Positions 1-64,000 of a stretch of DNA of 64,000 bases are shown here, piece by piece; the first letter of the stretch is position 1, and each line of letters starts with the position of its first letter. The notes beneath the pieces were generated by a model. It was not told the DNA's origin. It searched no databases and saw only the letters and a program-made list of their open reading frames with translations. The stretch is from Pacificibacter marinus. GTDB taxonomy: Bacteria > Pseudomonadota > Alphaproteobacteria > Rhodobacterales > Rhodobacteraceae. The stretch is from assembly GCF_018860505.1 (NCBI RefSeq), contig NZ_JAHKPU010000017.1:62001-126000 (forward strand), read 5' to 3'. A program made the position numbers and the translations under genes.

Positions 1-337
1 GATCATCACTGCGCTCAGCGGTCAACAACAGGGGGCGAAACCCCTGCGCAATCAGCGCCCGAGAGAGATGTTTCACCTGCCGTGCGCGAAATGGCGTATC
101 CAACCGTGAGGCTAAAATCGCGACCAGTTGCGATTGTTGTGACTTCAGGTTGCGCGCTAATGCATTGGTGCGATAGCCCAGTTCCGCCGCGGCTGACATA
201 ATCTTTGCACGGGTCTCGTCTGCGATGCTGGCTCCGGGCGTGAAACAACGTGACACGGCAGAGCGTGAGACACCTGCCAAACGTGCGACGTCATGCGACG
301 TGGGGCGGCGGCGTTCATTCACTGTGTGATCGTTCAT
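1..337 (-). CDS. LacI-family transcriptional regulator, N-terminal part (runs off window)
   Basis: The minus frame from the ATG at 337 encodes a LacI-type helix-turn-helix close to the N-terminus (TSHDVARLAGVSRSAVSRCF) followed by the usual hinge region (LGYRTNALARNLKSQQS) and the start of the periplasmic-binding-like core; the rest lies before base 1. Its ATG overlaps the stop of the upstream GDPD gene (ATGA), so it is probably translated with the importer operon and likely senses the imported substrate. A perfect palindrome ahead of the operon is a candidate binding site. The family assignment is firm; the effector is unknown. Confidence 0.9.
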   Translation of the reverse strand, partial: MNDHTVNERRRPTSHDVARLAGVSRSAVSRCFTPGASIADETRAKIMSAAAELGYRTNALARNLKSQQSQLVAILASRLDTPFRARQVKHLSRALIAQGFRPLLLTAERSDD

Positions 338-1752
338 CCGCGCACCTGTCGGGCAAGATCAAAGGGATGATCAACATTGGCAATGTCAGGCGCGGCGGCA
401 ATGACCTGCGCCAAGGTGCTAGCGTCTCCCGCCATAGCGGCCAGCATGACCTTGGCACCTGCCGCGCGCACAGCTGCGTAATCCTCGGTGCCTTCGCTCA
501 AGATGAATTCTATGACTTGAGGCGCATAGTCATCCAACGCCTCTTGCAAGCTGGCATAGTCTTGACGCCGAGCCATGATGTGTGCGGTCGGCGCCAAGGC
601 TCGCAATTCTTTGAGGGCAGCGTGATTGAAGGACCAGAAAAATACGCGATCTTGCAGCCCCGCATCACAGACCGCTTTCCAGACGGGCTCTGGCTGTGCC
701 GATTTCAATTCCAGATAAGCGCAACCGTCATAGCGTTGCATAAGGTTGAGCAGCTCGGTGAGTGTCGGTATCTGTGTGCCTGCGAAATGCGGGCTGAACC
801 AGCGGCCCGCATCCAGCGCGCGCAGCTCAGACAGGGTCAACGCGGTGATTGGTCCCTGTCCATTTGTCGTCCGGCCCAGTGTCTGGTCATGGTGGACGAC
901 AATTTCGCCGTCAGCGGTCACTTGTAGGTCGCATTCTACATACTCAAACCCAGCGGCCAGCGCACATTCAAACGCAGGCAAGGTATTTTCAGGCGCGATC
1001 TTATTGGCGCCGCGATGGCAGACCGTCTCGAACGGCAAGCCAACCCCAGGCTGACTGACCAACTCTGGCAAATCAGAGCAGATGCCGATGACAGGACGGT
1101 TGCGGATTGCAGCCATGCGGTCGGGGTCTTCCTCATGCCAGATTGCAATCGTTTGACCCTTGGCAAAGGCGCGCTCGAAAAGCTCATCGGTTAGGGTGTC
1201 CTGTGGTCGCTCCATGCGCTCCCAACACAGGTGAATGACATCTGCGCCATGGGCATAGGAAAACGGCTCAGCCCCAAGCGGGACGAGCACAGAGCGCGGA
1301 TAGGGGCTGCTTGCCTCGGCCAAAATCTGCGCGGCTTTCGGGTCAAACGCCCCAAGGATCGCGCGGGTGATACCGTGCTCTTGCAGCATGAGCAGGGTTG
1401 GCAAGGTGGCATCCGTATCTTTGATGTCGGCATAGATGCCCGCACCAAGTTTTGCAGCCTCGGCCACCACATCACGCAGCAGCGGGCAGGGGCGGTGTTC
1501 TGCGGTGGTATGGGCAAGGATCTCGGCAAAACGAGTGTCGATAATCTTGCGCCCGTCCGAGAGTATCTTATCGTGGAAAGCGATGATTTCACCATCAGAG
1601 GTGACACGAATATCGACCTCCCACATGTCCGCGCCAATGCGACTTGCGATGCGAAAGGCTTCTAACGTGTTGTCGGGCGCATAGGCCGCTGCCCCTCGGT
1701 GAGCGATGGAGTAGGGGCGCTCAGGACGGGTCCAATCGGTCGGTGCGGTCAT
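334..1752 (-). CDS. Tandem-domain glycerophosphodiester phosphodiesterase
   Basis: A 472-residue protein made of two GDPD domains in a row. Domain 1 (about residues 15-230) has the HRG motif (SIAHRGAAAYAPDNT) and the E-x-D / H signature (WEVDIRVTSDG, IAFHDK). Domain 2 (about 240-465) repeats it (TVCHRGANKIAPENT, VECDLQVTADG, VVHHDQTLGRTT). Both therefore keep the metal and catalytic residues expected for hydrolysing glycerophosphodiesters to glycerol-3-phosphate and an alcohol. No signal peptide is evident, so a cytoplasmic role after import is likely. Typical UgpQ proteins have one domain (about 250 residues), so the duplication is notable. ATGA overlaps join it to the ATPase gene upstream and the LacI gene downstream. 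Confidence 0.9.
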   Translation of the reverse strand: MTAPTDWTRPERPYSIAHRGAAAYAPDNTLEAFRIASRIGADMWEVDIRVTSDGEIIAFHDKILSDGRKIIDTRFAEILAHTTAEHRPCPLLRDVVAEAAKLGAGIYADIKDTDATLPTLLMLQEHGITRAILGAFDPKAAQILAEASSPYPRSVLVPLGAEPFSYAHGADVIHLCWERMERPQDTLTDELFERAFAKGQTIAIWHEEDPDRMAAIRNRPVIGICSDLPELVSQPGVGLPFETVCHRGANKIAPENTLPAFECALAAGFEYVECDLQVTADGEIVVHHDQTLGRTTNGQGPITALTLSELRALDAGRWFSPHFAGTQIPTLTELLNLMQRYDGCAYLELKSAQPEPVWKAVCDAGLQDRVFFWSFNHAALKELRALAPTAHIMARRQDYASLQEALDDYAPQVIEFILSEGTEDYAAVRAAGAKVMLAAMAGDASTLAQVIAAAPDIANVDHPFDLARQVRG

Positions 1753-2795
1753 AGACGATTTCCCTCAGCGTTAAAGAGATGCGTGCGCGATAGATCCACT
1801 TGCCAGTTGACGTCTTGGCCAAGCGCAAAGTCATGGCCAGCTGGCACAATGGCGCGCAAACGCTGGTTGTCGGGCAAGGTAACGTCGATCAAATCCTCAC
1901 GGCCCTGTGGCTCGATAAAGCTTACCCGGCCTGTCACAGTTGGACCTTGATGTTGCGGACCGAAATGCTCGGGGCGGATGCCGAGCGTAATCGGGCCGGA
2001 TGCATCAACTCCTTGTGGCATAGGCAGTGAATTTTCTGCGCCGAGCATGAGTTTCCCATTGGCTTCGGCTTTCAAGAAGCTGATCGGCGGATTGCCAAGG
2101 AACCCTGCCACGTAGTGTGATGCTGGGCGTTCGTACATCTCGGATGGCGTGCTGATTTGCTCAATCTGGCCGTCCCTCATTAACGCGATGCGATCGCACA
2201 TGGACATGGCTTCGATCTGGTCGTGGGTGACTAGGATCGCGGTGATGCCGGTTTCGCGCTGAAGGCGGCGGATCTCCGAGCGCATCTCAAGGCGCAGCTT
2301 GGCATCGAGATTGGCGAGCGGCTCGTCAAGCAGCAACACGTCGGGTTTGCGCACCAAGGCGCGGGCCAGTGCCACACGTTGCTGTTGTCCGCCGGAAAGC
2401 TGCTGCGGCCTACGTTTTAGAAGGTTTCCGATTTGGACGAGCTCAGCCATTTCCCCCACGCGTCGCTTGATCTCCGCCGTGTTCAGCTTTTGCACCCGCA
2501 ATGGGAAACCGATGTTTTCGGCCACGCTCATATGCGGGTAAAGCGCATAGTTCTGAAACACGACCCCCACGGGCCGGTCTTGCGGCGGCAAAGTGGTCAC
2601 GTCGCGGTCGCCAAAGTGTAGCGATCCGCCGTCGATGCGGTGAATGCCGCTGATGGCGAAAAGCGTCGTGGACTTACCGCAGCCCGAGGGTCCAAGCAGC
2701 GCGATCATTTCGCCGGAGGCAATCGAGAGCGACATATCCTCGATGACAGTTGTGTCACCAAAGCGCTTGGTAAAGTTTTGCAATTTGATCTGCAT
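1749..2795 (-). CDS. ABC transporter ATPase, UgpC/MalK type
   Basis: The ATG at 2795 (MQIKLQNFTKRFGD) is preferred because it gives a TAATG junction with the upstream permease; an upstream extension in the same frame only overlaps that permease. The ~348-residue protein has Walker A (GPSGCGKST), signature motif (LSGGQQQR), Walker B (VLLLDEPLANLD), a switch histidine (VTHDQIEA) and a C-terminal TOBE-like regulatory domain typical of carbohydrate importers (CUT1). It energises the two permeases encoded immediately upstream. Coupling to GDPD suggests a glycerophosphodiester or phosphorylated polyol as substrate; that is inference. Confidence 0.92.
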   Translation of the reverse strand: MQIKLQNFTKRFGDTTVIEDMSLSIASGEMIALLGPSGCGKSTTLFAISGIHRIDGGSLHFGDRDVTTLPPQDRPVGVVFQNYALYPHMSVAENIGFPLRVQKLNTAEIKRRVGEMAELVQIGNLLKRRPQQLSGGQQQRVALARALVRKPDVLLLDEPLANLDAKLRLEMRSEIRRLQRETGITAILVTHDQIEAMSMCDRIALMRDGQIEQISTPSEMYERPASHYVAGFLGNPPISFLKAEANGKLMLGAENSLPMPQGVDASGPITLGIRPEHFGPQHQGPTVTGRVSFIEPQGREDLIDVTLPDNQRLRAIVPAGHDFALGQDVNWQVDLSRTHLFNAEGNRL

Positions 2796-3625
2796 TAGCC
2801 TTTCGTGCCTCCGCCATAGATGTTCATGAGCCGTTTTTGGAACAGCAGGTAAATAGCGATTACGGGCAATGCGTAGAACATGCCGATCGCCTTGAAGAGC
2901 CCGTAGTCTGGGCGTGTGTCGTCCGCGATGACCGCGTTCATGTAAGTGGCCAAGACCTGAGCATCGGCGCCAGGGGCCAGCACGAGTGGCAAGATGAATT
3001 CCGACCAGCCCGCAAGAAAGGAGAAGATCAACAGCGCCGAGAGGCCCGGCTTGACCTGCGGCAGGATCAGTTCCCACCAGACACGGAACCGCGAGGCTCC
3101 ATCTTGGACGCCCGCCATCTCAATTTCCCACGGCACAGAGTCGTAAAACCCCTTCATAATCCAAATCCCAAACGGCAACTCCAATGCGGCTTTGACAAGG
3201 ATCACCCCCATCAAGCTGTCGTAGAGGCCCAAGAATTGCAGCACGATAAAGATCGCTATGATCAAGGTGATCGTCGGAAAAGCGTGCAACATAATCAGAC
3301 CCGCGAGGAAAAACCGACGCGCAGGAAAATTTAGCCGCGAGAGCGCATAAGCCGCTGTGATAGAGAAGGCGCAGACCAGCAACGCCGTCGTGCTGGCGAA
3401 GACAAAGGTGTTGAACGTCACACGCCAAATTGAGGGGCGCGCGCTGTCTATCGGCTCCCACAAGAACCGCCAGTTGGTCAGCTCCCATTCCTGCGGAATG
3501 ATGCCGCCCGGTGCGGGGCGCGAGACGCTGTCGATCAGTTGGAAACCATACATGATGACCAGCGGCGCCGAGAACAGAGTGAGGGCAAGGATCAAAATCC
3601 AGTTGCCTTTGATGGACGTATTCAT
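2795..3625 (-). CDS. Carbohydrate-type ABC permease, MalG/UgpE type
   Basis: A 276-residue inner-membrane protein with about six transmembrane segments and the cytoplasmic EAA loop (EIEMAGVQDGASRFRVWWELILPQVKPG) that docks on the ATPase. It has the length and C-terminal arrangement of the second CUT1 permease. Start and stop overlap the neighbouring permease (ATGA) and ATPase (TAATG), so the subunits are translationally coupled. Confidence 0.92.
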   Translation of the reverse strand: MNTSIKGNWILILALTLFSAPLVIMYGFQLIDSVSRPAPGGIIPQEWELTNWRFLWEPIDSARPSIWRVTFNTFVFASTTALLVCAFSITAAYALSRLNFPARRFFLAGLIMLHAFPTITLIIAIFIVLQFLGLYDSLMGVILVKAALELPFGIWIMKGFYDSVPWEIEMAGVQDGASRFRVWWELILPQVKPGLSALLIFSFLAGWSEFILPLVLAPGADAQVLATYMNAVIADDTRPDYGLFKAIGMFYALPVIAIYLLFQKRLMNIYGGGTKG

Positions 3626-4923
3626 TGTTCGATCCTCGGCTTTGCGACGAGCTCGCGGAAGTTGAAGAACCGCAGGTAAAGTGCGGAAAGCAAGATGCCG
3701 ATAATCACCAGCGCCAGCGCATAGGCTGCGCCCAACCCGTATTCGAGATTGCCGCCGTAGTTAGACAAGGCCGTGTGATAGGCGGCGAGCGCCCAGACCT
3801 CGGTTTGGCGACCGGGGCCACCATCGGTTGCAAGCAAGATGTATTCGAAGGATGTCAGCAACGAGAGAGTCTGATAGGAGGTGATGAACAAGATCGGCCA
3901 GCGCATTTGCGGCAGCAGCACAAAGCGCACCTGTTGCCAGCGGTTGGCCCCATCCACTTGCGCCGCATAGAGCTGCGTCTCGGGAATTGCGCGCAGCGAC
4001 GAGGAAAACAGGATCATCCCAAGCGACGCGCCGACACAGCCATTGATCAAGACGATGAACGTCCATGCATGGGTCGCCGTGTGACGCATCCAGTTGATCG
4101 GCTCGATACCGAAGGGGCGCAGTATCGTCGAGATAAAGCCCTGATCCCACGTAAGCCATTGCCACATAAGCACGTAAAGAACGGGTGGCAAAATACGTGG
4201 CAAGAACCAAATAGCACGAAATGTCTGCGCCGTCCGTGTCGGTAGATAGAAGGTCGAGAACGCGAGAAACAACCCGAAGCTCACATTGAACGCTAGCGTC
4301 AACACGACGTACACCACCGAGTTCATCGCATAGCGCCATGTGGCGGGAAGCTCCCATAAAAGCTCGAAGTTTTGCGTCGTAAAGGTCCAGCCCGTATACG
4401 CCGCCTCGGTCAATGCTGCGCGGTCGGCGTCAGGTACACCAATGTCAGCGATGGCATCCGCAAAGGCCGCTTCTGTCGGGTAACGCTGACCGAGAATAGA
4501 GATGCGGAACATCTCTGCGGCGGCCTTTCTGTCACGCACGGAGCGGATTGGGTCACGGCGCAAGTCTTTCAACGCACGCTCAATCGCCCGGCGATCATCG
4601 AACACTGCGCCACCATGTAGCGCGTCAAGTTCATCCGCGCGTTCGTCACCAAAGTCAGACGCAAAAAGCGCCAGTGTTTCGGGGCGCACGGCGTAACCTG
4701 CGCCTGCTAACATCTCCACGGACTCGTTGCTCACGCCCGCTGCTGGCAGGCGGCGCAGATCGCTTTCACTGATCTGATATTCGCCGCCAAGAATACCAGT
4801 TGAGGTGCTCATATTGGTGAAGGCAAAAACAACGGTCAAAATGACCGGAAGCAGAAAAAACATCACCACCGCCATCAGCGCGGGGCTTAGAAAGCTCCAG
4901 CCCAATAAGGTCTGTCGGTTCAT
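3622..4923 (-). CDS. Carbohydrate-type ABC permease, MalF-like with large periplasmic loop
   Basis: A 433-residue permease. After the first transmembrane segment (residues 8-33) comes a hydrophilic stretch of roughly 150 residues before the remaining segments, resembling the large P2 loop of MalF and absent from most ~300-residue CUT1 permeases. The EAA loop is present (ETQLYAAQVDGANRWQQVRFVLLPQM). It lies 72 bp downstream of the binding-protein gene and pairs with the MalG-like permease. The extra domain may contact the binding protein, as in MalF; this is by analogy. Confidence 0.9.
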   Translation of the reverse strand: MNRQTLLGWSFLSPALMAVVMFFLLPVILTVVFAFTNMSTSTGILGGEYQISESDLRRLPAAGVSNESVEMLAGAGYAVRPETLALFASDFGDERADELDALHGGAVFDDRRAIERALKDLRRDPIRSVRDRKAAAEMFRISILGQRYPTEAAFADAIADIGVPDADRAALTEAAYTGWTFTTQNFELLWELPATWRYAMNSVVYVVLTLAFNVSFGLFLAFSTFYLPTRTAQTFRAIWFLPRILPPVLYVLMWQWLTWDQGFISTILRPFGIEPINWMRHTATHAWTFIVLINGCVGASLGMILFSSSLRAIPETQLYAAQVDGANRWQQVRFVLLPQMRWPILFITSYQTLSLLTSFEYILLATDGGPGRQTEVWALAAYHTALSNYGGNLEYGLGAAYALALVIIGILLSALYLRFFNFRELVAKPRIEQ

Positions 4924-4995
4924 GTTTCACCTCGTATTTAAATGGGAGCGGCGGCACGCATTGGGCGCGCCGCCGCAAAGAGTGGGAAGAGCTGT

Positions 4996-6339
4996 TTAGC
5001 GGATGATCAGCTCGTCACCGAGTGTGGCGCTCATTTGTGCTTCGATTTCAGCCACGGCCTCTTCAGGGGTTTGAACACCAGACCAAGCGGCTTCTAAGCC
5101 TTTGAACATCGCTTCCGAGAAGGCGCCATAGGAGGGGTGGTTTGGCTGTGCGTTGGCGTGCGGCAGCAGAACCTCGGTGGCTTCAGACGCCCAACGGTCG
5201 CCCGCGTAGAGGTCGAGAGCAGCTTCCGCCTTGCCAATGGCGAGGTGGGAGGAGGCAATGGCGTGCAGCGTGTTGAGGCGTGGTTCAGACGCGATGGACA
5301 CCAGTTGTGCGGCGATCTCTTCGGCACGATCTTCTTCTTGATCGGTCACGAGATAGACCAATGGATGCGTGACCGTGTTGGCACGGCCCGCCTCATTGCC
5401 CGCAGGGATGAGCGTGAAGCCAATGGTGCCAAAGAAGTCCTCGTTGCCTTCTTTGCCAGTGTAGCGGCCATAGTGCCATGTACCGCCGTGCCAGAACGCC
5501 GCTTTGCCGTTGGCCACCTCGGAATACCACTGATCCCAATCGGTGCCGATGTGGTTCTTGCGGGTCACGCCCGCCTCAACAGCATCCACGAAGAACTGAT
5601 ACATTTCGGTCATGGCTGTGCGATCAAGCACAAGCTTGCCAGTGTCAGGGTCCATCAGCTCGCCGCCAAAGGATTGATAAAACTGAGCGTAGTCTGGGCC
5701 GTTCGATACGCGTGGGTAGAAGCCGTAACCCTCTTCCACGAGGCCCATGTCCACGGCCTTTTTCGCATCTGCGAGCATGTCGCGCAGAGTGTATTCACCG
5801 GCTTGTACACGGGCTGCCATGGCATCGATGTCGGCTGCGCTATATCCCAACTTCTCCATGGTTTCTTTCCAGAAGAAGAACGGGCGGCTTTCAGCATCTT
5901 GCGGAACGCCCCACTGCATCCCGTCATAGGCTGCAATCTCCATCAAGTTGGAGTAGACATTGTTGAGCGGCCAAGCATCCAAATCGATGTAGTCCTCAAC
6001 CGGAACGATGTAGCCCGCGCTGGCCCAAGGGGCGATGTCGAGGTGTGAGGTAACGACGATATTTGGGGCATTGCCTGCTTCAGCCCCGAGTGTAACAGCT
6101 TGCTTGAAGCCATCCCAGCCGTCGAAGTCGCGCTTACCTTCAACAGTAATGTTCAACTCTTCGCCGCGGATGGCGGCTTCGCGTGACAGGATGTCCGCCG
6201 CAATCTTGATGTTGTCGATGCGGTAATGGTCACTGTCATTGGACCCACCGGCCCAAACGGTGATGTTGATATCTTCTGCCAGAACCGGCGTGGCGGCTGT
6301 GGCTGCGAGCAGCGCAAGAGCGCAAGTCATTTGTTTCAT
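4996..6339 (-). CDS. ABC transporter extracellular solute-binding protein, family 1
   Basis: The ATG at 6339 is chosen because it follows a GGAG ribosome site at a good distance and opens directly into a signal peptide (MKQMTCALALLAATAATPVLA) cleaved before EDINITVWAG; a longer in-frame form would bury the signal. The mature ~425-residue protein has the layout of CUT1 binding proteins (VPQDAESRPFFFWKETMEKLGYS segment, WHGGTWHYG ligand-region motif). It has no lipobox cysteine, so it is periplasmic. It is the first gene of the minus-strand operon. It is not close to the UgpB-like protein encoded at 19752, so the two importers probably differ in substrate. Confidence 0.9.
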   Translation of the reverse strand: MKQMTCALALLAATAATPVLAEDINITVWAGGSNDSDHYRIDNIKIAADILSREAAIRGEELNITVEGKRDFDGWDGFKQAVTLGAEAGNAPNIVVTSHLDIAPWASAGYIVPVEDYIDLDAWPLNNVYSNLMEIAAYDGMQWGVPQDAESRPFFFWKETMEKLGYSAADIDAMAARVQAGEYTLRDMLADAKKAVDMGLVEEGYGFYPRVSNGPDYAQFYQSFGGELMDPDTGKLVLDRTAMTEMYQFFVDAVEAGVTRKNHIGTDWDQWYSEVANGKAAFWHGGTWHYGRYTGKEGNEDFFGTIGFTLIPAGNEAGRANTVTHPLVYLVTDQEEDRAEEIAAQLVSIASEPRLNTLHAIASSHLAIGKAEAALDLYAGDRWASEATEVLLPHANAQPNHPSYGAFSEAMFKGLEAAWSGVQTPEEAVAEIEAQMSATLGDELIIR

Positions 6340-6380
6340 GAGGTCGGTATCTCCAAAAATTGAGGTGCGCGACGACAGTT

Positions 6381-6394
6381 TGCACACGTGTGCA
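6381..6394. promoter_or_regulatory. Perfect 14-bp palindrome, candidate LacI-type operator
   Basis: TGCACACGTGTGCA is its own reverse complement and lies 41 bp upstream of the ATG of the binding-protein gene, where a promoter would be expected. LacI-family proteins bind even palindromes with a central CG like this one, and the operon encodes such a regulator. Binding is inferred. Confidence 0.6.
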
Positions 6395-6399
6395 TAGAT

Positions 6400-6644
6400 T
6401 TGATGGAGACTGTAACAGCAGCTTGAGGCCCCTGTGACAGTTTTATGAAATGTTATTCAGTGGGGCTGCGCAAGCTGCATACCAGCCTGGATCACGACCC
6501 TGACTGAGGCTGATGTCAAAATCTCGATGCCTCTCGTGACATTGGCTTTGCCAATGCACTGCCGGTAAAAGATGGGCGGGGCGACGCTTGCATCACCGCC
6601 AGCACGCTGCATAATCAAACCAACCAGATGAGCCAAACTCTCTC
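6400..6644. other. Gene-free interval, IS110 flank with a 7-bp-stem hairpin
   Basis: No coding region is supported. At 6540-6556 there is a perfect hairpin (CATTGGC, TTT, GCCAATG). The interval lies immediately 3' of a truncated IS110-family gene and may be its non-coding end, which in part of this family encodes a guide RNA. Confidence 0.35.
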
Positions 6645-7439
6645 TTAATTTAAGCCGCCTTTGGTGCCAAAAAACCTGACGACGGACACTAAGCCCAACC
6701 AGGCAGCAAAGTCCCGACCACGGGCAAAGTTTTCCAGCGGTGGCGCAAATGCCTGAATAGCTGCGGCACTCATCGGACCGATCCCGGGCATAGTTTGCAG
6801 GAGTGTTGCCTGACTATCACGGGCAGTCTCTCGCCTCAGTGCTATTTCCAACTCCGTAATCTTCTGGGTCAACGCGGCTATTTGCTCAAAGTACACTCCG
6901 CTGATCGACAACACCGTCTTGGGAAGCCTTGTGCTATGATCAAGAGGCGCCTGTTGAAAAACCTTTACGTTTCGAGCGCCTATGGCAACGACAATGCCAT
7001 ATTCGGCCAAGTGCCCGCGCAGGGCGTTAATTAATTGAGTTCTTTGGCGCACCAAAAGTTCTCGTGTGCGAAACAGTAACCCGAGGGATTGCTGATCGGC
7101 ACTCTTCACTTCGACAAACCGCATGGTTGGCCGAAGCGCCGCTTCCACAATCGCTTCTGCGTCAGCAGCATCATTCTTTTGCCGCTTAACAAAAGGTTTG
7201 ACGTAAATCGGGGGAATGAGACGGACCTCATGGCCGGCATCAAGCGCCTCCCGCCCCCAATAATGAGCTGTCGCACAGGCTTCCATTGCAATCAGGCAAG
7301 GCGGTTGTTCTGAAAGAAACTTCATAAATTGTGAGCGGGACAACTTCTTGCGAAAGGCGACGTCCCCAGATGGCAGCGCGCCATGAACCTGAAAAACCCG
7401 CTTTGCGAGGTCTACCCCTATAATGCTAACTTCGGACAT
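6645..7439 (-). pseudogene. IS110-family transposase (DEDD recombinase), C-terminally truncated
   Basis: The 264-residue product begins like a full IS110-family enzyme (IIGVDLAKRVFQVHGA, first RuvC-like Asp; RQKNDAADAEAIVEAA, later acidic residues) and reaches the helix-hairpin-helix region (TMPGIGPMSAAAIQ, FAAWLGLV). It then runs into an unrelated 13-residue tail (SVVRFFGTKGGLN) where family members continue for about 75 residues through the C-terminal domain carrying the conserved serine. The gene is therefore probably inactive. It marks the left edge of the LysR-operon segment; an intact relative lies at the other side (14937-15980). Confidence 0.85.
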
Positions 7440-8176
7440 GGATGCTTCTCCTTTTTGTGGCTTTCAACAAAACCACTGTGGCACGTTACGATGCCGACAG
7501 GAGGGGTATCCAATCCATCATCTTAGCACGCTGTCCAGTTTTGCCGGACCACTTCAGTCATCACCACCCCCTTCCAAGAATAAGGGGATTGAAACAGCAG
7601 TTCAGGCCATAATCAAGGGTGAGTTTTTCAACAAAATAAGCCCATATTGCCAATTCTCTGTGATGCAGTGAAAGTCCGCTTTCGGGATACAGTCAAAATT
7701 GCTGAGGAAATCACGGCTCTTACTGGCCGTTCACCGGCGTATCAAGATGCTGCGGTCGCAGCCCGCATAGCGGTTCTTATCCGATGTTGCAGCACTCCAA
7801 GCCAGCCCGATGATTGCAACGCGGGACAAAACTTCCATTGAGTTGAGCCATTCAAAAGGACGGCCCTTTGCGGGCTTTCGTGCAATGCTCGCCAAGCTGT
7901 GTTAGGATTTTTGGAAGAGTCATTCGTTGCCCGCGCAAGTCAAGCTTGTTCCCCAAAATCGGGATTGCAAGATAGTGCCTCCGCTGCGTCTGACGGGGAG
8001 GGGCAGGCTTGGCCGCAATGTTGGGCACAGCCGTCCGGTCAAGTCACCTTTAGAGATCACGGGAATGACCGAAATTTTGCGCGACCAATATGGATTGATA
8101 TGTTCGTTCCAATCGGTTCTTCTGTATGGGCATGCCATTTCCCGAATATCCGGCATCACCAATTGAGGTCACAGCA
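7440..8176. other. Gene-free interval with unidentified remnants
   Basis: About 740 bp without a convincing gene. Short open frames occur on both strands but none has a ribosome site, recognisable domain or neighbour linkage. The stretch lies between the broken IS110 gene and the LysR regulator, so insertion-element debris is likely. Confidence 0.5.
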
Positions 8177-9085
8177 ATGAGAATCCACGCGCCTGCGATC
8201 CTGTATTTCGATGCTGTCCGTCGCGCGGGATCAATTCGCGAAGGTGCGCGGCAACTGAACGTCGCATCTTCCGCCGTTAACCGGCAAATCCTCAAACTGG
8301 AGGATGAAATTGGCGTGGCGCTTTTCGAAAGGCGTTCGGATGGGGTTGTCCTGACAACCGCAGGCGAGATGCTGGCGCGTCACGTCATCGTGGTGCTGCA
8401 AGATCTGGAGCGCGCCAAATCTGATATTGCCGCACTGCGGGGCGCGCGGGTTGGTCATGTCACCGTCGCCGCTGTCGAAGGGGTGTCCGCAGCACTTTTG
8501 CCCAAGGTCATCGGACGACTGAACGTCGTTGCGCCTCGGATCAGGGTGACTGCTCTGACGATGGGCTCGCGTGACATTCCCGATGCGATTGAAGACGGGA
8601 CCGCTGATGTCGGAATTGCGTTTTCAATCGGGAAAAGCCCGAGGATCCGGCAGGTCCATATGGCGAAATTCAAGTTGGGTGCGATCATGGCACCGACACA
8701 TCCACTGGTAGACCGTGAAACTGTCAGCATTTTGGCTTGTACTGACTATCCTTTGGTTTGGGCCGGCGCGAGCCTGTCGATCGCCCCCATATTGGAACTC
8801 CATTTGCAAAGCCAGGGCCGAGCAATCGAGCCTGCTGTCATCACCGACTCGATCGACCTGATGCGGCAACTCACCTTGTCGCCACCAATGATCGGTTTTC
8901 AGTCTCCGATCGGCTTGGAGGACCTGATTGCCGAAGGCAAGATTCGGCATATTCCATTGGAAACTGCTCGAGGGCCGATTTGGTCCGAGCTGGGCGTCTA
9001 TGTTCGTGCGGGGCGGTCGTTACCGGCGGCGATTGACCTTTTCCTCCAAGTTTTGATCGCCGAGTTGCAAGACAAAGGCGATTAG
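8177..9085 (+). CDS. LysR-family transcriptional regulator
   Basis: The start at 8177 (MRIHAPAILYFDAV) has a GAGG motif 8-9 bp upstream. The 302-residue protein has an N-terminal winged helix (AGSIREGARQLNVASSAVNRQILKLEDEIG, residues about 15-45) and a LysR substrate-binding domain (about 95-290). It sits directly upstream of, and in the same direction as, the 9341-14458 operon, separated by a 255-bp gap that would hold the operon promoter. It likely activates that operon in response to its substrate or an intermediate. The effector cannot be deduced. Confidence 0.92.
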   Translation: MRIHAPAILYFDAVRRAGSIREGARQLNVASSAVNRQILKLEDEIGVALFERRSDGVVLTTAGEMLARHVIVVLQDLERAKSDIAALRGARVGHVTVAAVEGVSAALLPKVIGRLNVVAPRIRVTALTMGSRDIPDAIEDGTADVGIAFSIGKSPRIRQVHMAKFKLGAIMAPTHPLVDRETVSILACTDYPLVWAGASLSIAPILELHLQSQGRAIEPAVITDSIDLMRQLTLSPPMIGFQSPIGLEDLIAEGKIRHIPLETARGPIWSELGVYVRAGRSLPAAIDLFLQVLIAELQDKGD

Positions 9086-9340
9086 TAAAACTTCTAAGGC
9101 ACTGATATTTTTAACTATCGTTAGAATTGTCAGATTTACGTCGTCCGTAGCGCTGGAGCAGATTTGGAAAGCGCTTCTCAAGGTCTCGCAAAGACTCCTA
9201 CAACCTAAAGCACGACGCTCAAAACGTGCGGCGCCCAATAGTGATGCCGTTTCGGCACCGCTATGAGCGATATTTTGTTCTTTTTAGGTCGCTTAAGGTC
9301 GCGGTAGCATCGTTCCAGATACTGGTTAGGAGAAATCAAA

Positions 9341-10327
9341 ATGACCCAACAGACACTCACAGCCGCTCGTGTCGAAGCGGCCAGTTTGCCGATTATTGAC
9401 GTGGCCGATCTGTCTTCAAGCGATCCAAGCAAACGAGCTGCGGTCGGCGCTGCACTTCGAGCGGCCTGCCTCGACAAAGGTTTTTTTTACTGCAGTGGGC
9501 ATGGCATTCCGCAGGGTCTTATCGACGCTGCGTTCCAAGAGGCCCGTGCGCTGTTCGACCTGCCCGATGCCGACAAGGACCTTCTGGACAAGTCCAACTC
9601 AAACTGTAATCGCGGCTATGAAACGTTGGGCGGCCAGACCTTGGAAACTGGTGCAATGCCTGACCGCAAAGAGGGCTATTACATCGGTGTTGAACTGCCG
9701 GAAAACGATCCGCGCGTTGTGGAAGGTCGCTTTAATCGCGGACCCAACATCTGGCCCTCCGACCTCGCCGGTTTTCAGCCGACGATGCAGGCCTATTACG
9801 CGGCGCTCTCGGTGCTGGGTGAAACTTTGATGCGCGGCATCGCATTGTCGCTTGACCTGCCGGAAGACACCTTTGCCCCTTATTGCCAAGACCATCTTGC
9901 AACGCTGCGCCTGCTGCACTATCCGCCCGCCCGCCCCTATGCACCGGACGAACGTGGCGCAGGCGCGCATACCGATTTCGGCGGGTTGACGATCCTGATG
10001 CAGGACGACAATGGCGGGTTGCAGGTTTTCGATGCGGCGTCCGATGGGTGGATCCACGCCGATCCTGTCCCTGGCACGTTCGTGGTCAACCTCGGCGACA
10101 TGATCGCGCGCTGGACCAATGATCGGTATCGCTCGACCTTGCATCGGGTCATGAACACTTCTGGCCGAGAGCGGTATTCAATCCCGTTCTTCTACGTCGG
10201 CAATCCTGACTACGAAGTGAAGTGTATTCCGACCTGCCTCGAACCCGGTGAGAGCCCTAAATACGACACCATCACCGTCGAAGGGCACCTCAACTCAATG
10301 TACAAGAAAACTTATGTCAGTAAGTGA
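9341..10327 (+). CDS. 2-oxoglutarate/Fe(II) dioxygenase, isopenicillin N synthase-like
   Basis: A 328-residue protein with a DIOX_N-like N-terminal region (LPIIDVADLSSSD, GFFYCSGHGIP) and a C-terminal double-stranded beta-helix. The iron ligands are visible as HTDFGG (H-x-D) and the distal His in STLHRVMN; the oxoglutarate-binding R-x-S motif is in RERYSIPFF. Such enzymes hydroxylate or oxidatively rearrange small molecules. An AGGAGA site precedes the ATG. It opens an operon with an alpha/beta hydrolase, an importer and a deaminase, so it probably oxidises the imported compound or a deaminated product. The substrate is unknown. Confidence 0.92.
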   Translation: MTQQTLTAARVEAASLPIIDVADLSSSDPSKRAAVGAALRAACLDKGFFYCSGHGIPQGLIDAAFQEARALFDLPDADKDLLDKSNSNCNRGYETLGGQTLETGAMPDRKEGYYIGVELPENDPRVVEGRFNRGPNIWPSDLAGFQPTMQAYYAALSVLGETLMRGIALSLDLPEDTFAPYCQDHLATLRLLHYPPARPYAPDERGAGAHTDFGGLTILMQDDNGGLQVFDAASDGWIHADPVPGTFVVNLGDMIARWTNDRYRSTLHRVMNTSGRERYSIPFFYVGNPDYEVKCIPTCLEPGESPKYDTITVEGHLNSMYKKTYVSK

Positions 10328-11111
10328 TCCTGTCGTTCTCATCCACGGCGCGTGGCAAGGTAGCTGGTCGTGGGATATCCTACGGCCGATGCTCGAATCC
10401 CAGAATTTTGATGTCATACCTGTCGATCTGCCGGGCAATGGCGCGGACGGATCAAATCCGGCTGCGACCACATTCGAAGGCTGTCTCGACTATCTCGACG
10501 ACATCATTTCTGATTTCAAACGTGTCAGCGTTGTCGGCCATTCTGGGGGCGGTGTGTTTGCATCGGCTCTGGCAGAACGCAACTCAAAGGTGACCCGTAT
10601 CGCATATGTCGCGGGCATGATGCTTCCTGCGGACCGAACCTTTGCCGATGTTCGCGCCGAGGGTTTGGAGGGGGACGACTCTCTGCCTGGTGTCGCGCCT
10701 TTTCTTGAGTGGAGCGCGGATGGGAAGGTATCGACAGTCCCGCGTCACATCGCAAAAGCGATCTTCCTGAGCGATTGTCCAGCAGATGTGGCACATGCCG
10801 CCAGCGCCAAACTAACACCACAGGGGGATGCAGCACGTTCGATCAGTCTGACTTCGGTGGATCGCGTCACATCGCTACCGAGGTTCTACATTGAAGCGAT
10901 CGAGGACCTTTCGTTGCCGATCGTGGTGCAACGCCACATGCAGGCGCTCATGCCGGGTGCGTTGATTGCAGATCTTCCAACTGGTCACGTTCCACAGGTG
11001 TCTGCGCCAAATCTTTTAGCCGATCTTCTGGTCCCTTTCCTGAAGGGGATGAGGGACGCGGAAGCCCTGGAACCTCTTCGGCCTCTTCAACACACCGCCA
11101 GCCTCACCTGA
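10314..11111 (+). CDS. Alpha/beta hydrolase
   Basis: The ATG at 10314 overlaps the last 14 bp of the dioxygenase gene; starting here gives the canonical first strand (VVLIHGAWQGSWSWD). The 265-residue protein shows the nucleophile elbow GHSGGG, a likely catalytic His in TGHVPQ, and the length of the small plant-esterase-like branch (methylesterase/hydroxynitrile-lyase type). It probably hydrolyses an ester, amide or lactone formed by the neighbouring oxygenase. Lyase chemistry cannot be excluded. Confidence 0.88.
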   Translation: MSVSDPVVLIHGAWQGSWSWDILRPMLESQNFDVIPVDLPGNGADGSNPAATTFEGCLDYLDDIISDFKRVSVVGHSGGGVFASALAERNSKVTRIAYVAGMMLPADRTFADVRAEGLEGDDSLPGVAPFLEWSADGKVSTVPRHIAKAIFLSDCPADVAHAASAKLTPQGDAARSISLTSVDRVTSLPRFYIEAIEDLSLPIVVQRHMQALMPGALIADLPTGHVPQVSAPNLLADLLVPFLKGMRDAEALEPLRPLQHTASLT

Positions 11112-11169
11112 TCGCGGAGCCCAAATCGTCAAACGCCCATCAAACGTCAAACCTGTAACGGAGAAACAC

Positions 11170-12147
11170 ATGTCTAAACTAAATTCACTTATCCTATCGT
11201 CCGGACTGATCATTGCGGCTGCGACGGCCCACGCGGATGATGCTGTCAATTTCATGATCGACTGGCTGCCCGCTGGCGACAAAGCCGTCGTCTACTATGG
11301 CGTCCAGAGCGGGATCTTTGAAGACGCCGGGCTCGACGTCTCAATCCTCGTGGGAAAGGGATCCTCAGACGTGGTAACCAAACTTGCCACCGGCACTGCT
11401 GATGTTGGCTCAGGGGGGCTGTCGGCCCTGCTGCAAGCGGTCGCTACGGACAATGTTCCAGTTAAGGCTGTCTTGTCATTCTACAGCATTCAGCCGGACG
11501 CCATTTTCACCACCGAAGGGTCAGGTATTGAAAGCATTGCCGATCTCGTCGGCAAAGACGTGGGTACTGCGACATTCTCGTCTTCCAACGTCGTTTGGCC
11601 GCTGTTGCTCGAAGCCAACGGGTTGGCTCCGGATGCGATCGTTCCCACAAAGATTGATCCCGGCGCGCTGGCTCCAATGCTTGCCACGGGGCAAATGGAT
11701 GCAACGATTAACTGGTCAACCGTGTCACCCGCCTTTGACAACGTCTTAGCTGAGACGGGCGAGACATTGAAAGTCCTGCCGTGGTCCGAATTTGGATATA
11801 CCGGTTATGGTTTGTCGATCTTTGCTTCGGATACGATGATTGACGAGCGGCCCGAGGTCTTATCCCGGTTCGTGACAGCCTACATGGAGGCGACTGAGGC
11901 GGCGATTGCTGATCCCGCAGGGGCCGCAGCGGCTCTGAAGCAAATGGTGCCTGAAGTTGACGAAGCGCAGGCTGAGGAACAATGGACAGTTTCGATTCCG
12001 TTGATTGAAAACTCTATCAGCGACGAGAATGGCAAGGGCCGTTTTGAGCCAGAGCTGCTTGCGACTACGTGGGACTGGGTTGCCAGATCGCAAGGGATGG
12101 ATCCCGCATCTATGGACCCAAGCAGTGCCGTCGCCGTCGTCGAGTGA
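11170..12147 (+). CDS. ABC transporter substrate-binding protein, NMT1/SsuA type
   Basis: A 325-residue protein with a signal peptide (residues 1-22, ending THA) and the NMT1/THI5-like fold: FMIDWLPAGDKAVVYYGVQSGIFEDAGLDV, then the GTADVGSGG segment. This family delivers sulfonates, nitrate, pyrimidine precursors, purine-like and other small organic compounds. It is followed by the matching ATPase and permease. Deaminase and oxygenase neighbours favour an N-heterocycle, but that is inference. Confidence 0.92.
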   Translation: MSKLNSLILSSGLIIAAATAHADDAVNFMIDWLPAGDKAVVYYGVQSGIFEDAGLDVSILVGKGSSDVVTKLATGTADVGSGGLSALLQAVATDNVPVKAVLSFYSIQPDAIFTTEGSGIESIADLVGKDVGTATFSSSNVVWPLLLEANGLAPDAIVPTKIDPGALAPMLATGQMDATINWSTVSPAFDNVLAETGETLKVLPWSEFGYTGYGLSIFASDTMIDERPEVLSRFVTAYMEATEAAIADPAGAAAALKQMVPEVDEAQAEEQWTVSIPLIENSISDENGKGRFEPELLATTWDWVARSQGMDPASMDPSSAVAVVE

Positions 12148-12241
12148 CGCACAAAATCCATCCGTCTCGAACGCCCTGCCCGTCGGCAGGGCACTTCGGC
12201 AGGACCACATGCCTACTATTAAAACCGGAGAGAAGCCAACG

Positions 12242-13042
12242 ATGCAGAATCCACCAGCCATACATTTCAACGGAATCGAGCAGGTTTTCAAAGGCGCAGG
12301 CAGCGCTCCGATCCATGCCCTCACGGCACTCGACTTTACGGTTGGCCGTCACGAATTCGTTTCGGTCCTCGGGCCATCAGGGTGCGGCAAGTCGACATTG
12401 CTGCGTCTGCTGGCTGGGTTAATCCAGCCATCTGCGGGGCAGGTTGAGGTGTTCGGCAATCCGGTGACAACGCCGCGCGATGACGTGGGCATCGTCTTTC
12501 AAAAACCGACCCTGCTCCCGTGGTTATCCGTCATCGACAATGTGACCTTTCCGATAAAGCACAAACAAGGCCGGGTGGGCGAAGCACATCGCAAACGCGG
12601 GTACGAGATGCTCGACCTCGTCAGGCTCGGTGATTTCGCCGATAAGCAGATCGATGAGCTTTCCGGAGGGATGCAGCAGCGCGTCGGTATCGCGCGGGCC
12701 TTGCTGCTGGACCCTGATATCCTGCTTATGGACGAACCGTTCAGCGCTCTGGATGCCCTGTCGCGTGACGAAATGAGCCTTGAGCTGCTGCGGATCTGGC
12801 ACGAAAGACCAAAGACGGTTCTATTCATTACCCATTCCATCCCCGAAGCACTTCTCTTGTCAGACCGGATCATCGTGTTGAGCGAACGCCCGGGCACTGT
12901 ACGCGACGACATCATCGTTCCATTTGATCGTCCAAGAAGCCTTGAGACGATGGCCGATCCCCGGTTCAACGAAATGGCAAACAGCATCCGGCGGCGGTTA
13001 TTCTCTCATCCGGTTAACGCAGCAGCCGGAGGCATGGCATGA
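12242..13042 (+). CDS. ABC transporter ATPase, NitT/TauT family
   Basis: The ATG at 12242 (MQNPPAIHFNGIEQVF) follows a GGAGAG ribosome site; a longer open frame upstream overlaps the binding-protein gene and is not used. The 266-residue protein contains Walker A (GPSGCGKST), signature (LSGGMQQR), Walker B (ILLMDEPFSALD) and switch His (ITHSIPEA) in the SsuB/TauB arrangement. Its stop overlaps the permease start (ATGA). Confidence 0.93.
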   Translation: MQNPPAIHFNGIEQVFKGAGSAPIHALTALDFTVGRHEFVSVLGPSGCGKSTLLRLLAGLIQPSAGQVEVFGNPVTTPRDDVGIVFQKPTLLPWLSVIDNVTFPIKHKQGRVGEAHRKRGYEMLDLVRLGDFADKQIDELSGGMQQRVGIARALLLDPDILLMDEPFSALDALSRDEMSLELLRIWHERPKTVLFITHSIPEALLLSDRIIVLSERPGTVRDDIIVPFDRPRSLETMADPRFNEMANSIRRRLFSHPVNAAAGGMA

Positions 13043-13938
13043 CAATGGTTACGGAACACTCTGGCGGCAATACCCAGCCGAGCCCTGAGCCTTCATCTGT
13101 CGGCGATCAAGCACGCGCAGCCCAGCTGAAAGCTCTGATCGAGCCCTCGGCACCCACGGGATTACAAAAGGTCATCACCATCCTCGACCGCTTCACGCCC
13201 TTTTTGATATTTGTAGCGGTTCTGGTCGTCTGGCAGGCCGCGACTTGGATTTTCTCGATCCCGACATTTCTACTTCCCCCGCCAACACTTATCGTGACCG
13301 CTGGATTCGCGGTCGAACCTGCAATCTGGGGGAACCATATTTGGGCGACCTTCCGGGTGGCGACAATCGGCTTTGCAGCCTCAATCCTGATCGGAATTCC
13401 GCTCGCCATTGCTCTGGCCAATTCGCGTTTCCTCACTCGGACTCTTTATCCCGTGTTGATTGTCATCCAGTCCACACCCGTCGTGGCAGTCGCGCCGATC
13501 ATTGTCGTGACACTGGGAGCAGGAGATTTGCCACGCGTCGTTATCACGTTTCTGATTACGTTCTTCCCGATCGTCGTTTCAACAACCACGGGGCTGATGG
13601 CGACGCCTGAGGAACTGATCGAACTGTCCCGTTCCTTGCGTGCAGGCAAGTCACGTGAGATCACCCAGATCCGGCTGCCGTTTGCGCTGCCTTATATCTT
13701 CTCGGCGCTCAAAATATCGGTCACGCTGTCGATTATTGGCGCGGTCGTCGCCGAATTCGTGGCCGCCAATTCCGGGCTTGGGTATTTCATTGGCCTTTCG
13801 ACGTCGTTCTTTAAGATACCGCAGGCCTTTGCCGGGTTGATCGTTCTGGTTCTGCTCAGCCTGCTGATGTTTCGCACTGTGGTTTGGATTCAGACTCGGT
13901 GCGCGCCTTGGTCTCTCCCTAAATCCGAAAGGCACTAA
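13039..13938 (+). CDS. ABC transporter permease, NitT/TauT (SsuC) family
   Basis: A 299-residue inner-membrane protein with a ~50-residue hydrophilic N-terminal extension, then about six transmembrane segments and the family loop (ELSRSLRAGKSREITQIRLP). It completes the binding-protein/ATPase/permease set and is followed 1 bp later by the deaminase gene. Confidence 0.92.
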   Translation: MTMVTEHSGGNTQPSPEPSSVGDQARAAQLKALIEPSAPTGLQKVITILDRFTPFLIFVAVLVVWQAATWIFSIPTFLLPPPTLIVTAGFAVEPAIWGNHIWATFRVATIGFAASILIGIPLAIALANSRFLTRTLYPVLIVIQSTPVVAVAPIIVVTLGAGDLPRVVITFLITFFPIVVSTTTGLMATPEELIELSRSLRAGKSREITQIRLPFALPYIFSALKISVTLSIIGAVVAEFVAANSGLGYFIGLSTSFFKIPQAFAGLIVLVLLSLLMFRTVVWIQTRCAPWSLPKSERH

Positions 13939-13939
13939 C

Positions 13940-14458
13940 ATGACCGCCGATATTCATATCTTCGATGACACCCGAGATGAAGAATTCATGCATTTGGCAA
14001 TTGGCGTCGCAGCCAAATCGCGTGAGGCGGGCGACCATCCCTTTGGCGCCATTCTTGTGGGCCCCGATGGCGCGGTGCTGATAGAACAGGGCAACGCCTT
14101 TTCCGCGCACGGCAGCGATATGACGGCCCATGCCGAACGGGTCTTGGCAACCCGCGCATCGCAGACCTATTCGGCAAAGTTCCTCAACTCCTGCACAATG
14201 TTCACCTCGGCTGAACCCTGCGCGATGTGCGCAGGTGCGGCCTATTGGGCCGGCATCGGCCGGATTGTCTATGGACAGTCCGAAGCGGCTCTGAAGGACC
14301 TGACAGGTGATCACTCGGAGAATCCGACGCTTGATATGCCCTGCCGCGAGGTTTTGGCCTCCGGCCAACGCGTGGTGGTGGTCAAGGGGCCCTTCTTGGC
14401 TGACGAGGCATCAAAGCTTCAGGAAGGTTTTTGGATGACTGCGGATCGAGGCCTCTGA
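13940..14458 (+). CDS. Nucleoside/nucleobase deaminase (guanine-deaminase-like CDA fold)
   Basis: A 172-residue cytidine-deaminase-fold protein with the zinc and proton-shuttle signature HAE (TAHAERV, residues about 57-62) and PCAMC (SAEPCAMCAGA). Length and C-terminal shape fit the GuaD/TadA-like group that deaminates free guanine, cytosine or related bases, rather than a tRNA-specific enzyme. It ends an oxygenase/hydrolase/importer operon, suggesting that deamination of an imported amino-heterocycle is part of the route. The exact substrate is unknown. Confidence 0.88.
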   Translation: MTADIHIFDDTRDEEFMHLAIGVAAKSREAGDHPFGAILVGPDGAVLIEQGNAFSAHGSDMTAHAERVLATRASQTYSAKFLNSCTMFTSAEPCAMCAGAAYWAGIGRIVYGQSEAALKDLTGDHSENPTLDMPCREVLASGQRVVVVKGPFLADEASKLQEGFWMTADRGL

Positions 14459-14936
14459 ACCTTTCTGATCCATGCCTGCATTGCCAAATAGCCGTAATAA
14501 GTGCCAATAGACGTCGTAAAAGAAGATAACAATTGCACCCTTTTGAATTCTCGGGAGGCTCTTTTGCGCCCGCAGAGAACGTCCCTTTCCGCCCAAGGTG
14601 CGTTGCATCGCCGTTGTAGCATTTAAAAAGCAGCCGTTGGCACACTTGAAGCCAATGGCGGTGTTAGTCCGCACAACAGAACTCCACGGGAACTACAGCG
14701 AAGGTTCTCTATCTGCGGCCCTAAATTCAAGGGTGTATTTCAGTCTCATCGGGCTCATGGTTCACTTCGAGGTCGGCGATGCCGCCTCATTATGGCGTCG
14801 GGGACTGGTGCCTCATAAAGGTCCGGTGCGAGGTCGCCTGAGTTCAGGCGCTTCGACATTCGACAGCGAGGTCATCCGGCCACCGTCCCGGTGGGACATC
14901 TTTACACCCGGACGGGCGTATTCTGGTTGGGCTATC
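14459..14936. other. Gene-free interval, likely non-coding end of the IS110 element
   Basis: No convincing gene. The half next to the transposase stop carries two tight inverted repeats: 14835-14850 (CGCCTGA, GT, TCAGGCG) and 14880-14894 (CCACCG, TCC, CGGTGG). Such structure 3' of the recombinase gene is where IS1111-type members of the IS110 family encode their guide (seek/bridge) RNA. Confidence 0.45.
14780..14936 (-). ncRNA. Candidate IS110/IS1111-type guide (seek/bridge) RNA
   Basis: Read on the transposase strand, this segment directly follows the stop codon and folds into at least two perfect stem-loops with 7-bp and 6-bp stems. Position and structure match the guide RNAs described for IS1111-group elements. 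Limits are approximate and no target or donor loop sequences were assigned. Confidence 0.35.
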
Positions 14937-15980
14937 TCATACGGGCAGCTTCTCCTTGGTCCATGCAAAGGTTGTGCCGTCGCGCCAAATACGGGTCATG
15001 ATGACGGCCAGTTTTCTGGCGGTCGCAACAATGGCTTTTTTCATACCTCTGCGTGCCACAAGCCGCATGGCCCAAACTTTGAGCGGCGAGAAGCGCAACA
15101 CACGTTGGATCAGGATGTTAGCCGCCTCATAAAGCAGTTTGCGCATGGCCCCATCCCCGCGTTTTGAGATGCGCCCCGACCAATCCGTTTCGCCGGATTG
15201 ATATCGTCTCGGGGTCAGGCCCAAGTACGCCCCAACATCGGTCGCTCTGCGAAATCGTGCGACATCGTCAATTGTTGCGATGAAGTTGAGGCTGACGATG
15301 GGGCCTACCCTAGGGATGCTGGTCAGTCGCCGCGCCAGAGGATCGTCTTTTGCCAAACGCTGCACCTTGGCATCAATCGCGGTGGTCTCAAGACAGACGG
15401 TTTCATGCACGGCAATCGGTGAAGCGAAGATCATTTCCAAGCTTGGAATGCCTTTGATGGCCATCCCGAGCTGATCGCGGAAACTCTTCCTGCTGTAGCC
15501 TGCATTGACCGGCCCAAGCCGGATCCCATAAGCTTTCAGAAGACCCCGCACTTGCCCTTCGATGTCCATCCGGATGCGGATCAATCGTTCTCGTGATGAT
15601 AGTATGAGACGCAATTGATCGCTTGCCTCACTTTTTACGTGCACTTCAGCATACCAGCCAGTGCGGGCCAGTTGCGCCAGCCCGACAGCATCTGATTTGT
15701 CAGATTTATTCATCCGCGCGGACAATACTTTGTGGGCAGCCCGCGCATCAATGCAGACAACTGGAGCACCTCGTTTGACCAACTCCCTTGTCAACCAAAT
15801 CGATAGTGGACCAGACTCGTGCACGATTTTTTCCACATCATCGGCCTCAGCAGTGATGATGCGCACAATCTCATCAGGGTTTGTCACACACGTTCCCTCG
15901 AATAGGACCGCACCTGCATCATCCACAATGCAAAGCGCACATTCCTTTTGGGCGACATCAATTCCAACGTAGCGTTTCAT
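14937..15980 (-). CDS. IS110-family transposase (RNA-guided-type DEDD recombinase), full length
   Basis: A 347-residue protein with an N-terminal RuvC-like DEDD domain (YVGIDVAQKECALCIVDDAG with Asp8; later MNKSDKSDAVGLAQ) and a C-terminal Tnp_20 domain beginning near the helix-hairpin-helix (SIPRVGPIVSLNFIATI, VGAYLGLTPRRYQSGE) and running through GRISKRGDGAMRKLLYEAA with the conserved serine. All family motifs are intact, so the enzyme may be active. It lies just left of the first serine-recombinase copy; the nucleotide match between the two recombinase copies stops near 16151, so that junction may be the element's other end. Confidence 0.92.
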   Translation of the reverse strand: MKRYVGIDVAQKECALCIVDDAGAVLFEGTCVTNPDEIVRIITAEADDVEKIVHESGPLSIWLTRELVKRGAPVVCIDARAAHKVLSARMNKSDKSDAVGLAQLARTGWYAEVHVKSEASDQLRLILSSRERLIRIRMDIEGQVRGLLKAYGIRLGPVNAGYSRKSFRDQLGMAIKGIPSLEMIFASPIAVHETVCLETTAIDAKVQRLAKDDPLARRLTSIPRVGPIVSLNFIATIDDVARFRRATDVGAYLGLTPRRYQSGETDWSGRISKRGDGAMRKLLYEAANILIQRVLRFSPLKVWAMRLVARRGMKKAIVATARKLAVIMTRIWRDGTTFAWTKEKLPV

Positions 15981-16104
15981 GGTACTTCTCCTCTGGCTTC
16001 AGGGTTTCTCCATCAACAATAGCGATGTTTGAAACCTCACAAGCGGGATTCGCCGCAGATACGCCATGTCTGGTTTCCGCCCTTGTTGCCAAAGCCCATT
16101 GTAT

Positions 16105-17844
16105 TTAGTCGTTACGGCGTAGGGTGTGGATGGGTTGGTTTTTGTAGGTCTTATACAAAGGCAAGTATTTATCAATTCGAGCTCCCGCAACCAACGTAAT
16201 CGCCCCCAAACCCGCACATGATGCGGGTTTTGTCGTTTTTGCGCCCCCCAATGCCAGAATGCCCGCCAATTCTCCAACGAGTTCAATGCGATGCCCGTTT
16301 GGTGCGGTCTCGTCGGGCAGCATCCGTATCGCAGAAACCAGCCCCCGCAGCGCTTCTGTCGCCTCTGTCTTGAGTGCAGGGTCTTGCAGGGCTGACGACA
16401 GATTGCGGATCTTACGCTGATAAGCCTGTGACAGGCTTGGGTGCAAGCGCAGGGTCGGAGGTTCAGGGCTTTGCTCAAGGAGGCTTTCCAGGGACTGCTT
16501 CTCGCGTTCCAGCTCTGCGATGCGGTCCTTCATGCTCGGTTGATACATCCCGTCCTCAATTGCTGTCATGATGCCGTTGATCTTTTTATCGATTTTGGCG
16601 AGATCGCTACGGGCCTGCCCGCGCTCCGCAGTTGCGCCTGCTGCGTTTTGATTGAAGACGCGGTGGTATTCTTCCACGAAGGCTTCCAGCAGTTTGGGGT
16701 GGAGCAGGCTGTCGTGCAGGCCGGTGAGCACGCGGTCTTCGACCGCCTCGCGGGTGATGGTGGCACGGTTGGTGCAGATTGTGTCGCCTTTGTTGCGCGC
16801 ACCTGAGCAGCCGTAGCGCGTTTTGTTGATCAAGGTATAGCTCGAGCCACAGCAGTCGCATTTGAGCAATCCTGAACACAGATAGCTCGGACGCCGCGCA
16901 TTCTCGGGGCGGGTGCGGGCATTTTGGATTCCAGCGGGGTTCATATCTTTGCGCACGGCAGCTTGGCGGGCTTTAACGCGGTCCCATAGAGCGTCATCGA
17001 TAATTTGCAGGTGCGGCACGGCGACAACGACCTTTTGATCGGGCGGGTTCAGGCGAGCTTGGCGTTTTTGCTGTTCTGGGTCTTTGATGAAGTGTTGGCG
17101 ATCCCAAACCAAATTGCCGATATAGAGCTCGTTGTTGAGAATACCGGTGCCGCGTTTCCAGTTGCCCATGATTGTAGAGGGCCCCCATGTGCCTGCGCCT
17201 TTCCCTGTGCCTGTGGTGATGCCATCAGCGTTCAAGCCTGCCGCAATCGTGCGCGCCGAATGGCCGGCATCATATTCTTTGAAAATACGTTCAACGACAG
17301 CGGCCTGATCGGGATCAATGTCACGTTCACCCGTGACGGGGGTGCCATCCTCGTTAAAGGCGCGTCTGACGCGGTAGCCATAGCTGATCCCGCCTGCAGA
17401 TTTACCTTTGCGCACACGGCCCTCAAGACCGCGGTGTGTTTTGGCCGCGAGGTCTTTTAAGAACATCGCGGACAATACACCGTTAATGCCGATATGCATC
17501 TCGCTCACATCGCCTTGCGATACCGTCACGATACGAATGCCTCGATATTGCATTTGCTTTAAGAAGCCAGAAATGTGTTCTTGGTCACGGCTGATACGAT
17601 CGAGGCTTTCTGCCACAACCACGTCGAAAAGGCCGTTGCGGGCATCTTCGAGGAGGTTTTGGTAGCCTGGCCTTTGTAGGGATGCGCCGGAAATCGCCGC
17701 ATCGGAATAGTCATTCGTCGCGGTCCAGCCGCGATCTGCAATCAGCCTGTGGCAGATGCGTTGTTGATCCTCAATTGAGGCATCCGATTGCATGTCTGTC
17801 GAATACCGGGCGTAGGTGACAACGCGAAGAGGTTGGTCGGTCAT
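16105..17844 (-). CDS. Large serine recombinase (copy 1)
   Basis: A 579-residue protein with a resolvase catalytic domain (residues 5-150; catalytic Ser15 in YARYSTD, plus ESLDRISRDQ), a recombinase domain (about 165-265), a zinc beta-ribbon (CSGLLKCDCCGSSYTL, about 330-385) and a coiled-coil segment (about 400-460). Such enzymes catalyse integration, excision or inversion between att sites. It is about 98% identical to the copy at 25866-27575, with nine substitutions over ~560 shared residues by eye. The last ~13 residues (YKNQPIHTLRRND) differ because the repeat breaks at about 16151. A small gene 4 bp upstream forms an operon with it. Confidence 0.93.
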   Translation of the reverse strand: MTDQPLRVVTYARYSTDMQSDASIEDQQRICHRLIADRGWTATNDYSDAAISGASLQRPGYQNLLEDARNGLFDVVVAESLDRISRDQEHISGFLKQMQYRGIRIVTVSQGDVSEMHIGINGVLSAMFLKDLAAKTHRGLEGRVRKGKSAGGISYGYRVRRAFNEDGTPVTGERDIDPDQAAVVERIFKEYDAGHSARTIAAGLNADGITTGTGKGAGTWGPSTIMGNWKRGTGILNNELYIGNLVWDRQHFIKDPEQQKRQARLNPPDQKVVVAVPHLQIIDDALWDRVKARQAAVRKDMNPAGIQNARTRPENARRPSYLCSGLLKCDCCGSSYTLINKTRYGCSGARNKGDTICTNRATITREAVEDRVLTGLHDSLLHPKLLEAFVEEYHRVFNQNAAGATAERGQARSDLAKIDKKINGIMTAIEDGMYQPSMKDRIAELEREKQSLESLLEQSPEPPTLRLHPSLSQAYQRKIRNLSSALQDPALKTEATEALRGLVSAIRMLPDETAPNGHRIELVGELAGILALGGAKTTKPASCAGLGAITLVAGARIDKYLPLYKTYKNQPIHTLRRND

Positions 17845-17848
17845 GATA

Positions 17849-18040
17849 TTACTCCTCCGAAGGTGTGTTTTGTTGGGCTGCGATATCGGCCATTGCTGTT
17901 TGCCGCGCCAACAGGCGCACGATTGTGATCAGGCTGGGATGAGGGTCGGCGGGCGAGCCGCCAGAAGACACAGCGGCAGCGACGGGCGGCACTTCTGCCA
18001 CCTCCTTGTCGCTTGCGTGTGTCTTTTGGTCCCGTGCCAT
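17849..18040 (-). CDS. Small conserved partner protein of the serine recombinase (copy 1)
   Basis: A 63-residue protein ending 4 bp before the recombinase ATG, on the same strand. The N-terminal half is low-complexity (Ala/Pro/Ser) and the C-terminal half is compact (IVRLLARQTAMADIAAQ). The second copy at 27580-27771 keeps the C-terminal half unchanged while the N-terminal half has most of about eight substitutions, which fits a real protein with a constrained C-terminal helix. It may act as a recombination accessory factor; no function is proven. Confidence 0.6.
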   Translation of the reverse strand: MARDQKTHASDKEVAEVPPVAAAVSSGGSPADPHPSLITIVRLLARQTAMADIAAQQNTPSEE

Positions 18041-18494
18041 TGGCCGAGGTCTCCCGCCCGTTCCGGCGCTGCGCCGGACGGTTTAAAGTGATGTATTTGA
18101 AGCCGGAGATGTGTCCGGCGGTGTGGGTATCACTATACTGCATCGGGGACCTCATGGGGGGCGCTAAGCGACTGAAACTATGCGCTGAATGTCGGAATGT
18201 TGTGGATAACTGGCGTGTCGAAAAACTTTACCTCACTTTCGAAGCATTAAAATAGCTATAAAAAATCAACTCTTAAAAAGCTGGAAAAAATCCGGATTTT
18301 ATCTGTCTGCTCTAAAACTTAAAAAACTAAAAATCTCTCGTCTGCCTGTTTGTAAAAAACCGAAAAAAATCATCTGTTCTTTTTAAGACGAAACCCAAAA
18401 ACTGGAAAAATCCTTCAAAAACCGAGAAACTGAAAAACAAACAAACCAAAATAACGCGCACCATAAAATGACCCAGACGCTGATCCTATCTTTT
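18041..18494. other. AT-rich leader of the recombinase module (copy 1), gene-free
   Basis: About 450 bp with no supported gene. From about 18240 it is rich in runs such as GAAAAACCGAAAAA and AAACTGAAAAAC and is conserved in the second copy (from about 27990). It lies upstream of the partner-gene/recombinase pair and may hold their promoter and recombination sites. No att core was identified. Confidence 0.5.
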
Positions 18495-18840
18495 CTATGT
18501 GAACTGCCTTTTTGATTTGTTTGCCTTCTTTATGCACCTTTCTCCCCCCAGCCTTGGCGGTTCGCGCGGGATTTGATGTGGCGCGGTGATCTGTGCGCAG
18601 GTCTGCGTCTTGACGCTGACGGGCGTGACGTCGCGCAACCAAGGCTCGATCTCAGCGGCGCGCATTGAGCGGTGGTGCAGGAGTTCGCCAGCCAAGGCTT
18701 CGAGCTGATCGCGATAGTCTGCGAGCAGTTTGGTTGCGCGTTGCTCTGCGTGGTCCAAACGGTGGCGCACACGGTCGCGAAGTCTGGGTGTGGCGCGCAG
18801 GGCCTCATGTGGTTTGGCGTGCCAAACAGGACCTGCTGGT
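18495..18840 (-). pseudogene. 3' remnant of the AAA+/M41 protease gene
   Basis: The frame reads AGPVWHAKPHEALRATPRLR and so on, matching the last ~105 residues of the intact gene at 28519-30651. The ATPase and zinc-protease domains are missing; the similarity stops at about 18836, where unrelated sequence with IS3 remnants begins. The stop codon used in the intact copy is lost and the frame continues with a few extra residues. It is a truncated relic rather than a working gene. Confidence 0.85.
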
Positions 18841-18900
18841 CTTGCCACGGTTTAGTTCCGGTCTCTTTCGAGCAATGTTTGCTATGAAGGAGATTAAGAA

Positions 18901-18945
18901 TGGCAACGAGATACACACTCGAGTTTCGGCGTGATGCAGTGTGGA
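18901..18945 (+). pseudogene. IS3-type orfA N-terminal fragment
   Basis: An ATG with an upstream AAGGAG site opens MATRYTLEFRRDAV, the usual start of IS3-family OrfA proteins. The reading frame then leaves the family and stops within about 60 bp. Only the 5' stub of an insertion sequence survives. Confidence 0.55.
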
Positions 18946-18979
18946 TCTGTCACGCTTTTGTGCCGCTCCGAGTGCTCGT

Positions 18980-19138
18980 TTAGGCCACCTTCCGTTCGAA
19001 AGCGAAAGAGCTTTTCCAGCCCAATGCTGAATGACGGCGGCGTGGATTTACGCGGCCGTTGATGTATTCGAAGATCGCCATCTCAGCCTTCCGCCGCGTC
19101 TCCCAAGGATGCCGCCAGATAAGTTCAGCTTTGATCAC
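18980..19138 (-). pseudogene. IS3-family orfB C-terminal fragment
   Basis: On the minus strand the sequence encodes VIKAELIWRHPWETRRKAEM, then AIFEYINGRVNPRRRHSALG and a VA-stop end. This is the conserved C-terminus of IS3-group integrase-type OrfB, after the catalytic Glu region. Upstream coding sequence is interrupted. Confidence 0.75.
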
Positions 19139-19144
19139 TGCCTG

Positions 19145-19440
19145 TCAGGGTATTGCGCAGCAATGTCCCGAGAAGACATTTCTGGTTTGGAGCAATATTG
19201 AACTTATGAACGCTATCGGTTGTAACCTTGTGTTTACGGGTCCGTACGACAGATATGCCGTTCTGATGCAGTGACGAGGGTTCCGCAAATGATCTGGGGG
19301 ATCATTTGCCAGAGGGACACGGCCAACACGACGATGCCCCACATTCAAACCAATCTCTTTCAACTCTTCGGTCATACGAGGGCGGCCACTCTCGGGACAT
19401 TGCTGCGCATAACCCTGCCGTGCAGTGGATAGTCAGTCTC
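19145..19440 (-). pseudogene. IS3-family orfB internal fragment (HTH_21 region)
   Basis: The minus frame includes PRMTEELKEIGLNVGHRRVG, the segment just before the rve catalytic core in IS3-type OrfB. It is detached from the C-terminal fragment at 18980-19138 and not followed by a DDE core, so the element has been scrambled. Confidence 0.6.
19154..19409. repeat. 20-bp perfect inverted repeat around an IS3 fragment
   Basis: TGCGCAGCAATGTCCCGAGA at 19154-19173 recurs as its exact reverse complement at 19390-19409. It suggests that a piece of the broken insertion sequence was duplicated and inverted. Confidence 0.7.
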
Positions 19441-19751
19441 CTTTGATAGAATTTACTGCAGCCAAGGAGAGATGTTCGTGCAAAGTCGCCATGCGATGAT
19501 GTAAAGGCTGTACCCTCAGCAATTTGACAGACCAGCTGCATGACGGGGTACCGCATACCTTTTCCGTTGCATCCAACCGTTGAAATTCATTTGGCCTTAA
19601 TGGCAATCATTGCTCGTAAAAGGGCGCAGCTATTCTGCGCTAAGCCATGTTTGTTGCCTATTTTTCACGTGTTATTATTAATATCGTTACAATGACTGCC
19701 TATTTCGTACCTTAACGAAACTGCAATTAGTATTGCAAAATGGGTGTTAAA
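19441..19751. promoter_or_regulatory. Upstream region of the ugp operon with two inverted repeats
   Basis: No gene is seen. Two compact palindromes precede the ugpB start: 19703-19720 (TTTCGT, 6-nt spacer, ACGAAA) and 19722-19737 (TGCAAT, TAGT, ATTGCA). They are plausible operators for the RpiR-type regulator encoded at the end of the operon or for a global regulator. Confidence 0.5.
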
Positions 19752-21011
19752 ATGATTGCACATATCAAGAATATTACAAGCGCAGGGCTGCTGGCTTTGC
19801 TGGGGTCAACGACTTTAGCCGCGGCGGATGTGACCGTTGAATTCTGGCACAGTTTTGGTGGATCTTCTGGTGATGCGCTGAACCGTATCATTGAAAACTT
19901 TGAAGCGGAAAACGCAGATATCAAAATTGATGCGCAAGAGATCGGCAACTACAACGACATCGTCACGAAACTTCAAGCGGCGATCCCTGCGCGGCGCGCG
20001 CCTGATGCGGTGATCATGGAAGTCACACGATACGGTTTGTTCGCGGACCGCGGTGTGTTGAAAGATTTGACAGCCTATGTTGACGCAGATCCGCTTAAAG
20101 ATGATCTGTTCAACTTCGCGCGCGAAGTCGGCGTGTATGAAGGCAAAAACTACATTGTACCGTTCAATTCCTCGACGCCAGTTTTGTATTTCAACAAAGC
20201 GATTTTCCAACAAGCTGGCCTTGACGAAAACACACCTTTGAACACGTATGATGACCTGTTGGCTGCGGCGAAACAGATCACAGAAACGCTTGGCGATGAA
20301 GGTATTTCTGGCATCGCCGCTCCTGGGCAATTTGCGCGCTGGGGTCTGGTCATGGACAATGACAGCGACCTGATCGATAGCGTTTCTGGCGATATTTTGC
20401 TCGACGCACCAAATACGATCGAAGCCTATGAATTTATGGCGTCGCTGGTGCATGAGCACAAGGTTGCTTCGCCCGATGGTGTGACCAAAGAAAACAACGG
20501 TCGTGATGCATTCTTGGCTGGAAAAGTTGGTATGATGATCAACTCGACTGGCAACTACGGGCGCTCGACGTCAGCTTTGGGTGACGATTTGGCTGTCGTG
20601 CCGATGCCGTGCAATAAGGTCTGCGCCGTGCCAATCGGCGGGGCAGGGATCGGTATTTTGTCTACATCTGAACAAGAGGTTCAAGACGCGGCATATAAGT
20701 TCATCAGCTTTGCTGCCTCTCCTGAATCCAATGCATTGTGGTTCTCAGAGACGGGTTACATGCCGATCAATAAAAATACCGCAGGGCAACCTCTTGCGAT
20801 AGAAGCGTTGGCTGAAAAGCCCGGCATCGATGTGGCCATCAACCAACTTGATGTTGCACGCGGACGCCCCCGTCCTCCGGTCGTGACATGGATGCGCGCC
20901 TCTGAATATGATCTATGGCAAGCTATGGCGTTGGGCCAACGCGAAGTCCCAGACGTCTTGAACGAGTTTGCTGAACGCACACGCGCAGAAGCTGAACGTC
21001 TTAAAAAATAA
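19752..21011 (+). CDS. ugpB: Glycerol-3-phosphate/glycerophosphodiester-type ABC binding protein (UgpB-like)
   Basis: The mature protein resembles UgpB: FWHSFGGSSGDALNRIIENF near the N-terminus and PFNSSTPVLYFNKAIFQQAG, which closely follows the E. coli UgpB segment from memory. A signal peptide of about 24 residues (MIAHIKNITSAGLLALLGST...) precedes it. The ATG at 19752 is favoured by a GGGTG motif just upstream; an in-frame ATG at 19740 lies against a palindrome and has no ribosome site. It starts a ugpB-A-E-Q-C operon. Related sugars cannot be excluded, but the GDPD gene supports glycerophosphodiesters or glycerol-3-phosphate. Confidence 0.88.
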   Translation: MIAHIKNITSAGLLALLGSTTLAAADVTVEFWHSFGGSSGDALNRIIENFEAENADIKIDAQEIGNYNDIVTKLQAAIPARRAPDAVIMEVTRYGLFADRGVLKDLTAYVDADPLKDDLFNFAREVGVYEGKNYIVPFNSSTPVLYFNKAIFQQAGLDENTPLNTYDDLLAAAKQITETLGDEGISGIAAPGQFARWGLVMDNDSDLIDSVSGDILLDAPNTIEAYEFMASLVHEHKVASPDGVTKENNGRDAFLAGKVGMMINSTGNYGRSTSALGDDLAVVPMPCNKVCAVPIGGAGIGILSTSEQEVQDAAYKFISFAASPESNALWFSETGYMPINKNTAGQPLAIEALAEKPGIDVAINQLDVARGRPRPPVVTWMRASEYDLWQAMALGQREVPDVLNEFAERTRAEAERLKK

Positions 21012-21029
21012 GCCGTAACTTAACAAACA

Positions 21030-21059
21030 AACGAGGCTCCAATGCGTTGGGGCCTCGTT
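21030..21059 (+). terminator. Stem-loop between ugpB and ugpA
   Basis: AACGAGGC pairs with GCCTCGTT, with an inner CCAA/TTGG stem, followed by TTT. It is probably an attenuator or mRNA-stabilising hairpin that lets the binding protein outnumber the membrane subunits. Confidence 0.6.
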
Positions 21060-21081
21060 TCATGATTTGGAAGGCCACTTT

Positions 21082-21951
21082 ATGTTACGCCGTATGACGC
21101 CCTATCTTTTTGTGCTGCCGCTGCTCGGATTTATCGCGGTGTTCACCTATATCCCGATCGTTCAAAGCATGAACCTTAGCCTGCGCGAATGGGACTTTCT
21201 ATCGCCGACCAAACCTTACGTGGGGTTTGATAATTATCGCCTGCTTTTGGACAGTCGAGAATTTTGGAACGCTCTGCGCGTGACGGCGATCTTTGCGATT
21301 ATATCGGTGCCGCTGCGTTTGCTTTTGGCACTGTTCATCGCCAATCAACTTTTGCGTGAAACTTTGGTGTCGCGCTTGATGCGAGGCGCGCTGTTTTTGC
21401 CATCTGTCACGTCGACCGTTGCCATCGGCGTGGTGTTTTCTTGGGTCTTTTCGACAGATTACGGCATGATGAATGCGCTGTTGTCGAGCTTTGGTCTGCC
21501 AAAAGTGGCATGGTTGCAAGAGCCGCATGTTGCCTTGTGGGTGTTGATCTTTGTCAATACCTGGAAGCAACTTGGCTACGACATCATTATTTACATCGCG
21601 GGCCTGCAAGCAATTGCGCCTGAACTGTATGACGCAGCGGCTGTTGATGGGGGGCGCAAGGCCCATGTCTTTCGTCGCATCACGGTGCCGCTTGTGATGC
21701 CGACAACGTATTTCTTGCTGATGATTTCAGTGATCGAAGCTTTTCAAGTTTTCACCATAGTTGACGTCATGACCAAAGGCGGGCCTGCGGGGGCGACGGA
21801 TATGTTGGTCAATATGTTGTACCGCGTGGGGTTCAATCTGTTCGACATCGGTGTGGGATCTGCCTTGGCAGTGTTGCTATTCGCATTCCTTATCACATTG
21901 GCGGTGGTCAAATCCCGCGTTATTGGGCGAAAGGTACATTATGAAGCCTGA
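21082..21951 (+). CDS. ugpA: ABC permease, UgpA type
   Basis: The ATG at 21082 follows GGAAGG at a good distance. The 289-residue protein has about six transmembrane segments and the EAA loop (PELYDAAAVDGGRKAHVFRRITVPL). It is the first membrane subunit of the second GDPD-linked importer, and its 3' end overlaps ugpE by 11 bp. Confidence 0.9.
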   Translation: MLRRMTPYLFVLPLLGFIAVFTYIPIVQSMNLSLREWDFLSPTKPYVGFDNYRLLLDSREFWNALRVTAIFAIISVPLRLLLALFIANQLLRETLVSRLMRGALFLPSVTSTVAIGVVFSWVFSTDYGMMNALLSSFGLPKVAWLQEPHVALWVLIFVNTWKQLGYDIIIYIAGLQAIAPELYDAAAVDGGRKAHVFRRITVPLVMPTTYFLLMISVIEAFQVFTIVDVMTKGGPAGATDMLVNMLYRVGFNLFDIGVGSALAVLLFAFLITLAVVKSRVIGRKVHYEA

Positions 21952-22750
21952 AAATCCATTTTTGGCTGTCCTTGCGCTGGCCGCTGGTCTGCTGTTTTTG
22001 TCGCCTGTTTTGTATTCCATCTGGATGTCGTTTCAGACGGCTGATGCATACTACACGGGCAATATAGAGTTTACCTTTCACAACTATGAGATGGCGATCG
22101 GACAATATAATTTTGCGCGCTATCTGGTGAATTCGGTGATCGTGTCCGGACTTGTGACGCTCATTGGTTTGGCAGTCGCTACCTGTGCCGCGTTTGCCTT
22201 TGCGCGCTATACATTTCCGGGAAGCAATCTGTTGTTTGGGGCTGTCGTGGCGACATTGATGATCCCAAGTCATATCACTTTGATCCCGAACTATCTAACG
22301 CTGGCCAAGGCGGGTCTGCTGGATACCTATGCGGGATTGGTTTTGCCCGCGGTGTCTAATGGATTTGCGGCCTTTTTCTTGCGCCAATATATTCGCGGCA
22401 TCCCGCGCGCGCTGGATGAAGCGGCGTATATGGATGGGGCATCGCCTTTGAAGGTGCTGTGGCGGGTGATCATTCCGCTGTCAAAGCCCGCAATCCTGTC
22501 AATGGGGCTCTATATTTTTATCTCGGAGTGGAACAATTATATTTGGCCGCTTGTCGCGATTGGGCGCGAAGATCTTTACACATTGCAGATCGGTTTGGCA
22601 CGCCTGTACCGCGTGAATCCGGGCGAAGATATCATCGATTGGCCGCTGGTTATGGCGGCCTCAACCATCACCATTTTACCCGTTCTTGTTGGTTTCATCT
22701 TGGTCGAACGTCATTTGATACGCGGCATGATGATGGGAGCCGTAAAATGA
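21941..22750 (+). CDS. ugpE: ABC permease, UgpE type
   Basis: The ATG at 21941 lies inside the end of ugpA, indicating coupled translation. The 269-residue protein has the MalG-type topology and EAA loop (ALDEAAYMDGASPLKVLWRVIIPL). Its stop overlaps the start of the GDPD gene (ATGA). Confidence 0.9.
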   Translation: MKPENPFLAVLALAAGLLFLSPVLYSIWMSFQTADAYYTGNIEFTFHNYEMAIGQYNFARYLVNSVIVSGLVTLIGLAVATCAAFAFARYTFPGSNLLFGAVVATLMIPSHITLIPNYLTLAKAGLLDTYAGLVLPAVSNGFAAFFLRQYIRGIPRALDEAAYMDGASPLKVLWRVIIPLSKPAILSMGLYIFISEWNNYIWPLVAIGREDLYTLQIGLARLYRVNPGEDIIDWPLVMAASTITILPVLVGFILVERHLIRGMMMGAVK

Positions 22751-23520
22751 CGCACATTAGGATTAGTAATATGACACGCATTGCATCGCATCGTGGTGGC
22801 ACGCTGGAGTATGGTGACAGCACGCCTTTTGGGTTTCGTGCAACGGCGTCCCTGCCGCTGGAGGAGGTCGAGTTTGACCTGCACCCTAGCAAAGATGGTG
22901 CTATCATGGTGCATCATGACCCGACACTTGATCGCACAACAGATCGCACTGGGGCGCTAAACGCCCTTACTGAGGCCGAAATTCGTGCCGCAACCATCGA
23001 CTATGGCATTGATGAACATCCCATATCGCTCAAAGAGCTTTGCGCGTTATATCAGCAGAGTTCGGTAAATTTCAGGTGTGAATTTAAGCCAGATCGAAAC
23101 GGCGCGCCTTATGAGAATTTTGTGCCAAAAGTAATCACGGAGCTGTCTCACAACGCCATGTTAGAACGTACAGTTTTCTCGTCCTTTTTGATTGCCAACC
23201 TTGATGAGATCAAGCGCCACACAGCGCGTCCTTGTCTGTGGCTTGTCAGCCCAGCAGTGCAGAAACAATTGGGGGTGGCGACAGTGATTGACGTGGCAAA
23301 ACAGCATGACATCCCTGAGATTGGATTGAACATCGATCACGTCAGTGAAGATGTGATGATGCAGGTGACAGACGCTGGTTTAAACTTTGGGTGTTGGGCC
23401 GCACATACGGAACCCCAGATCAGAAAAGCGTTGGCTCTGCGAGCCAAAGTGTTCACAACAGACCGCCCCAATCTGGCGATTGCGGTGCGCAAAGCATTTA
23501 TGCAAGAGGCAGCCCAATGA
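22747..23520 (+). CDS. ugpQ: Glycerophosphodiester phosphodiesterase (UgpQ type)
   Basis: The start at 22747 gives an ATGA overlap with ugpE; an internal ATG at 22771 is possible. The 257-residue single-domain GDPD has HRG (IASHRGGTLEYGD), E-x-D (VEFDLHPSKDG), HH (MVHHDPTLDRTT) and a later Glu (RCEFKPD). It would hydrolyse imported glycerophosphodiesters in the cytoplasm to glycerol-3-phosphate. Its location inside a ugp-like operon gives strong functional support. Confidence 0.9.
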   Translation: MTHIRISNMTRIASHRGGTLEYGDSTPFGFRATASLPLEEVEFDLHPSKDGAIMVHHDPTLDRTTDRTGALNALTEAEIRAATIDYGIDEHPISLKELCALYQQSSVNFRCEFKPDRNGAPYENFVPKVITELSHNAMLERTVFSSFLIANLDEIKRHTARPCLWLVSPAVQKQLGVATVIDVAKQHDIPEIGLNIDHVSEDVMMQVTDAGLNFGCWAAHTEPQIRKALALRAKVFTTDRPNLAIAVRKAFMQEAAQ

Positions 23521-24596
23521 GCGCGATCACTTTGAAAGACATTCGTAAATCCTATGCGGGCGGGCCACAGATTTTACATGGCGTATCCATGGATATCCAG
23601 CACGGCGAATTCATTGTTATCGTTGGTCCTTCGGGATGCGGAAAGTCCACGTTGTTGCGGCTATTGGCGGGGCTTGACCCCTGTGAGCAAGGTGAACTTT
23701 TGATTGATGGCAAACGGGCGAATGACCTGCCGCCACAAGATCGGGACATCGGGATGATCTTTCAAAACTATGCGCTGTATCCGCATATGACGGTTTTGGA
23801 AAATATCGCTTTTGGATTAGAACTGCGCAAAGTGCCAAAAGTGGAACGCCTAAAACGAGCTCGATCTGTGGCTGAAACATTGCAGCTTACATCGTATCTG
23901 GATCGCAAGCCGGGCGCGCTGTCTGGAGGGCAACGCCAGCGAGTTGCAATGGGGCGTGCAATGGCGCGTGATTGTTCGACGTTCTTAATGGATGAGCCTT
24001 TGTCAAATCTGGACAATGCACTACGGGTTGCCATGCGCACTGAAATTAAAGACTTGCACCGTCAACTTGGGGCGACGATCATCTATGTGACTCACGATCA
24101 AACCGAGGCTTTATCATTGGCTGATCGTGTCGCGGTGATGAAGGACGGACATCTACAGCAATTCGATACACCAGATATGATTTACGATCAGCCGGTCAAT
24201 CGCTTTGTTGCTGGCTTTTTAGGCTCGCCTGCCATGAATTTTGTTCCCGCTGACTGTATCGATGATTGGGGGGGCGAGCGTAATATCGATGTTGGGTTCC
24301 GGCCTGAGGCTTTGAGCTTAAATCGCAGTCCTGTCAGTGGACCTTCTATCACTGCGCGCGTCGTTTTGACCGAAATGACAGGGGCGACTTTCATCGTACA
24401 CTGCGAAAGTGAAGCTGGCCGACTGTCAGCCGTTGTGGCGCGAGGCGAAGAATTGCCGCATGAAGGGGATACCATATGGCTGTCATTAGATCCTTCGCAA
24501 GCACTGTGCTTTGATGCTATATCTGGGGTTAGATTAGACCTTCCAGTGATGCATCACTCTCAGATGCCCAAAACGCATGTAAAAGAGACTGCCTGA
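23517..24596 (+). CDS. ugpC: ABC transporter ATPase, UgpC type
   Basis: Starts at 23517 by ATGA overlap with ugpQ. The 359-residue protein has Walker A (GPSGCGKST), signature (LSGGQRQR), Walker B (FLMDEPLSNLD), switch His (VTHDQTEA) and a C-terminal TOBE domain. The downstream regulator gene starts 25 bp later. Confidence 0.92.
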   Translation: MSAITLKDIRKSYAGGPQILHGVSMDIQHGEFIVIVGPSGCGKSTLLRLLAGLDPCEQGELLIDGKRANDLPPQDRDIGMIFQNYALYPHMTVLENIAFGLELRKVPKVERLKRARSVAETLQLTSYLDRKPGALSGGQRQRVAMGRAMARDCSTFLMDEPLSNLDNALRVAMRTEIKDLHRQLGATIIYVTHDQTEALSLADRVAVMKDGHLQQFDTPDMIYDQPVNRFVAGFLGSPAMNFVPADCIDDWGGERNIDVGFRPEALSLNRSPVSGPSITARVVLTEMTGATFIVHCESEAGRLSAVVARGEELPHEGDTIWLSLDPSQALCFDAISGVRLDLPVMHHSQMPKTHVKETA

Positions 24597-24621
24597 TGTT
24601 CCGCAGCGGTGAAATTCATTT

Positions 24622-25503
24622 ATGATTGATCGACATAATCCCCCCACGGACCTCTCTCAACTTATCACTCAGCATTTTGGAAAGTTAACGGATGCTGATA
24701 CGCGCCTTCTTAAGGTTTTAACCAGCGACCCGATCCGCGGGGCATTCGAAAATAGTACCGAAGTGGCGTCGCGGGCAGGGGTGCATCCCGCATCGGCTAT
24801 GCGCCTTGCGCGGCGTTTGGGGTTCAAAGGCTATCCTGAATTTCGAACCTTTATGCAAACCAGCTTGATGGGGGGGCAAGATGAGTTTGCAGATCCGACA
24901 GCGCGGATCGCTGCACGACTTGCGCGCGCGGGTGAGGGGGGGCTGCTGTCATCGCTTATCGACAGTGAAGTGTCTGCTCTTGAACATTTACGCGATACCG
25001 TGACCGATGCGCAAATCCGCGTTTTTTCTGAGGTTCTTTACAATGCACGGCGCATTTTTACAGTTGGAACAAGCCATGGAACGGCACTCGCAAAATTGAT
25101 TGCATTGCGTCTTCGGCGTTCTGGCTACGAGGCAATTGATTTGGGCAGCGTAGAACAGCAACAGGTAGAATGGGTTTACACGATGGGGCCCCGTGATGTT
25201 CTGTTCTTGAGCTGCTTTCGTGGCACCACAACGCAGCTCAAACACCTTACAGATTTAGCCGGTGAGCGTGATGCCGCGTGCCTCATCCTTTGTGATGTTG
25301 AAGATACTCGCATAAAGGGGGCTAAAAATAGTCAGATATGCGTCTCGCGAGGGGGGGCAGGGGAATCCCAGTCTTTGGTCGTTCCTATGACCATAGCCAA
25401 CACAATCATCCTTGATCTTGCAAGCATCGATGCCGGAAAAACCATGCGGTCTTTAAATACTTTCAAGCGGGTGAGAGAAGACCTTAATCGCGTGATAAAA
25501 TAG
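24622..25503 (+). CDS. MurR/RpiR-family transcriptional regulator (HTH + SIS)
   Basis: A 293-residue protein with an N-terminal RpiR helix-turn-helix (about residues 25-85; ASRAGVHPASAMRLARRLGF) and a C-terminal SIS phosphosugar-binding domain (about 125-260; FTVGTSHGTALAKLIALRL). It is last in the ugp operon, so autoregulation in response to a phosphorylated product such as glycerol-3-phosphate is plausible. Confidence 0.9.
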   Translation: MIDRHNPPTDLSQLITQHFGKLTDADTRLLKVLTSDPIRGAFENSTEVASRAGVHPASAMRLARRLGFKGYPEFRTFMQTSLMGGQDEFADPTARIAARLARAGEGGLLSSLIDSEVSALEHLRDTVTDAQIRVFSEVLYNARRIFTVGTSHGTALAKLIALRLRRSGYEAIDLGSVEQQQVEWVYTMGPRDVLFLSCFRGTTTQLKHLTDLAGERDAACLILCDVEDTRIKGAKNSQICVSRGGAGESQSLVVPMTIANTIILDLASIDAGKTMRSLNTFKRVREDLNRVIK

Positions 25504-25865
25504 GATTGCATGAGATGTTCGCAGTTTATTGAGCTTTTTCCATTTAACTTCTGGCTTGAGCTGATAAACAAACAAGCATGCGACCTCGCCGATGTTGGCC
25601 ATATGAGCACCTTCGTTCGCCCAACCGGGCTATCGTCAATCGTAATCGCGGTTGTCGTCGTTCGAGGTGGCTTGCCTACACCAAGCGCATATTCACAAAG
25701 GCAGGCGGGAAAAAAGGGAAATCGGCACCTTAATCGACTGCTTTTAGATTATTCATAGTAAAACCTCGCAACAGCGGTGAACTTTCGCTTTCCGCGCTTT
25801 ATAGCGAGGAATATAGTGCTTTTGGCTTTTGGCTTTTGGCTTTTGCGAGCTCGGGCTCAGGCGTG
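25504..25865. other. Gene-free interval between the ugp operon and recombinase copy 2
   Basis: About 360 bp with no convincing gene. It holds a short tandem-like run near 25817-25850 (CTTTTGG repeated) just before the recombinase stop. The right-hand limit of the repeat lies at 25881. Confidence 0.5.
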
Positions 25866-27575
25866 CTAACTTGTGGGAGTTTTATACAAAGGCAAGTATT
25901 TATCAAGTCGAGCTCCCGCAACCATCGTAATCGACCCCAAACCCGCACATGATGCGGGTTTTGTCGTTTTTGCGTCCCCCAATGCCAGAATGCCCGCCAA
26001 TTCTCCAACGAGTTCAATGCGATGCCCGTTTGGTGCGGTCTCGTCGGGCAGCATCCGTATCGCAGAAACCAGCCCCCGCAGCGCTTCGGTCGCCTCTGTC
26101 TTGAGTGCAGGGTCTTGCAGGGCTGACGACAGATTGCGGATCTTACGCTGGTAAGCCTGTGACAGGCTCGGATGCAAGCGCAGGGTCGGAGGCTCAGGGC
26201 TTTGCTCAAGGAGGCTTTCCAGGGACTGCTTCTCGCGTTCCAGCTCTGCGATGCGGTCCTTCATGCTAGGTTGATACATCCCGTCCTCAATTGCTGTCAT
26301 GATGCCGTTGATCTTTTTATCGATTTTGGCGAGATCGCTACGGGCCTGCCCGCGCTCCGCAGTTGCGCCTGCTGCGTTTTGATTGAAAACGCGGTGGTAT
26401 TCTTCCACGAAGGCTTCCAGCAGTTTGGGGTGGAGCAGGCTGTCGTGCAGGCCGGTGAGCACGCGGTCTTCGATCGCCTCGCGGGTGATGGTGGCACGGT
26501 TGCTGCAGATTGTGTCGCCTTTGTTGCGCGCACCTGAGCAGCCGTAGCGCGTTTTGTTGATCAAGGTATAGCTCGAGCCACAGCAGTCGCATTTGAGCAA
26601 TCCTGAACACAGATAGCTCGGACGCCGCGCATTCTCGGGGCGGGTGCGGGCATTTTGGATTCCAGCGGGGTTCATATCTTTGCGCACCGCAGCTTGGCGG
26701 GCTTTAACGCGGTCCCATAGAGCGTCATCGATAATTTGCAGATGCGGCACGGCGACAACGACCTTTTGATCGGACGGGTTCAGGCGAGCTTGGCGTTTTT
26801 GCTGTTCTGGGTCTTTGATGAAGTGTTGGCGATCCCAAACCAAATTGCCGATATAGAGCTCGTTGTTGAGAATACCGGTGCCGCGTTTCCAGTTGCCCAT
26901 GATTGTAGAGGGCCCCCATGTGCCTGCGCCTTTCCCTGTGCCTGTGGTGATGCCATCAGCGTTCAAGCCTGCCGCAATCGTGCGCGCCGAATGGCCGGCA
27001 TCATATTCTTTGAAAATACGCTCAACGACAGCGGCCTGATCGGGATCAATGTCACGTTCACCCGTGACGGGGGTGCCATCCTCGTTAAAGGCGCGTCTGA
27101 CGCGGTAGCCATAGCTGATCCCGCCTGCGGATTTACCTTTGCGCACACGCCCCTCAAGACCGCGGTGTGTTTTGGCCGCGAGGTCTTTTAAGAACATCGC
27201 GGACAATACACCGTTAATGCCGATATGCATCTCGCTCACATCGCCTTGCGATACCGTCACGATACGAATGCCTCGATATTGCATTTGTTTGAAAAAGCCA
27301 GAAATGTGTTCTTGGTCACGGCTGATACGATCGAGGCTTTCTGCCACAACCACGTCGAAAAGGCCGTTGCGGGCATCTTCGAGGAGGTTTTGGTAGCCTG
27401 GCCTTTGTAGGGATGCGCCGGAAATCGCCGCATCGGAATAGTCATTCGTCGCGCTCCAGCCGCGATCTGCAATCAGCCTGTGGCAGATGCGTTGTTGATC
27501 CTCAATTGAGGCATCCGATTGCATGTCTGTCGAATACCGGGCGTAGGTGACAACGCGAAGAGGTTGGTCGGTCAT
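25866..27575 (-). CDS. Large serine recombinase (copy 2)
   Basis: A 569-residue near-identical copy of the enzyme at 16105-17844, with the same catalytic Ser15 (YARYSTD), recombinase domain, zinc ribbon (CSGLLKCDCCGSSY) and coiled coil. It ends YKTPTS, whereas copy 1 ends with a different 13-residue tail. The difference begins exactly at the repeat boundary, so at least one C-terminus is not original. It belongs to the larger element continuing into the AAA+ protease and mobilisation genes. Confidence 0.93.
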   Translation of the reverse strand: MTDQPLRVVTYARYSTDMQSDASIEDQQRICHRLIADRGWSATNDYSDAAISGASLQRPGYQNLLEDARNGLFDVVVAESLDRISRDQEHISGFFKQMQYRGIRIVTVSQGDVSEMHIGINGVLSAMFLKDLAAKTHRGLEGRVRKGKSAGGISYGYRVRRAFNEDGTPVTGERDIDPDQAAVVERIFKEYDAGHSARTIAAGLNADGITTGTGKGAGTWGPSTIMGNWKRGTGILNNELYIGNLVWDRQHFIKDPEQQKRQARLNPSDQKVVVAVPHLQIIDDALWDRVKARQAAVRKDMNPAGIQNARTRPENARRPSYLCSGLLKCDCCGSSYTLINKTRYGCSGARNKGDTICSNRATITREAIEDRVLTGLHDSLLHPKLLEAFVEEYHRVFNQNAAGATAERGQARSDLAKIDKKINGIMTAIEDGMYQPSMKDRIAELEREKQSLESLLEQSPEPPTLRLHPSLSQAYQRKIRNLSSALQDPALKTEATEALRGLVSAIRMLPDETAPNGHRIELVGELAGILALGDAKTTKPASCAGLGSITMVAGARLDKYLPLYKTPTS

Positions 27576-27579
27576 GATA

Positions 27580-27771
27580 TTACTCCTCCGAAGGTGTGTT
27601 TTGTTGGGCTGCGATATCGGCCATTGCTGTTTGCCGAGCCAGCAGGCGCACGATTTTGATCAGGCTGGGATGAGGCTCGGCGTGCGAGCTGCCAGAAGAC
27701 ACAGGGGCAGCGACGGGCGGCGCTTCTGCCACCTCCTTGTCGCTTGCGTGTCTCTTTTGGTCCCGTGCCAT
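27580..27771 (-). CDS. Small conserved partner protein of the serine recombinase (copy 2)
   Basis: A 63-residue counterpart of 17849-18040, again ending 4 bp before the recombinase start. The C-terminal half (IVRLLARQTAMADIAAQ) is identical to copy 1; the Ala/Pro-rich N-terminal half differs at several positions. Conservation of spacing and of the C-terminal helix supports a genuine two-gene unit. Confidence 0.6.
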   Translation of the reverse strand: MARDQKRHASDKEVAEAPPVAAPVSSGSSHAEPHPSLIKIVRLLARQTAMADIAAQQNTPSEE

Positions 27772-28518
27772 TGGCCGAGGTCTCCCGCCCGTTCCGGCGC
27801 TGCGCCGGACGGTTTAAAGTGATGTATTTGAAGCCGGAGATGTGTCCGGCGGTGTGGGTATCACTATACTGCATCGGGGACCTCATGGGGGGCGCTAAGA
27901 GACTGAAACTATGCGCTGAATGTCGGAATGTTGTGGATAACTGGCGTGTCGAAAAACTTTATCTATTATTCTGCAACACTGTTGATGCATAAAAATAGCT
28001 ATAAAAAATCAACTCTTAAAAAGCTGGAAAAAAACCCGGATTTTATCTGTCTGCTCTAAAACTTAAAAAACCAAAAAATCTCTCATCTGTTTGTTTGTAA
28101 AAAACCGAAAAAAATTATCCGTTCTTTTTAAGATGAAAATCAAAAACTGAAAAAGCCTTCAGAAACCGAGAAACTGAAAAACAAACAAACCAAAATAACG
28201 CGGACCATCAAATGACCCAGATGCTGATCCTGTCTTTTCTATGATGCTCGTTATTTTGATTGTCTGTCTTTGGCCTCCCGCACTTAACCGCTCAATAGAC
28301 AACCGGAATGCGTGATCCGTCGATAGGGTTGGCAAATTGAGGCTTGGTTGACTTGAAGTATCTATTGTGGCGTTCCTTTTTTATATTGCGACCAACAGAC
28401 AGTATAATGTGGATCATTCCTTTGTTTTTAAGGGCAGCCTTTTGGGATTGGTGTGTGTCATTTATCTGGTTGGGGGCATCGTATTTTGCCTTTTTGATCT
28501 GTCTGTCTTTGGCCTTTC
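27772..28518. other. Gene-free leader of recombinase module (copy 2) with ~240-bp insertion
   Basis: No gene is supported. The first part matches the AT-rich leader of copy 1. The 28277-28491 part is absent from copy 1 and is flanked by copies of TGTCTGTCTTTGGCCT (28261-28276 and 28500-28515). Short frames inside it have no recognisable product. Confidence 0.5.
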
Positions 28519-30651
28519 TCACCCCAGCCTTGGCGGTTCACGCGGGGGTTGATGTGGCGCGTTGATCTGTGCGCTGGTCTGCGTCTTGACGCTGAGGGGC
28601 GTGACCTCGCGCAGCAAAGGCTCGATCTCAGCGGCGCGCATTGAGCGGTGGTGCAGGAGTTCGCCAGCCAAGGCTTCCAATGGATCGCGATGTTCTGCGA
28701 GCAGTTTGGTTGCGCGTTGCTCTGCGTGGTCCAAACGGTGGCGCACACGGTCACGAAGTCTAGGTGTGGCGCGCAGGGTCTCATTTGGTTTGGCGTGCCA
28801 AACAGGACCTGCCTCTCCAAGGCCCAAGGTGGTCTCGATCTGAATGGCGGCCTTTGTGGCCAGCGCCAAATCCGAGGTGTCAGAGCCGCCAGCCCCAGCC
28901 GAGATGTCGCCCAAGACCAAGCGTTCTGCTGCGCGGCCTGCCAAAGAATAGGCGATCTGGGCCTCAAAATCCGCCAGCAGGCTCTCGTTTTGATTGAACT
29001 GGCAGGCCACTTGGCCGCCATCCGGTGAGATCCGCAGGCTGGTGACGGCGCCCAAGTTCAAAGCGGATGCGACGATCGCATGGCCAGCCTCGTGGATGGC
29101 AATTCGCCAGAGCAGGTTTTGGTTCTCAGGGCTCGCGTCGATGTTGAGATGATCTTGCAGCATCGCCAGTGAGAGCATCGTCTCGCTGTGGCGCGCATCA
29201 GACCGTGCCGCACGGATTGCGGCATCAATCTCAGCAGCGCTTTTGCCGACAGAGCCCCGCGCAAGGGCCTGCAGGTCGGCATCGGCAATCTCATCGCGCA
29301 GATGCTGGCGCAGGATCACCAAGAGGCTCTCAGTGTCGGGCAGGGGCATCGCCACCTTGAGATCCATCCGTCCAGCGCGCAGCACGGCGGGGTCGATCTT
29401 GTCCGCGCGATTGGTGGTGCCAACCAGAATGACACCTGCGTCGTGCGAGATCGCATCCAGCGCTGCAAGGAACGCATTGATTACTTGTAAGCGATAGCCT
29501 GAGCCATGGCTGTCGTCGTCATTGCGCGTGCCAACAGCATCGATCTCATCGATGATCAGGACACAGGGTGCTTTGCGGCGGGCTTCTGCAAAGCTGCCGC
29601 GCATCTCGCGCAGCATGTCGCCCAAGTGCCCCGCCGCTTGCCATGCGCCAAAGCTGGCGCTGACAACGGATAAGCCAGCGCTGTTGCCAATGGCGCGGGC
29701 GAGATAGGTTTTGCCGGTGCCGGGCGGGCCGTAAAGCAAGAGCGAGCGGCTGATCTCGTGCCAGCTTGCTTTGCCTGCTTTCCAAAGCTGCAGATCATCG
29801 ACAATCCGGCGGGCCGCCGACAGGGCGGGGCTCTCGCCGCTCATATCCTCCAAACGCGGGCCAGAAGTATTAGCATCGCGTTTGGTGACAGCACTCAGCT
29901 GTGCCAAAGCCGCCTGCAGGTTCTTCGCACGCAGCGTGGCACAGGTGGTGACCGTGTCGAGATCGCAGAGGATCTCATCGTTCGGAAGTGCTGCGCATAA
30001 GGCGGTGGGATCAGAGATGTGATGCGAGAGATGGCCGGATTGCAAAAATGTGGTCAGGATATCGCCAGAGATCCGCGCCATTGGAAAGGTGGGCATTGTG
30101 GGCGAGGTGATCGCGGTCACATGTTTGGGCAGCGAGATGCCATCGGCTTGCAAGGCCAACACCGGCTGGATCATGTCAAAGCTGTCGGTCAGCGCGGTGT
30201 GAAAGCGGGCTTGCGCGTTCTTTATAAGTGCGCCCTCAGCGACGTCCGGCGCGATCACCTGCCACTGGTCTTGTGCGAAACAAATGCGCAAGACGTCTTT
30301 GAGCGTCGCAAGATCTGCGAGGTCGATATCGCGGATCACGGTGAGCGCGCCGCAGGTCTGCGCCGCAGTGATGACCGATGGTGATTTGAGGCTGGCGGCC
30401 AGACGAATGGCGGTCAGAACCTGACGGGCGGGCACGTGGCGGGGCGGCACTGTGCTGGCGGACAGTGAACTGTCTGGCGCAAAGCAATCGATGCCGTCGC
30501 CTGCATCGAAACGCGCGAAGAGCGTATCGAGTTCAGAGGGCGTGAGGTCTTCATCGGAATGACGCGCCACGCCGTGATGGCGGCGCAGGCGCTCGATCAA
30601 CGTATAGGCAAAGTCGGTCCATACGGGTGTTTGGGTCTGTGATTTGGGCAT
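28519..30651 (-). CDS. Soluble FtsH-like AAA+ ATPase/M41 zinc metalloprotease
   Basis: A 710-residue protein without transmembrane segments. Residues 1-265 form an unrecognised N-terminal region. An AAA+ domain follows with Walker A (GPPGTGKT, about 308-315), Walker B (LIIDEID, about 365-371) and arginine finger region (LRAGRMDLKV). A peptidase M41 domain then has the zinc motif HEAGH (about 520-524) and a probable third ligand in the GGSDTSDLALAT segment. FtsH is normally membrane-anchored by N-terminal helices; their absence points to a cytosolic protease or unfoldase. It precedes the recombinase module and follows a zinc-ribbon/GIY-YIG gene on a mobile element. A partial copy exists at 18495. 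Confidence 0.9.
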   Translation of the reverse strand: MPKSQTQTPVWTDFAYTLIERLRRHHGVARHSDEDLTPSELDTLFARFDAGDGIDCFAPDSSLSASTVPPRHVPARQVLTAIRLAASLKSPSVITAAQTCGALTVIRDIDLADLATLKDVLRICFAQDQWQVIAPDVAEGALIKNAQARFHTALTDSFDMIQPVLALQADGISLPKHVTAITSPTMPTFPMARISGDILTTFLQSGHLSHHISDPTALCAALPNDEILCDLDTVTTCATLRAKNLQAALAQLSAVTKRDANTSGPRLEDMSGESPALSAARRIVDDLQLWKAGKASWHEISRSLLLYGPPGTGKTYLARAIGNSAGLSVVSASFGAWQAAGHLGDMLREMRGSFAEARRKAPCVLIIDEIDAVGTRNDDDSHGSGYRLQVINAFLAALDAISHDAGVILVGTTNRADKIDPAVLRAGRMDLKVAMPLPDTESLLVILRQHLRDEIADADLQALARGSVGKSAAEIDAAIRAARSDARHSETMLSLAMLQDHLNIDASPENQNLLWRIAIHEAGHAIVASALNLGAVTSLRISPDGGQVACQFNQNESLLADFEAQIAYSLAGRAAERLVLGDISAGAGGSDTSDLALATKAAIQIETTLGLGEAGPVWHAKPNETLRATPRLRDRVRHRLDHAEQRATKLLAEHRDPLEALAGELLHHRSMRAAEIEPLLREVTPLSVKTQTSAQINAPHQPPREPPRLG

Positions 30652-30734
30652 AGAGAAGCCCTCCCTGTGAGAGAGTGTGAGGCAGCGCCCCCGAGCGATC
30701 TGCTCGGAGGTCGGTTCTAACTTGAGGTGGAGAT

Positions 30735-31685
30735 CTAAGCGGCCGGCGGCGCGATCTGCGCCTCAATCGTGTCGAGATGATCGAGAATGGTCTGGGTCAG
30801 CCGCGCATCGTAGATCTCTGATTTGACGCGGATCTGGCCGCGATAGATCGCGGGATCGACAAGGCAATCGCAATGGGTTTGACGCAGTTTTGTGTGCAAC
30901 CCCTTCTCAAGGCGGATGGCCTCTTGGCCTGTCTTGATGGGCACCTCACGCAACACGGCGCAGGGCATCGCGGCATCGCATTGCAGCTGATGCCGCAGGC
31001 GGCTGTCAGGATTGCGAGAAAACCCCAGCTTGACCAGTTCGCGACCGTTCGCCAGCGTAAATGACATTGCGTAGAGAAAACTCGGGGCTGAGACCCAGTC
31101 TTCGCCGCATCCCCCGCAACCAAAGCGCCCCGTCTGCATATTGGCACGCGCCACGCGCTGCTCATGGCCACAGTCCGTATGACGATACTGGCGATAGTTC
31201 GGGTCGCCTTCGGGATCAGGACCGATCAGATCCCAGCCCTGCGCTTGGGCTTCTGCGACTTCGCTGGCGGCATGGCATGTCTCGCAGCGCAGGTTGGTCT
31301 TTCCAGCGGCCACGCGTTTGATTAACTCAAATTGACGACGAAACTTGTGTCCGCAGGGCGCGCGATAAATGCCATGGTGGCGGCTTTTGGGATCGCGGCT
31401 GAGCAACTCCAGCCCAGCGGCCGCGGCGTCTGAGGCCCAAGCCTGTTCAATACAGGCAGAACAATTGGGCTGACTGTTCATAAAGGTAAAGAGACGCACT
31501 TTGTTGAGCGCGCCGCAGTGGTGGCAGCGCAGGGCGAAGTGCAGGCGGTCGACGACGCGGGCGACGATGTCGAAGCCTTTTGACTGCGCCGTCTCAATCC
31601 AATGCGGCAGCAGGGCGCCTTTATAAATGGGCAGCAAGGTGTTTTGAATGGTGATCATGTTTTGGGAGTTGGAATTCGAGTTCAT
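30735..31685 (-). CDS. Zinc-ribbon protein with C-terminal GIY-YIG (T5orf172/MUG113-like) nuclease domain
   Basis: The ATG at 31685 follows a GGAG site. The 316-residue protein has about three successive C-x2-C or C-x-H zinc-ribbon units (CHHCGALNK with CSAC; CGHKFRR with CETC; CGHEQRV with CGGC), then a GIY-YIG-like domain (FLYAMSFTLANGRELVKLGF, SRNPDSRLRHQL, LEKGLHTKLR). This layout suggests DNA recognition by the ribbons and cleavage by the C-terminal domain. It lies 83 bp upstream of the AAA+ protease gene on the same strand. Partner function with the protease is inferred only from position. Confidence 0.75.
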   Translation of the reverse strand: MNSNSNSQNMITIQNTLLPIYKGALLPHWIETAQSKGFDIVARVVDRLHFALRCHHCGALNKVRLFTFMNSQPNCSACIEQAWASDAAAAGLELLSRDPKSRHHGIYRAPCGHKFRRQFELIKRVAAGKTNLRCETCHAASEVAEAQAQGWDLIGPDPEGDPNYRQYRHTDCGHEQRVARANMQTGRFGCGGCGEDWVSAPSFLYAMSFTLANGRELVKLGFSRNPDSRLRHQLQCDAAMPCAVLREVPIKTGQEAIRLEKGLHTKLRQTHCDCLVDPAIYRGQIRVKSEIYDARLTQTILDHLDTIEAQIAPPAA

Positions 31686-31830
31686 AGGATGTGCTCCATA
31701 TAAAAGAAAAAGATGTGCAAATTTGTTGGGACCGCAGCCGAAGGGCTGCAGCGATCGATCCGCGCACAGACAGGAGGATCGCCACGGTGAAAATGGCGAC
31801 CTGTTCTGATGCTTAAGGGGGATCGTTTGC

Positions 31831-32355
31831 TTAAAAGGCTGGGGCAGGCGGCTCGTCTGAGCCGCGTGTGTCATCCAGAACCTCTGGGGCGCTGTCAAAG
31901 AGCGGCAAGGCTGCGAGCGCCGTCATCAAGTGACGTGCTTGGATCAGCATTGCATTGCGCTGCATGGCGGTCACGCCAATGCCTGGAAGCTGGAATTGCG
32001 AAAAGAATGAAAAATGCATCTCGCGGTGCAAGCGCCGCGCGCCGCCAAGCTCTTCGCTGCCGAGCATGGCCTCAATGAGCCGCGCCGTGCGAAACAGCGG
32101 CTGGTCCGCCAAGGCCACATTCGGCAGAGCGTGAAAATGGCGCAAGCCCTTCATCAGGCGCGTTTGCGCGCGATCCGCATCGCGCAGCCACAAAACGTAG
32201 GCCGGATCCTGGCTGTGCCCGACATCTTCAAGATCGCGCTCTGCGATGATGAAATCCGTCACAAGAGTGAGAAGGGCGGGGAAGGCGCGTGACGCTGCCG
32301 TGTCATGCGGGACTTTATGCGCCCCAAAAGGCGTGATAGGGGTCTGTTTAGTCAT
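31831..32355 (-). CDS. Protein of unknown function, helical, mobile-element associated
   Basis: The ATG at 32355 follows a GGAG motif; a longer frame has no ribosome site. The 174-residue protein (MTKQTPITPFGAHKVPHDTA...) is hydrophilic and largely alpha-helical (FPALLTLVTDFIIAERDLED, MQRNAMLIQARHLMTAL). No signal peptide, membrane segment or catalytic motif is visible and the family was not recognised. It is the first gene of the minus-strand group leading to the GIY-YIG and AAA+ genes and is divergent from a ribbon-helix-helix regulator. Confidence 0.7.
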   Translation of the reverse strand: MTKQTPITPFGAHKVPHDTAASRAFPALLTLVTDFIIAERDLEDVGHSQDPAYVLWLRDADRAQTRLMKGLRHFHALPNVALADQPLFRTARLIEAMLGSEELGGARRLHREMHFSFFSQFQLPGIGVTAMQRNAMLIQARHLMTALAALPLFDSAPEVLDDTRGSDEPPAPAF

Positions 32356-32430
32356 GATGATCTCCAATGGATCTGAATGATTAGGAATCGTTGGGTGCTC
32401 GTAACACCCTGCGGTTCCGTCTGTTGCAAT

Positions 32431-32489
32431 TGTTAGCAAGTGTTAGTATGTCTTGTTTGCATCTATAGGTCAATAGCGGATTACTAACA
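32431..32489. promoter_or_regulatory. Operator-like repeats between divergent genes
   Basis: TGTTAGCA (32431-32438) and TGTTAGTA (32441-32448) are direct repeats 10 bp apart, and TACTAACA (32482-32489) is the exact inverse of the second. They sit between the 32355 minus-strand gene and the RHH gene start, a typical autoregulatory arrangement. Confidence 0.55.
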
Positions 32490-32666
32490 TTGTCAAACAA
32501 ACGCGAACTTAAGTCAGCCCCTTTGGGATTGCGCATAACACCAAGCTTAAAAGAGGCGCTGGAAAAAGCTGCTCAAAAAGATAGCAGATCGGTCGCTTCA
32601 ATGGCTGAAGTCATTCTGACACAATGGCTTGAAGAGCACGGGCATCTGACGCCAGATAAAATATGA
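32490..32666 (+). CDS. Small ribbon-helix-helix-type DNA-binding protein (TTG start)
   Basis: From a TTG at 32490 the frame encodes 58 residues: SNKRELKSAPLGLRITPSLK, then EALEKAAQKDSRSVASMAEV and ILTQWLEEHGHLTPDKI. The pattern of a short strand (LGLRITP) followed by two helices with SVASMAEVIL fits Arc/CopG-type RHH proteins. There is no ATG start before the conserved strand; upstream the frame is closed by a TAG, so TTG is the likely start. It is divergent from the 31831-32355 gene and next to repeated half-sites, so it probably represses this region. Confidence 0.6.
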   Translation: MSNKRELKSAPLGLRITPSLKEALEKAAQKDSRSVASMAEVILTQWLEEHGHLTPDKI

Positions 32667-32994
32667 TATCAGCACTGGCAGTTTGAATGTCCTAAAGCCT
32701 AAATGCTGCGCCTGTGCCGTGGAGCTGTCGTGGGCTCTGACGTTAAGGACGCATCCATCTGGTATGCGTCCTACAAGCTTGGCAACTCATCTTCTGCATC
32801 ATAACGCGCCTTCAGCTCATCCAAGCGTTCATTCGCGTCGATGCCCATCTCTTTACGGATATGCGCAAACGGTTTGGCGTCAGCGGTTATGAGCGCAAAT
32901 AGCATCATGTGTTAAGAGTGTGCTCATCGTAGACAAGCAACATTGCATTGCGCATGATGCGGGGTAATTGGACTGCAGTGAGGGCCTGACACGT
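32667..32994. other. Mostly gene-free interval with one short minus frame
   Basis: Apart from the short frame at 32771-32908, no coding or structural feature stands out between the RHH gene and the flavoprotein pseudogene. Confidence 0.5.
32771..32908 (-). pseudogene. Short conserved-looking frame, unidentified (45 aa), possibly a C-terminal remnant
   Basis: The minus frame reads LITADAKPFAHIRKEMGIDA, then NERLDELKARYDAEDELPSL and a stop. The composition looks like a genuine helical C-terminus, but the ATG at 32908 has no convincing ribosome site and the piece is short. It may be the tail of a lost gene or a tiny antitoxin-like protein; neither is proven. Confidence 0.35.
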
Positions 32995-33643
32995 ATGAAA
33001 GTCATCGTATTTCTAGGATCGGTTCGCGACAGCACGCCGCCACGTCCGGCCAGACTTGGCGCGCGTGTTGCCGCGGCAATGGCGCGGTTGCTTGAAGGTG
33101 CTAAGGTCGACGTAGAGGTCATCGATCCGCTGGATCTTGATCTGCCTGCTGTATTCAAGCCGCACTTTGCCTATGCCGCTGGGAAAGCACCTGTTGCGAT
33201 GCAGCGTCTTGCTGAGAAAGTTGAAGCCGCTGATTGCTATGTGATGGTCAGCCCAGAATACAACCATTCAATGAGCCCCGCGCTTGCCAACCTGCTCAAC
33301 CACTTCGCAAGTTCGAGTTTTGCGTTCAAACCCAGCGCCATCGTGACCTATTCCGCAGGCCAGTGGGGCGGTGCGCGCGTCGGTCAATATGCGGACATAT
33401 CTGAGCGAATTGGGATGCCTGCCGGTGTCAGCGATGATCCACATTCCGCGCGCACAGGAGGTCTTTGAAGAAGACGGATCGTTTGGAGCGGATGCTGACG
33501 TGGCAGAGTGGGAATCTTACTTTGGTCGCACGCTGGAGCAGATGTTCTGGTGGAGCAAGGCGGCGAAGGCTCAGCGCGGGCATGGTCTTCCGACCAAAGC
33601 ATTCGGGCGCGATCCTTCGCAACGCAACGCGCCGCTGAAATGA
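32995..33643 (+). pseudogene. NADPH-dependent FMN reductase/flavodoxin-like protein, frameshifted
   Basis: The first frame (MKVIVFLGSVRDSTPPRPAR ... CYVMVSPEYNHSMSPALANL) is a classic NADPH-dependent FMN reductase with phosphate loop GSVRDS and SPEYNHS. Near 33370, right after YSAGQWGGAR, the expected continuation (NMRTYLSELGCLPVSAMIHI) is found in another frame and runs to 33643. A single-base frameshift in the GCGCGCG run at about 33370 explains both pieces. Intact, it would be about 215 residues. A sequencing error cannot be excluded. Confidence 0.8.
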
Positions 33644-33734
33644 GGCGTGAGCCTCTGGCATGCAAAGAACTGGATAGGGTGCGCCCCGATGCACATCCAT
33701 GCCTTCGCTTCATTGCTCTATAGGCAGCTGGCGC

Positions 33735-35573
33735 TTAAGGCGTATCTGGTGTTGGCAAATATGTCTCGTGATTGCCGTCACGCGGGGCATCTTTAGACAG
33801 GGTGCGATACGATGCGTGTGGTAACAACCTATTCAATCGTGTTTGGCTTTCCGCATTGTCCTGCTGATATTTTATTGCGATCTCACAGTCTCGGTCTTGA
33901 ACCACGTCCTTAAGCAGATATTCCGTTTTGGGAGTGAGCGGCATTCCCACTGCAACAATCAACGTGGAGGTGTCCGCCGATGTGGCGGCTTGAGACAATG
34001 CAGATTTGATATTCTCAACCACGACAACATTTTTGGCATCGCGAGGTCCGAGCAAGTTGATGCCTTCGCCCCTGGTTTCATGAGTTGGGTTGATTTCTTT
34101 GAGTGCCTCAACATTAAAACCATCGAACCCCACGATGCTGCCATGATCGCTGCGGCGTGCCAAAAGCATATTGCCATCTGTATCGCTGCGGATGTCGTCT
34201 GGATACGACGCTAGGATATGCTGGCTCCATTCAGGATGCTCTTGTTCATTGCGCAGGGGAGACAGAGCCCATGCCTGACGCATTTCTGTGTGGTCGAGGT
34301 AACGATCAGATTTGGAGGGGGGCTCAGCATTTGACATCAATTTGCGAATGACATGCCGGTATTTACGCAACTCCATTTCGCTTGGGATCAATTTGATGAG
34401 AGCGGCTTTCATGTCGGTTTGAGGGGGCGACGGTCTAGGGTTTTCTCTCAACCAATCGTTCTTTTGGACGCGATGCTGTTCACGCATCACGGCCCGCAGT
34501 GTGTGCGTGACGGTATTGCTGTTGCCAGAGAGCATCTGCTGTAATTGACATTTTTCCGTTGCGTGTTGAACTGATAGGCGCCGCAATCCGGTGCGATGAT
34601 GTCGGCGGCGGCGTTTTTGCTCTACCGCTTGCGCAACTATAGTCTGCAAGGGACGCGTAAACCGACCCGCGAGTGCGCTCGTGAGTGTTGGATCTTTACT
34701 CTCTGTCGTTTTCGAGGATCCAAGTTTCGGAACATATTTTCCAAGGCGTTTTTGCATCTGGGCCAAGCCGTAAGCCGTGCCAAGTTGGCTTGCCGCCATC
34801 GCCCATTTTTCTAACATACGTGTGATCCTCGCGCCGCTGCGATGAAGGCTATAACGTAGCCCATGGTTGGCCAGAGCTGCGTGGACATCTTGCCAGTCTG
34901 TTGCAGCATCAAGATCGTGGCGTATATCCGTCCAGTCGTGTGGGGACACCGCATCACGCAGTGCAGGCAGGCCTGTCCGTTGTTCATGGCCTCGGATCGC
35001 GCGTCCATCCGGTCGCAACCCTGCCTTTCGGTCCGCTTTTTTCTTCTCCCAATGCTCCGCTGGTTTAGGAATAAGATGAACCTCACCATCGAAGATTTCG
35101 CAATCAAACCGTCCGCGATCTTGTGGCCAGCCCATTTCATATTCAATCTGGCGACACACTTTTTCAAGCCGCGCGTAATCGTGGCCAAGCGACAATGTTG
35201 CCCCTGTGATCGGATGAACCTTATTCAGCACTCCATGCAAATGTTTACCTGATGTATTGAAGTGAACTACAAGAACATATTGATGCGTGTCAGCTCCCAG
35301 TTCATAGATGATACGATGCCCCGCATCGATCAGTTCTTCATCGCTTGGGGTCTCCGTCTCGGCGCAGGAGACCATGAAATGATATGCAGGCCCTTTGACG
35401 CGCGGATTCAATTGCGCCGCGATATCCATTTGGAATGCAGCGTCATGCCAGTCGCCAGCCAAATTTGACAGATTGACTGTGACGTTGTTTGCGCAGACGT
35501 ATCTAATCCTTGCTCTAAAGCTGGCCTGCTTCCCTTGCTGGCAGGGTCGATTAGGAATCTTTTTTGCCAACAT
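33735..35573 (-). CDS. Mobilisation relaxase (MobP-like HUH) with Toprim-like C-terminus
   Basis: A 612-residue protein whose N-terminal domain shows the relaxase HUH-type motif (HFNTSGKHLHGVLN: His104, His111 and His113) and an upstream YHFMVSC segment. The middle is basic and partly coiled. The C-terminal ~150 residues include VVVENIKSALSQA and TLIVAVGMPLTPKTE, which look like a degenerate Toprim fold as seen in some plasmid relaxases. It would nick at oriT and pilot the strand. It starts inside the 3' end of the MobC-like gene and is last in the mobilisation operon. No type IV secretion genes are seen, so transfer would need a helper. Confidence 0.85.
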   Translation of the reverse strand: MLAKKIPNRPCQQGKQASFRARIRYVCANNVTVNLSNLAGDWHDAAFQMDIAAQLNPRVKGPAYHFMVSCAETETPSDEELIDAGHRIIYELGADTHQYVLVVHFNTSGKHLHGVLNKVHPITGATLSLGHDYARLEKVCRQIEYEMGWPQDRGRFDCEIFDGEVHLIPKPAEHWEKKKADRKAGLRPDGRAIRGHEQRTGLPALRDAVSPHDWTDIRHDLDAATDWQDVHAALANHGLRYSLHRSGARITRMLEKWAMAASQLGTAYGLAQMQKRLGKYVPKLGSSKTTESKDPTLTSALAGRFTRPLQTIVAQAVEQKRRRRHHRTGLRRLSVQHATEKCQLQQMLSGNSNTVTHTLRAVMREQHRVQKNDWLRENPRPSPPQTDMKAALIKLIPSEMELRKYRHVIRKLMSNAEPPSKSDRYLDHTEMRQAWALSPLRNEQEHPEWSQHILASYPDDIRSDTDGNMLLARRSDHGSIVGFDGFNVEALKEINPTHETRGEGINLLGPRDAKNVVVVENIKSALSQAATSADTSTLIVAVGMPLTPKTEYLLKDVVQDRDCEIAIKYQQDNAESQTRLNRLLPHASYRTLSKDAPRDGNHETYLPTPDTP

Positions 35574-35919
35574 CGGTAACCTCTTTCATGATGTCGCGCT
35601 GTAAATGATGAATACGTTTTGTAAGCAGCCTTGCCAGCGCGTGGGTCTCGTCGGGGGATGCGTTCTGACTTTGAGCTGCAAGCGCAACAATGCTGGCACC
35701 AATTTGTCCAAGTTCACCAACGATCATTTGCCGACGCCGCAAGCACATATCGCCAGTCGCGTGCAACTGATCACGGTGCCATGCCGAAAGTGTAGGATAT
35801 CCCTGTTGCTCCGCGATCTTTGCGAATGTTTGTTTTTCATGCTTATGCACCCGCAGCGACATCGTGTCGTGCTGTTGGCGGTTCGAGGAACGTTTTTTTC
35901 CATCACCAACTTTAGCCAT
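35551..35919 (-). CDS. mobC: MobC-like mobilisation accessory protein
   Basis: The ATG at 35919 follows a strong GGAGG site. The 122-residue basic protein has an RHH-like N-terminus (DTMSLRVHKHEKQTFAKIAE) and a helical C-terminus (LARLLTKRIHHLQRDIMKEV), as in plasmid MobC proteins that help the relaxase open oriT. It overlaps the relaxase gene by 23 bp and the upstream accessory gene by 8 bp. Confidence 0.75.
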   Translation of the reverse strand: MAKVGDGKKRSSNRQQHDTMSLRVHKHEKQTFAKIAEQQGYPTLSAWHRDQLHATGDMCLRRRQMIVGELGQIGASIVALAAQSQNASPDETHALARLLTKRIHHLQRDIMKEVTDVGKKDS

Positions 35920-36379
35920 CGGAGGGCCTCCTCGATGTTGGAAGGCCTTTAAAGGGAGTGGCCTGCAGCTCAATAAAATCATCTGCTTCGTTTAGCTGCT
36001 TAAAGGGTGAGGAAATGAATTTTTGTTCACTGTCTGCAGTCTGTTCTGCGGAGGCAGGCTGCGTCTGCTTTGCAGGTTGCTGGGCGGCTTTTTTATTTTC
36101 TGTTTTGTTCGATTTTTTCTTCGGCTTTTGTTTTTTTGCGAGCTCGCGCAGATATGTAGAAAGCGTGCTCGGTGCGATATTCAGGCCTTCTTTCTCCAGC
36201 ATTTCTGCGATGTCCAAAAGGTTATATCCAAGGTCAAGGGCACTGCGAATGGCGGCCTCAAGCTCAGCGATCGCTTCGCGAGTGCTGAAGAGCGTCTTAG
36301 GTTTAGCCTGTAATGAAGCCAGCTGATCTTTCAGCTTGTGGAGTGATTCTGTATTGATATTGTTTGTTTTTTTGGGCAT
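35912..36379 (-). CDS. Mobilisation-operon DNA-binding protein (unidentified, TraK/KfrA-like)
   Basis: The ATG at 36379 follows GGAGAA. The 155-residue protein has an N-terminal helical region with a helix-turn-helix-like segment (ALDLGYNLLDIAEMLEKEGL, NIAPSTLSTYLRELAKKQKP) and a Lys/Gln/Ala-rich disordered tail. It is first in the mobilisation operon, where oriT-binding accessory or partition-like proteins are usual. The exact family was not recognised. Confidence 0.65.
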   Translation of the reverse strand: MPKKTNNINTESLHKLKDQLASLQAKPKTLFSTREAIAELEAAIRSALDLGYNLLDIAEMLEKEGLNIAPSTLSTYLRELAKKQKPKKKSNKTENKKAAQQPAKQTQPASAEQTADSEQKFISSPFKQLNEADDFIELQATPFKGLPTSRRPSDG

Positions 36380-36490
36380 GTCGGTTCTCCTGAAATAGTG
36401 TCCGACTCTTTTATTAAGCGCAGTTTGGGACAAAACAAAACAGACTGTTGAGAAATCCACAGGATTCGAACAATTTGTCTGTAGGAGCAT

Positions 36491-37564
36491 TGGCAGTGTG
36501 CGTGTCGTGGATCCTTTTGACTGTCTTTGATCTACTGGCCCAGATTGGGGAAATTCTGTCGCTAAAAAATGCGGGTCATTGGGATATTGAGATTTTCGTG
36601 TTGTAAGCAGGGTATGCTGACGGTGTGACCGTCCCCTATTTCTGAAATGAAAAGCATCTCTCTTTCAGCAGCGTTCAGCAGAGCCAATCCACTTAGCCAA
36701 GGGGTGTTTCATAGCATTGGGATGCAGTGCGCGAGGTATCCTCAGGCGCGCGCCCATCGTCTTTTATCTCGCGTAGCCCCATTTAGTTGCCATCAAGCAG
36801 GTCATAAATTTTGTAGTGTCGATCATCATAAGGGCTTTGTGTTCCGGATAGGTATTTTGCAGGTCAATTATTTTTGATGGATTTCTTTTGTAAATTTGAC
36901 GGATGAAGACTTGATTTATTGGCTGTCTTTAAGTGTGGTGATTTGACAATAGGCGGGCAACGCCATGCTTTGCTGGGCCACGGCATGATGCTCTACGCAG
37001 GAGCTATATGGGTGATAAAATGAACACCACCCAGGTTTAAAGTGTCATACAGATATCTGACTGAACGATGAGCATGATTAACTCTGGCACACAGTTTTCA
37101 TTGATGAATAGACGCATTCATAAGGTTTGCGCAGGCTTTTGTGTTTGTGGGCTGCGATGCAGCTGATGGCTCGCCATAGATGCAGGCTGGTCGGTGATGA
37201 TCCCAAGACCGTCTGGCATGATCATCCGCCGGAGAAAGCCATTGGGGCGAGCACAATGGCGGCCTTTAAGTATACGAGCAGATGAAAGCGGTTGCCATCA
37301 AACGGCGCAGATCATGAATATTAATTAGCCACGATCAAAGAACTCCAAATGCTCCTGCTGCTGACCGTATTTGATGACGGTTTTGCCATACGGATAAATG
37401 CGTTTTTAGCGAGGCTGGGGGCTGAAAAAACGGCTGTCATTTTTTGTGAATTTTCGAGTATTGCTACATTTGGCGAAGCAATAGCGCACATCGTCCCACA
37501 CCATTTTCCATTTCTTACGCCAACTGAAGGGGCGCATGCAGACGGGCAGGTCTTTTACGTTAGG
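36491..37564. other. Gene-free interval likely containing oriT
   Basis: About 1.07 kb without a supported gene. Close to the mobilisation operon is a tight hairpin at 36619-36633 (GACGGT, GTG, ACCGTC), followed by ATTTC-T-GAAAT at 36638-36648. The part from about 36900 on shows no recognisable feature. Confidence 0.5.
36619..36648. other. Candidate oriT hairpins
   Basis: Two adjacent inverted repeats (15 bp and 11 bp) lie 240-270 bp upstream of the first mobilisation gene. oriT nick regions commonly contain such a hairpin next to the nick site. No nic consensus was matched. Confidence 0.35.
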
Positions 37565-39097
37565 TTAGCTTTTTTCATGTGGCGCGATTTCTTTGAAAAA
37601 CCTGTCAGTGTCTACCTGGATCTCGTGTCGTTTTTCATCCGTCATGCGATCAAGGCTTTGGTACATGAACCCCATCCTTGGATTGCCGCGCAGCTTGTCT
37701 GCGTTGCGGTCAATAAAGTCCCAGTAAAGGTAGTTAAACGGGCAGGCTTTGGGGCCATTTTTCACCGTGTGTTTATAACTGCAAGACCCGCAATAGTTCG
37801 ACATTTTGTTAATATAGGTGCCGCTTGCCGCATAGGGTTTGGACCCCATGATGCCGCCATCTGCGAACAAGATCATGCCGCTGACGTTAGGTAGCTCTAC
37901 CCATTCGTAGGCGTCGGCATAGACCAAAAGATACCAGTCATTGACCTGATCAGGGTCCAAACCTGCGATCAATGCGAAATTTCCCAGCACCATCAAACGT
38001 TGGATATGGTGGGCGTAAGCGTTTTGCTTTGTCTCGGTAATGCACTGGCGCATGCAATTCATTTTCGTGTCGGCGGTCCAGTAAAATTCGGGCAAAGCGC
38101 GTTTGGCCTCAAGGAAATTCATCGCCTTATAGTCTGGCATTTTGATCCAGTAGATGCCGCGCACATATTCACGCCACCCCAAAATTTGACGAATAAACCC
38201 CTCAACAGCATTTAATGGCGCACTGCCGTCGTGATAGGCCGCTTCAGCGCGAGCAATACACTCAAGAGGCGCGAGAAGACCGCAGTTGAGGTAAAGCCCG
38301 ATATGACTGTGGAACATCCATGGCTCGTTTTGCACCATCGCGTCTTGATAGTCACCGAATAGGCGCAACCGCGCATAGACGAACAGATCCAAGGCTTGCA
38401 ACGCGGCATCACGCGTCACAGCAAAGTGGAATGGGGCAATGTCACCAAAGTGGTCGGAAAAATGTTGCGATACAAGGTCGATCACGTCTTGGGTGATGTC
38501 ATCGATATCTATGTGAAACGTGTCGGGTACGGTCAAGTCTTTGGGGGGCGATTTGCGATTGCTTTCATCGTAATTCCATTGCCCGCCGATGGGGCCGTCA
38601 TCCGTCATTAGGATCGCATGCTTCTTGCGCATCTCGCGGTAGAAATACTCCATGCGAAACTGTTTGCGCCCTTCAGCCCACGCGGCAAATTCCTCAGTTG
38701 AGCACAAGAAACGGTCGTCAGGTCGGATCGCCACGGGCAGGGTCAGGGCGTTTGCCCATTGCTTCATATCCTCGAGCACACGGTATTCATTCGCTGCGGT
38801 AACGATAATCTCGGAAATGCCGCGCTGATCTGCCAGCCGCCCGACTTCGCCACGAATGGAGCCTGTGTTCGCGGGATCGTCATATTTTACGTAGTGGACA
38901 TTGAACCCTTTCGTCGAGAGCGACGCCGCGAAGTGACGCATCGCAGAAAACAGGAACACGATCTTCTTTTTGTGATGTTTGACGTAGGTCGCCTCTTGTC
39001 GGACTTCGCACATCAAAATCATATCTTCCTTTGTGGCATCCCGTAGGCTAGAAATCGTGTGCGATAACTGATCGCCAAGTACCAAACGCAGCTTCAT
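37565..39097 (-). CDS. phrB: FeS-containing (6-4) photolyase-type cryptochrome/photolyase (FeS-BCP/CryPro)
   Basis: A 510-residue photolyase-family protein (LRLVLGDQLSH start) of the prokaryotic FeS-BCP group. The four cluster cysteines are visible: one in MNCMRQC, a C-G-S-C pair (SNYCGSCSYKH) and one in ACPFN, with the last two spaced by 13 as in Agrobacterium PhrB. FAD-pocket segments such as FIRQILGWREYVRGIYW and NDWYLLVYADAYEWVELPNV are intact. It repairs (6-4) photoproducts in this family. The ATG at 39097 is preferred to a TTG at 39142 that would overlap the neighbouring gene. Confidence 0.9.
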   Translation of the reverse strand: MKLRLVLGDQLSHTISSLRDATKEDMILMCEVRQEATYVKHHKKKIVFLFSAMRHFAASLSTKGFNVHYVKYDDPANTGSIRGEVGRLADQRGISEIIVTAANEYRVLEDMKQWANALTLPVAIRPDDRFLCSTEEFAAWAEGRKQFRMEYFYREMRKKHAILMTDDGPIGGQWNYDESNRKSPPKDLTVPDTFHIDIDDITQDVIDLVSQHFSDHFGDIAPFHFAVTRDAALQALDLFVYARLRLFGDYQDAMVQNEPWMFHSHIGLYLNCGLLAPLECIARAEAAYHDGSAPLNAVEGFIRQILGWREYVRGIYWIKMPDYKAMNFLEAKRALPEFYWTADTKMNCMRQCITETKQNAYAHHIQRLMVLGNFALIAGLDPDQVNDWYLLVYADAYEWVELPNVSGMILFADGGIMGSKPYAASGTYINKMSNYCGSCSYKHTVKNGPKACPFNYLYWDFIDRNADKLRGNPRMGFMYQSLDRMTDEKRHEIQVDTDRFFKEIAPHEKS

Positions 39098-39122
39098 CGC
39101 TGCGCCATATTTTCCAGTGACT

Positions 39123-39623
39123 TCAAGACTCGCACCCGCCAACCGTCAGCATTGCTTCAGCATTTGCAGCAAGAACTGCAGTGGTTTGTTTTCCGCTCGC
39201 ATTTAGAGATATTTGCGCGCCGTTGATCTCTTCGTCAGACACCGTGATTTCACGCGTTCCATTTGTGTCGTCCACGTCAATCGTGAACGCGATTTTCTGG
39301 CCAAGGCCAAGCGACGCGATAGAAAACGTCGCAGTTTGGTCGCCATCTGTGATGGTCGGCTGGCTGGTCAACAGGTCCGCACCCTCGGTTATTTCAAACG
39401 GTTGAAATACCTCAACGCCTTCACCTGCAGCGCTCACGTCAAAGATCAGGCCCGCGTTCGTGGCTGCAAAGTCTATGACCAATTCGGCGGGGCCGATATT
39501 GCAGGTGCCTTGGTTCGTAATAATAAATGCGTCCTTGGGTGCCCCTTCGACGAACTGAACACGCACGTCAGCAACCGCTGGCAAGGCAATAAATAAGGCG
39601 AAGGCAGCGAGACAAAGTTTCAT
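39123..39623 (-). CDS. Small secreted protein, 'aggregation factor core'-like, function unknown
   Basis: A 166-residue protein with a clear signal peptide (MKLCLAAFALFIALPAVA) and a beta-rich mature part (VRVQFVEGAPKDAFIITNQG, DATFS/ITV-type strands), with one cysteine near each end (GTCNIG, GGCES) that could pair. It resembles proteins labelled aggregation factor core in Rhodobacterales, a label without proven function. It lies 26 bp upstream of the photolyase gene on the same strand and may be cotranscribed with it. Confidence 0.7.
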   Translation of the reverse strand: MKLCLAAFALFIALPAVADVRVQFVEGAPKDAFIITNQGTCNIGPAELVIDFAATNAGLIFDVSAAGEGVEVFQPFEITEGADLLTSQPTITDGDQTATFSIASLGLGQKIAFTIDVDDTNGTREITVSDEEINGAQISLNASGKQTTAVLAANAEAMLTVGGCES

Positions 39624-39771
39624 AAGATGTCATCCAAATATGTGTTTCAACGGTGCCTTTTGACAATGCGTCCAACGACAGGCTGGTTATAGTGCTTACG
39701 GATCGTGGTCTTATTTGGATCACTCATGTCGGAAATTCTGTCTCTGACATCGCAAAACCGGAGGCGCACAT

Positions 39772-39945
39772 ATGATGCAATTCGACCCAGAATGGGAATT
39801 TATAGCCGACACTGATGGGAGCGTATCAGCGGGAGCAGTTACTCAAGGGTGTTTACAGAGCGCGATGCTGCGGTTTTACGCGGGTAGATGTCGCTGGAGA
39901 ATAACGGCCTAATCCCCGCAACCATTAAATACTTTACTTTGGAGA
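39772..39945 (+). pseudogene. Eroded CIA30-like (NADH:ubiquinone oxidoreductase assembly-like) gene fragment
   Basis: A strong GGAGG site precedes ATG 39772 and the frame MMQFDPEWEFIADTDGSVSA, which matches the start of CIA30-domain proteins (WEFVADTVMGGVS pattern) with small deletions. Further on, a second frame reads MSLENNG, the next conserved block (GDVSLENNG), so the gene is frameshifted and then lost. Only about 170 bp remain. It is identified from motif memory. Confidence 0.55.
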
Positions 39946-39990
39946 CGCACGAAACCGTGACAAGACCAAGTTGAAGCAAGCAAAATCAAT

Positions 39991-40953
39991 TCATGATGTG
40001 AACCAATAGGTGAGCGTGTCGTTAAGGTCGTGTTTGCAGCGAAACCCTAACTCGTGCTCGGATGCTGATGTGTCGCTCGCGGCGGGACGTTGAAAGGGGA
40101 AACCTGCAAAGCCAGTCGTCACCCCATTAGGTAAGTCGCAAGTGAATTCTCCGAATATGCGTTCCACGCTGTTGACGACATCTGACAGGGTCCACAGCTT
40201 AGAATGTGCAATCGTATAGGTGCCTAGTTTCGGATCATCCGCATCAAGTGCAGCAATAACGGCATCAGCGCAATCGCGCAGATCGACGAATTCTTCCGTG
40301 CCGCCCCAATGAAAAAGAGGGTTGTCGAGCGCGCAGTGCTTCCCAGACTTTGCGGCAGTGACTAATGTGGCTAACAACTGCCCAGGAACGCTGCTAGGCG
40401 CAGTTGCATCGCCACCGATAACGGCGGCAAGACGCAAAGACACGTGACTAACGCCATAAAGGTCGCGGTATAGCATCCCGAGGTTTTCGCCGGCCACTTT
40501 GGTCGCTGCGTAGAGACTTTTGGGGCGATCAGACAGCATGCGAAGCGAGGCGTCTTCGGGAATGGGGGTGTCATCAAAGGCACCAAAACCAGAATAGACA
40601 ACAGTGGCGGAGCTGATCGTGACTGTGCGCCTGGCTTGAATGGTTCGTGCCAATTCAAGGATATTGGCCGTGCCCATAAGGTTGACTTTTAGCCCTAACA
40701 AGGGATTGGCGCGCAATCCGTTGGACAAAACGGCAGCTGTGTGAATGATCTGATTAACGCCAGTTTCATGTGCTATGGCAAAGAGCGATTTGGCGTCGGT
40801 GACATCAAGCTCGACAAAGCGCATTCCCGGAAGGTCTTCTGGAAAGTTTTTTGGTTGACGAATGTCCACCAGAACAAGGCTCTCACCACGTTCAGAAAGG
40901 CGTTTTGCCACTTCTTGGCCCAATAATCCGGCGCCTGTAATTAATACCGTCAT
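39991..40953 (-). CDS. NAD-dependent epimerase/dehydratase (extended SDR)
   Basis: The ATG at 40953 opens MTVLITGAGLLGQEVAKRL with the Rossmann G-x2-G-x2-G-type motif (a longer upstream frame has no ribosome site). The 320-residue protein has the catalytic Ser region (TISSATVVYSG) and YxxxK (YAATKVAGE). Members act on nucleotide sugars or on sugar acids such as uronates. It follows the GntR gene by 37 bp and is divergent from a TRAP importer, so it may act on the TRAP substrate. Confidence 0.88.
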   Translation of the reverse strand: MTVLITGAGLLGQEVAKRLSERGESLVLVDIRQPKNFPEDLPGMRFVELDVTDAKSLFAIAHETGVNQIIHTAAVLSNGLRANPLLGLKVNLMGTANILELARTIQARRTVTISSATVVYSGFGAFDDTPIPEDASLRMLSDRPKSLYAATKVAGENLGMLYRDLYGVSHVSLRLAAVIGGDATAPSSVPGQLLATLVTAAKSGKHCALDNPLFHWGGTEEFVDLRDCADAVIAALDADDPKLGTYTIAHSKLWTLSDVVNSVERIFGEFTCDLPNGVTTGFAGFPFQRPAASDTSASEHELGFRCKHDLNDTLTYWFTS

Positions 40954-40990
40954 GCTGTTTGTCCTTGTGGTTGATTGATGTCGCTCGCAC

Positions 40991-41677
40991 TTAAGGGAGT
41001 TTGGCGTCCTTAATCTGCTTCTGAATAAGTCGCTCAGCGGCAAGCTTGGTCGCTGACAGGTGTTTGCCTATCAACTCTACGGCTTTATCGGTGTCACGGT
41101 TAATGACTGCCGTTGCGATAGCTGCATGTTCAGCGTCCATTTTTTTAACTTTGGATTCTGCACGAAAGTTGTTGAGCAAGCGAAGGTTCCGATAGCGTTC
41201 AGAATGGTCCATTAACATGTTCCAGATTTTCAGCTTCCACTCTGACCCGCAGGCAGCCACAAGCGCATAATGGAATTGACGGTGCAGCATTTCCCAATGC
41301 GCAGCACTTTCTTGGTCGTCCTCTGTGCTTGGCGTCGGCGCGCGTGACAGCAAGTGCAGGCTGCGGACTATTTCTGCTTCCCATTCGTCATCCCCCCGTT
41401 CGATTGCACGGGTAAGGCACCATGTTTCTATGTCGATCCGTGTCTCTGTAATATCTTGCAATTCCTCCAAAGATGCGTTGCGTACTTTTGCACCTCGGTT
41501 GGCTTCGGCTTCAACGAGGCCTTCGGAGCTCAGGCGAACCAACGCCTCGCGGATCGGCGTTAGGCCAGATTTGTAGCGTGCATTCAGGTCTACAACGCGG
41601 AGCCGCTCGCCCGGCTTGAGTGCGCCAAGCAAGATGTCAGCTCTGATTAAATCATAGGCGGTCTTTGTGTATTCCAT
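40991..41677 (-). CDS. GntR-family regulator, FCD subfamily
   Basis: A 228-residue protein with an N-terminal winged helix (YDLIRADILLGALKPGERLR, SGLTPIREALVRLSSEGLVE) and a C-terminal all-helical FCD domain (about 80-215) with metal-ligand-like His residues (LHRQFHYAL, EHAAIATAV). FCD regulators commonly control sugar-acid and TRAP genes. It is divergent from dctP with an inverted repeat between them, so it likely represses both directions until an acidic substrate binds. Confidence 0.9.
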   Translation of the reverse strand: MEYTKTAYDLIRADILLGALKPGERLRVVDLNARYKSGLTPIREALVRLSSEGLVEAEANRGAKVRNASLEELQDITETRIDIETWCLTRAIERGDDEWEAEIVRSLHLLSRAPTPSTEDDQESAAHWEMLHRQFHYALVAACGSEWKLKIWNMLMDHSERYRNLRLLNNFRAESKVKKMDAEHAAIATAVINRDTDKAVELIGKHLSATKLAAERLIQKQIKDAKLP

Positions 41678-41696
41678 GAAATTTTCAATATTTCCG

Positions 41697-41724
41697 ATTG
41701 ATTTATATATTTTATAAAATCAAT
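41697..41724. promoter_or_regulatory. Inverted repeat, candidate GntR/FCD operator
   Basis: ATTGATTT (41697-41704) and AAATCAAT (41717-41724) form 8-bp arms around an AT-rich 12-bp spacer, 20 bp upstream of the GntR start and within the divergent promoter region. Confidence 0.5.
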
Positions 41725-41907
41725 AGTAATTTATGTAAACAATAAAGTTGCACAGAGATTCTTCATGGTTGCGACACTTGAATCCTTAAGTCCAAGGGGC
41801 GACCGAGAGGTGCAAACTTGTGTGGCTGGGGTGCTCGTGATGATGTTTCTGATCTGTTGTGAGTATAAAAATATAACAAAAACAATGCCAACACGGAGAA
41901 AATATTG

Positions 41908-42891
41908 ATGACTAACTTTAAAACGATGACTGCTGCAGCTGCCGTAGTGCTGGGACTGACGGTGCCAGCAGTTGCAGAAATAGAGATCCGGATTTCTACC
42001 GCGGCTCCGGGCGGTTCGCCTCTTACCGTTGCCTTTGAACATATCGCAGAAGGAATGGAGGCTGCCTATCCCGATGATATTGATATGTCAGTGCATCATT
42101 CCAGCTCACTTTTTAAGCAGGGCACGGAGTTCCCAGCGTTGATCCGCGGCAATTTAGAGATGGCTTCGCCGGTTACGTTTGAAATTGAACAACAGCTTCC
42201 AGAATACGGTATTCTGGGAGGTGCATATCTCTTCCGTGACAGTCAGCACATGATTGATGCCTTTCGCAGCGAAATTGGTGAGCAATTCTATAAAGACGTT
42301 GAAGAAAAAACAGGCGTTGTCATTTTGGACACTGCCTATCTTGGAACTCGCACATTCAACCTTGGTGCTGTGCGCGACGTGAATACCCCTGCAGATTTGA
42401 ATGGCGTGAAAATGCGCATGCCTCCCGGTCCCGCGTTTCAAACACTCGCCTCGGCACTTGGCGCGACGCCTGTGTCTATGCCAATCACCGAAGTGTATCT
42501 TGCTTTGAAAACTGGAGCGATTGACGGGCAAGATAACCCGACAAGCCTCACACGCGATTGGAAATTCCACGAGCAAACGAAGCAGGTGATATTGACCAAG
42601 CACTTGATCCAGCCGGTATTCATCGCGATTAGCAAAGGCGCTTACGAGGAGTTGAGTGATGAGCAGCAAGCGACATTGCGAGTCTTGGCGCGTGAAGCTG
42701 CTGATATGGAAATCGAGGGAACGCGGTCTGACGAAGCTGCAGCTATCGAAACCTTTGTTGAGGCCGGTTTGACGATTACCGAAGTTGACACTGAGCTGTT
42801 TCGTGACGCCGTTTGGGAAAAATATGAGGCCACTGGCCTAACGGATGATTGGATGCCAGGTCTTGCCGAAGCTGTCGCGACCATAAAATAA
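41908..42891 (+). CDS. dctP: TRAP transporter substrate-binding protein (DctP)
   Basis: A 327-residue periplasmic protein with a signal peptide (residues 1-22, ending AVAE) and the DctP fold: HHSSSLFKQGTEFPALIRGN, GVKMRMPPGPAFQTLASALG and GAIDGQDNPTSL are the family ligand-binding segments, including the arginine (KMRMP) that pairs with a carboxylate. The ATG at 41908 has GGAG upstream. The ligand is probably an organic or sugar acid. Two membrane subunits follow. Confidence 0.92.
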   Translation: MTNFKTMTAAAAVVLGLTVPAVAEIEIRISTAAPGGSPLTVAFEHIAEGMEAAYPDDIDMSVHHSSSLFKQGTEFPALIRGNLEMASPVTFEIEQQLPEYGILGGAYLFRDSQHMIDAFRSEIGEQFYKDVEEKTGVVILDTAYLGTRTFNLGAVRDVNTPADLNGVKMRMPPGPAFQTLASALGATPVSMPITEVYLALKTGAIDGQDNPTSLTRDWKFHEQTKQVILTKHLIQPVFIAISKGAYEELSDEQQATLRVLAREAADMEIEGTRSDEAAAIETFVEAGLTITEVDTELFRDAVWEKYEATGLTDDWMPGLAEAVATIK

Positions 42892-42899
42892 GCACTTGG

Positions 42900-42923
42900 G
42901 CCCGAGTATAATAATGCTCGGGC
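42900..42923 (+). terminator. Stem-loop between dctP and dctQ
   Basis: GCCCGAG, a 10-nt loop, CTCGGGC, then a T-rich stretch. It is likely an attenuator or RNA-stabilising hairpin keeping dctP expression above dctQM. Confidence 0.6.
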
Positions 42924-42956
42924 TTACTCTTTTACTCAATGAACTAAGGACCCCCA

Positions 42957-43472
42957 ATGATGACGACCTTAACGCAATGGTGTTCGCGCCTTGCTACTCA
43001 TATAGCGACCGCAGGAATGTTCCTGCTTTTTGCGCTATTTATATACGGTATCGCGATGCGACACCTTTTGGGAATGCCGCAGACATGGGTGGACGAGGCT
43101 GTAACACTGCTGGCGGCTTGGCTGGTATTTTGGACCGCTGCCTTTGTGCTTAGTTTTTCTGAATATATTTCCTTTGATGTGATTTATCGCCTCTTTTCAC
43201 CAACAGCCCAACGGATCGTTGTGATGGTGGGGGCGCTCTTGTTTATCGCGGTGTTCGCGGCATCAATTTACGGGATCATCGATTACATTCTCTTTATGAA
43301 CATCTCGACAACGGACATGCTGCTTATCCCGCTTGATCAGGTCTATGCGATTTTCGCGGTATTCTTGATCGCGATGATATTGCGACTTTTGATCCTGTTC
43401 TTGCGACTTGCTTTTGGTGAGTGGCGTCAGGCGCTGATCGATCTCGAAGCCATTCCACAGGAGCACTCATGA
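42957..43472 (+). CDS. dctQ: TRAP transporter small permease (DctQ)
   Basis: A 171-residue protein with four transmembrane segments and the DctQ core (ATHIATAGMFLLFALFIYGI, WVDEAVTLLAAWLVFW). It joins the large subunit by an ATGA overlap. Confidence 0.9.
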   Translation: MMTTLTQWCSRLATHIATAGMFLLFALFIYGIAMRHLLGMPQTWVDEAVTLLAAWLVFWTAAFVLSFSEYISFDVIYRLFSPTAQRIVVMVGALLFIAVFAASIYGIIDYILFMNISTTDMLLIPLDQVYAIFAVFLIAMILRLLILFLRLAFGEWRQALIDLEAIPQEHS

Positions 43473-44761
43473 CTTACGGACTTTGGATTTTGTTGCTCAG
43501 CTTTGTGTCGGGCGCAATTTTACGTCTGCCTTTGGCATTGTCGATGTTTACCGCTGGCGCGCTTTATTTTCTCGCGACGGGCCAAGATGTTGGACTTTTG
43601 GCGGGGCAGGTTATGGGGCAGATTACGGGCATTTATGTCTTGGTTGCGATCCCTATGTTTATTCTAGCTGCCAATATCATGAATGCGGCGGGGATCAGCG
43701 AACGCCTTTGGGCGGCGGCTGATGTATTGATGGGGCGGTTTCGCGGCGGCACTGGGCACGTAACAGTTTTGGTCAGCATCATCTTTTCATCGATGAGCGG
43801 CTCTGCTGTGACTGATGCTGCTGGACCCGGTATTGTTTCTATTCGAATGATGCGAAAAATTGGCAAATTTCCAGGCGAGCTGGCTGTTGCAGTTGCTGCC
43901 GCCGGTGCAGTTATAGCTCCTGTGATACCTCCGTCTATTCCGTTGGTTATTTACGCGATGCTGTCTGGCGCATCTGTTGGTGGGCTGTTTTTGGCTGGGA
44001 TCATACCGGGCCTCATGATGGGGTTGGCTGTGATGGCGACTGTCGCAATCGTGGCCAAACGCCATGGTTTGCCCGCTGGGGAAAAGGTAGCATTTACGGA
44101 TGCTGTCCCAATTTTCGGACGTGCAAGTATTCCGATGACACTGCCTGTTGTGTTGTTGGGTGGCATTTGGACCGGCTGGTTTAGCCCGACAGAAGCCGCT
44201 GCGATTGCTGCGCTTTGGGCTATGATAATCGGTGTGGTGATTTTGCGCAGTTTGAAGGCTGGCACGTTGATCGCCTCATTCGAGGAATCTGTGCGCCAAA
44301 CGGGGTCTACAATGCTGCTCATCGCGAGCGCCTTTGTGGTGAACTATGCGATTGCAAACGAAGGCTTGGCTGGCGCTTTGGTGATGCTGATCGAAGCTTT
44401 GAACATGTCGCCAATGACTTTCATGCTGTCGGTCAATGTTTTGCTTTTGCTTTTGGGCTGCTTCCTAGATGGGTCAGTGATTTTGCTGGTGTTTATCCCG
44501 TTGTTGTTGCCGACAGCGCGTGCGCTTGGGATTGATCTGACATATTTTGGGGTCGTGGTTATCATTAACTTTATGATCGGGCTTATTACGCCACCATACG
44601 GCCTTGTTCTGTTTGTGCTTGCGTCCCTGACGGGGGTGCCAATTCAAAAGATTTTCAAAGCTGTCGTGCCCTTCTTTATGGCGCTGATAGCGCTACTTTT
44701 ACTGCTGACTTTGGTGCCTGAGATCATCTTGTTCCTGCCGCATCACTTTGGATATCAGTGA
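43469..44761 (+). CDS. dctM: TRAP transporter large permease (DctM)
   Basis: The ATG at 43469 overlaps the dctQ stop. The 430-residue protein has about 12 transmembrane segments and DctM signatures (SSMSGSAVTDAAGPG, APVIPPSIPLVIYAMLSG, GLITPPYGLVLFVLASLTGV). It catalyses sodium-coupled uptake with DctP and DctQ. Confidence 0.93.
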   Translation: MTYGLWILLLSFVSGAILRLPLALSMFTAGALYFLATGQDVGLLAGQVMGQITGIYVLVAIPMFILAANIMNAAGISERLWAAADVLMGRFRGGTGHVTVLVSIIFSSMSGSAVTDAAGPGIVSIRMMRKIGKFPGELAVAVAAAGAVIAPVIPPSIPLVIYAMLSGASVGGLFLAGIIPGLMMGLAVMATVAIVAKRHGLPAGEKVAFTDAVPIFGRASIPMTLPVVLLGGIWTGWFSPTEAAAIAALWAMIIGVVILRSLKAGTLIASFEESVRQTGSTMLLIASAFVVNYAIANEGLAGALVMLIEALNMSPMTFMLSVNVLLLLLGCFLDGSVILLVFIPLLLPTARALGIDLTYFGVVVIINFMIGLITPPYGLVLFVLASLTGVPIQKIFKAVVPFFMALIALLLLLTLVPEIILFLPHHFGYQ

Positions 44762-44850
44762 TGCACATGAGGAAACAGGATACCATTTATCGATCGTCTG
44801 CGGCGGATGCCGCGGGACTTACGACACATAATACATGCGAGATATCATGA
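44761..44850 (+). CDS. 29-codon bridging frame between dctM and the esterase gene
   Basis: An ATG overlaps the dctM stop (TGATG) and the frame (MHMRKQDTIYRSSAADAAGL...) ends in a TGA overlapping the ATG at 44847 (ATGA). It fills the gap exactly, which suggests a coupling peptide that carries ribosomes to the downstream gene. Chance cannot be excluded and no function is proposed. Confidence 0.35.
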   Translation: MHMRKQDTIYRSSAADAAGLTTHNTCEIS

Positions 44851-45704
44851 CCTTTAATTTACCATCGCAAATGCCACTGCCGTTTCATGCAGCTGCTCTT
44901 TATGCTGCGCAAGCTATCGCTGCTTCATCCGGACCGTGGCCAGGTGTGAAAGAGTATCGTGACCAAACTTTTGGTTCGCAAAGCTGGGAAAAATTCGATG
45001 TCTTTGCACCAGAAGATTCTGGCGAAGGCTTGGATGTCTTGGTCTTTTTACACGGGGGCGGTTGGACGAACGGATATAAAGAATGGTCAGGCTTTATGGC
45101 ACCGGGCGTGACCTCGCAATCGTGTTTGCTTGTCACGCCAAACTATAGGCTTGCTCCTGCGCATCGTTATCCTGTTTTCATCGAGGATGTGGTCACTGCG
45201 ATTGTCGAAATTCGTGCGCGTATCGCGCAATATGGCGGCAACCCTGATCGCGTCTTTTTGTCGGGACACTCTGCTGGGGGGCATCTTGCCAGTCAGATCG
45301 CTTTGCGTCCTGATCTATGTACAAAATACGGGTTGGAAAAAGATGCGCTAAAGGGATGTCTGCCGATCAGTGCCATTCTTGATTTGCGCTCTGAAGGGGC
45401 CGCCGAAGGTAGTTTAGAGGCGCGTGTTTATGAAATGGTGCTCCAAGATCCGTCGCAAGATTGGGAGGCCAGTCCTTTGGCTTGGCTCGGTAACTTGCAT
45501 ATGCCGATGGATTTCACATGGGGCGAACAGGATTCCGAGCGTGTACGCGGTTCAAATGAGGCCGCGCGGGCGGCTCTAGAAGGCAACGATAATGTTCGCT
45601 TTCATACGGAGGATACAAACCATTTTGGTACACACCTGAGTCTCGTGGACAGTTGTCATCGTTGGTATCGCGGGCTTGAAGCTATGAGAAAGGAAACGGC
45701 ATGA
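44847..45704 (+). CDS. Alpha/beta hydrolase, HSL/kynurenine-formamidase-like
   Basis: A 285-residue esterase with the oxyanion motif HGGGW (VFLHGGGWTNGYK), nucleophile elbow GHSAGG and a C-terminal His (DTNHFGTH). This architecture is shared by HSL-type esterases and bacterial arylformamidases. The start at 44847 fits the ATGA junction; ATG 44835 is the alternative. It lies between the TRAP importer and a RidA gene, so it may hydrolyse an ester or amide derived from the imported compound. Confidence 0.85.
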   Translation: MTFNLPSQMPLPFHAAALYAAQAIAASSGPWPGVKEYRDQTFGSQSWEKFDVFAPEDSGEGLDVLVFLHGGGWTNGYKEWSGFMAPGVTSQSCLLVTPNYRLAPAHRYPVFIEDVVTAIVEIRARIAQYGGNPDRVFLSGHSAGGHLASQIALRPDLCTKYGLEKDALKGCLPISAILDLRSEGAAEGSLEARVYEMVLQDPSQDWEASPLAWLGNLHMPMDFTWGEQDSERVRGSNEAARAALEGNDNVRFHTEDTNHFGTHLSLVDSCHRWYRGLEAMRKETA

Positions 45705-46075
45705 AAGTGATTTTAACAGGGGGGCTTCCAAATCCGGGACAACCGTTTTCCTGGGGTGTGAAATCGCGTGGCATTGTCTACACAACGCATGGCCCTGTGC
45801 TGCCCGATGGCAGCATTTTACGAGCGAGTATTGAAGAACAGGCCGCATTGACCATCCGCAATCTACAAGCCGTATTAGAAGAGGCTGGCGGATCTTTGGC
45901 CAATGTAATGCAGGTCCAAATATTTTTGCTGGATGTGGCTGATATGGCCCCAGTCGATGCCGTCTATAGCCGATATTTCAAAGCGCCGTTTCCCAATCGA
46001 GCTAGTCTTGTAGTCGCAGGGTTGGTTGCTCCTGGTATGCGCGTAGAAATGATGGTGACTGCGGATTTAAACTGA
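45701..46075 (+). CDS. RidA/YjgF/Rid-family protein
   Basis: A 124-residue Rid-family protein with the usual strand pattern (GIVYTTHGPVLPDG, LEEAGGSLANVMQVQIFLLD, FPNRASLVVAGLVAPGMRVE). The arginine of canonical RidA (R105 in R-x-E) appears as MRVEMM. It deaminates reactive enamines/imines or acts in a specific catabolic step. ATGA overlap with the esterase gene. Variants in catabolic operons can have other substrates. Confidence 0.88.
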   Translation: MKVILTGGLPNPGQPFSWGVKSRGIVYTTHGPVLPDGSILRASIEEQAALTIRNLQAVLEEAGGSLANVMQVQIFLLDVADMAPVDAVYSRYFKAPFPNRASLVVAGLVAPGMRVEMMVTADLN

Positions 46076-46105
46076 CGTTTTTGGGGATCATAGCATTCCA
46101 AATTT

Positions 46106-46140
46106 AAAGCGCGCCGCAGGATGATCCTGCGGCGCGCTTT
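46106..46140. terminator. Bidirectional terminator between ridA and bicupin genes
   Basis: A perfect 16-bp stem (AAAGCGCGCCGCAGGA with its complement), 3-nt loop, and T/A runs at both ends, lying between convergent genes. Confidence 0.85.
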
Positions 46141-46167
46141 CATTTCATCATCAGAGGTTTTGAAAAC

Positions 46168-47115
46168 TCAAAGTGCTTCAAATGTTATATTTTCAGGTTC
46201 GGCAGAGCCAATAACATACCAAACTGTGGCTGCACTCGCGCCATTGTTGCGGAACCAATGTTTACGGCCCGCTGGGGTTTTAACCAAGTCGCGTGGACCT
46301 AGTTCAACTTCTACAGTTTCACCGTCTTCTTCCCAGCCGACAACAAGTGAGCCTTCGAGAACAAAAAATGCGTCTTCGACATCGCGAGTAAAGGCTTTGA
46401 CGCCAACGCGAGACGGGATGCCCAACATTTCTTTGCGGCAAGTGTCGGATTCGACGCCGCCGGGGCCGCAATAGATTTTACGCGTAAAGCCTGCGTCTTC
46501 CCAATGGGTTTCAAGCTCAGAATGGCGCACAACATATTTCGCCATCAGCTTTTGCATTGGGTGATCGCCTTTTGGGTCGAATGGCAGAGTGTTGCCAGGT
46601 TCCGCGCCAAATGTGCGGGCCAATTCGGGCGCGCAGTCTTTGGGGTGATAGTGGTACACGGGGGGCAGTGGTTTGCCGACATCAACCGAAATAGACATCA
46701 TAACAGGCTCGACGCCATCAACGCGGAAGCCATGTCCGATTTCGCGAGCGTTGAGGATCATGTCTTTAGGGCCAAGGTTCACCTCAACAACTTCGCCGTC
46801 TTTTTCCCATCCAACAATCAATGCGCCATCGATAATGAGAAAGCTTTCTTCGATTTCGTGGCTATGGCAGGCAGCGTAACGGCCCGGTTCTTTGTAGATC
46901 AAGGATAAGGTAAAGCTATCGGGTTTCAGCGTGGATGTGTCGCCAACTTTAGGTGAACCGCCAGCCCCGATGTAACGCATTTGCGCACGGGCGAGGTCTT
47001 CGTAGCCTACATTCGAAGGGAAGGCTTTCCAATCAAATTTCTTGTCGGTGAAGCGGCCAGTATTTGCGATGAGCGCGTCGGACAGGTTTGCAGTATCTTT
47101 TATTTGAGTTGTCAT
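46168..47115 (-). CDS. Two-domain cupin protein
   Basis: A 315-residue bicupin. Domain 1 carries CHSHEIEESFLIIDGALIVG and domain 2 carries RDVEDAFFVLEGSLVVGWEE; both domains repeat the G-P-x-D pattern (LGPKDMI, LGPRDLV). Domain 1 has His/Glu metal ligands; domain 2 lacks the first His pair, so perhaps only one site binds metal. Bicupins include gentisate-type dioxygenases and isomerases; the reaction is not evident. ATG 47115 follows GAGGA. It is divergent from the first IclR regulator. Confidence 0.8.
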   Translation of the reverse strand: MTTQIKDTANLSDALIANTGRFTDKKFDWKAFPSNVGYEDLARAQMRYIGAGGSPKVGDTSTLKPDSFTLSLIYKEPGRYAACHSHEIEESFLIIDGALIVGWEKDGEVVEVNLGPKDMILNAREIGHGFRVDGVEPVMMSISVDVGKPLPPVYHYHPKDCAPELARTFGAEPGNTLPFDPKGDHPMQKLMAKYVVRHSELETHWEDAGFTRKIYCGPGGVESDTCRKEMLGIPSRVGVKAFTRDVEDAFFVLEGSLVVGWEEDGETVEVELGPRDLVKTPAGRKHWFRNNGASAATVWYVIGSAEPENITFEAL

Positions 47116-47286
47116 GTGCGTGGTCCTCATTGTGTATTTGACATCGTTATCGTCTGAAATATGAATACAGCCATTGTATTTTGTATGGCATGCGCCATTT
47201 TACTGGCAAAACAGTCGTCCTAAGGGTTAACCTGTTAAGGTAAGGCTTTCTTGATACTCAGCGCTGTTATTAAAGGAGATGAAACT

Positions 47287-48111
47287 TTGACTGGTCACAA
47301 ATCCTCAGATCGATATCTCGTGCCGGGACTGCAGCGTGGGCTGGCTGTCATTACGTTGTTCACACCAGAACGCACGTCTTATACACTTGGTGAAATTGCC
47401 GAGGCCCTTGGGGTTACGCGATCCGCAGCGTTTCGGACCGTTTATACTTTAACCGAAGGCGGCTATCTTCTGCATGATGATCGTGCGCAGCGTTATGTGC
47501 TTGGTCCTGCGATCTTGCGCCTCTCCTATGGCTATGTCGCGACACGGGAAATCGTAGAGATTGCACAGCCTGAACTGGAAAGACTGCGTGAAAGAACCGG
47601 TTGGTCATCGCATATGGGGGTGCTTGATGGCTCAGCGGTTCTGTATGTGCTGCGTGTGCCGTCGCCGCGACGTGATCCATCAATCGTGCAGGTCGGCAGT
47701 CGCCTACCTGCCCGAGGAACTGTAATGGGGCGTATACTATTGGCCGGTCTGAGTGATGAAAGTTTGGTTACACTTTACCGAAATGATTTCGTTGCAGGCA
47801 CAAAAGGCAAAGGGCCAGCGCTTGCGCGGCTTTTAGAACAAGCAGCGCAAGATCGAGCAAGCGATGTTGTCGTGCATTTTGGCGACTTTGAAGCAAGTAT
47901 TGTTTCAGGGGCCACGGCTGTGCGCGATATGACTGGCGATATTGTGGCTGCAATAAATGTTACTGCGCCAAAGTCAGTGGAAACAGAAAAGCAACTTCGC
48001 GCGGAGGTGGGTGACGACTTGGCGGCCACAGGACAACGGATTTCCAAGTTGCTGGGGTGGGACGGGCGATCACGGCGTGCGCTGTTAGGTGAGGCTGGTG
48101 ATACGTTTTAA
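47287..48111 (+). CDS. IclR-family transcriptional regulator (TTG start)
   Basis: A TTG at 47287 follows a strong AAAGGAG site 7 bp upstream; an in-frame start at 47251 lacks one. The 274-residue protein has an IclR winged helix (YTLGEIAEALGVTRSAAFRT) and effector domain (QVGSRLPARGTVMGRILLAG). It is divergent from the bicupin gene and upstream of a second IclR gene on the other strand. Confidence 0.88.
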   Translation: MTGHKSSDRYLVPGLQRGLAVITLFTPERTSYTLGEIAEALGVTRSAAFRTVYTLTEGGYLLHDDRAQRYVLGPAILRLSYGYVATREIVEIAQPELERLRERTGWSSHMGVLDGSAVLYVLRVPSPRRDPSIVQVGSRLPARGTVMGRILLAGLSDESLVTLYRNDFVAGTKGKGPALARLLEQAAQDRASDVVVHFGDFEASIVSGATAVRDMTGDIVAAINVTAPKSVETEKQLRAEVGDDLAATGQRISKLLGWDGRSRRALLGEAGDTF

Positions 48112-48139
48112 AAACAACCGTCCTGTGATGTTGAAAAAA

Positions 48140-48958
48140 TCAATTCGAACAACTGTGTCCCATCAATGCAGAAAGCCTTTGAGACGCGACTTGGATAGCT
48201 GCAGCGATCTGATCACGTTTTTCAGACCCTAAATCGAAAGCTGTTTGAGGGCCAGATACACTTATGGCACCCACTGGACGATTGTCATGATCAAGGACTG
48301 CCCCCGCACAAGACCCGATGCCATCTTCAAAAAAGGCAACGGACCACGCCAAGCCTTGGGCGCGATCTTTTTCAAGTTGCGCGTTTAGCGTTTCAAGTGT
48401 GGTTGGAGTCTTGTCTGTGACGGCATCCAGTGGCTTATTTGAAAAGAGGCTTTGAATTTCTTCAAATGGAAGATTAGCCAACATGATCCGCCCCATTACC
48501 GTGGCGTGCGCGGGCAGGCGGCTTCCTTCGTGGATGTTGCTGATAAGTTGGGAATTTGGTGTTTCACGCACTAGAATGATAACTTCCGTACCAGACAGCA
48601 CTCCGAGATGCGCAGATAGGCCAATTTCTGTAGCGAGCTTGGTTAGGATGGGCCGTGCGAGGCGTACAATATTGCGTCCAGAGAGCATGTTTGCCGTCAA
48701 TTCAAGTATTCCATAAGATAGAATATAGCCGCCGCCGTCTTGGTCGGTTTCGATCATTTCTTCACGTTCTAATGTGTGAAGTAAGCGAATCAGGGTTGTG
48801 CGGTTTATATTTAGCGCGCTGGCAGATTTCGACATATTACGGCAGCGGTTTCCCGCAGCAATATAGCGCAACAGGTTGATAGCACGCGTCACGGGGGGGA
48901 CATCATAGGCGGTGTCCTTACTGCCTGTGCCCGTAATGTCGCTTGAGGATGTCGACAT
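48140..48958 (-). CDS. IclR-family transcriptional regulator
   Basis: A 272-residue protein with HTH (CRNMSKSASALNINRTTLIR) and IclR effector domain (EGSRLPAHATVMGRIMLANL, FEDGIGSCAGAVLDHDNRPV). It converges with the other IclR gene and diverges from the long catabolic operon beginning at 49294, making it the best candidate regulator of that operon. Confidence 0.9.
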   Translation of the reverse strand: MSTSSSDITGTGSKDTAYDVPPVTRAINLLRYIAAGNRCRNMSKSASALNINRTTLIRLLHTLEREEMIETDQDGGGYILSYGILELTANMLSGRNIVRLARPILTKLATEIGLSAHLGVLSGTEVIILVRETPNSQLISNIHEGSRLPAHATVMGRIMLANLPFEEIQSLFSNKPLDAVTDKTPTTLETLNAQLEKDRAQGLAWSVAFFEDGIGSCAGAVLDHDNRPVGAISVSGPQTAFDLGSEKRDQIAAAIQVASQRLSALMGHSCSN

Positions 48959-49293
48959 GCGTGTCTCCGAATGTAATTATTTATATTTGAACGATTTAAC
49001 TAATACTGAACAGTTTTTGTTGGGCCAAGCGAAAACTTTGTCCAATCCCTGTTAAGCTCATGATCATTGGATATTCGTTGCCTTTGCGCAGATCAAACCA
49101 AAGCCAATTGTGACGTCAATTTGGTGATGCATAATTTTTAATCGATCTCCCTAAAATCATTCTTCGATCATTTTTGTCTCTAGAAAAGCTTGACACACCG
49201 CCAACTGAATGACCTATTGTGAACAAGGTGTTCGTATTAGAACAATTAATGCACTCTGGCAGATCACCTAACGCAACAAATAAGGGGGCAAAG
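48959..49293. promoter_or_regulatory. Divergent promoter region with operator-like symmetry for the aromatic operon
   Basis: A consensus -35 TTGACA lies at 49190-49195 and a weak -10-like TATTGT at 49215-49220. Overlapping it is a symmetric block at 49216-49246: ATTGT-GAAC ... GTTC ... GAAC-AAT, resembling IclR operators. No gene is seen in this interval. Confidence 0.5.
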
Positions 49294-49596
49294 ATGGACG
49301 CATTTAGAAATCGGATTTTGCAAGGCGCACAGGACACTTCAGGTCCTGACTTGGGACGACAGTCTTGTGGTCGCGTTTTTACTGATGCCGAAATGGCTTT
49401 GGCTGACGCGATGATGGAAATCTACGGGGCGGGTGTTTCCGATCCAGCCGGCCTTGCCGCGGAGCTTACAAAAAAAGGTATTAATGCGCCAATGTCTGGT
49501 CGCTCGGATTGGACGGCAGATTTGCTGGCCGACGAATTGGCCGCAATAAATGCTGACCTTGATGCAGCATATCAGGAAAGCGGTTATGGCGCTTGA
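49294..49596 (+). CDS. Small protein with recombinase-like helix-turn-helix domain
   Basis: The ATG at 49294 follows AAGGGGGC. The 100-residue protein's C-terminal part (MMEIYGAGVSDPAGLAAELT, KKGINAPMSGRSDWTADLLA) resembles the helix-turn-helix in the recombinase domain of large serine recombinases, but there is no catalytic domain. Similar small proteins accompany NitT/TauT importers next to Rieske oxygenase genes in Proteobacteria (recollection). Its stop overlaps the ATPase start by 11 bp, so it belongs to the operon. Role unknown. Confidence 0.7.
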   Translation: MDAFRNRILQGAQDTSGPDLGRQSCGRVFTDAEMALADAMMEIYGAGVSDPAGLAAELTKKGINAPMSGRSDWTADLLADELAAINADLDAAYQESGYGA

Positions 49597-50356
49597 ATTC
49601 AAACATGTAACGAAACAATTTCAATCCAACTCGGGCGAAATGCTTACGGCCGTGAAAGATGTCGATTTTCGTGTTGAAAAAGGCGAATTCGTATCTGTCG
49701 TTGGTCCGTCCGGGTGTGGGAAATCTACAATCCTAAGTATGACTGCGGGGCTGTACCAACCGTCGATAGGCGAAGTTTCTGTTTCCGGCGAACGCGTCGA
49801 TGGTCCAAATCCACATGTTGGTTTCATGCTGCAAAAAGATTTGCTTTTGCCGTGGCGGGATATCATCAGTAATGTCGAGTTTGGCTTGGAATCGCGCGGG
49901 CTTAATCGCGCCGCGCGCCGCGCCAAGGCGATGGAAGTGCTCAATGCCTGTCATTTGGGCGGCTTTGAGCAGCATTACCCCTATCAGCTGTCCGGAGGAA
50001 TGCGTCAGCGGGCTGCTTTGGCCCGCACTTTGGCAATCGATCCTGAGATTATTTTGCTGGACGAACCGTTCTCTGCGTTGGATGCGCAAACTAAACTGCT
50101 TTTGCAAAACAGTTTTTCAAAAGTGATCGCCGAGCAACAGAAGACAACACTGTTGATTACTCATGACTTGGCGGAAGCCGTACTTATGTCGGACCGTATT
50201 TTGGTGCTCTCTGAACGGCCAGGAACCGTGATTGCAGAAATCAAAGTCGATCTGCCCCACCGTGATGAACCGCTTAAGCGTCGCAATCTGCCGGAAGTTT
50301 CCGAATATGCAGCGCAGCTTTTCTCCTACCTCAAACTTGAAGAAAAAGCCTTTTAG
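49586..50356 (+). CDS. ABC transporter ATPase, NitT/TauT family
   Basis: The ATG at 49586 (MALEFKHVTKQF) lies inside the end of the preceding small gene. A 256-residue SsuB/TauB-type ATPase with Walker A (GPSGCGKST), signature (LSGGMRQR), Walker B (ILLDEPFSALD) and switch His (ITHDLAEA). Confidence 0.93.
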   Translation: MALEFKHVTKQFQSNSGEMLTAVKDVDFRVEKGEFVSVVGPSGCGKSTILSMTAGLYQPSIGEVSVSGERVDGPNPHVGFMLQKDLLLPWRDIISNVEFGLESRGLNRAARRAKAMEVLNACHLGGFEQHYPYQLSGGMRQRAALARTLAIDPEIILLDEPFSALDAQTKLLLQNSFSKVIAEQQKTTLLITHDLAEAVLMSDRILVLSERPGTVIAEIKVDLPHRDEPLKRRNLPEVSEYAAQLFSYLKLEEKAF

Positions 50357-50389
50357 ATAAGGTTAAAGACAACAGAATAGGGAATGAAT

Positions 50390-51364
50390 ATGAGACGTTT
50401 TTTGCTCTCCGCGACAACCGCAACTGCTGTTCTATTGGGTGCTGTCGGTGCCTATGCAAACGAAGCAGTGACTTACCTTTTTCCGGCACCAGATTTCCTT
50501 CCTGCCTTTTCTCCGTTCCAAATTGCCAAAGGCAAAGGTTACTTTGAAGATGCTGGACTTGATGTGACCTTTCAGATTGGCAAAGGTGGTGCGGATGTTG
50601 CCACTCAAGTTGCTGTAGGGAATGCTGATCTTGGTGGTGGTATCGGTGATACGCCTATCATCGTACGTGCAAATGGTTTGGAGATCAAAGGCGTTGCTTT
50701 GCTTGGCGGGCGCGGTTTGACGCAACTTGCGTGGCGCACTGATAGCGGCATTACGGGACCGGAAGATCTTGAAGGGAAATCTATTGGCGTCCTCGCGTTT
50801 CAAGACACCACATATTACAACCTTTTGGGGGTTTTGGCCTCAGTCGGTCTGACAAAAGATGATGTCGACATTCAAGCTGTCGGTGCTGGTGGTGTGATCC
50901 AGCTTTCAATCTCGGGTGACATCGACGGTATGTCCGGTGTGCCAGAATGGATTGCAGCCGTAGAAGGTGCTGGCGTTGAGATGCAGCAAGTCCCCGTTGA
51001 CACATATTTCCCTGCGATGGCACAGGCTATATTTGCATCTGACAAAGCCATAGAAGAACGCCCTGAAATGATTTCGGGTTTTGTTGGCGCTGTCCTGCAT
51101 GCGATTGAAGATATCAAAGCGGACCCAGCCCAAGCTGCGATGGATTATGTTTCTTTTGTTCCGCAGCACTCTGGCAAAGAAGCGGAAATCGAAGGGATCA
51201 TGCGTGCATATATCGAAAAAGTATATGCCGAAGCTGAAGATCACCCGCTTGGAACGTTCTCTGCGGAACGGGTGAGCACTGTTCAAGATTTCTACGTGCA
51301 AAGCGGTATCGTACGCAATCCAACTCCAGTGGAAGATCTTTTCACAAATGAGTTTATACAATGA
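50390..51364 (+). CDS. ABC transporter substrate-binding protein, NMT1/SsuA type
   Basis: The ATG at 50390 is preferred to 50384 because AGGGA lies at a workable distance only from the former. A signal peptide (MRRFLLSATTATAVLLGAVG, cleaved near AYA-NEA) precedes an NMT1-like domain (SPFQIAKGKGYFEDAGLDVT, GNADLGGGIGDTPIIVRANG). It likely binds the aromatic or heteroaromatic substrate processed by this operon. Confidence 0.9.
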   Translation: MRRFLLSATTATAVLLGAVGAYANEAVTYLFPAPDFLPAFSPFQIAKGKGYFEDAGLDVTFQIGKGGADVATQVAVGNADLGGGIGDTPIIVRANGLEIKGVALLGGRGLTQLAWRTDSGITGPEDLEGKSIGVLAFQDTTYYNLLGVLASVGLTKDDVDIQAVGAGGVIQLSISGDIDGMSGVPEWIAAVEGAGVEMQQVPVDTYFPAMAQAIFASDKAIEERPEMISGFVGAVLHAIEDIKADPAQAAMDYVSFVPQHSGKEAEIEGIMRAYIEKVYAEAEDHPLGTFSAERVSTVQDFYVQSGIVRNPTPVEDLFTNEFIQ

Positions 51365-52185
51365 CCGTAGCTGCTTCAACATCAGAATCTAAGCCCAAAC
51401 CCGTGAAAGCGGTCAAGGTTAAGGGTGAGAGTAAACACCTTTATGTGTCATTTGGTTTGTTGGTGGTCGTTCTTGTCATGTGGGAAGTTTTGCCGGGCAT
51501 GTTGGATGTACCTCGTTACATTATTCCAACGCTAAGTGACTGTCTTGCCGAGCTTAAAAACATGTATGCGTTTGACAAGTTGCTGTCACACACTGCGTCT
51601 ACAGCAATTTTCACGATCCTTGGCTTTGTGATCGGCTCTGCATTGGGGGCGGCGATTGGATACCTTCTTGGTATGTCGCCATTTTGGGAAAAGGTTGTTT
51701 CACCATACATCCTTGCGCTTCAAATCGCGCCAAAGGTAGCTTTCGCGCCACTGTTTATCATGTGGTTCGGCTATAATTCCATGCCGAAACTGCTTGTGAC
51801 GGTTTTGATCGTCTTCTTCCCTGTATTGGTGAATGTGTTGCAAGCCATGCGTACGGTTGACCGTGATTTGGTTAATTTGGCGCGGGCCTATTCTTTAACG
51901 CGTTGGCAAATATTTGTGAAAATTGAAATGCCATCGACGCTTCCAAATCTTATGGCAGGGTTACGCATTGCGTCCACGCTTGCTGTCATTGGGGTCACTG
52001 TTGGCGAGTTGGTTGGCGGCAACGTAGGGCTTGGATACCTGATCTCCTACGGTGGCGGTCAAGCCAATGCTGCTATGGTGTTCAATGCAATCGGCATCCT
52101 GACTGTAATCGGCTGCGTTTTGTATATGGTTTTAGAACGCATAGAGGCGCGTGCGCTGCATTACTTACCAAAAGATTCTCATTGA
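51361..52185 (+). CDS. ABC transporter permease, NitT/TauT (SsuC) family
   Basis: A 274-residue inner-membrane protein with about six transmembrane segments and the family loop (VNLARAYSLTRWQIFVKIEM). ATGA overlap with the binding-protein gene. Confidence 0.92.
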   Translation: MTVAASTSESKPKPVKAVKVKGESKHLYVSFGLLVVVLVMWEVLPGMLDVPRYIIPTLSDCLAELKNMYAFDKLLSHTASTAIFTILGFVIGSALGAAIGYLLGMSPFWEKVVSPYILALQIAPKVAFAPLFIMWFGYNSMPKLLVTVLIVFFPVLVNVLQAMRTVDRDLVNLARAYSLTRWQIFVKIEMPSTLPNLMAGLRIASTLAVIGVTVGELVGGNVGLGYLISYGGGQANAAMVFNAIGILTVIGCVLYMVLERIEARALHYLPKDSH

Positions 52186-52190
52186 TTGAA

Positions 52191-52221
52191 CGGACGGCGC
52201 AACCATGTTTTGCGCCGTCCG
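52191..52221 (+). terminator. Strong hairpin between permease and Rieske oxygenase genes
   Basis: A perfect 12-bp stem (CGGACGGCGCAA with its complement) and a 7-nt loop. No long T run follows, so it may be an attenuator or RNase-protection hairpin separating importer and enzyme messages. Confidence 0.6.
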
Positions 52222-52252
52222 ACCTGGATATTTCTTGTCGAAAGGCATCGCT

Positions 52253-53284
52253 ATGACCGATAAAAAAACTCTGATTGAAGAGCGTGTAAACACAGGCTTA
52301 CGTGGCCAGTGGTACCCCGTCGCAAAGTCTGTGGAAATTCGCAAAGATGTTCCCTATGGCACGCAGCTGCTGGGCGAAAAAATTGTCCTGTGGCGCGGCG
52401 ACGATGGCATGATCAAATGCATCGAAGATTTCTGTCCACACCGCGGCGCGCCGCTATCATATGGTAAAATTCATGAGGGCAATATCGGGTGCCGGTATCA
52501 CGGTGTGATCGTTGATGGCGAAGGTGTTGTGCAGCGTGTGCCTGCGATGCCTGAATGTGCGCTTGAAGGGCGTAAGGCATTGAACCACTTTGAAACCTGT
52601 GAACATTACGACGCTGTTTTCGTTTATGTGCCGTCAGTTGATCAACCCAAAGCCCCTGAATTCACCTTGCCCAATGAATTTACCGACGAAGCCTGGGCTG
52701 GCTTTTTGTGTACGGCAGTTTGGGATTGTAACTATCGCTACGCATTGGATAATCTCGCTGATCCTATGCATGGATGCTATTTACACGCTGAAAGCTTTAC
52801 ACTTGCTTTTGGGTCAAAACAGGATCTTCTAGAGCTCAACAAAACAGACGATGGTTTCCGCGTCAGCCGTCTCGGTCAAACGGGTGAAAACTTTGACTGG
52901 ACGGAATTCGAAGTCCACCCAGGTGGCATGTTTTGCTTTCTCGATATTCCGTACCCCACAGCCGCTGGGCCGGGTGGTGTGTTCCGCATCATTGGGTTCG
53001 TAAGCCCAATGGGGCCGCTTAAAACTAAAGTGTTCTTTTGGCGGATGCGCCAAGTCGAAGGCTTTGCAGCAGACAGTTGGCGGTTCTTATATCGCGCGAA
53101 AATGGAACAGACGCATTGGGATGTTTTGGAACAAGATCGCGTCATGCTTGAGGGTATGCCTGACGATGCGCGCAAGCGTGAAATGTTGTACCAACACGAC
53201 CTTGGCGTCAGCCGTCTGCGCCAAATTCTGACACGTGCCGCGAAAAAACAAATTGATGCCGAACAAAAGGCTGCTGCGGAATGA
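52253..53284 (+). CDS. Rieske non-heme iron oxygenase, alpha subunit
   Basis: A 343-residue oxygenase (ATG 52253 after AAAGG). The Rieske [2Fe-2S] ligands are CPHRG (C-x-H) and CRYHG (C-x2-H), residues about 60-85. The mononuclear iron site follows as DNLADPMHGCYLH. No beta-subunit gene is present, which fits the homotrimeric alpha-only class (carbazole/phthalate/demethylase-like). It should hydroxylate or demethylate the imported ring compound using electrons from the FAD reductase and flavodoxin encoded at the end of the operon. Confidence 0.93.
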   Translation: MTDKKTLIEERVNTGLRGQWYPVAKSVEIRKDVPYGTQLLGEKIVLWRGDDGMIKCIEDFCPHRGAPLSYGKIHEGNIGCRYHGVIVDGEGVVQRVPAMPECALEGRKALNHFETCEHYDAVFVYVPSVDQPKAPEFTLPNEFTDEAWAGFLCTAVWDCNYRYALDNLADPMHGCYLHAESFTLAFGSKQDLLELNKTDDGFRVSRLGQTGENFDWTEFEVHPGGMFCFLDIPYPTAAGPGGVFRIIGFVSPMGPLKTKVFFWRMRQVEGFAADSWRFLYRAKMEQTHWDVLEQDRVMLEGMPDDARKREMLYQHDLGVSRLRQILTRAAKKQIDAEQKAAAE

Positions 53285-54021
53285 TTTTGGAAAACCGCCA
53301 TATTCTAGTGACGGGCGCAGCACGCGGGTTGGGGGCAGAAATTGCCAATAAACTTGCGGCCCAAGGCGCGCATCTTATTTTGGCCGACCTTTTAGAAGCA
53401 GAAGGGCGCGCCACAGCAAAGCGGCTGGGTGCGACGTTTATTCCCGTCGATCTTGCAGACCCTGCTGCGATCACCAGTTTGGCAGATCAAGTCAGTGCCT
53501 TGTGCGACGGAAAGCTTGACGGCCTCGTTAACTGCGGTGCCATTGCCACGGGGATTGGCGGGATCACATACGATGAAATCGACATCGATGTGTGGGACAA
53601 AGTCATGCAGGTCAATGTGCGTGGCACTTGGTTGATGATCCGGGCTTGCGCAGAAATGTTGAAAGCCTCGGGAACGGGGCGCGTGGTCAATGTGGCTTCT
53701 GACACGGCACTTTGGGGTGCGCCACGATTGATGGCATACACCGCATCAAAAGGCGCTGTTATGTCGATGACGCGGTCCTATGCTCGCGAACTTGGCCCTG
53801 ATCGTGTGGGTGTGACAGCTGTCGCTCCAGGCATTTTGACCACTGAAAGTACGGAATACGTGCCAGAAGCACGCCATCGTTTGTATCAAGAGGGCAGTGC
53901 CGTTCCCGGACCGCAAAGCCCCCAAGAAATCACTGATGTGATTGCCTTTTTGTTGACCGAAGGGGCGCTGACCCTGACAGGGCAGGTTTTGCCCGTCAAC
54001 AACGGCTTTGTGTTCAAGTGA
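53281..54021 (+). CDS. Short-chain dehydrogenase/reductase
   Basis: A 246-residue classical SDR: TGAARGLGAEIANKL cofactor loop, VNCGAIATG in place of NNAG, catalytic Ser in VASDTALWG and YTASKGAV. ATGA overlap with the Rieske gene suggests it oxidises the dihydrodiol or alcohol formed by the oxygenase. Confidence 0.9.
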   Translation: MILENRHILVTGAARGLGAEIANKLAAQGAHLILADLLEAEGRATAKRLGATFIPVDLADPAAITSLADQVSALCDGKLDGLVNCGAIATGIGGITYDEIDIDVWDKVMQVNVRGTWLMIRACAEMLKASGTGRVVNVASDTALWGAPRLMAYTASKGAVMSMTRSYARELGPDRVGVTAVAPGILTTESTEYVPEARHRLYQEGSAVPGPQSPQEITDVIAFLLTEGALTLTGQVLPVNNGFVFK

Positions 54022-54028
54022 GGCACTG

Positions 54029-54847
54029 ATGGGATTTGAACAGCACATATCAGAAGGCTTGTCCTATCTTGAACGCAAAGGCAACGGCCCCGTGGTGGTG
54101 TGCTTGCATGGTATCGGATCTAACGCCGGATCTTTTTCGCGTTTATTGACGGAATTGCCTGTGGATTGGCGCGTCATTGCGTGGAATGCTCCGGGGTATT
54201 TGAACTCAGTTCCCTTGACGATGGATTGGCCTGCGGCGTCGGATTATTCAGATGCGTTGTTGGCGTTTCTTGATCAGCTCGATTTAGATCGCGTATCACT
54301 TTTGGGGCATTCTTTGGGGTGCCTTACAGCTGTGTCGGTTGCGCTGCGTGCGCCCGAACGGCTTGAGGCTATGATTTTAGCCTGTTGTGCTTTGGGCCAC
54401 GGTATTGAGCAAGGCAGCGTTTTGTCACCTTCATCTCAAAAGCGAATTACCGATCTCGAAAGGCTCGGCCCAAAGGGGTTTGCCGCTGCACGTGCGGGAC
54501 GTCTGGTCTTTGAACCTGAACACAACGTCGAGGTCGCGGACTTTGTTCTGCGCAACATGGCTGAGGTTTCGATGCCCGGATACGGACAAGCTGCGCGTCT
54601 TTTGGCAGGCGGAAAACTCTTGGACGATTTATCGGCCTGCATGGTTCCCACTTCAGTCATTTTTGGCGCCGAAGACGTGATCACGCCGCCTGAAAACAGT
54701 CGCAAAGCCTATGCTGCACTTCCCCATACAGTCCGCGGCCAATTGATATCCATCGCAGGCGCGGGACACGCCGCCTATCAACAATGTCCTAAAGAATTTG
54801 CAGCTGCTGTGACGCGCTGCCTGACATCAAGCGGAGAAATACTATGA
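54029..54847 (+). CDS. Alpha/beta hydrolase (meta-cleavage-product-hydrolase-like position)
   Basis: ATG 54029 with GAGG upstream. A 272-residue alpha/beta hydrolase: oxyanion loop LHGIGSNAG, nucleophile elbow GHSLGC, acid in FGAEDVITPP, His in AGAGHAAY. Located between the SDR and an extradiol-type dioxygenase, it may hydrolyse the ring-cleavage product. Other C-C or ester substrates are possible. Confidence 0.87.
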   Translation: MGFEQHISEGLSYLERKGNGPVVVCLHGIGSNAGSFSRLLTELPVDWRVIAWNAPGYLNSVPLTMDWPAASDYSDALLAFLDQLDLDRVSLLGHSLGCLTAVSVALRAPERLEAMILACCALGHGIEQGSVLSPSSQKRITDLERLGPKGFAAARAGRLVFEPEHNVEVADFVLRNMAEVSMPGYGQAARLLAGGKLLDDLSACMVPTSVIFGAEDVITPPENSRKAYAALPHTVRGQLISIAGAGHAAYQQCPKEFAAAVTRCLTSSGEIL

Positions 54848-55776
54848 ACGAGATTGTCGGAGTAGGAGCGCTGCGTGGGATCGTGATGCGCGGGCCGGGC
54901 CTGCCAGATACGCTGCCTTTTTATGAGGGGATGTGGGGGCTGTCATTGGCGCATAAAGACGATGGCATCGCCTACTTACGTGGGACAGGTACTGAGCCTT
55001 GCCTTTACGGGCTAAAAGAAGGTGACGTCTTTGGCATAGAATACGTGCATTTTGCAATGGATGACTGTGCTCATGTTGACGCGCTTTATGCGCAGGTCAA
55101 AGGCATGGGTGAAACGCTGCTGGGGGCACCTGCCGCGTTTGACGATTGGATCGGTGGTTACGGGTTTGAAATGTTGGACCCTGATATGCGCCGGCTGCGC
55201 TTTCGCAGTGATGCACGCGAACTGGACGACCGCGAAGAATGGGCCATGCCGCGCAATGTCAGCCATGTTGTGCTGAATACGCCTGATCTTGAAGGTCGCC
55301 AAGCGTGGTGGGAACGTGTTTTAGGGTTCCGCACCTCGGATTATTCCGCAGACCAAATGGTGTTTATGCGGTGCAATTCCAATCATCATTCCATCGCATT
55401 GGTGCGTGCGCATTATGCGTCGGTGAACCATGTTGCGTTCGAAGTGCCCAGCATTGACGAATTTATGCGCGCCATTGGTCGTATGAAGCAAAAAGGCCAC
55501 GTGCCAAGTTGGGGTCCGGGACGTCATGGCCCTGGGGATAATCCGTTCGCTTATTTCGTGTCCCCATCGGGGTTCGTCATTGAATTTACAACCGAGTTGC
55601 AACAGGTTGATGAGGCCACGCATGAAGCCAAGGTTTGGTCGCGTGATGTACCTGAATCAATGGACCAATGGATGACGGCAGGCCCGCCCACGGCCGCACA
55701 GCGCGCCGTGATGCAAGGACGCCCCGATGCGGGCTGGTCTGAATATGCGCCGCAGGTTTCAGGAGAGATTAAATAA
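54844..55776 (+). CDS. VOC-family protein, type I extradiol dioxygenase-like
   Basis: A 310-residue protein with two vicinal-oxygen-chelate modules. The C-terminal module has the type I extradiol metal triad: His in NVSHVVLNTPDLE, His in SVNHVAFEVPSID and Glu in GFVIEFTTE. It would cleave a catechol-like ring next to the hydroxyls. ATG overlaps the hydrolase stop and its own stop overlaps the next start, so it is fully operonic. Confidence 0.87.
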   Translation: MNEIVGVGALRGIVMRGPGLPDTLPFYEGMWGLSLAHKDDGIAYLRGTGTEPCLYGLKEGDVFGIEYVHFAMDDCAHVDALYAQVKGMGETLLGAPAAFDDWIGGYGFEMLDPDMRRLRFRSDARELDDREEWAMPRNVSHVVLNTPDLEGRQAWWERVLGFRTSDYSADQMVFMRCNSNHHSIALVRAHYASVNHVAFEVPSIDEFMRAIGRMKQKGHVPSWGPGRHGPGDNPFAYFVSPSGFVIEFTTELQQVDEATHEAKVWSRDVPESMDQWMTAGPPTAAQRAVMQGRPDAGWSEYAPQVSGEIK

Positions 55777-56567
55777 TGAATACCTATGATTATAAAGGCT
55801 GCGTTGCCGTTGTGACTGGCGGATCGTCTGGCATTGGCTTGGAAACTGTTAAGTTGCTTTTGGCCAATGGCGCAAAGGTTGCTTTTTGTGCCCGTAATGA
55901 AAATCGCTTGATGGATGTCGCCGCCGTGTTGGCGCGTGACTTTGGGGCTGATCGCATTTTGGCAAAAGCATTTTCCGTTTTAGACGTCGAGGCTGTAACG
56001 GCTTTTGCCGAAGACGTGAAAGCCAAATTTGGCCGCTGTGATCTTTTGGTGAACAACGCAGGGCAGGGACGTGTCTCTACATTTGCGCAAACGTCTGATG
56101 ATGATTGGCGCGAAGAATACGAGTTGAAAATGTTCAGTCAAATCCTTCCTGCGCGGGCTTTTTTACCCATGCTGAAAGAGGTAGGTGGCGCGATTGTTGC
56201 AGTCAATTCTTTGCTGGCCTATCAACCTGAACCACACATGGTTTGCACGTCTTCGGCACGCGCAGGGGTTCAAAACCTGCTGAAAAGTCTGTCGGTTGAA
56301 ATGGCGCCAGCGGTGCGCGTGAATTCTATTTTACTTGGTCTCGTTGGGTCCGGCCAATGGACACGCCGCTTTGGTGAACGCGAAGACAAAAGTGTCAGCC
56401 GCGAAGAATGGTATGGCGCGCTTGCAAAGCGTAAGGGCATCCCCCTTGGACGTTTGGGCGACCCGCAAGAGGCCGCACACGCCATCGCATTTCTCGGCTC
56501 ACGGGCCGCAAGCTATATTACAGGCGCGCAGCTGGAAGTTTCCGGCGGGCTTTCGCGCTACATTTGA
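55776..56567 (+). CDS. Short-chain dehydrogenase/reductase
   Basis: A 263-residue SDR with TGGSSGIGLETVKLL, NNAGQG and the catalytic region around AVNSLLAYQPEPHMVCTSSA, in which the usual YxxxK is altered: no clear Tyr precedes a Lys. Either the active site is atypical or the protein has a non-canonical role. Starts by TAATG overlap with the VOC gene. Confidence 0.82.
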   Translation: MNTYDYKGCVAVVTGGSSGIGLETVKLLLANGAKVAFCARNENRLMDVAAVLARDFGADRILAKAFSVLDVEAVTAFAEDVKAKFGRCDLLVNNAGQGRVSTFAQTSDDDWREEYELKMFSQILPARAFLPMLKEVGGAIVAVNSLLAYQPEPHMVCTSSARAGVQNLLKSLSVEMAPAVRVNSILLGLVGSGQWTRRFGEREDKSVSREEWYGALAKRKGIPLGRLGDPQEAAHAIAFLGSRAASYITGAQLEVSGGLSRYI

Positions 56568-56578
56568 GGATCATAAAA

Positions 56579-58252
56579 ATGAAAATGGACGCTACGCTTC
56601 AAACAGATACTGTTGGCGATTTTATCGCGGGCTACCTAGCTGACATCGGGGTTTCTACTATTTTCGGGGTCATTTCTATCCATAATATGCCCATTCTTGA
56701 CGCTGTGGCGCGTCAAGGGCGTATCCGGTTTGTGCCGGCGCGCGGCGAAGCGGGTGCGATGAATATGGCAGACGCATTTGCGCGTGTGTCTGGCGAGTTA
56801 GGTGTGTGTTTGACTTCAACAGGCACCGCAGCTGGCAATGCGGCTGGCGCACAGGCCGAAGCCCTGACCGCAGGCACGCAGCTTTTGCATATCACCACAC
56901 AGGTCGATCTTGAATTTGCTGACCGTGATCGTGCAGCGATCCATGATGTGCCGCGCCAGCCCGAAATGTTGCGTGGATTGTCTAAAGCTGTTTTCCGCAT
57001 GTGGGATGCGCAAAGTGCAATCGGAGCGATGACGGCTGCGTGTTCGGCTGCATTGTCTGCACCAACTGGCCCTGTCAGTCTTGAAATTCCTGTGGATGTG
57101 CAACGTGGCCCAATTCAAGGTAGCGCACGGGCCTATCCGCCTTTGGTCCAGCGCCCATATGCGAGCGATGAAGCCCTGCAGGAATTGGCTGAACGCGTTA
57201 AATCTGCGCGCCGTCCTATGCTATGGCTTGGCGGTGGTGCAATTGCAGCTTGCGCACCGGCACGCGAATTGGTGCGCCGGGGTTTTGGGGCTGTCAGTTC
57301 AACAAACGGGCGTGCTGTTGTTCCCGAATCTGAGGCGGCAAATCTTGGGGCCTTTAACATGACGCCAGCAGCAGTTGAGATCTATGAAAGTTGCGATTTG
57401 ATGATCGTGGTTGGGTCCAGATTGCGAGGCAACGAGACGCGTAATAATGATATGCCTTTGCCGCGCCCGCTTATTCAAATTGATGCTGATCCTTTGCAAG
57501 GGGGGCGCAATTATGCGGTCGAACAGTTCGTGCATGGCGATGCCTGCAGCACGCTTGAGCGTCTGTTGGAGCTTTTGCCTGACACATTGGCTGTCGATGC
57601 AGGATTGAAATTCGACATCGCCAAGGCACGTGCGCAAAGCGAAGGCATCTTGCGCGACCAGCTTGGGCCTTATCGCCATATCGCTGATTTCCTTGCAGAA
57701 CGGCTGCCTGCTGGCGGGCATCCTTGGGTGCGCGATGTGACGATTTCCAATTCGACCTTTGGCAACCGCCATGTTGGGTTTTCTGAGCCACGTCATGGTG
57801 TTCACGCGCTTGGCGGCGGTATTGGCCAAGGTGTTTCTATGGGCATTGGGGCTGCGCTTGCCTGTAAAACCGCCAAAACTGTCACGATTTTGGGCGATGG
57901 CGGCACGATGCTTGGCATCGCGGAAATGATCACAGCCGTCGAAGAAAAGGCGCCGTTGGTCTACATTTTGATGAATGACCAAGCTTATGGCGTGATCAAA
58001 AATATCCAAGACGCGCAATACGACTCGCGTCATCATTACAGTGCATTGCACACGCCCAACTTTGAAATGTTCTGTGGCTCCATCGATATGCCGCACAGCA
58101 AGGTCAGCGAAATTGATGACTTTGAGGCGGTGTTTGAGGCCGCGATGCGCAAAGATGGCCCGCATCTTATCGAGGTTGATATGTGCGCAATCGGTCCCTT
58201 TGCGCAAACGTTTGCTGGCCCCCCGGCGGGTGCTGCAGGCAAGGCGGAATAA
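56579..58252 (+). CDS. Thiamine-diphosphate-dependent enzyme (acetolactate synthase/benzoylformate decarboxylase-like)
   Basis: ATG 56579 with GAGG upstream (MKMDATLQTDTVGDF). A 557-residue three-domain ThDP enzyme: PYR domain with catalytic Glu (PARGEAGAMNMADAFARVSG), central domain, and PP domain with GDGGTMLG...MNDQAYGV (GDG-N motif). It probably decarboxylates a 2-oxo acid, giving an aldehyde for the aldehyde dehydrogenase two genes downstream. Confidence 0.9.
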   Translation: MKMDATLQTDTVGDFIAGYLADIGVSTIFGVISIHNMPILDAVARQGRIRFVPARGEAGAMNMADAFARVSGELGVCLTSTGTAAGNAAGAQAEALTAGTQLLHITTQVDLEFADRDRAAIHDVPRQPEMLRGLSKAVFRMWDAQSAIGAMTAACSAALSAPTGPVSLEIPVDVQRGPIQGSARAYPPLVQRPYASDEALQELAERVKSARRPMLWLGGGAIAACAPARELVRRGFGAVSSTNGRAVVPESEAANLGAFNMTPAAVEIYESCDLMIVVGSRLRGNETRNNDMPLPRPLIQIDADPLQGGRNYAVEQFVHGDACSTLERLLELLPDTLAVDAGLKFDIAKARAQSEGILRDQLGPYRHIADFLAERLPAGGHPWVRDVTISNSTFGNRHVGFSEPRHGVHALGGGIGQGVSMGIGAALACKTAKTVTILGDGGTMLGIAEMITAVEEKAPLVYILMNDQAYGVIKNIQDAQYDSRHHYSALHTPNFEMFCGSIDMPHSKVSEIDDFEAVFEAAMRKDGPHLIEVDMCAIGPFAQTFAGPPAGAAGKAE

Positions 58253-58255
58253 ATC

Positions 58256-59071
58256 ATGCATCTTGGTGTCATCGGGTTCGGCAATATCGGACAAGAATTG
58301 TTTATGCTTTTGAGTGACTTGGAACTCGTGCGCCTCACGGTTCTTGTGCGTCCAGGTCGTATAGAAACAGCAGTCGAAAAGCTGGAAAGCCTGTCGCAGA
58401 CTGTTGCTGCTAGAACAACATTTGTTGACGATATAGGCGCGTTTCTAGCGGCACAACCTAGCTTTGTCGTTGAAACCGCCGGACATGATGCAGTGCTAAA
58501 CTATGGTGCTGATATTCTTAAATCGGGTACGGATCTGGTGGTCGTATCTATCGGCGCTTTGGCTGATGCTGCGCTGCACGATACTCTTGTGGCTGCCGCG
58601 CGTAAGGGCAAAGCACGGATGATTTTACCATCTGGCGCAGTCGGCGGGCTTGATATTCTGGCGGGGCTGGCCCCCGCTGGCGATATGCAATTGCGCTATT
58701 TTGGGACCAAACCCCCCAAGGCTTGGGTCGGTACCCCTGTGGCGCAAAACGTTGATTTAGACACGCTTGATCATGTGTTGGAATTCTTCCATGGCACAGC
58801 CAGAGAGGCGGCCAGCGCATATCCGAAAAATGCCAATGTGGCGGCTGCCTTGGCTTTGGCTGGCGGTGGGTTCGATGCCACCCAAGTGACGCTCATCGCG
58901 GACCCTGCGGCGACTGGCAATTCGCATCGTTATGAACTGATTTCGCCGCTTGCCACTGTGTCCGTGGATATCGCCAACAAAGCCAGCGGCGGCAACGTCA
59001 AAACATCGCTTGCAACCGTGTATTCGGTGCTACGTGAAATTCGCAATCGGCTTGGCCCCATTGCAATCTGA
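58256..59071 (+). CDS. Aspartate dehydrogenase-like (NadX-type) oxidoreductase
   Basis: A 271-residue protein with N-terminal Rossmann motif (LGVIGFGNIGQELF) and an aspartate-dehydrogenase C-terminal domain (YPKNANVAAALALAGGGFDA, LPSGAVGGLDILAGL). Family members catalyse NAD(P)-dependent oxidative deamination of L-aspartate or the reverse. In this catabolic operon it may act on an amino- or imino-dicarboxylate released from a nitrogen-containing ring (inference). Confidence 0.87.
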   Translation: MHLGVIGFGNIGQELFMLLSDLELVRLTVLVRPGRIETAVEKLESLSQTVAARTTFVDDIGAFLAAQPSFVVETAGHDAVLNYGADILKSGTDLVVVSIGALADAALHDTLVAAARKGKARMILPSGAVGGLDILAGLAPAGDMQLRYFGTKPPKAWVGTPVAQNVDLDTLDHVLEFFHGTAREAASAYPKNANVAAALALAGGGFDATQVTLIADPAATGNSHRYELISPLATVSVDIANKASGGNVKTSLATVYSVLREIRNRLGPIAI

Positions 59072-59081
59072 GGAGAACAAG

Positions 59082-60602
59082 ATGACAGACGACATCATCA
59101 CAGAGCTACCCAGTGGCAAACTTTATGTCGGCGGCGTTTGGGAAACGGGCGCGGGCGCGCCGATCACATCGATCTTTCCAGCGGACGGATCTGTTAATTG
59201 TGTTCTCAAGGGCGCGTCCCGCGAAGATGGCGAACGGGCCATCGCGCGAGCCAAAGCGGCCCAAGCTGATCCAGCATGGCGCGCACTGAAACCCCATGAA
59301 CGGGCACGGTATTTGTACCGTATTGCCGATGGGATCGAAGCGAACATTGATCGCATTTCACGCATTCAAACCCGTGACACTGGTAAAACTCTGACAGAAA
59401 CCCGTGCATTGGCGACATCTGCGGCGGGCACCTTTCGCTATTTCGGAGCTGTTTTAGAAACCGCTGACGAAGATTTGCCAACCCAACGTGGCACCGCGAT
59501 GACGCTGTCTGTTTGGGATCCCATCGGTTTGGTGGCTGCGATCACGCCATGGAATTCGCCTATCGCCTCTGATGCACAAAAAGTCGCGCCTGCTTTGGCA
59601 GCAGGGAATGCCGTGTTGCTAAAACCTGCTAGCTGGTCGCCGTTGGTGTCGCTTGAACTGGCGCGAATTGTCGAAGAATCTGGCCTGCCCAAAGGGTTGT
59701 TTTCTGTGCTGCCTGGTGCTGGACGCGAAATTGGCAATCTGTTGGTTGAACACCCTGATATCGGGCGTGTGTCATTTACTGGCGGCACCTCAACGGGGCG
59801 CAATCTTGCGGTGCAAGCCGCGCAAAAGTTGATGCCAGTGTCATTGGAACTTGGCGGGAAATCACCGACCATTGTTTTTGAGGATGCGGATCAAGACCTT
59901 GCGCTGTCTGGCATTCTGTTTGGTGTCTTTTCATCTACAGGACAAAGCTGCATCGCGGGCTCGCGCCTTTTTGTGCAGCGTTCGATCTACGACAGTTTCT
60001 TGGCCCGTTTGGTCTCCGCGACGAAAGCGCTGAAAGTAGGGCATCCACATGACCCAACGACGCAGGTGTCTTGCCTCGTGCATCCCGATCATCGCGCCTC
60101 TGTCGAAGAATTCGTTGATGATGCTGTGGCTGCCGGCGCAACTGTTCTTGCAGGTGGCAAACGCCCTGATGATCCCGCGTTGGCGGATGGCGCATTTTAT
60201 TTGCCAACCATTTTGGGCAATGTGAAAAACACCAATAAAATCTGTCGTGAAGAAGTCTTTGGCCCTGTTCTTGTAGTGATGCCCTTTGATACCGAAGAAG
60301 AAGTTATCGCGCTGTCCAACGACAATGAATATGCTTTGGCTTGCGGATTGTGGAGCAAAGATTTTCCGCGCACCATGCGTTTGGGGCGTGCCATCACCAC
60401 AGGGACGGTTTGGGTCAATACTTACAAGCAATTCTCTGCGTCAGCGCCTTTTGGCGGCGAAAAAGACAGCGGTATGGCGCGCGAAAAAGGTCGCGCTGGT
60501 CTACGTGCTTATATGGTGCAAAAATCGGTTTATGTTGACTTAACAGGGCAACCCCACCCTTGGGCTGCCGCGACAGTCGCCGCGACACATTCGGAGAGCT
60601 GA
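59082..60602 (+). CDS. Aldehyde dehydrogenase (NAD-dependent)
   Basis: ATG 59082 with AGGAG upstream; a longer in-frame form overlaps the preceding gene. A 506-residue ALDH with PWNSPIASDAQKVAPALAAG, catalytic Glu in LELGGKSP and nucleophile Cys in TGQSCIAGSR. Likely oxidises the aldehyde made by the ThDP enzyme. Confidence 0.93.
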   Translation: MTDDIITELPSGKLYVGGVWETGAGAPITSIFPADGSVNCVLKGASREDGERAIARAKAAQADPAWRALKPHERARYLYRIADGIEANIDRISRIQTRDTGKTLTETRALATSAAGTFRYFGAVLETADEDLPTQRGTAMTLSVWDPIGLVAAITPWNSPIASDAQKVAPALAAGNAVLLKPASWSPLVSLELARIVEESGLPKGLFSVLPGAGREIGNLLVEHPDIGRVSFTGGTSTGRNLAVQAAQKLMPVSLELGGKSPTIVFEDADQDLALSGILFGVFSSTGQSCIAGSRLFVQRSIYDSFLARLVSATKALKVGHPHDPTTQVSCLVHPDHRASVEEFVDDAVAAGATVLAGGKRPDDPALADGAFYLPTILGNVKNTNKICREEVFGPVLVVMPFDTEEEVIALSNDNEYALACGLWSKDFPRTMRLGRAITTGTVWVNTYKQFSASAPFGGEKDSGMAREKGRAGLRAYMVQKSVYVDLTGQPHPWAAATVAATHSES

Positions 60603-60603
60603 T

Positions 60604-61827
60604 ATGCGTAACATTGCGATCATCGGCTCTGGTCCGTCTGGATGTTTCACCGCACAAGGGATTTTAAAACTGCGCCCTGATTGGCAGGTCGATGTCTATG
60701 ACAAGCTTCCCGTGCCTTATGGACTTGTGCGCTATGGCGTGGCGGCGGATCATCAAGGCACCAAAAACATTGTGCGTCAATTTGAGCGTGTTTTCACTCG
60801 TCAAGGCGCACGTTTTTTTGGCAATGTCACGTTGGGCCAAGATGTCACTTTAGATCAACTCCGCGATGCCTATGACGGTGTTGTTTTGGCGGCAGGGCTT
60901 GCGGGCGATCGCAGTTTGAACTTTGACACAGCTGACGGTGTGATCGGTGCAGGGGCATTAACGCGTGCCCTGTATGATCACCCTGATGCACCTGATTTGC
61001 CTGATATTGGTGGGGATGTAGTTATCCTTGGCAACGGCAATGTTGCGGTCGATATTTTGCGACTTTTGGCAAAAGGTGAAACCGAATTTAACGGGTCTGA
61101 TCTGTCACCTCGTGCGACCCAGTGGTTAACGTCGCGCGACATTGCCAGCTTGACCATCATCGGACGGTCTGCGGCGCAATCTGCGAAATTCGATCCTGTG
61201 ATGATCAGGGAATTGGGCAAACTTGAAGACGTGTCTATTCGTGTCGATGACCCGCTATCTGGGGATGAAAAGGGGCTTGAGGCTTTGCGCAGTATTGATG
61301 GGTTAAACACCGGATCAAGGCGCATCACTTTTTCTTTTGGCCGCCAGCCAAAGGGGATCGAAACCCAAGATGGGAAAATCACAGGCTTGTCGGTCGAGAC
61401 CGAGCAGGGTTCTGAAACGATCTCTTGCGACGCCTTGATCACTGCGATTGGGTTTTGTTCTGACGCAAGCGTAGATCGCGATGCTTTGATCGAGTCTGCC
61501 GAAGCAATTGATGATGGGCATCTTGCTGCAGGGCTTTACGCTGCGGGCTGGTTTCGGCGCGGTCCTCGCGGTACGATTGCAGAAAACCGCACCGACAGCT
61601 TGGCACTTGCTGCTCGCATTGTTCAAGACATCGAACAAAACCTCGATTGTGAAAAAATGGGCCAAGATGTACTTGGTTTAAGCACCGCCAATATGGTGAC
61701 TTACCAAGGCTGGCAACGCATAAATGAGCATGAGACAACACAGGCTATGGCCGCACGTTGTAGAACAAAAATCCACACGCGGGCCGAGATGTTGCATCAG
61801 GCCAGCACGATAAAAGAGGTCAATTGA
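60604..61827 (+). CDS. FAD/NAD(P) oxidoreductase, adrenodoxin/ferredoxin-NADP reductase type
   Basis: A 407-residue protein with an N-terminal FAD-binding motif (IIGSGPSGCFTAQGI), a second NADPH-binding motif (ILGNGNVAVDILRLL) and segments of the adrenodoxin-reductase family (YGLVRYGVAADHQGTKNI, YAAGWFRRGPRGTIAENR). It overlaps the flavodoxin gene by one base and would pass electrons from NAD(P)H to flavodoxin and on to the Rieske oxygenase. Confidence 0.92.
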   Translation: MRNIAIIGSGPSGCFTAQGILKLRPDWQVDVYDKLPVPYGLVRYGVAADHQGTKNIVRQFERVFTRQGARFFGNVTLGQDVTLDQLRDAYDGVVLAAGLAGDRSLNFDTADGVIGAGALTRALYDHPDAPDLPDIGGDVVILGNGNVAVDILRLLAKGETEFNGSDLSPRATQWLTSRDIASLTIIGRSAAQSAKFDPVMIRELGKLEDVSIRVDDPLSGDEKGLEALRSIDGLNTGSRRITFSFGRQPKGIETQDGKITGLSVETEQGSETISCDALITAIGFCSDASVDRDALIESAEAIDDGHLAAGLYAAGWFRRGPRGTIAENRTDSLALAARIVQDIEQNLDCEKMGQDVLGLSTANMVTYQGWQRINEHETTQAMAARCRTKIHTRAEMLHQASTIKEVN

Positions 61828-62276
61828 TGGACGTTACCATTTTGTACGGGACCGAAACAGGCAATGCGGAAATGCTTTGCGAAGATATCCAAGCTGCTCT
61901 CGAGGATGCAGGGCATGATGTCTTAATGGAAAACCTTTCGGATGTGAATCCAACAGATTTAGATATAGCGCGTGTGTATCTTGTTGTATGCTCGACCTAT
62001 GGCGATGGCGAATTGCCCGCATCGGCGAAACCATTTGCAGAGGCGATGAAGGACGCTCCCGATTTGAATGGACTTCGGTTTGGTGTTTTTGGGCTAGGTG
62101 ATCGTGAATACGAAACTTTCAACCTTGGATCAAAACAGATTGAAGAGATGCTCATCGGCGCAGGGGCGACACTCATTACCGAGCGCGTGACACATGATGC
62201 TTCGGGCAGTGATATGGCCGAAGACGTTGCGCTGCCTTGGGCCGAAACTGTGCTCGCTACTGTCGAGGCTGAATAA
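61827..62276 (+). CDS. Flavodoxin
   Basis: A 149-residue FMN electron carrier (YGTETGNAEMLCEDI phosphate-binding loop; STYGDGELPASA and FGVFGLGDREYETF isoalloxazine loops). It starts at the reductase stop (TGATG) and ends at the pentapeptide-protein start (TAATG). In this operon it takes the place of the [2Fe-2S] ferredoxin that most Rieske systems use. Confidence 0.92.
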   Translation: MDVTILYGTETGNAEMLCEDIQAALEDAGHDVLMENLSDVNPTDLDIARVYLVVCSTYGDGELPASAKPFAEAMKDAPDLNGLRFGVFGLGDREYETFNLGSKQIEEMLIGAGATLITERVTHDASGSDMAEDVALPWAETVLATVEAE

Positions 62277-62869
62277 TGAAAGCTCAAGATATCCGCTCCA
62301 AAATCGAGGTCGCACATACGTTTGGTATGCGGGTCGATTTGCGCGGCGTGACCTGCGAGGGGCGCCTTGTCCTTGATGGTGCGCTTGTCGCTGGGGTGGA
62401 TTTCTCTGGCGCGTCGTTTCCTGATGGGGTGAGTGCCGAAGGTACAACATTTCTGGGGCTTAGTTGGTTTAACGGTATTACAGCCAAGGATGTTGATTTT
62501 CGTAGTGCGCTTTTTCACAATGACGCAAGATTTGATCAAGCGGTAGTTTGCGAAACTGCAATGTTCACCAATGCAGAGTTTCGAGGCGTGACGCAGTTCG
62601 ACAGCGCATCTATTGGCGGGCCTTTGGATCTGTCAAACGTGGATGGATACGGTAATTTTTCGTTGGCTGATGCAAATGTCAAAGGTGTGACCAAATTTGC
62701 AAACTCTGAATGGTTTGGCGGGCTTTGGTTGGATAACACGCAGCTTTCAGATCTCGAAGTCGAGGATATGCAGGTCCATGGTCGGCTATGGTTGAAGGGC
62801 GCGCGGTTGGGTAATCAGCCGGTATTGCCGTCCCGTTTCGATGTTAGTTTTGGCTACAGTTATATTTGA
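62276..62869 (+). CDS. Pentapeptide-repeat protein
   Basis: A 197-residue protein with many A(D/N)LxG-like pentapeptides (GVDFSGASFPDGVSAEGTTF, DVDFRSALFHNDARFDQAVV, FTNAEFRGVTQFDSAS), predicted to form a right-handed quadrilateral beta-helix. No signal peptide or enzymatic motif. Its start overlaps the flavodoxin stop, so it is part of the operon. Pentapeptide proteins can mimic DNA or act as scaffolds; a role with the oxygenase system is speculative. Confidence 0.85.
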   Translation: MKAQDIRSKIEVAHTFGMRVDLRGVTCEGRLVLDGALVAGVDFSGASFPDGVSAEGTTFLGLSWFNGITAKDVDFRSALFHNDARFDQAVVCETAMFTNAEFRGVTQFDSASIGGPLDLSNVDGYGNFSLADANVKGVTKFANSEWFGGLWLDNTQLSDLEVEDMQVHGRLWLKGARLGNQPVLPSRFDVSFGYSYI

Positions 62870-62979
62870 TGACGTACTGTCAGCGTTGGGGGCATCTAAC
62901 TTAGAAAACTCTGTTTGAAATACAGTTGAGAGACTGCGCAATGCGACGCGTGCTTAACGCTAATACCAAAGGAAATTAT

Positions 62980-64000
62980 ATGCTTACGATCGGAATTTGT
63001 GGCGGTGGAGTGGGTGGATTAACCGCAGCACTCGCGCTGATAAAAAGTGGGCATAAAGTCGAGATTTTCGAACGATCAAAGCATTTCGGACGCATCGGCG
63101 CGGACATCAATTTGACACCAAACGCCGTGCATGCTTTGGATGGTTTAGGCATCGGGAATACCCTGCGCCAAACAGCTGCCAAGCCAGAATACCGCATCAG
63201 TCGCACTTGGGATACGGGCGAAGAAACGTCACGTTTGGAAATGCAGGGCGACCGATATGATGCGCCGCAGCTTACCATTCACCGCGCAGATTTGGTGAGC
63301 GCGCTTTGTGGTGCCTTGCCTGATGGCGCTTTGCATTTTGGGGCTTCTATTGCAGGTGTTGAACATCTGGAAGACGGCGCGCGCATCCTGTTTGAAGGCT
63401 GCAGATCCAAGGATTTTGATCTCGTTATTGGTGCCGATGGTATTCATTCTGTCGTGCGCAACACGCTTTTTGGTAAAGACGATCCTAAGTTTACAGGGCT
63501 CGTGTCGTACCGTGCGGTCTTTGCGCGGGAAAAAGCCAAAGATATTCCCAACCTTGATAGTTTCACCAAATGGTGGGGACCAAATTCTGACCTTCAGCTT
63601 GTGGTCTTTCCACTTTTGCGCGGCGACGAGGTTTTTGTTTTCGCCACAACTCCACAAGAAAACTGGAGCGAGGAAGGCTGGACTTTGCCCGGAGATATCG
63701 AAAAGCTGCGTGACACCTATGCCGATTTTCACCCAGAAGTGCTTGAGCTGTTGAACTGCTGTACAGAGGTGACCTGTTCAGCACTGCACGTGCGCGAACC
63801 TATGGAGGCATGGTCGAAGGGAAATATCACAATCTTGGGCGATGCGGCGCACCCGATGGTGCCATTTATGGCACAGGGAGCGACAATGGCGATTGAGGAT
63901 GGTGTGGTTTTGTCATTGGCGCTTGCAAATGCAACAACCAAAACTGTGCCCGCAGCACTCGATGTTTATGAAGGGGCCCGCCGTGATCGGACTGCGCGCG
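62980..64000 (+). CDS. FAD-dependent aromatic monooxygenase (salicylate/3-hydroxybenzoate hydroxylase-like), partial
   Basis: ATG 62980 follows AAAGGA; an in-frame ATG at 62941 is possible. About 340 residues are present before the window ends. Group A flavin monooxygenase motifs are intact: GICGGGVGGLTAALALIKSG, ADGIHSVVR (DG motif) and GDAAHP. It probably adds a hydroxyl to an aromatic intermediate of the same pathway; the gap of 110 bp to the operon may hold a separate promoter. Confidence 0.88.
   Translation, partial: MLTIGICGGGVGGLTAALALIKSGHKVEIFERSKHFGRIGADINLTPNAVHALDGLGIGNTLRQTAAKPEYRISRTWDTGEETSRLEMQGDRYDAPQLTIHRADLVSALCGALPDGALHFGASIAGVEHLEDGARILFEGCRSKDFDLVIGADGIHSVVRNTLFGKDDPKFTGLVSYRAVFAREKAKDIPNLDSFTKWWGPNSDLQLVVFPLLRGDEVFVFATTPQENWSEEGWTLPGDIEKLRDTYADFHPEVLELLNCCTEVTCSALHVREPMEAWSKGNITILGDAAHPMVPFMAQGATMAIEDGVVLSLALANATTKTVPAALDVYEGARRDRTAR

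Follow-up and report, generated by a model that had tools for sequence, protein, structure and literature searches.

The 64,000-nucleotide window of Pacificibacter marinus analysed here (contig NZ_JAHKPU010000017.1, positions 62,001 to 126,000) holds a set of Ugp-type transport genes between two directly oriented copies of a serine recombinase module. How did these genes come to lie between the copies, and could they be released again? The features on which the answer depends are collected in Table 1.

Table 1. Features of the ugp locus (window coordinates)
Feature	Position	Strand	Remarks
rec1, large serine recombinase	16105..17844	-	579 aa; frame through core
att1	16151..16192	-	core (16182-16192) and P' half-site; read as junction of elements X and Y
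Small partner gene, copy 1	17849..18040	-	63 aa (MARDQ... HPSL..IVRLLARQ)
AAA+ remnant	18543..18836	-	matches last 98 codons of AAA+/M41 gene
Patchwork resembling IS fragments (by eye)	18837..19437	.	between AAA+ remnant and ugp segment
ugp cargo segment	19438..25790	+	ugpB, ugpA, ugpE, GDPD, ugpC, rpiR; 98.3% identical to sister species
Stretch between P' half-site and cargo	25791..25881	-	resembles counterpart at a G032 site (by eye, printed sequences)
rec2, large serine recombinase	25866..27575	-	569 aa; frame through core
att2	25882..25923	-	core (25913-25923) and P' half-site; read as junction of elements Z and X
Small partner gene, copy 2	27580..27771	-	63 aa
AAA+ protein with M41 (FtsH-type) protease domain	28519..30651	-	HEAGH and GPPGTGKT motifs read in translation
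orf387, module gene	30735..31898	-	weak GIY-YIG-type (T5orf172/MUG113) and zinc-ribbon matches, below cut-offs
orf202, module gene	31831..32439	-	no domain match
MobA/VirD2-like relaxase	33735..35573	-	below TraI_MobP cut-off; presumed cargo of element Z
Possible degenerate att	39913..39923	-	left arm of rec3 type with core GGTTGCGGGGA; element Z may have its far end here

The repeats and the genes between them

Alignment by blastn bore out the two direct repeats of the original prediction: 16148-18499 matched 25879-28243 with 97.0% identity over 2366 columns, and a second direct match (18505-18836 and 28487-28812; 91.0%, 332 columns) included the tail of the AAA+ gene. Approximately 240 bp present in copy 2 are absent from copy 1, and identity is uneven: in 200-column steps it is about 96-100% in the recombinase and 73-97% upstream. 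The recombinases are near-identical, as predicted, and both are full-length frames (98.4% protein identity across 566 residues; dS 0.036 and dN 0.007 over 560 codons). Both matched PF00239 (Resolvase), PF07508 (Recombinase) and PF13408 (Zn ribbon) above the cut-offs, i.e. the domain set of large serine recombinases, and the PDB matches of rec2 (11 sequences) were confined to its N-terminal part. An assembly artefact is an unlikely source of the second copy, since the copies diverge by about 3% and have different flanks.

A small partner gene had been predicted in each copy; its presence held, and its limits were refined to a 63-aa frame. This MARD frame is probably the gene in question, because its counterparts adjoin other recombinases, whereas a 104-aa frame was rejected on account of its dN of 0.031 exceeding its dS of 0.026. 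Copy 1 does retain the AAA+ tail alone (294 bp), with a stop codon that is not conserved. With the rec3 module as outgroup, changes in the two tails fall on both branches (7 on copy 1, 12 on copy 2, 1 unassigned), which suggests separate histories of the tails. Closer relatives have in common a module of orf202, a weakly GIY-YIG-like protein, an AAA+/M41 protease, the 63-aa protein and the recombinase. The module is not shared by more distant relatives, and the AAA+ protein was rejected as a universal partner. PADLOC gave AAA-domain matches to IetA and TRIP13 and weak matches to mad8 and GajB, and showed no system.

The best matches of the enclosed genes were UgpB, UgpA, UgpE, GDPD, UgpC and an RpiR-family regulator, all below the NCBIfam cut-offs. 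Between species, dS was 0.023-0.051 in four ugp genes versus 0.226-0.353 in five backbone genes, and since the ugp values are far below those of the backbone, the rates indicate a recent exchange of ugp between species. Beyond 18836 there are pieces, also present in other loci, that by eye resemble IS fragments. The one inverted pair of at least 30 nt found in 10000-36000 (arms 19136-19173 and 19390-19427) lies inside this IS-like patchwork, and the sequences on either side of ugp are site-specific recombinase modules, with a core derived from a tRNA; a composite transposon was rejected on these grounds.

Attachment sites and the initiator tRNA

The att-like cores whose mapping had been proposed were found in both repeats, on the minus strand. 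A 42-bp attachment half-site begins with the 11-bp core GGTTGCGGGAG, which lies inside the 3' end of the recombinase gene, and both repeat copies end, on the recombinase side, where this half-site ends. Three genomes together had 12 occurrences of the 42-bp unit, and the DNA that followed mostly differed; directly to its left there was no recombinase match at six of the 12, and the stretch was masked at a seventh. Half-sites found without a recombinase match led us to reject the idea that the repeat edges are mere gene ends, and because the unit has such varied neighbours, often with no recombinase match to the left, att1 and att2 have the appearance of boundaries at which adjacent elements meet.

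The window contained the 33-bp core-plus-arm pattern twice; 100 shuffles gave no occurrence. Over 30 sites, three left arms were recurrent, each with at least two right arms: the rec1/2-type arm was joined to P'A (4) and tRNA (2), the rec3-type arm to P'B (2), tRNA (1) and an unassigned right arm (1), and the arm TTGATTATTTT to P'A (2) and P'B (2). Judged from sequence, this shuffling of half-sites around the core is the mark of site-specific recombination. The two-contig relative G032 has eight cores in a single orientation over 313 kb. Searching plasmids for the att unit yielded one record (90.7%), and no match to the att pattern, with one base free, was found in IMG/VR.

In relatives, tRNA-fMet has this core as its 3' end. 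The core lies at the 3' end of the recombinase gene in 40 of 42 recombinase loci, and in 19 of those loci it is followed by a near-complete tRNA-fMet (at least 72/77 matching within the stretch scanned), with rRNA genes beside the tRNA at L045, L062, L064 and L111. The recombinase apparently uses the end of the tRNA-fMet gene as its insertion site; the array in the window does not adjoin an intact tRNA-fMet. Such elements, observed in four alphaproteobacterial orders, would define an integrative family that lands at the initiator tRNA end and is able to pile up in arrays with transport operons on board. Several recombinases were at the ends of contigs, where rRNA operons presumably interrupt the assembly, so islands of this kind may be easily missed. 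The recombinase of phage RR1-A (34%) has the C-terminus VVAGERF over TGGTAGCGGGAG; therefore, this related phage may use another tRNA.

The ugp genes as probable cargo of a tandem element

Most probably, the ugp genes are the cargo of an integrative element, X (approximately 16,182-25,923; 9.7 kb), which would form a tandem array with element Z on one side and Y on the other, as in cassette-chromosome islands. What can be read from the DNA for this are the sites, their direct orientation, the shuffled half-sites, the link between the recombinase family and the tRNA-fMet 3' end, and the recent ugp exchange. Each element would have at one end the recombinase gene, the last codons of which contain the core, and at the other end a half-site. 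The core of a circular element would have as its recombination partner either the tRNA-fMet end or the core of an element already in place, and elements would thereby accrete in tandem and leave the tRNA unharmed. Recombination between att1 and att2 would release X as a 9,731-bp circle with rec1 and ugp. The original prediction that directly oriented recombinase sites bracket ugp, and that recombination between them would delete or circularise it, agrees with this outcome.

No relaxase was found among the X genes scanned; the MobA/VirD2-like gene is presumed to belong to element Z, the far end of which is represented by the degenerate candidate att only. When the far edge of the array was sought via contig C44 of genome G010, the result was a single 74% match over approximately 0.7 kb, with some short ones besides. 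The tad-like locus of G010 had no match in the window's own genome, and the G010 stretches L119-L125 gave no match to contig C2 over 100 or 150 bases.

It could be argued that homologous recombination between the 2.4-kb repeats, and not the recombinase, now deletes or circularises ugp. The repeats, directly oriented and 97% identical over 2366 columns, would permit this, but such a process would not generate the shuffled half-sites seen elsewhere, and we think it somewhat doubtful as a replacement for the recombinase, in addition to which it may act. It is unlikely that insertion sequences brought ugp into a decaying island with the recombinase copies as bystanders: the IS-like fragments, an apparent IS end bordering ugp in G010 (again named by eye) and the G010 ugp contig, where no match to the window's recombinase was found, would fit such a course, yet it leaves unexplained that, at its opposite edge, the segment comes to within 90 bp of an exact att half-site. 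IS action would also agree with the reading of X as an element, if ugp was acquired by this route. Local duplication of one module with ugp trapped between the copies, as first proposed, is very improbable, for although rec1 and rec2 resemble each other more (98.0, 98.8 and 100% in three stretches) than the C22 or G010 copies (96.6-98.8%, same stretches), the repeat edge is that of a half-site with mostly different neighbours, identity along the repeat is uneven, and both AAA+ tails have changed.

Known systems and the recombinase tail

The tandem elements resemble the staphylococcal and enterococcal cassette chromosomes (SCC and ECC) in the large serine recombinase, conserved att core, direct repeats, composite islands and variable cargo, and tandem elements with direct att repeats are present here. 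Excerpts of PMC6222049 give rlmH as the ECC target and roughly 50 bp as the length of the repeats, whereas the target here is the tRNA-fMet 3' end (in relatives). Also different are the single recombinase, in place of ccrA/ccrB or ccrC (best NCBIfam match CcrB, 109.7 bits, the cut-off being 900; lower scores for CcrC and CcrA; no CcrA/CcrB pair), and the AAA+/M41 protease carried by closer relatives of the elements.

Accretion at one site, described for IMEs in excerpts of PMC5704250, and the relaxase presumed in element Z are likenesses to serine-recombinase IMEs; the site-specific ones, in the same excerpts, disrupt dispensable genes, whereas here the target is a tRNA gene end and the tRNA is intact in 19 loci. 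Paracoccus phage vB_PamS_Pami6, the sole serine-recombinase prophage given a site in the excerpted text of PMC6536676, likewise combines a serine recombinase with predicted integration at tRNA-Met(CAT), but is a phage; it was absent among the best 15 of 430 phage records matching rec2. We found no report of serine-recombinase genomic islands at tRNA-fMet in the open-licence papers searched, which does not establish their absence in print.

In 38 of 43 alignments the reading frame of the recombinase continues across the core, and the C-terminus therefore depends on the neighbouring DNA. Joined to tRNA-fMet, the tail is, e.g., VAGVGFEPTTFRL, and the stop codon overlaps the anticodon of the opposite strand; joined to another element it is basic, e.g. 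VAGARLDKYLPLYKT. We consider it quite improbable that the recombinase senses its own integration state, with a tail that could set direction or stability and that the AAA+/M41 protease, where encoded, might read. According to excerpts of PMC4557955, attP of mycobacteriophage BPs also lies inside a coding frame and integration alters the C-terminus of the protein; there the gene is the repressor, the free form of which carries an ssrA-like tag, whereas here it is the recombinase itself and the consequence of the tail change is putative. The in-frame att core would offer a directly testable state switch.

Recombinase repeats and the attachment sites at their ends

Both direct repeats lie where the original prediction had placed them (16148-18499 against 25879-28243, 97.0% identity; 18505-18836 against 28487-28812, 91.0%), and each encodes a large serine recombinase that has the full set of three expected domains (rec1 in copy 1, rec2 in copy 2). 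The window corresponds to C2:62001-126000 in an assembly of 51 contigs. Judged by best matches the enclosed operon is Ugp-type, with every protein below the curated NCBIfam cut-offs. As predicted, the AAA+ gene on the copy 1 side, in element X, is present as a tail, and IS-like fragments follow.

On the minus strand, GGTTGCGGGAG lies within the recombinase 3' end of both copies and is followed by CTCGA-TTGATAAATACTTGCCTTTGTATAA, beyond which the copies diverge. The 42-bp unit occurs with few substitutions at 12 places, four in P. marinus, five in the related genome G032 and three in the sister species (G010); a 13th match, with 3 mismatches, in a further genome (G330) falls outside this set. 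To the left of the 12 units we found a recombinase or a fragment of one at 5 and no recombinase match at 6, and 1 was masked. Since the sequence past the unit is mostly different between sites (some share more, e.g. att1 and C2:46145), and since 6 of the 12 sites have no recombinase match to the left, the unit is half of an attachment site and more than a mere gene end. The P'A class of this half-site (≤3 mismatches) was present in 3 of 394 family genomes drawn and in 2 of 20 genomes of the genus.

At the level of sequence, the sites, their orientation and the shuffling of their arms are established. Among 30 sites, one left arm occurs with various right arms and the reverse, the switch point being the 11-bp core, a pattern that marks recombination. 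With arm classes and thresholds that were set after the sequences had been inspected: (i) the rec1/2-type left arm was joined to P'A at 4 sites and to tRNA at 2; (ii) the rec3-type left arm (rec3, the third recombinase, on contig C2) to P'B at 2, tRNA at 1 and no class at 1 (window 39923); (iii) the TTGATTATTTT-type left arm to P'A at 2 and P'B at 2; (iv) the G032 rRNA-operon flank to tRNA three times and to a right arm of no class once; (v) the P. marinus rRNA-operon-type flank to tRNA twice and P'A once; and (vi) the left arm was outside all classes at 9 more. G032 carries 8 same-orientation cores within 2.22-2.53 Mb.

Proposed tandem elements and the movement of ugp

Proposed tandem elements (window coordinates unless prefixed C2).
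Element	Limits	Size or contents
X	att1 16151-16192 to att2 25882-25923	spacing 9,731 bp
X, contents		rec1, 63-aa gene, AAA+ gene tail, IS-like fragments, ugp segment 19438-25790
Z	begins at att2	rec2 and intact module
Y	below att1; ends with rec3 at C2:46.2 kb	then 103-bp interval and another half-site

We infer that X can be excised and that the elements accreted in tandem. Element Z may end at a degenerate site, 39913-39923, whose left arm scores 0.88 against the rec3 type and whose right side is outside all classes. The chromosomal backbone is colinear with that of G010 to C2:44,841, and no intact tRNA-fMet adjoins the array.

Over the ugp segment, identity to G010 contig C23 is 98.3%. With reading frames taken from a mechanical listing in which some overlap, dS between the two genomes was 0.023-0.051 for four in the ugp segment and 0.226-0.353 for five in the backbone; this low ugp dS shows that ugp was transferred recently between the lineages. 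In G010, ugp has an IS-like end on one side and a tad-like locus on the other (each identified by eye), and on this 18-kb contig a genome-wide search found no match to the recombinase of the repeats. X may have acquired ugp via IS action.

Element Y also holds a second importer set (window 334-6387, minus strand: SBP, two permeases, ABC ATPase, GDPD) that distantly parallels the ugp operon, and a photolyase-related protein (DPRP; window 37565-39142) is presumed cargo of Z. On contig C22 of P. marinus, tripartite tricarboxylate transporter-like frames (L046 5295-8360, named by eye) adjoin another P' half-site and a recombinase fragment; because they adjoin the half-site directly, transport operons may be a recurring cargo.

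tRNA-fMet as the probable natural target

In relatives, the core of the 42-bp unit is the 3' end of tRNA-fMet. We compared a non-random sample of 42 loci: the 2 window copies, 2 more from P. marinus, 2 from G032, 2 from G010, 4 of the 7 that one search gave, 9 genome matches, and 21 of the 40 plasmid rows listed from 255 records. GGTTGC[CG]GG stands near the recombinase gene end in 40 of the 42. Tallied by hand, the sequence right of the core is tRNA-fMet (at least 72/77) in 19, a partial copy in 6 and other sequence in 14; a contig end cuts 1, and the core is missing from 2 (L142, L016). Named full-tRNA cases span Rhodobacterales, Sphingomonadales, Hyphomicrobiales and Rhodospirillales, and ARAGORN called tRNA-Met in the full-scoring loci given to it (L036, L037, L045, L056, L057, L059, L060, L062, L063). 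The link to tRNA is established by sequence.

In 3 of the 19, tRNA-fMet follows a second core, set off from the first by a short stretch (L060 777-873, 96 bp; L057 14499-14595, 96 bp; L062 21610-21661, 51 bp), as if these were the smallest possible cassette. rRNA genes adjoin tRNA-fMet in 2 of the 3 sources of one set (L045, L062); in the third, L044, none were found and the right flank is not tRNA. In a second set they do so in 2 of 8 (L064, P. marinus; L111, G032). At L064 6071-6147 (contig C23 of P. marinus, rRNA operon end), the other strand of the tRNA-fMet reads AIDNIGELVLVAGVGFEPTTFRL; because this resembles the end of a G002-type recombinase (G002, another genome), the site may not be empty. 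On a Komagataeibacter plasmid, a gene annotated tRNA(fMet)-specific endonuclease VapC (L141 2231-2450) adjoins a related recombinase.

Recombinase tail and neighboring module genes

The recombinase frame stays open across the core, reading VAG, in 38 of 43 alignments; in the others the core is past the stop (L143), the frame is broken (L017), there is no core (L142, L016), or a fragment meets a contig end (L046). Ahead of the core, the linker has six lengths, all multiples of three, in 13 loci with a placeable anchor (L142, L143, L016 and L017 excluded). A tRNA-joined tail is e.g. VAGVGFEPTTFRL, with the stop over the anticodon (by eye), and an array-state tail e.g. VAGARLDKYLPLYKT. Work on phage BPs demonstrates that such tail changes can work as switches (PMC4557955). 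The tail may have a function, and so may the AAA+/M41 protease; the latter could not be a general tail reader, judging from the many loci that have an in-frame core without an AAA+ match.

The order orf202, orf387, AAA+/M41, recombinase recurs in L036, L043, L050 and the rec3 locus; in L056 no match to orf202 was found, and in L037 and L055 the retrieved stretch includes the AAA+ part. Compared with Z, the rec3 locus has 87% identity in AAA+, 84% in orf387 and 44% in the recombinase, as if the last had been swapped for another. HEAGH and a Walker A motif can be read in the translation of the AAA+ protein, orf387 gives weak GIY-YIG matches (T5orf172, E 0.0016 to 0.16 in 3 of 4 homologues), and 63-aa-like frames precede the recombinase, by eye, in L036, L037, L043, L044, L047, L050, L055 and L057.

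No AAA+ match (E ≤1e-5) was found at recombinase loci such as L038, L044, L045, L057, L060, L062 and L063. In a search from the AAA+ side (18 of 22 matches retrieved, P. marinus and G032 omitted), a rec1/2-family recombinase lay downstream (E ≤1e-8) at 6 of 18 loci and was absent there at 12; among the 6, the core is in the same frame in 5 and tRNA-fMet scores at least 73/77 in 4. The AAA+ loci without recombinase and recombinase loci without AAA+ establish, as far as these matches go, that the module is a trait of closer relatives, narrower than the whole recombinase family. In Paracoccus pantotrophus (L044 35698-36153), a predicted aac(3)-Ih gene lies ~14 kb from the related recombinase.
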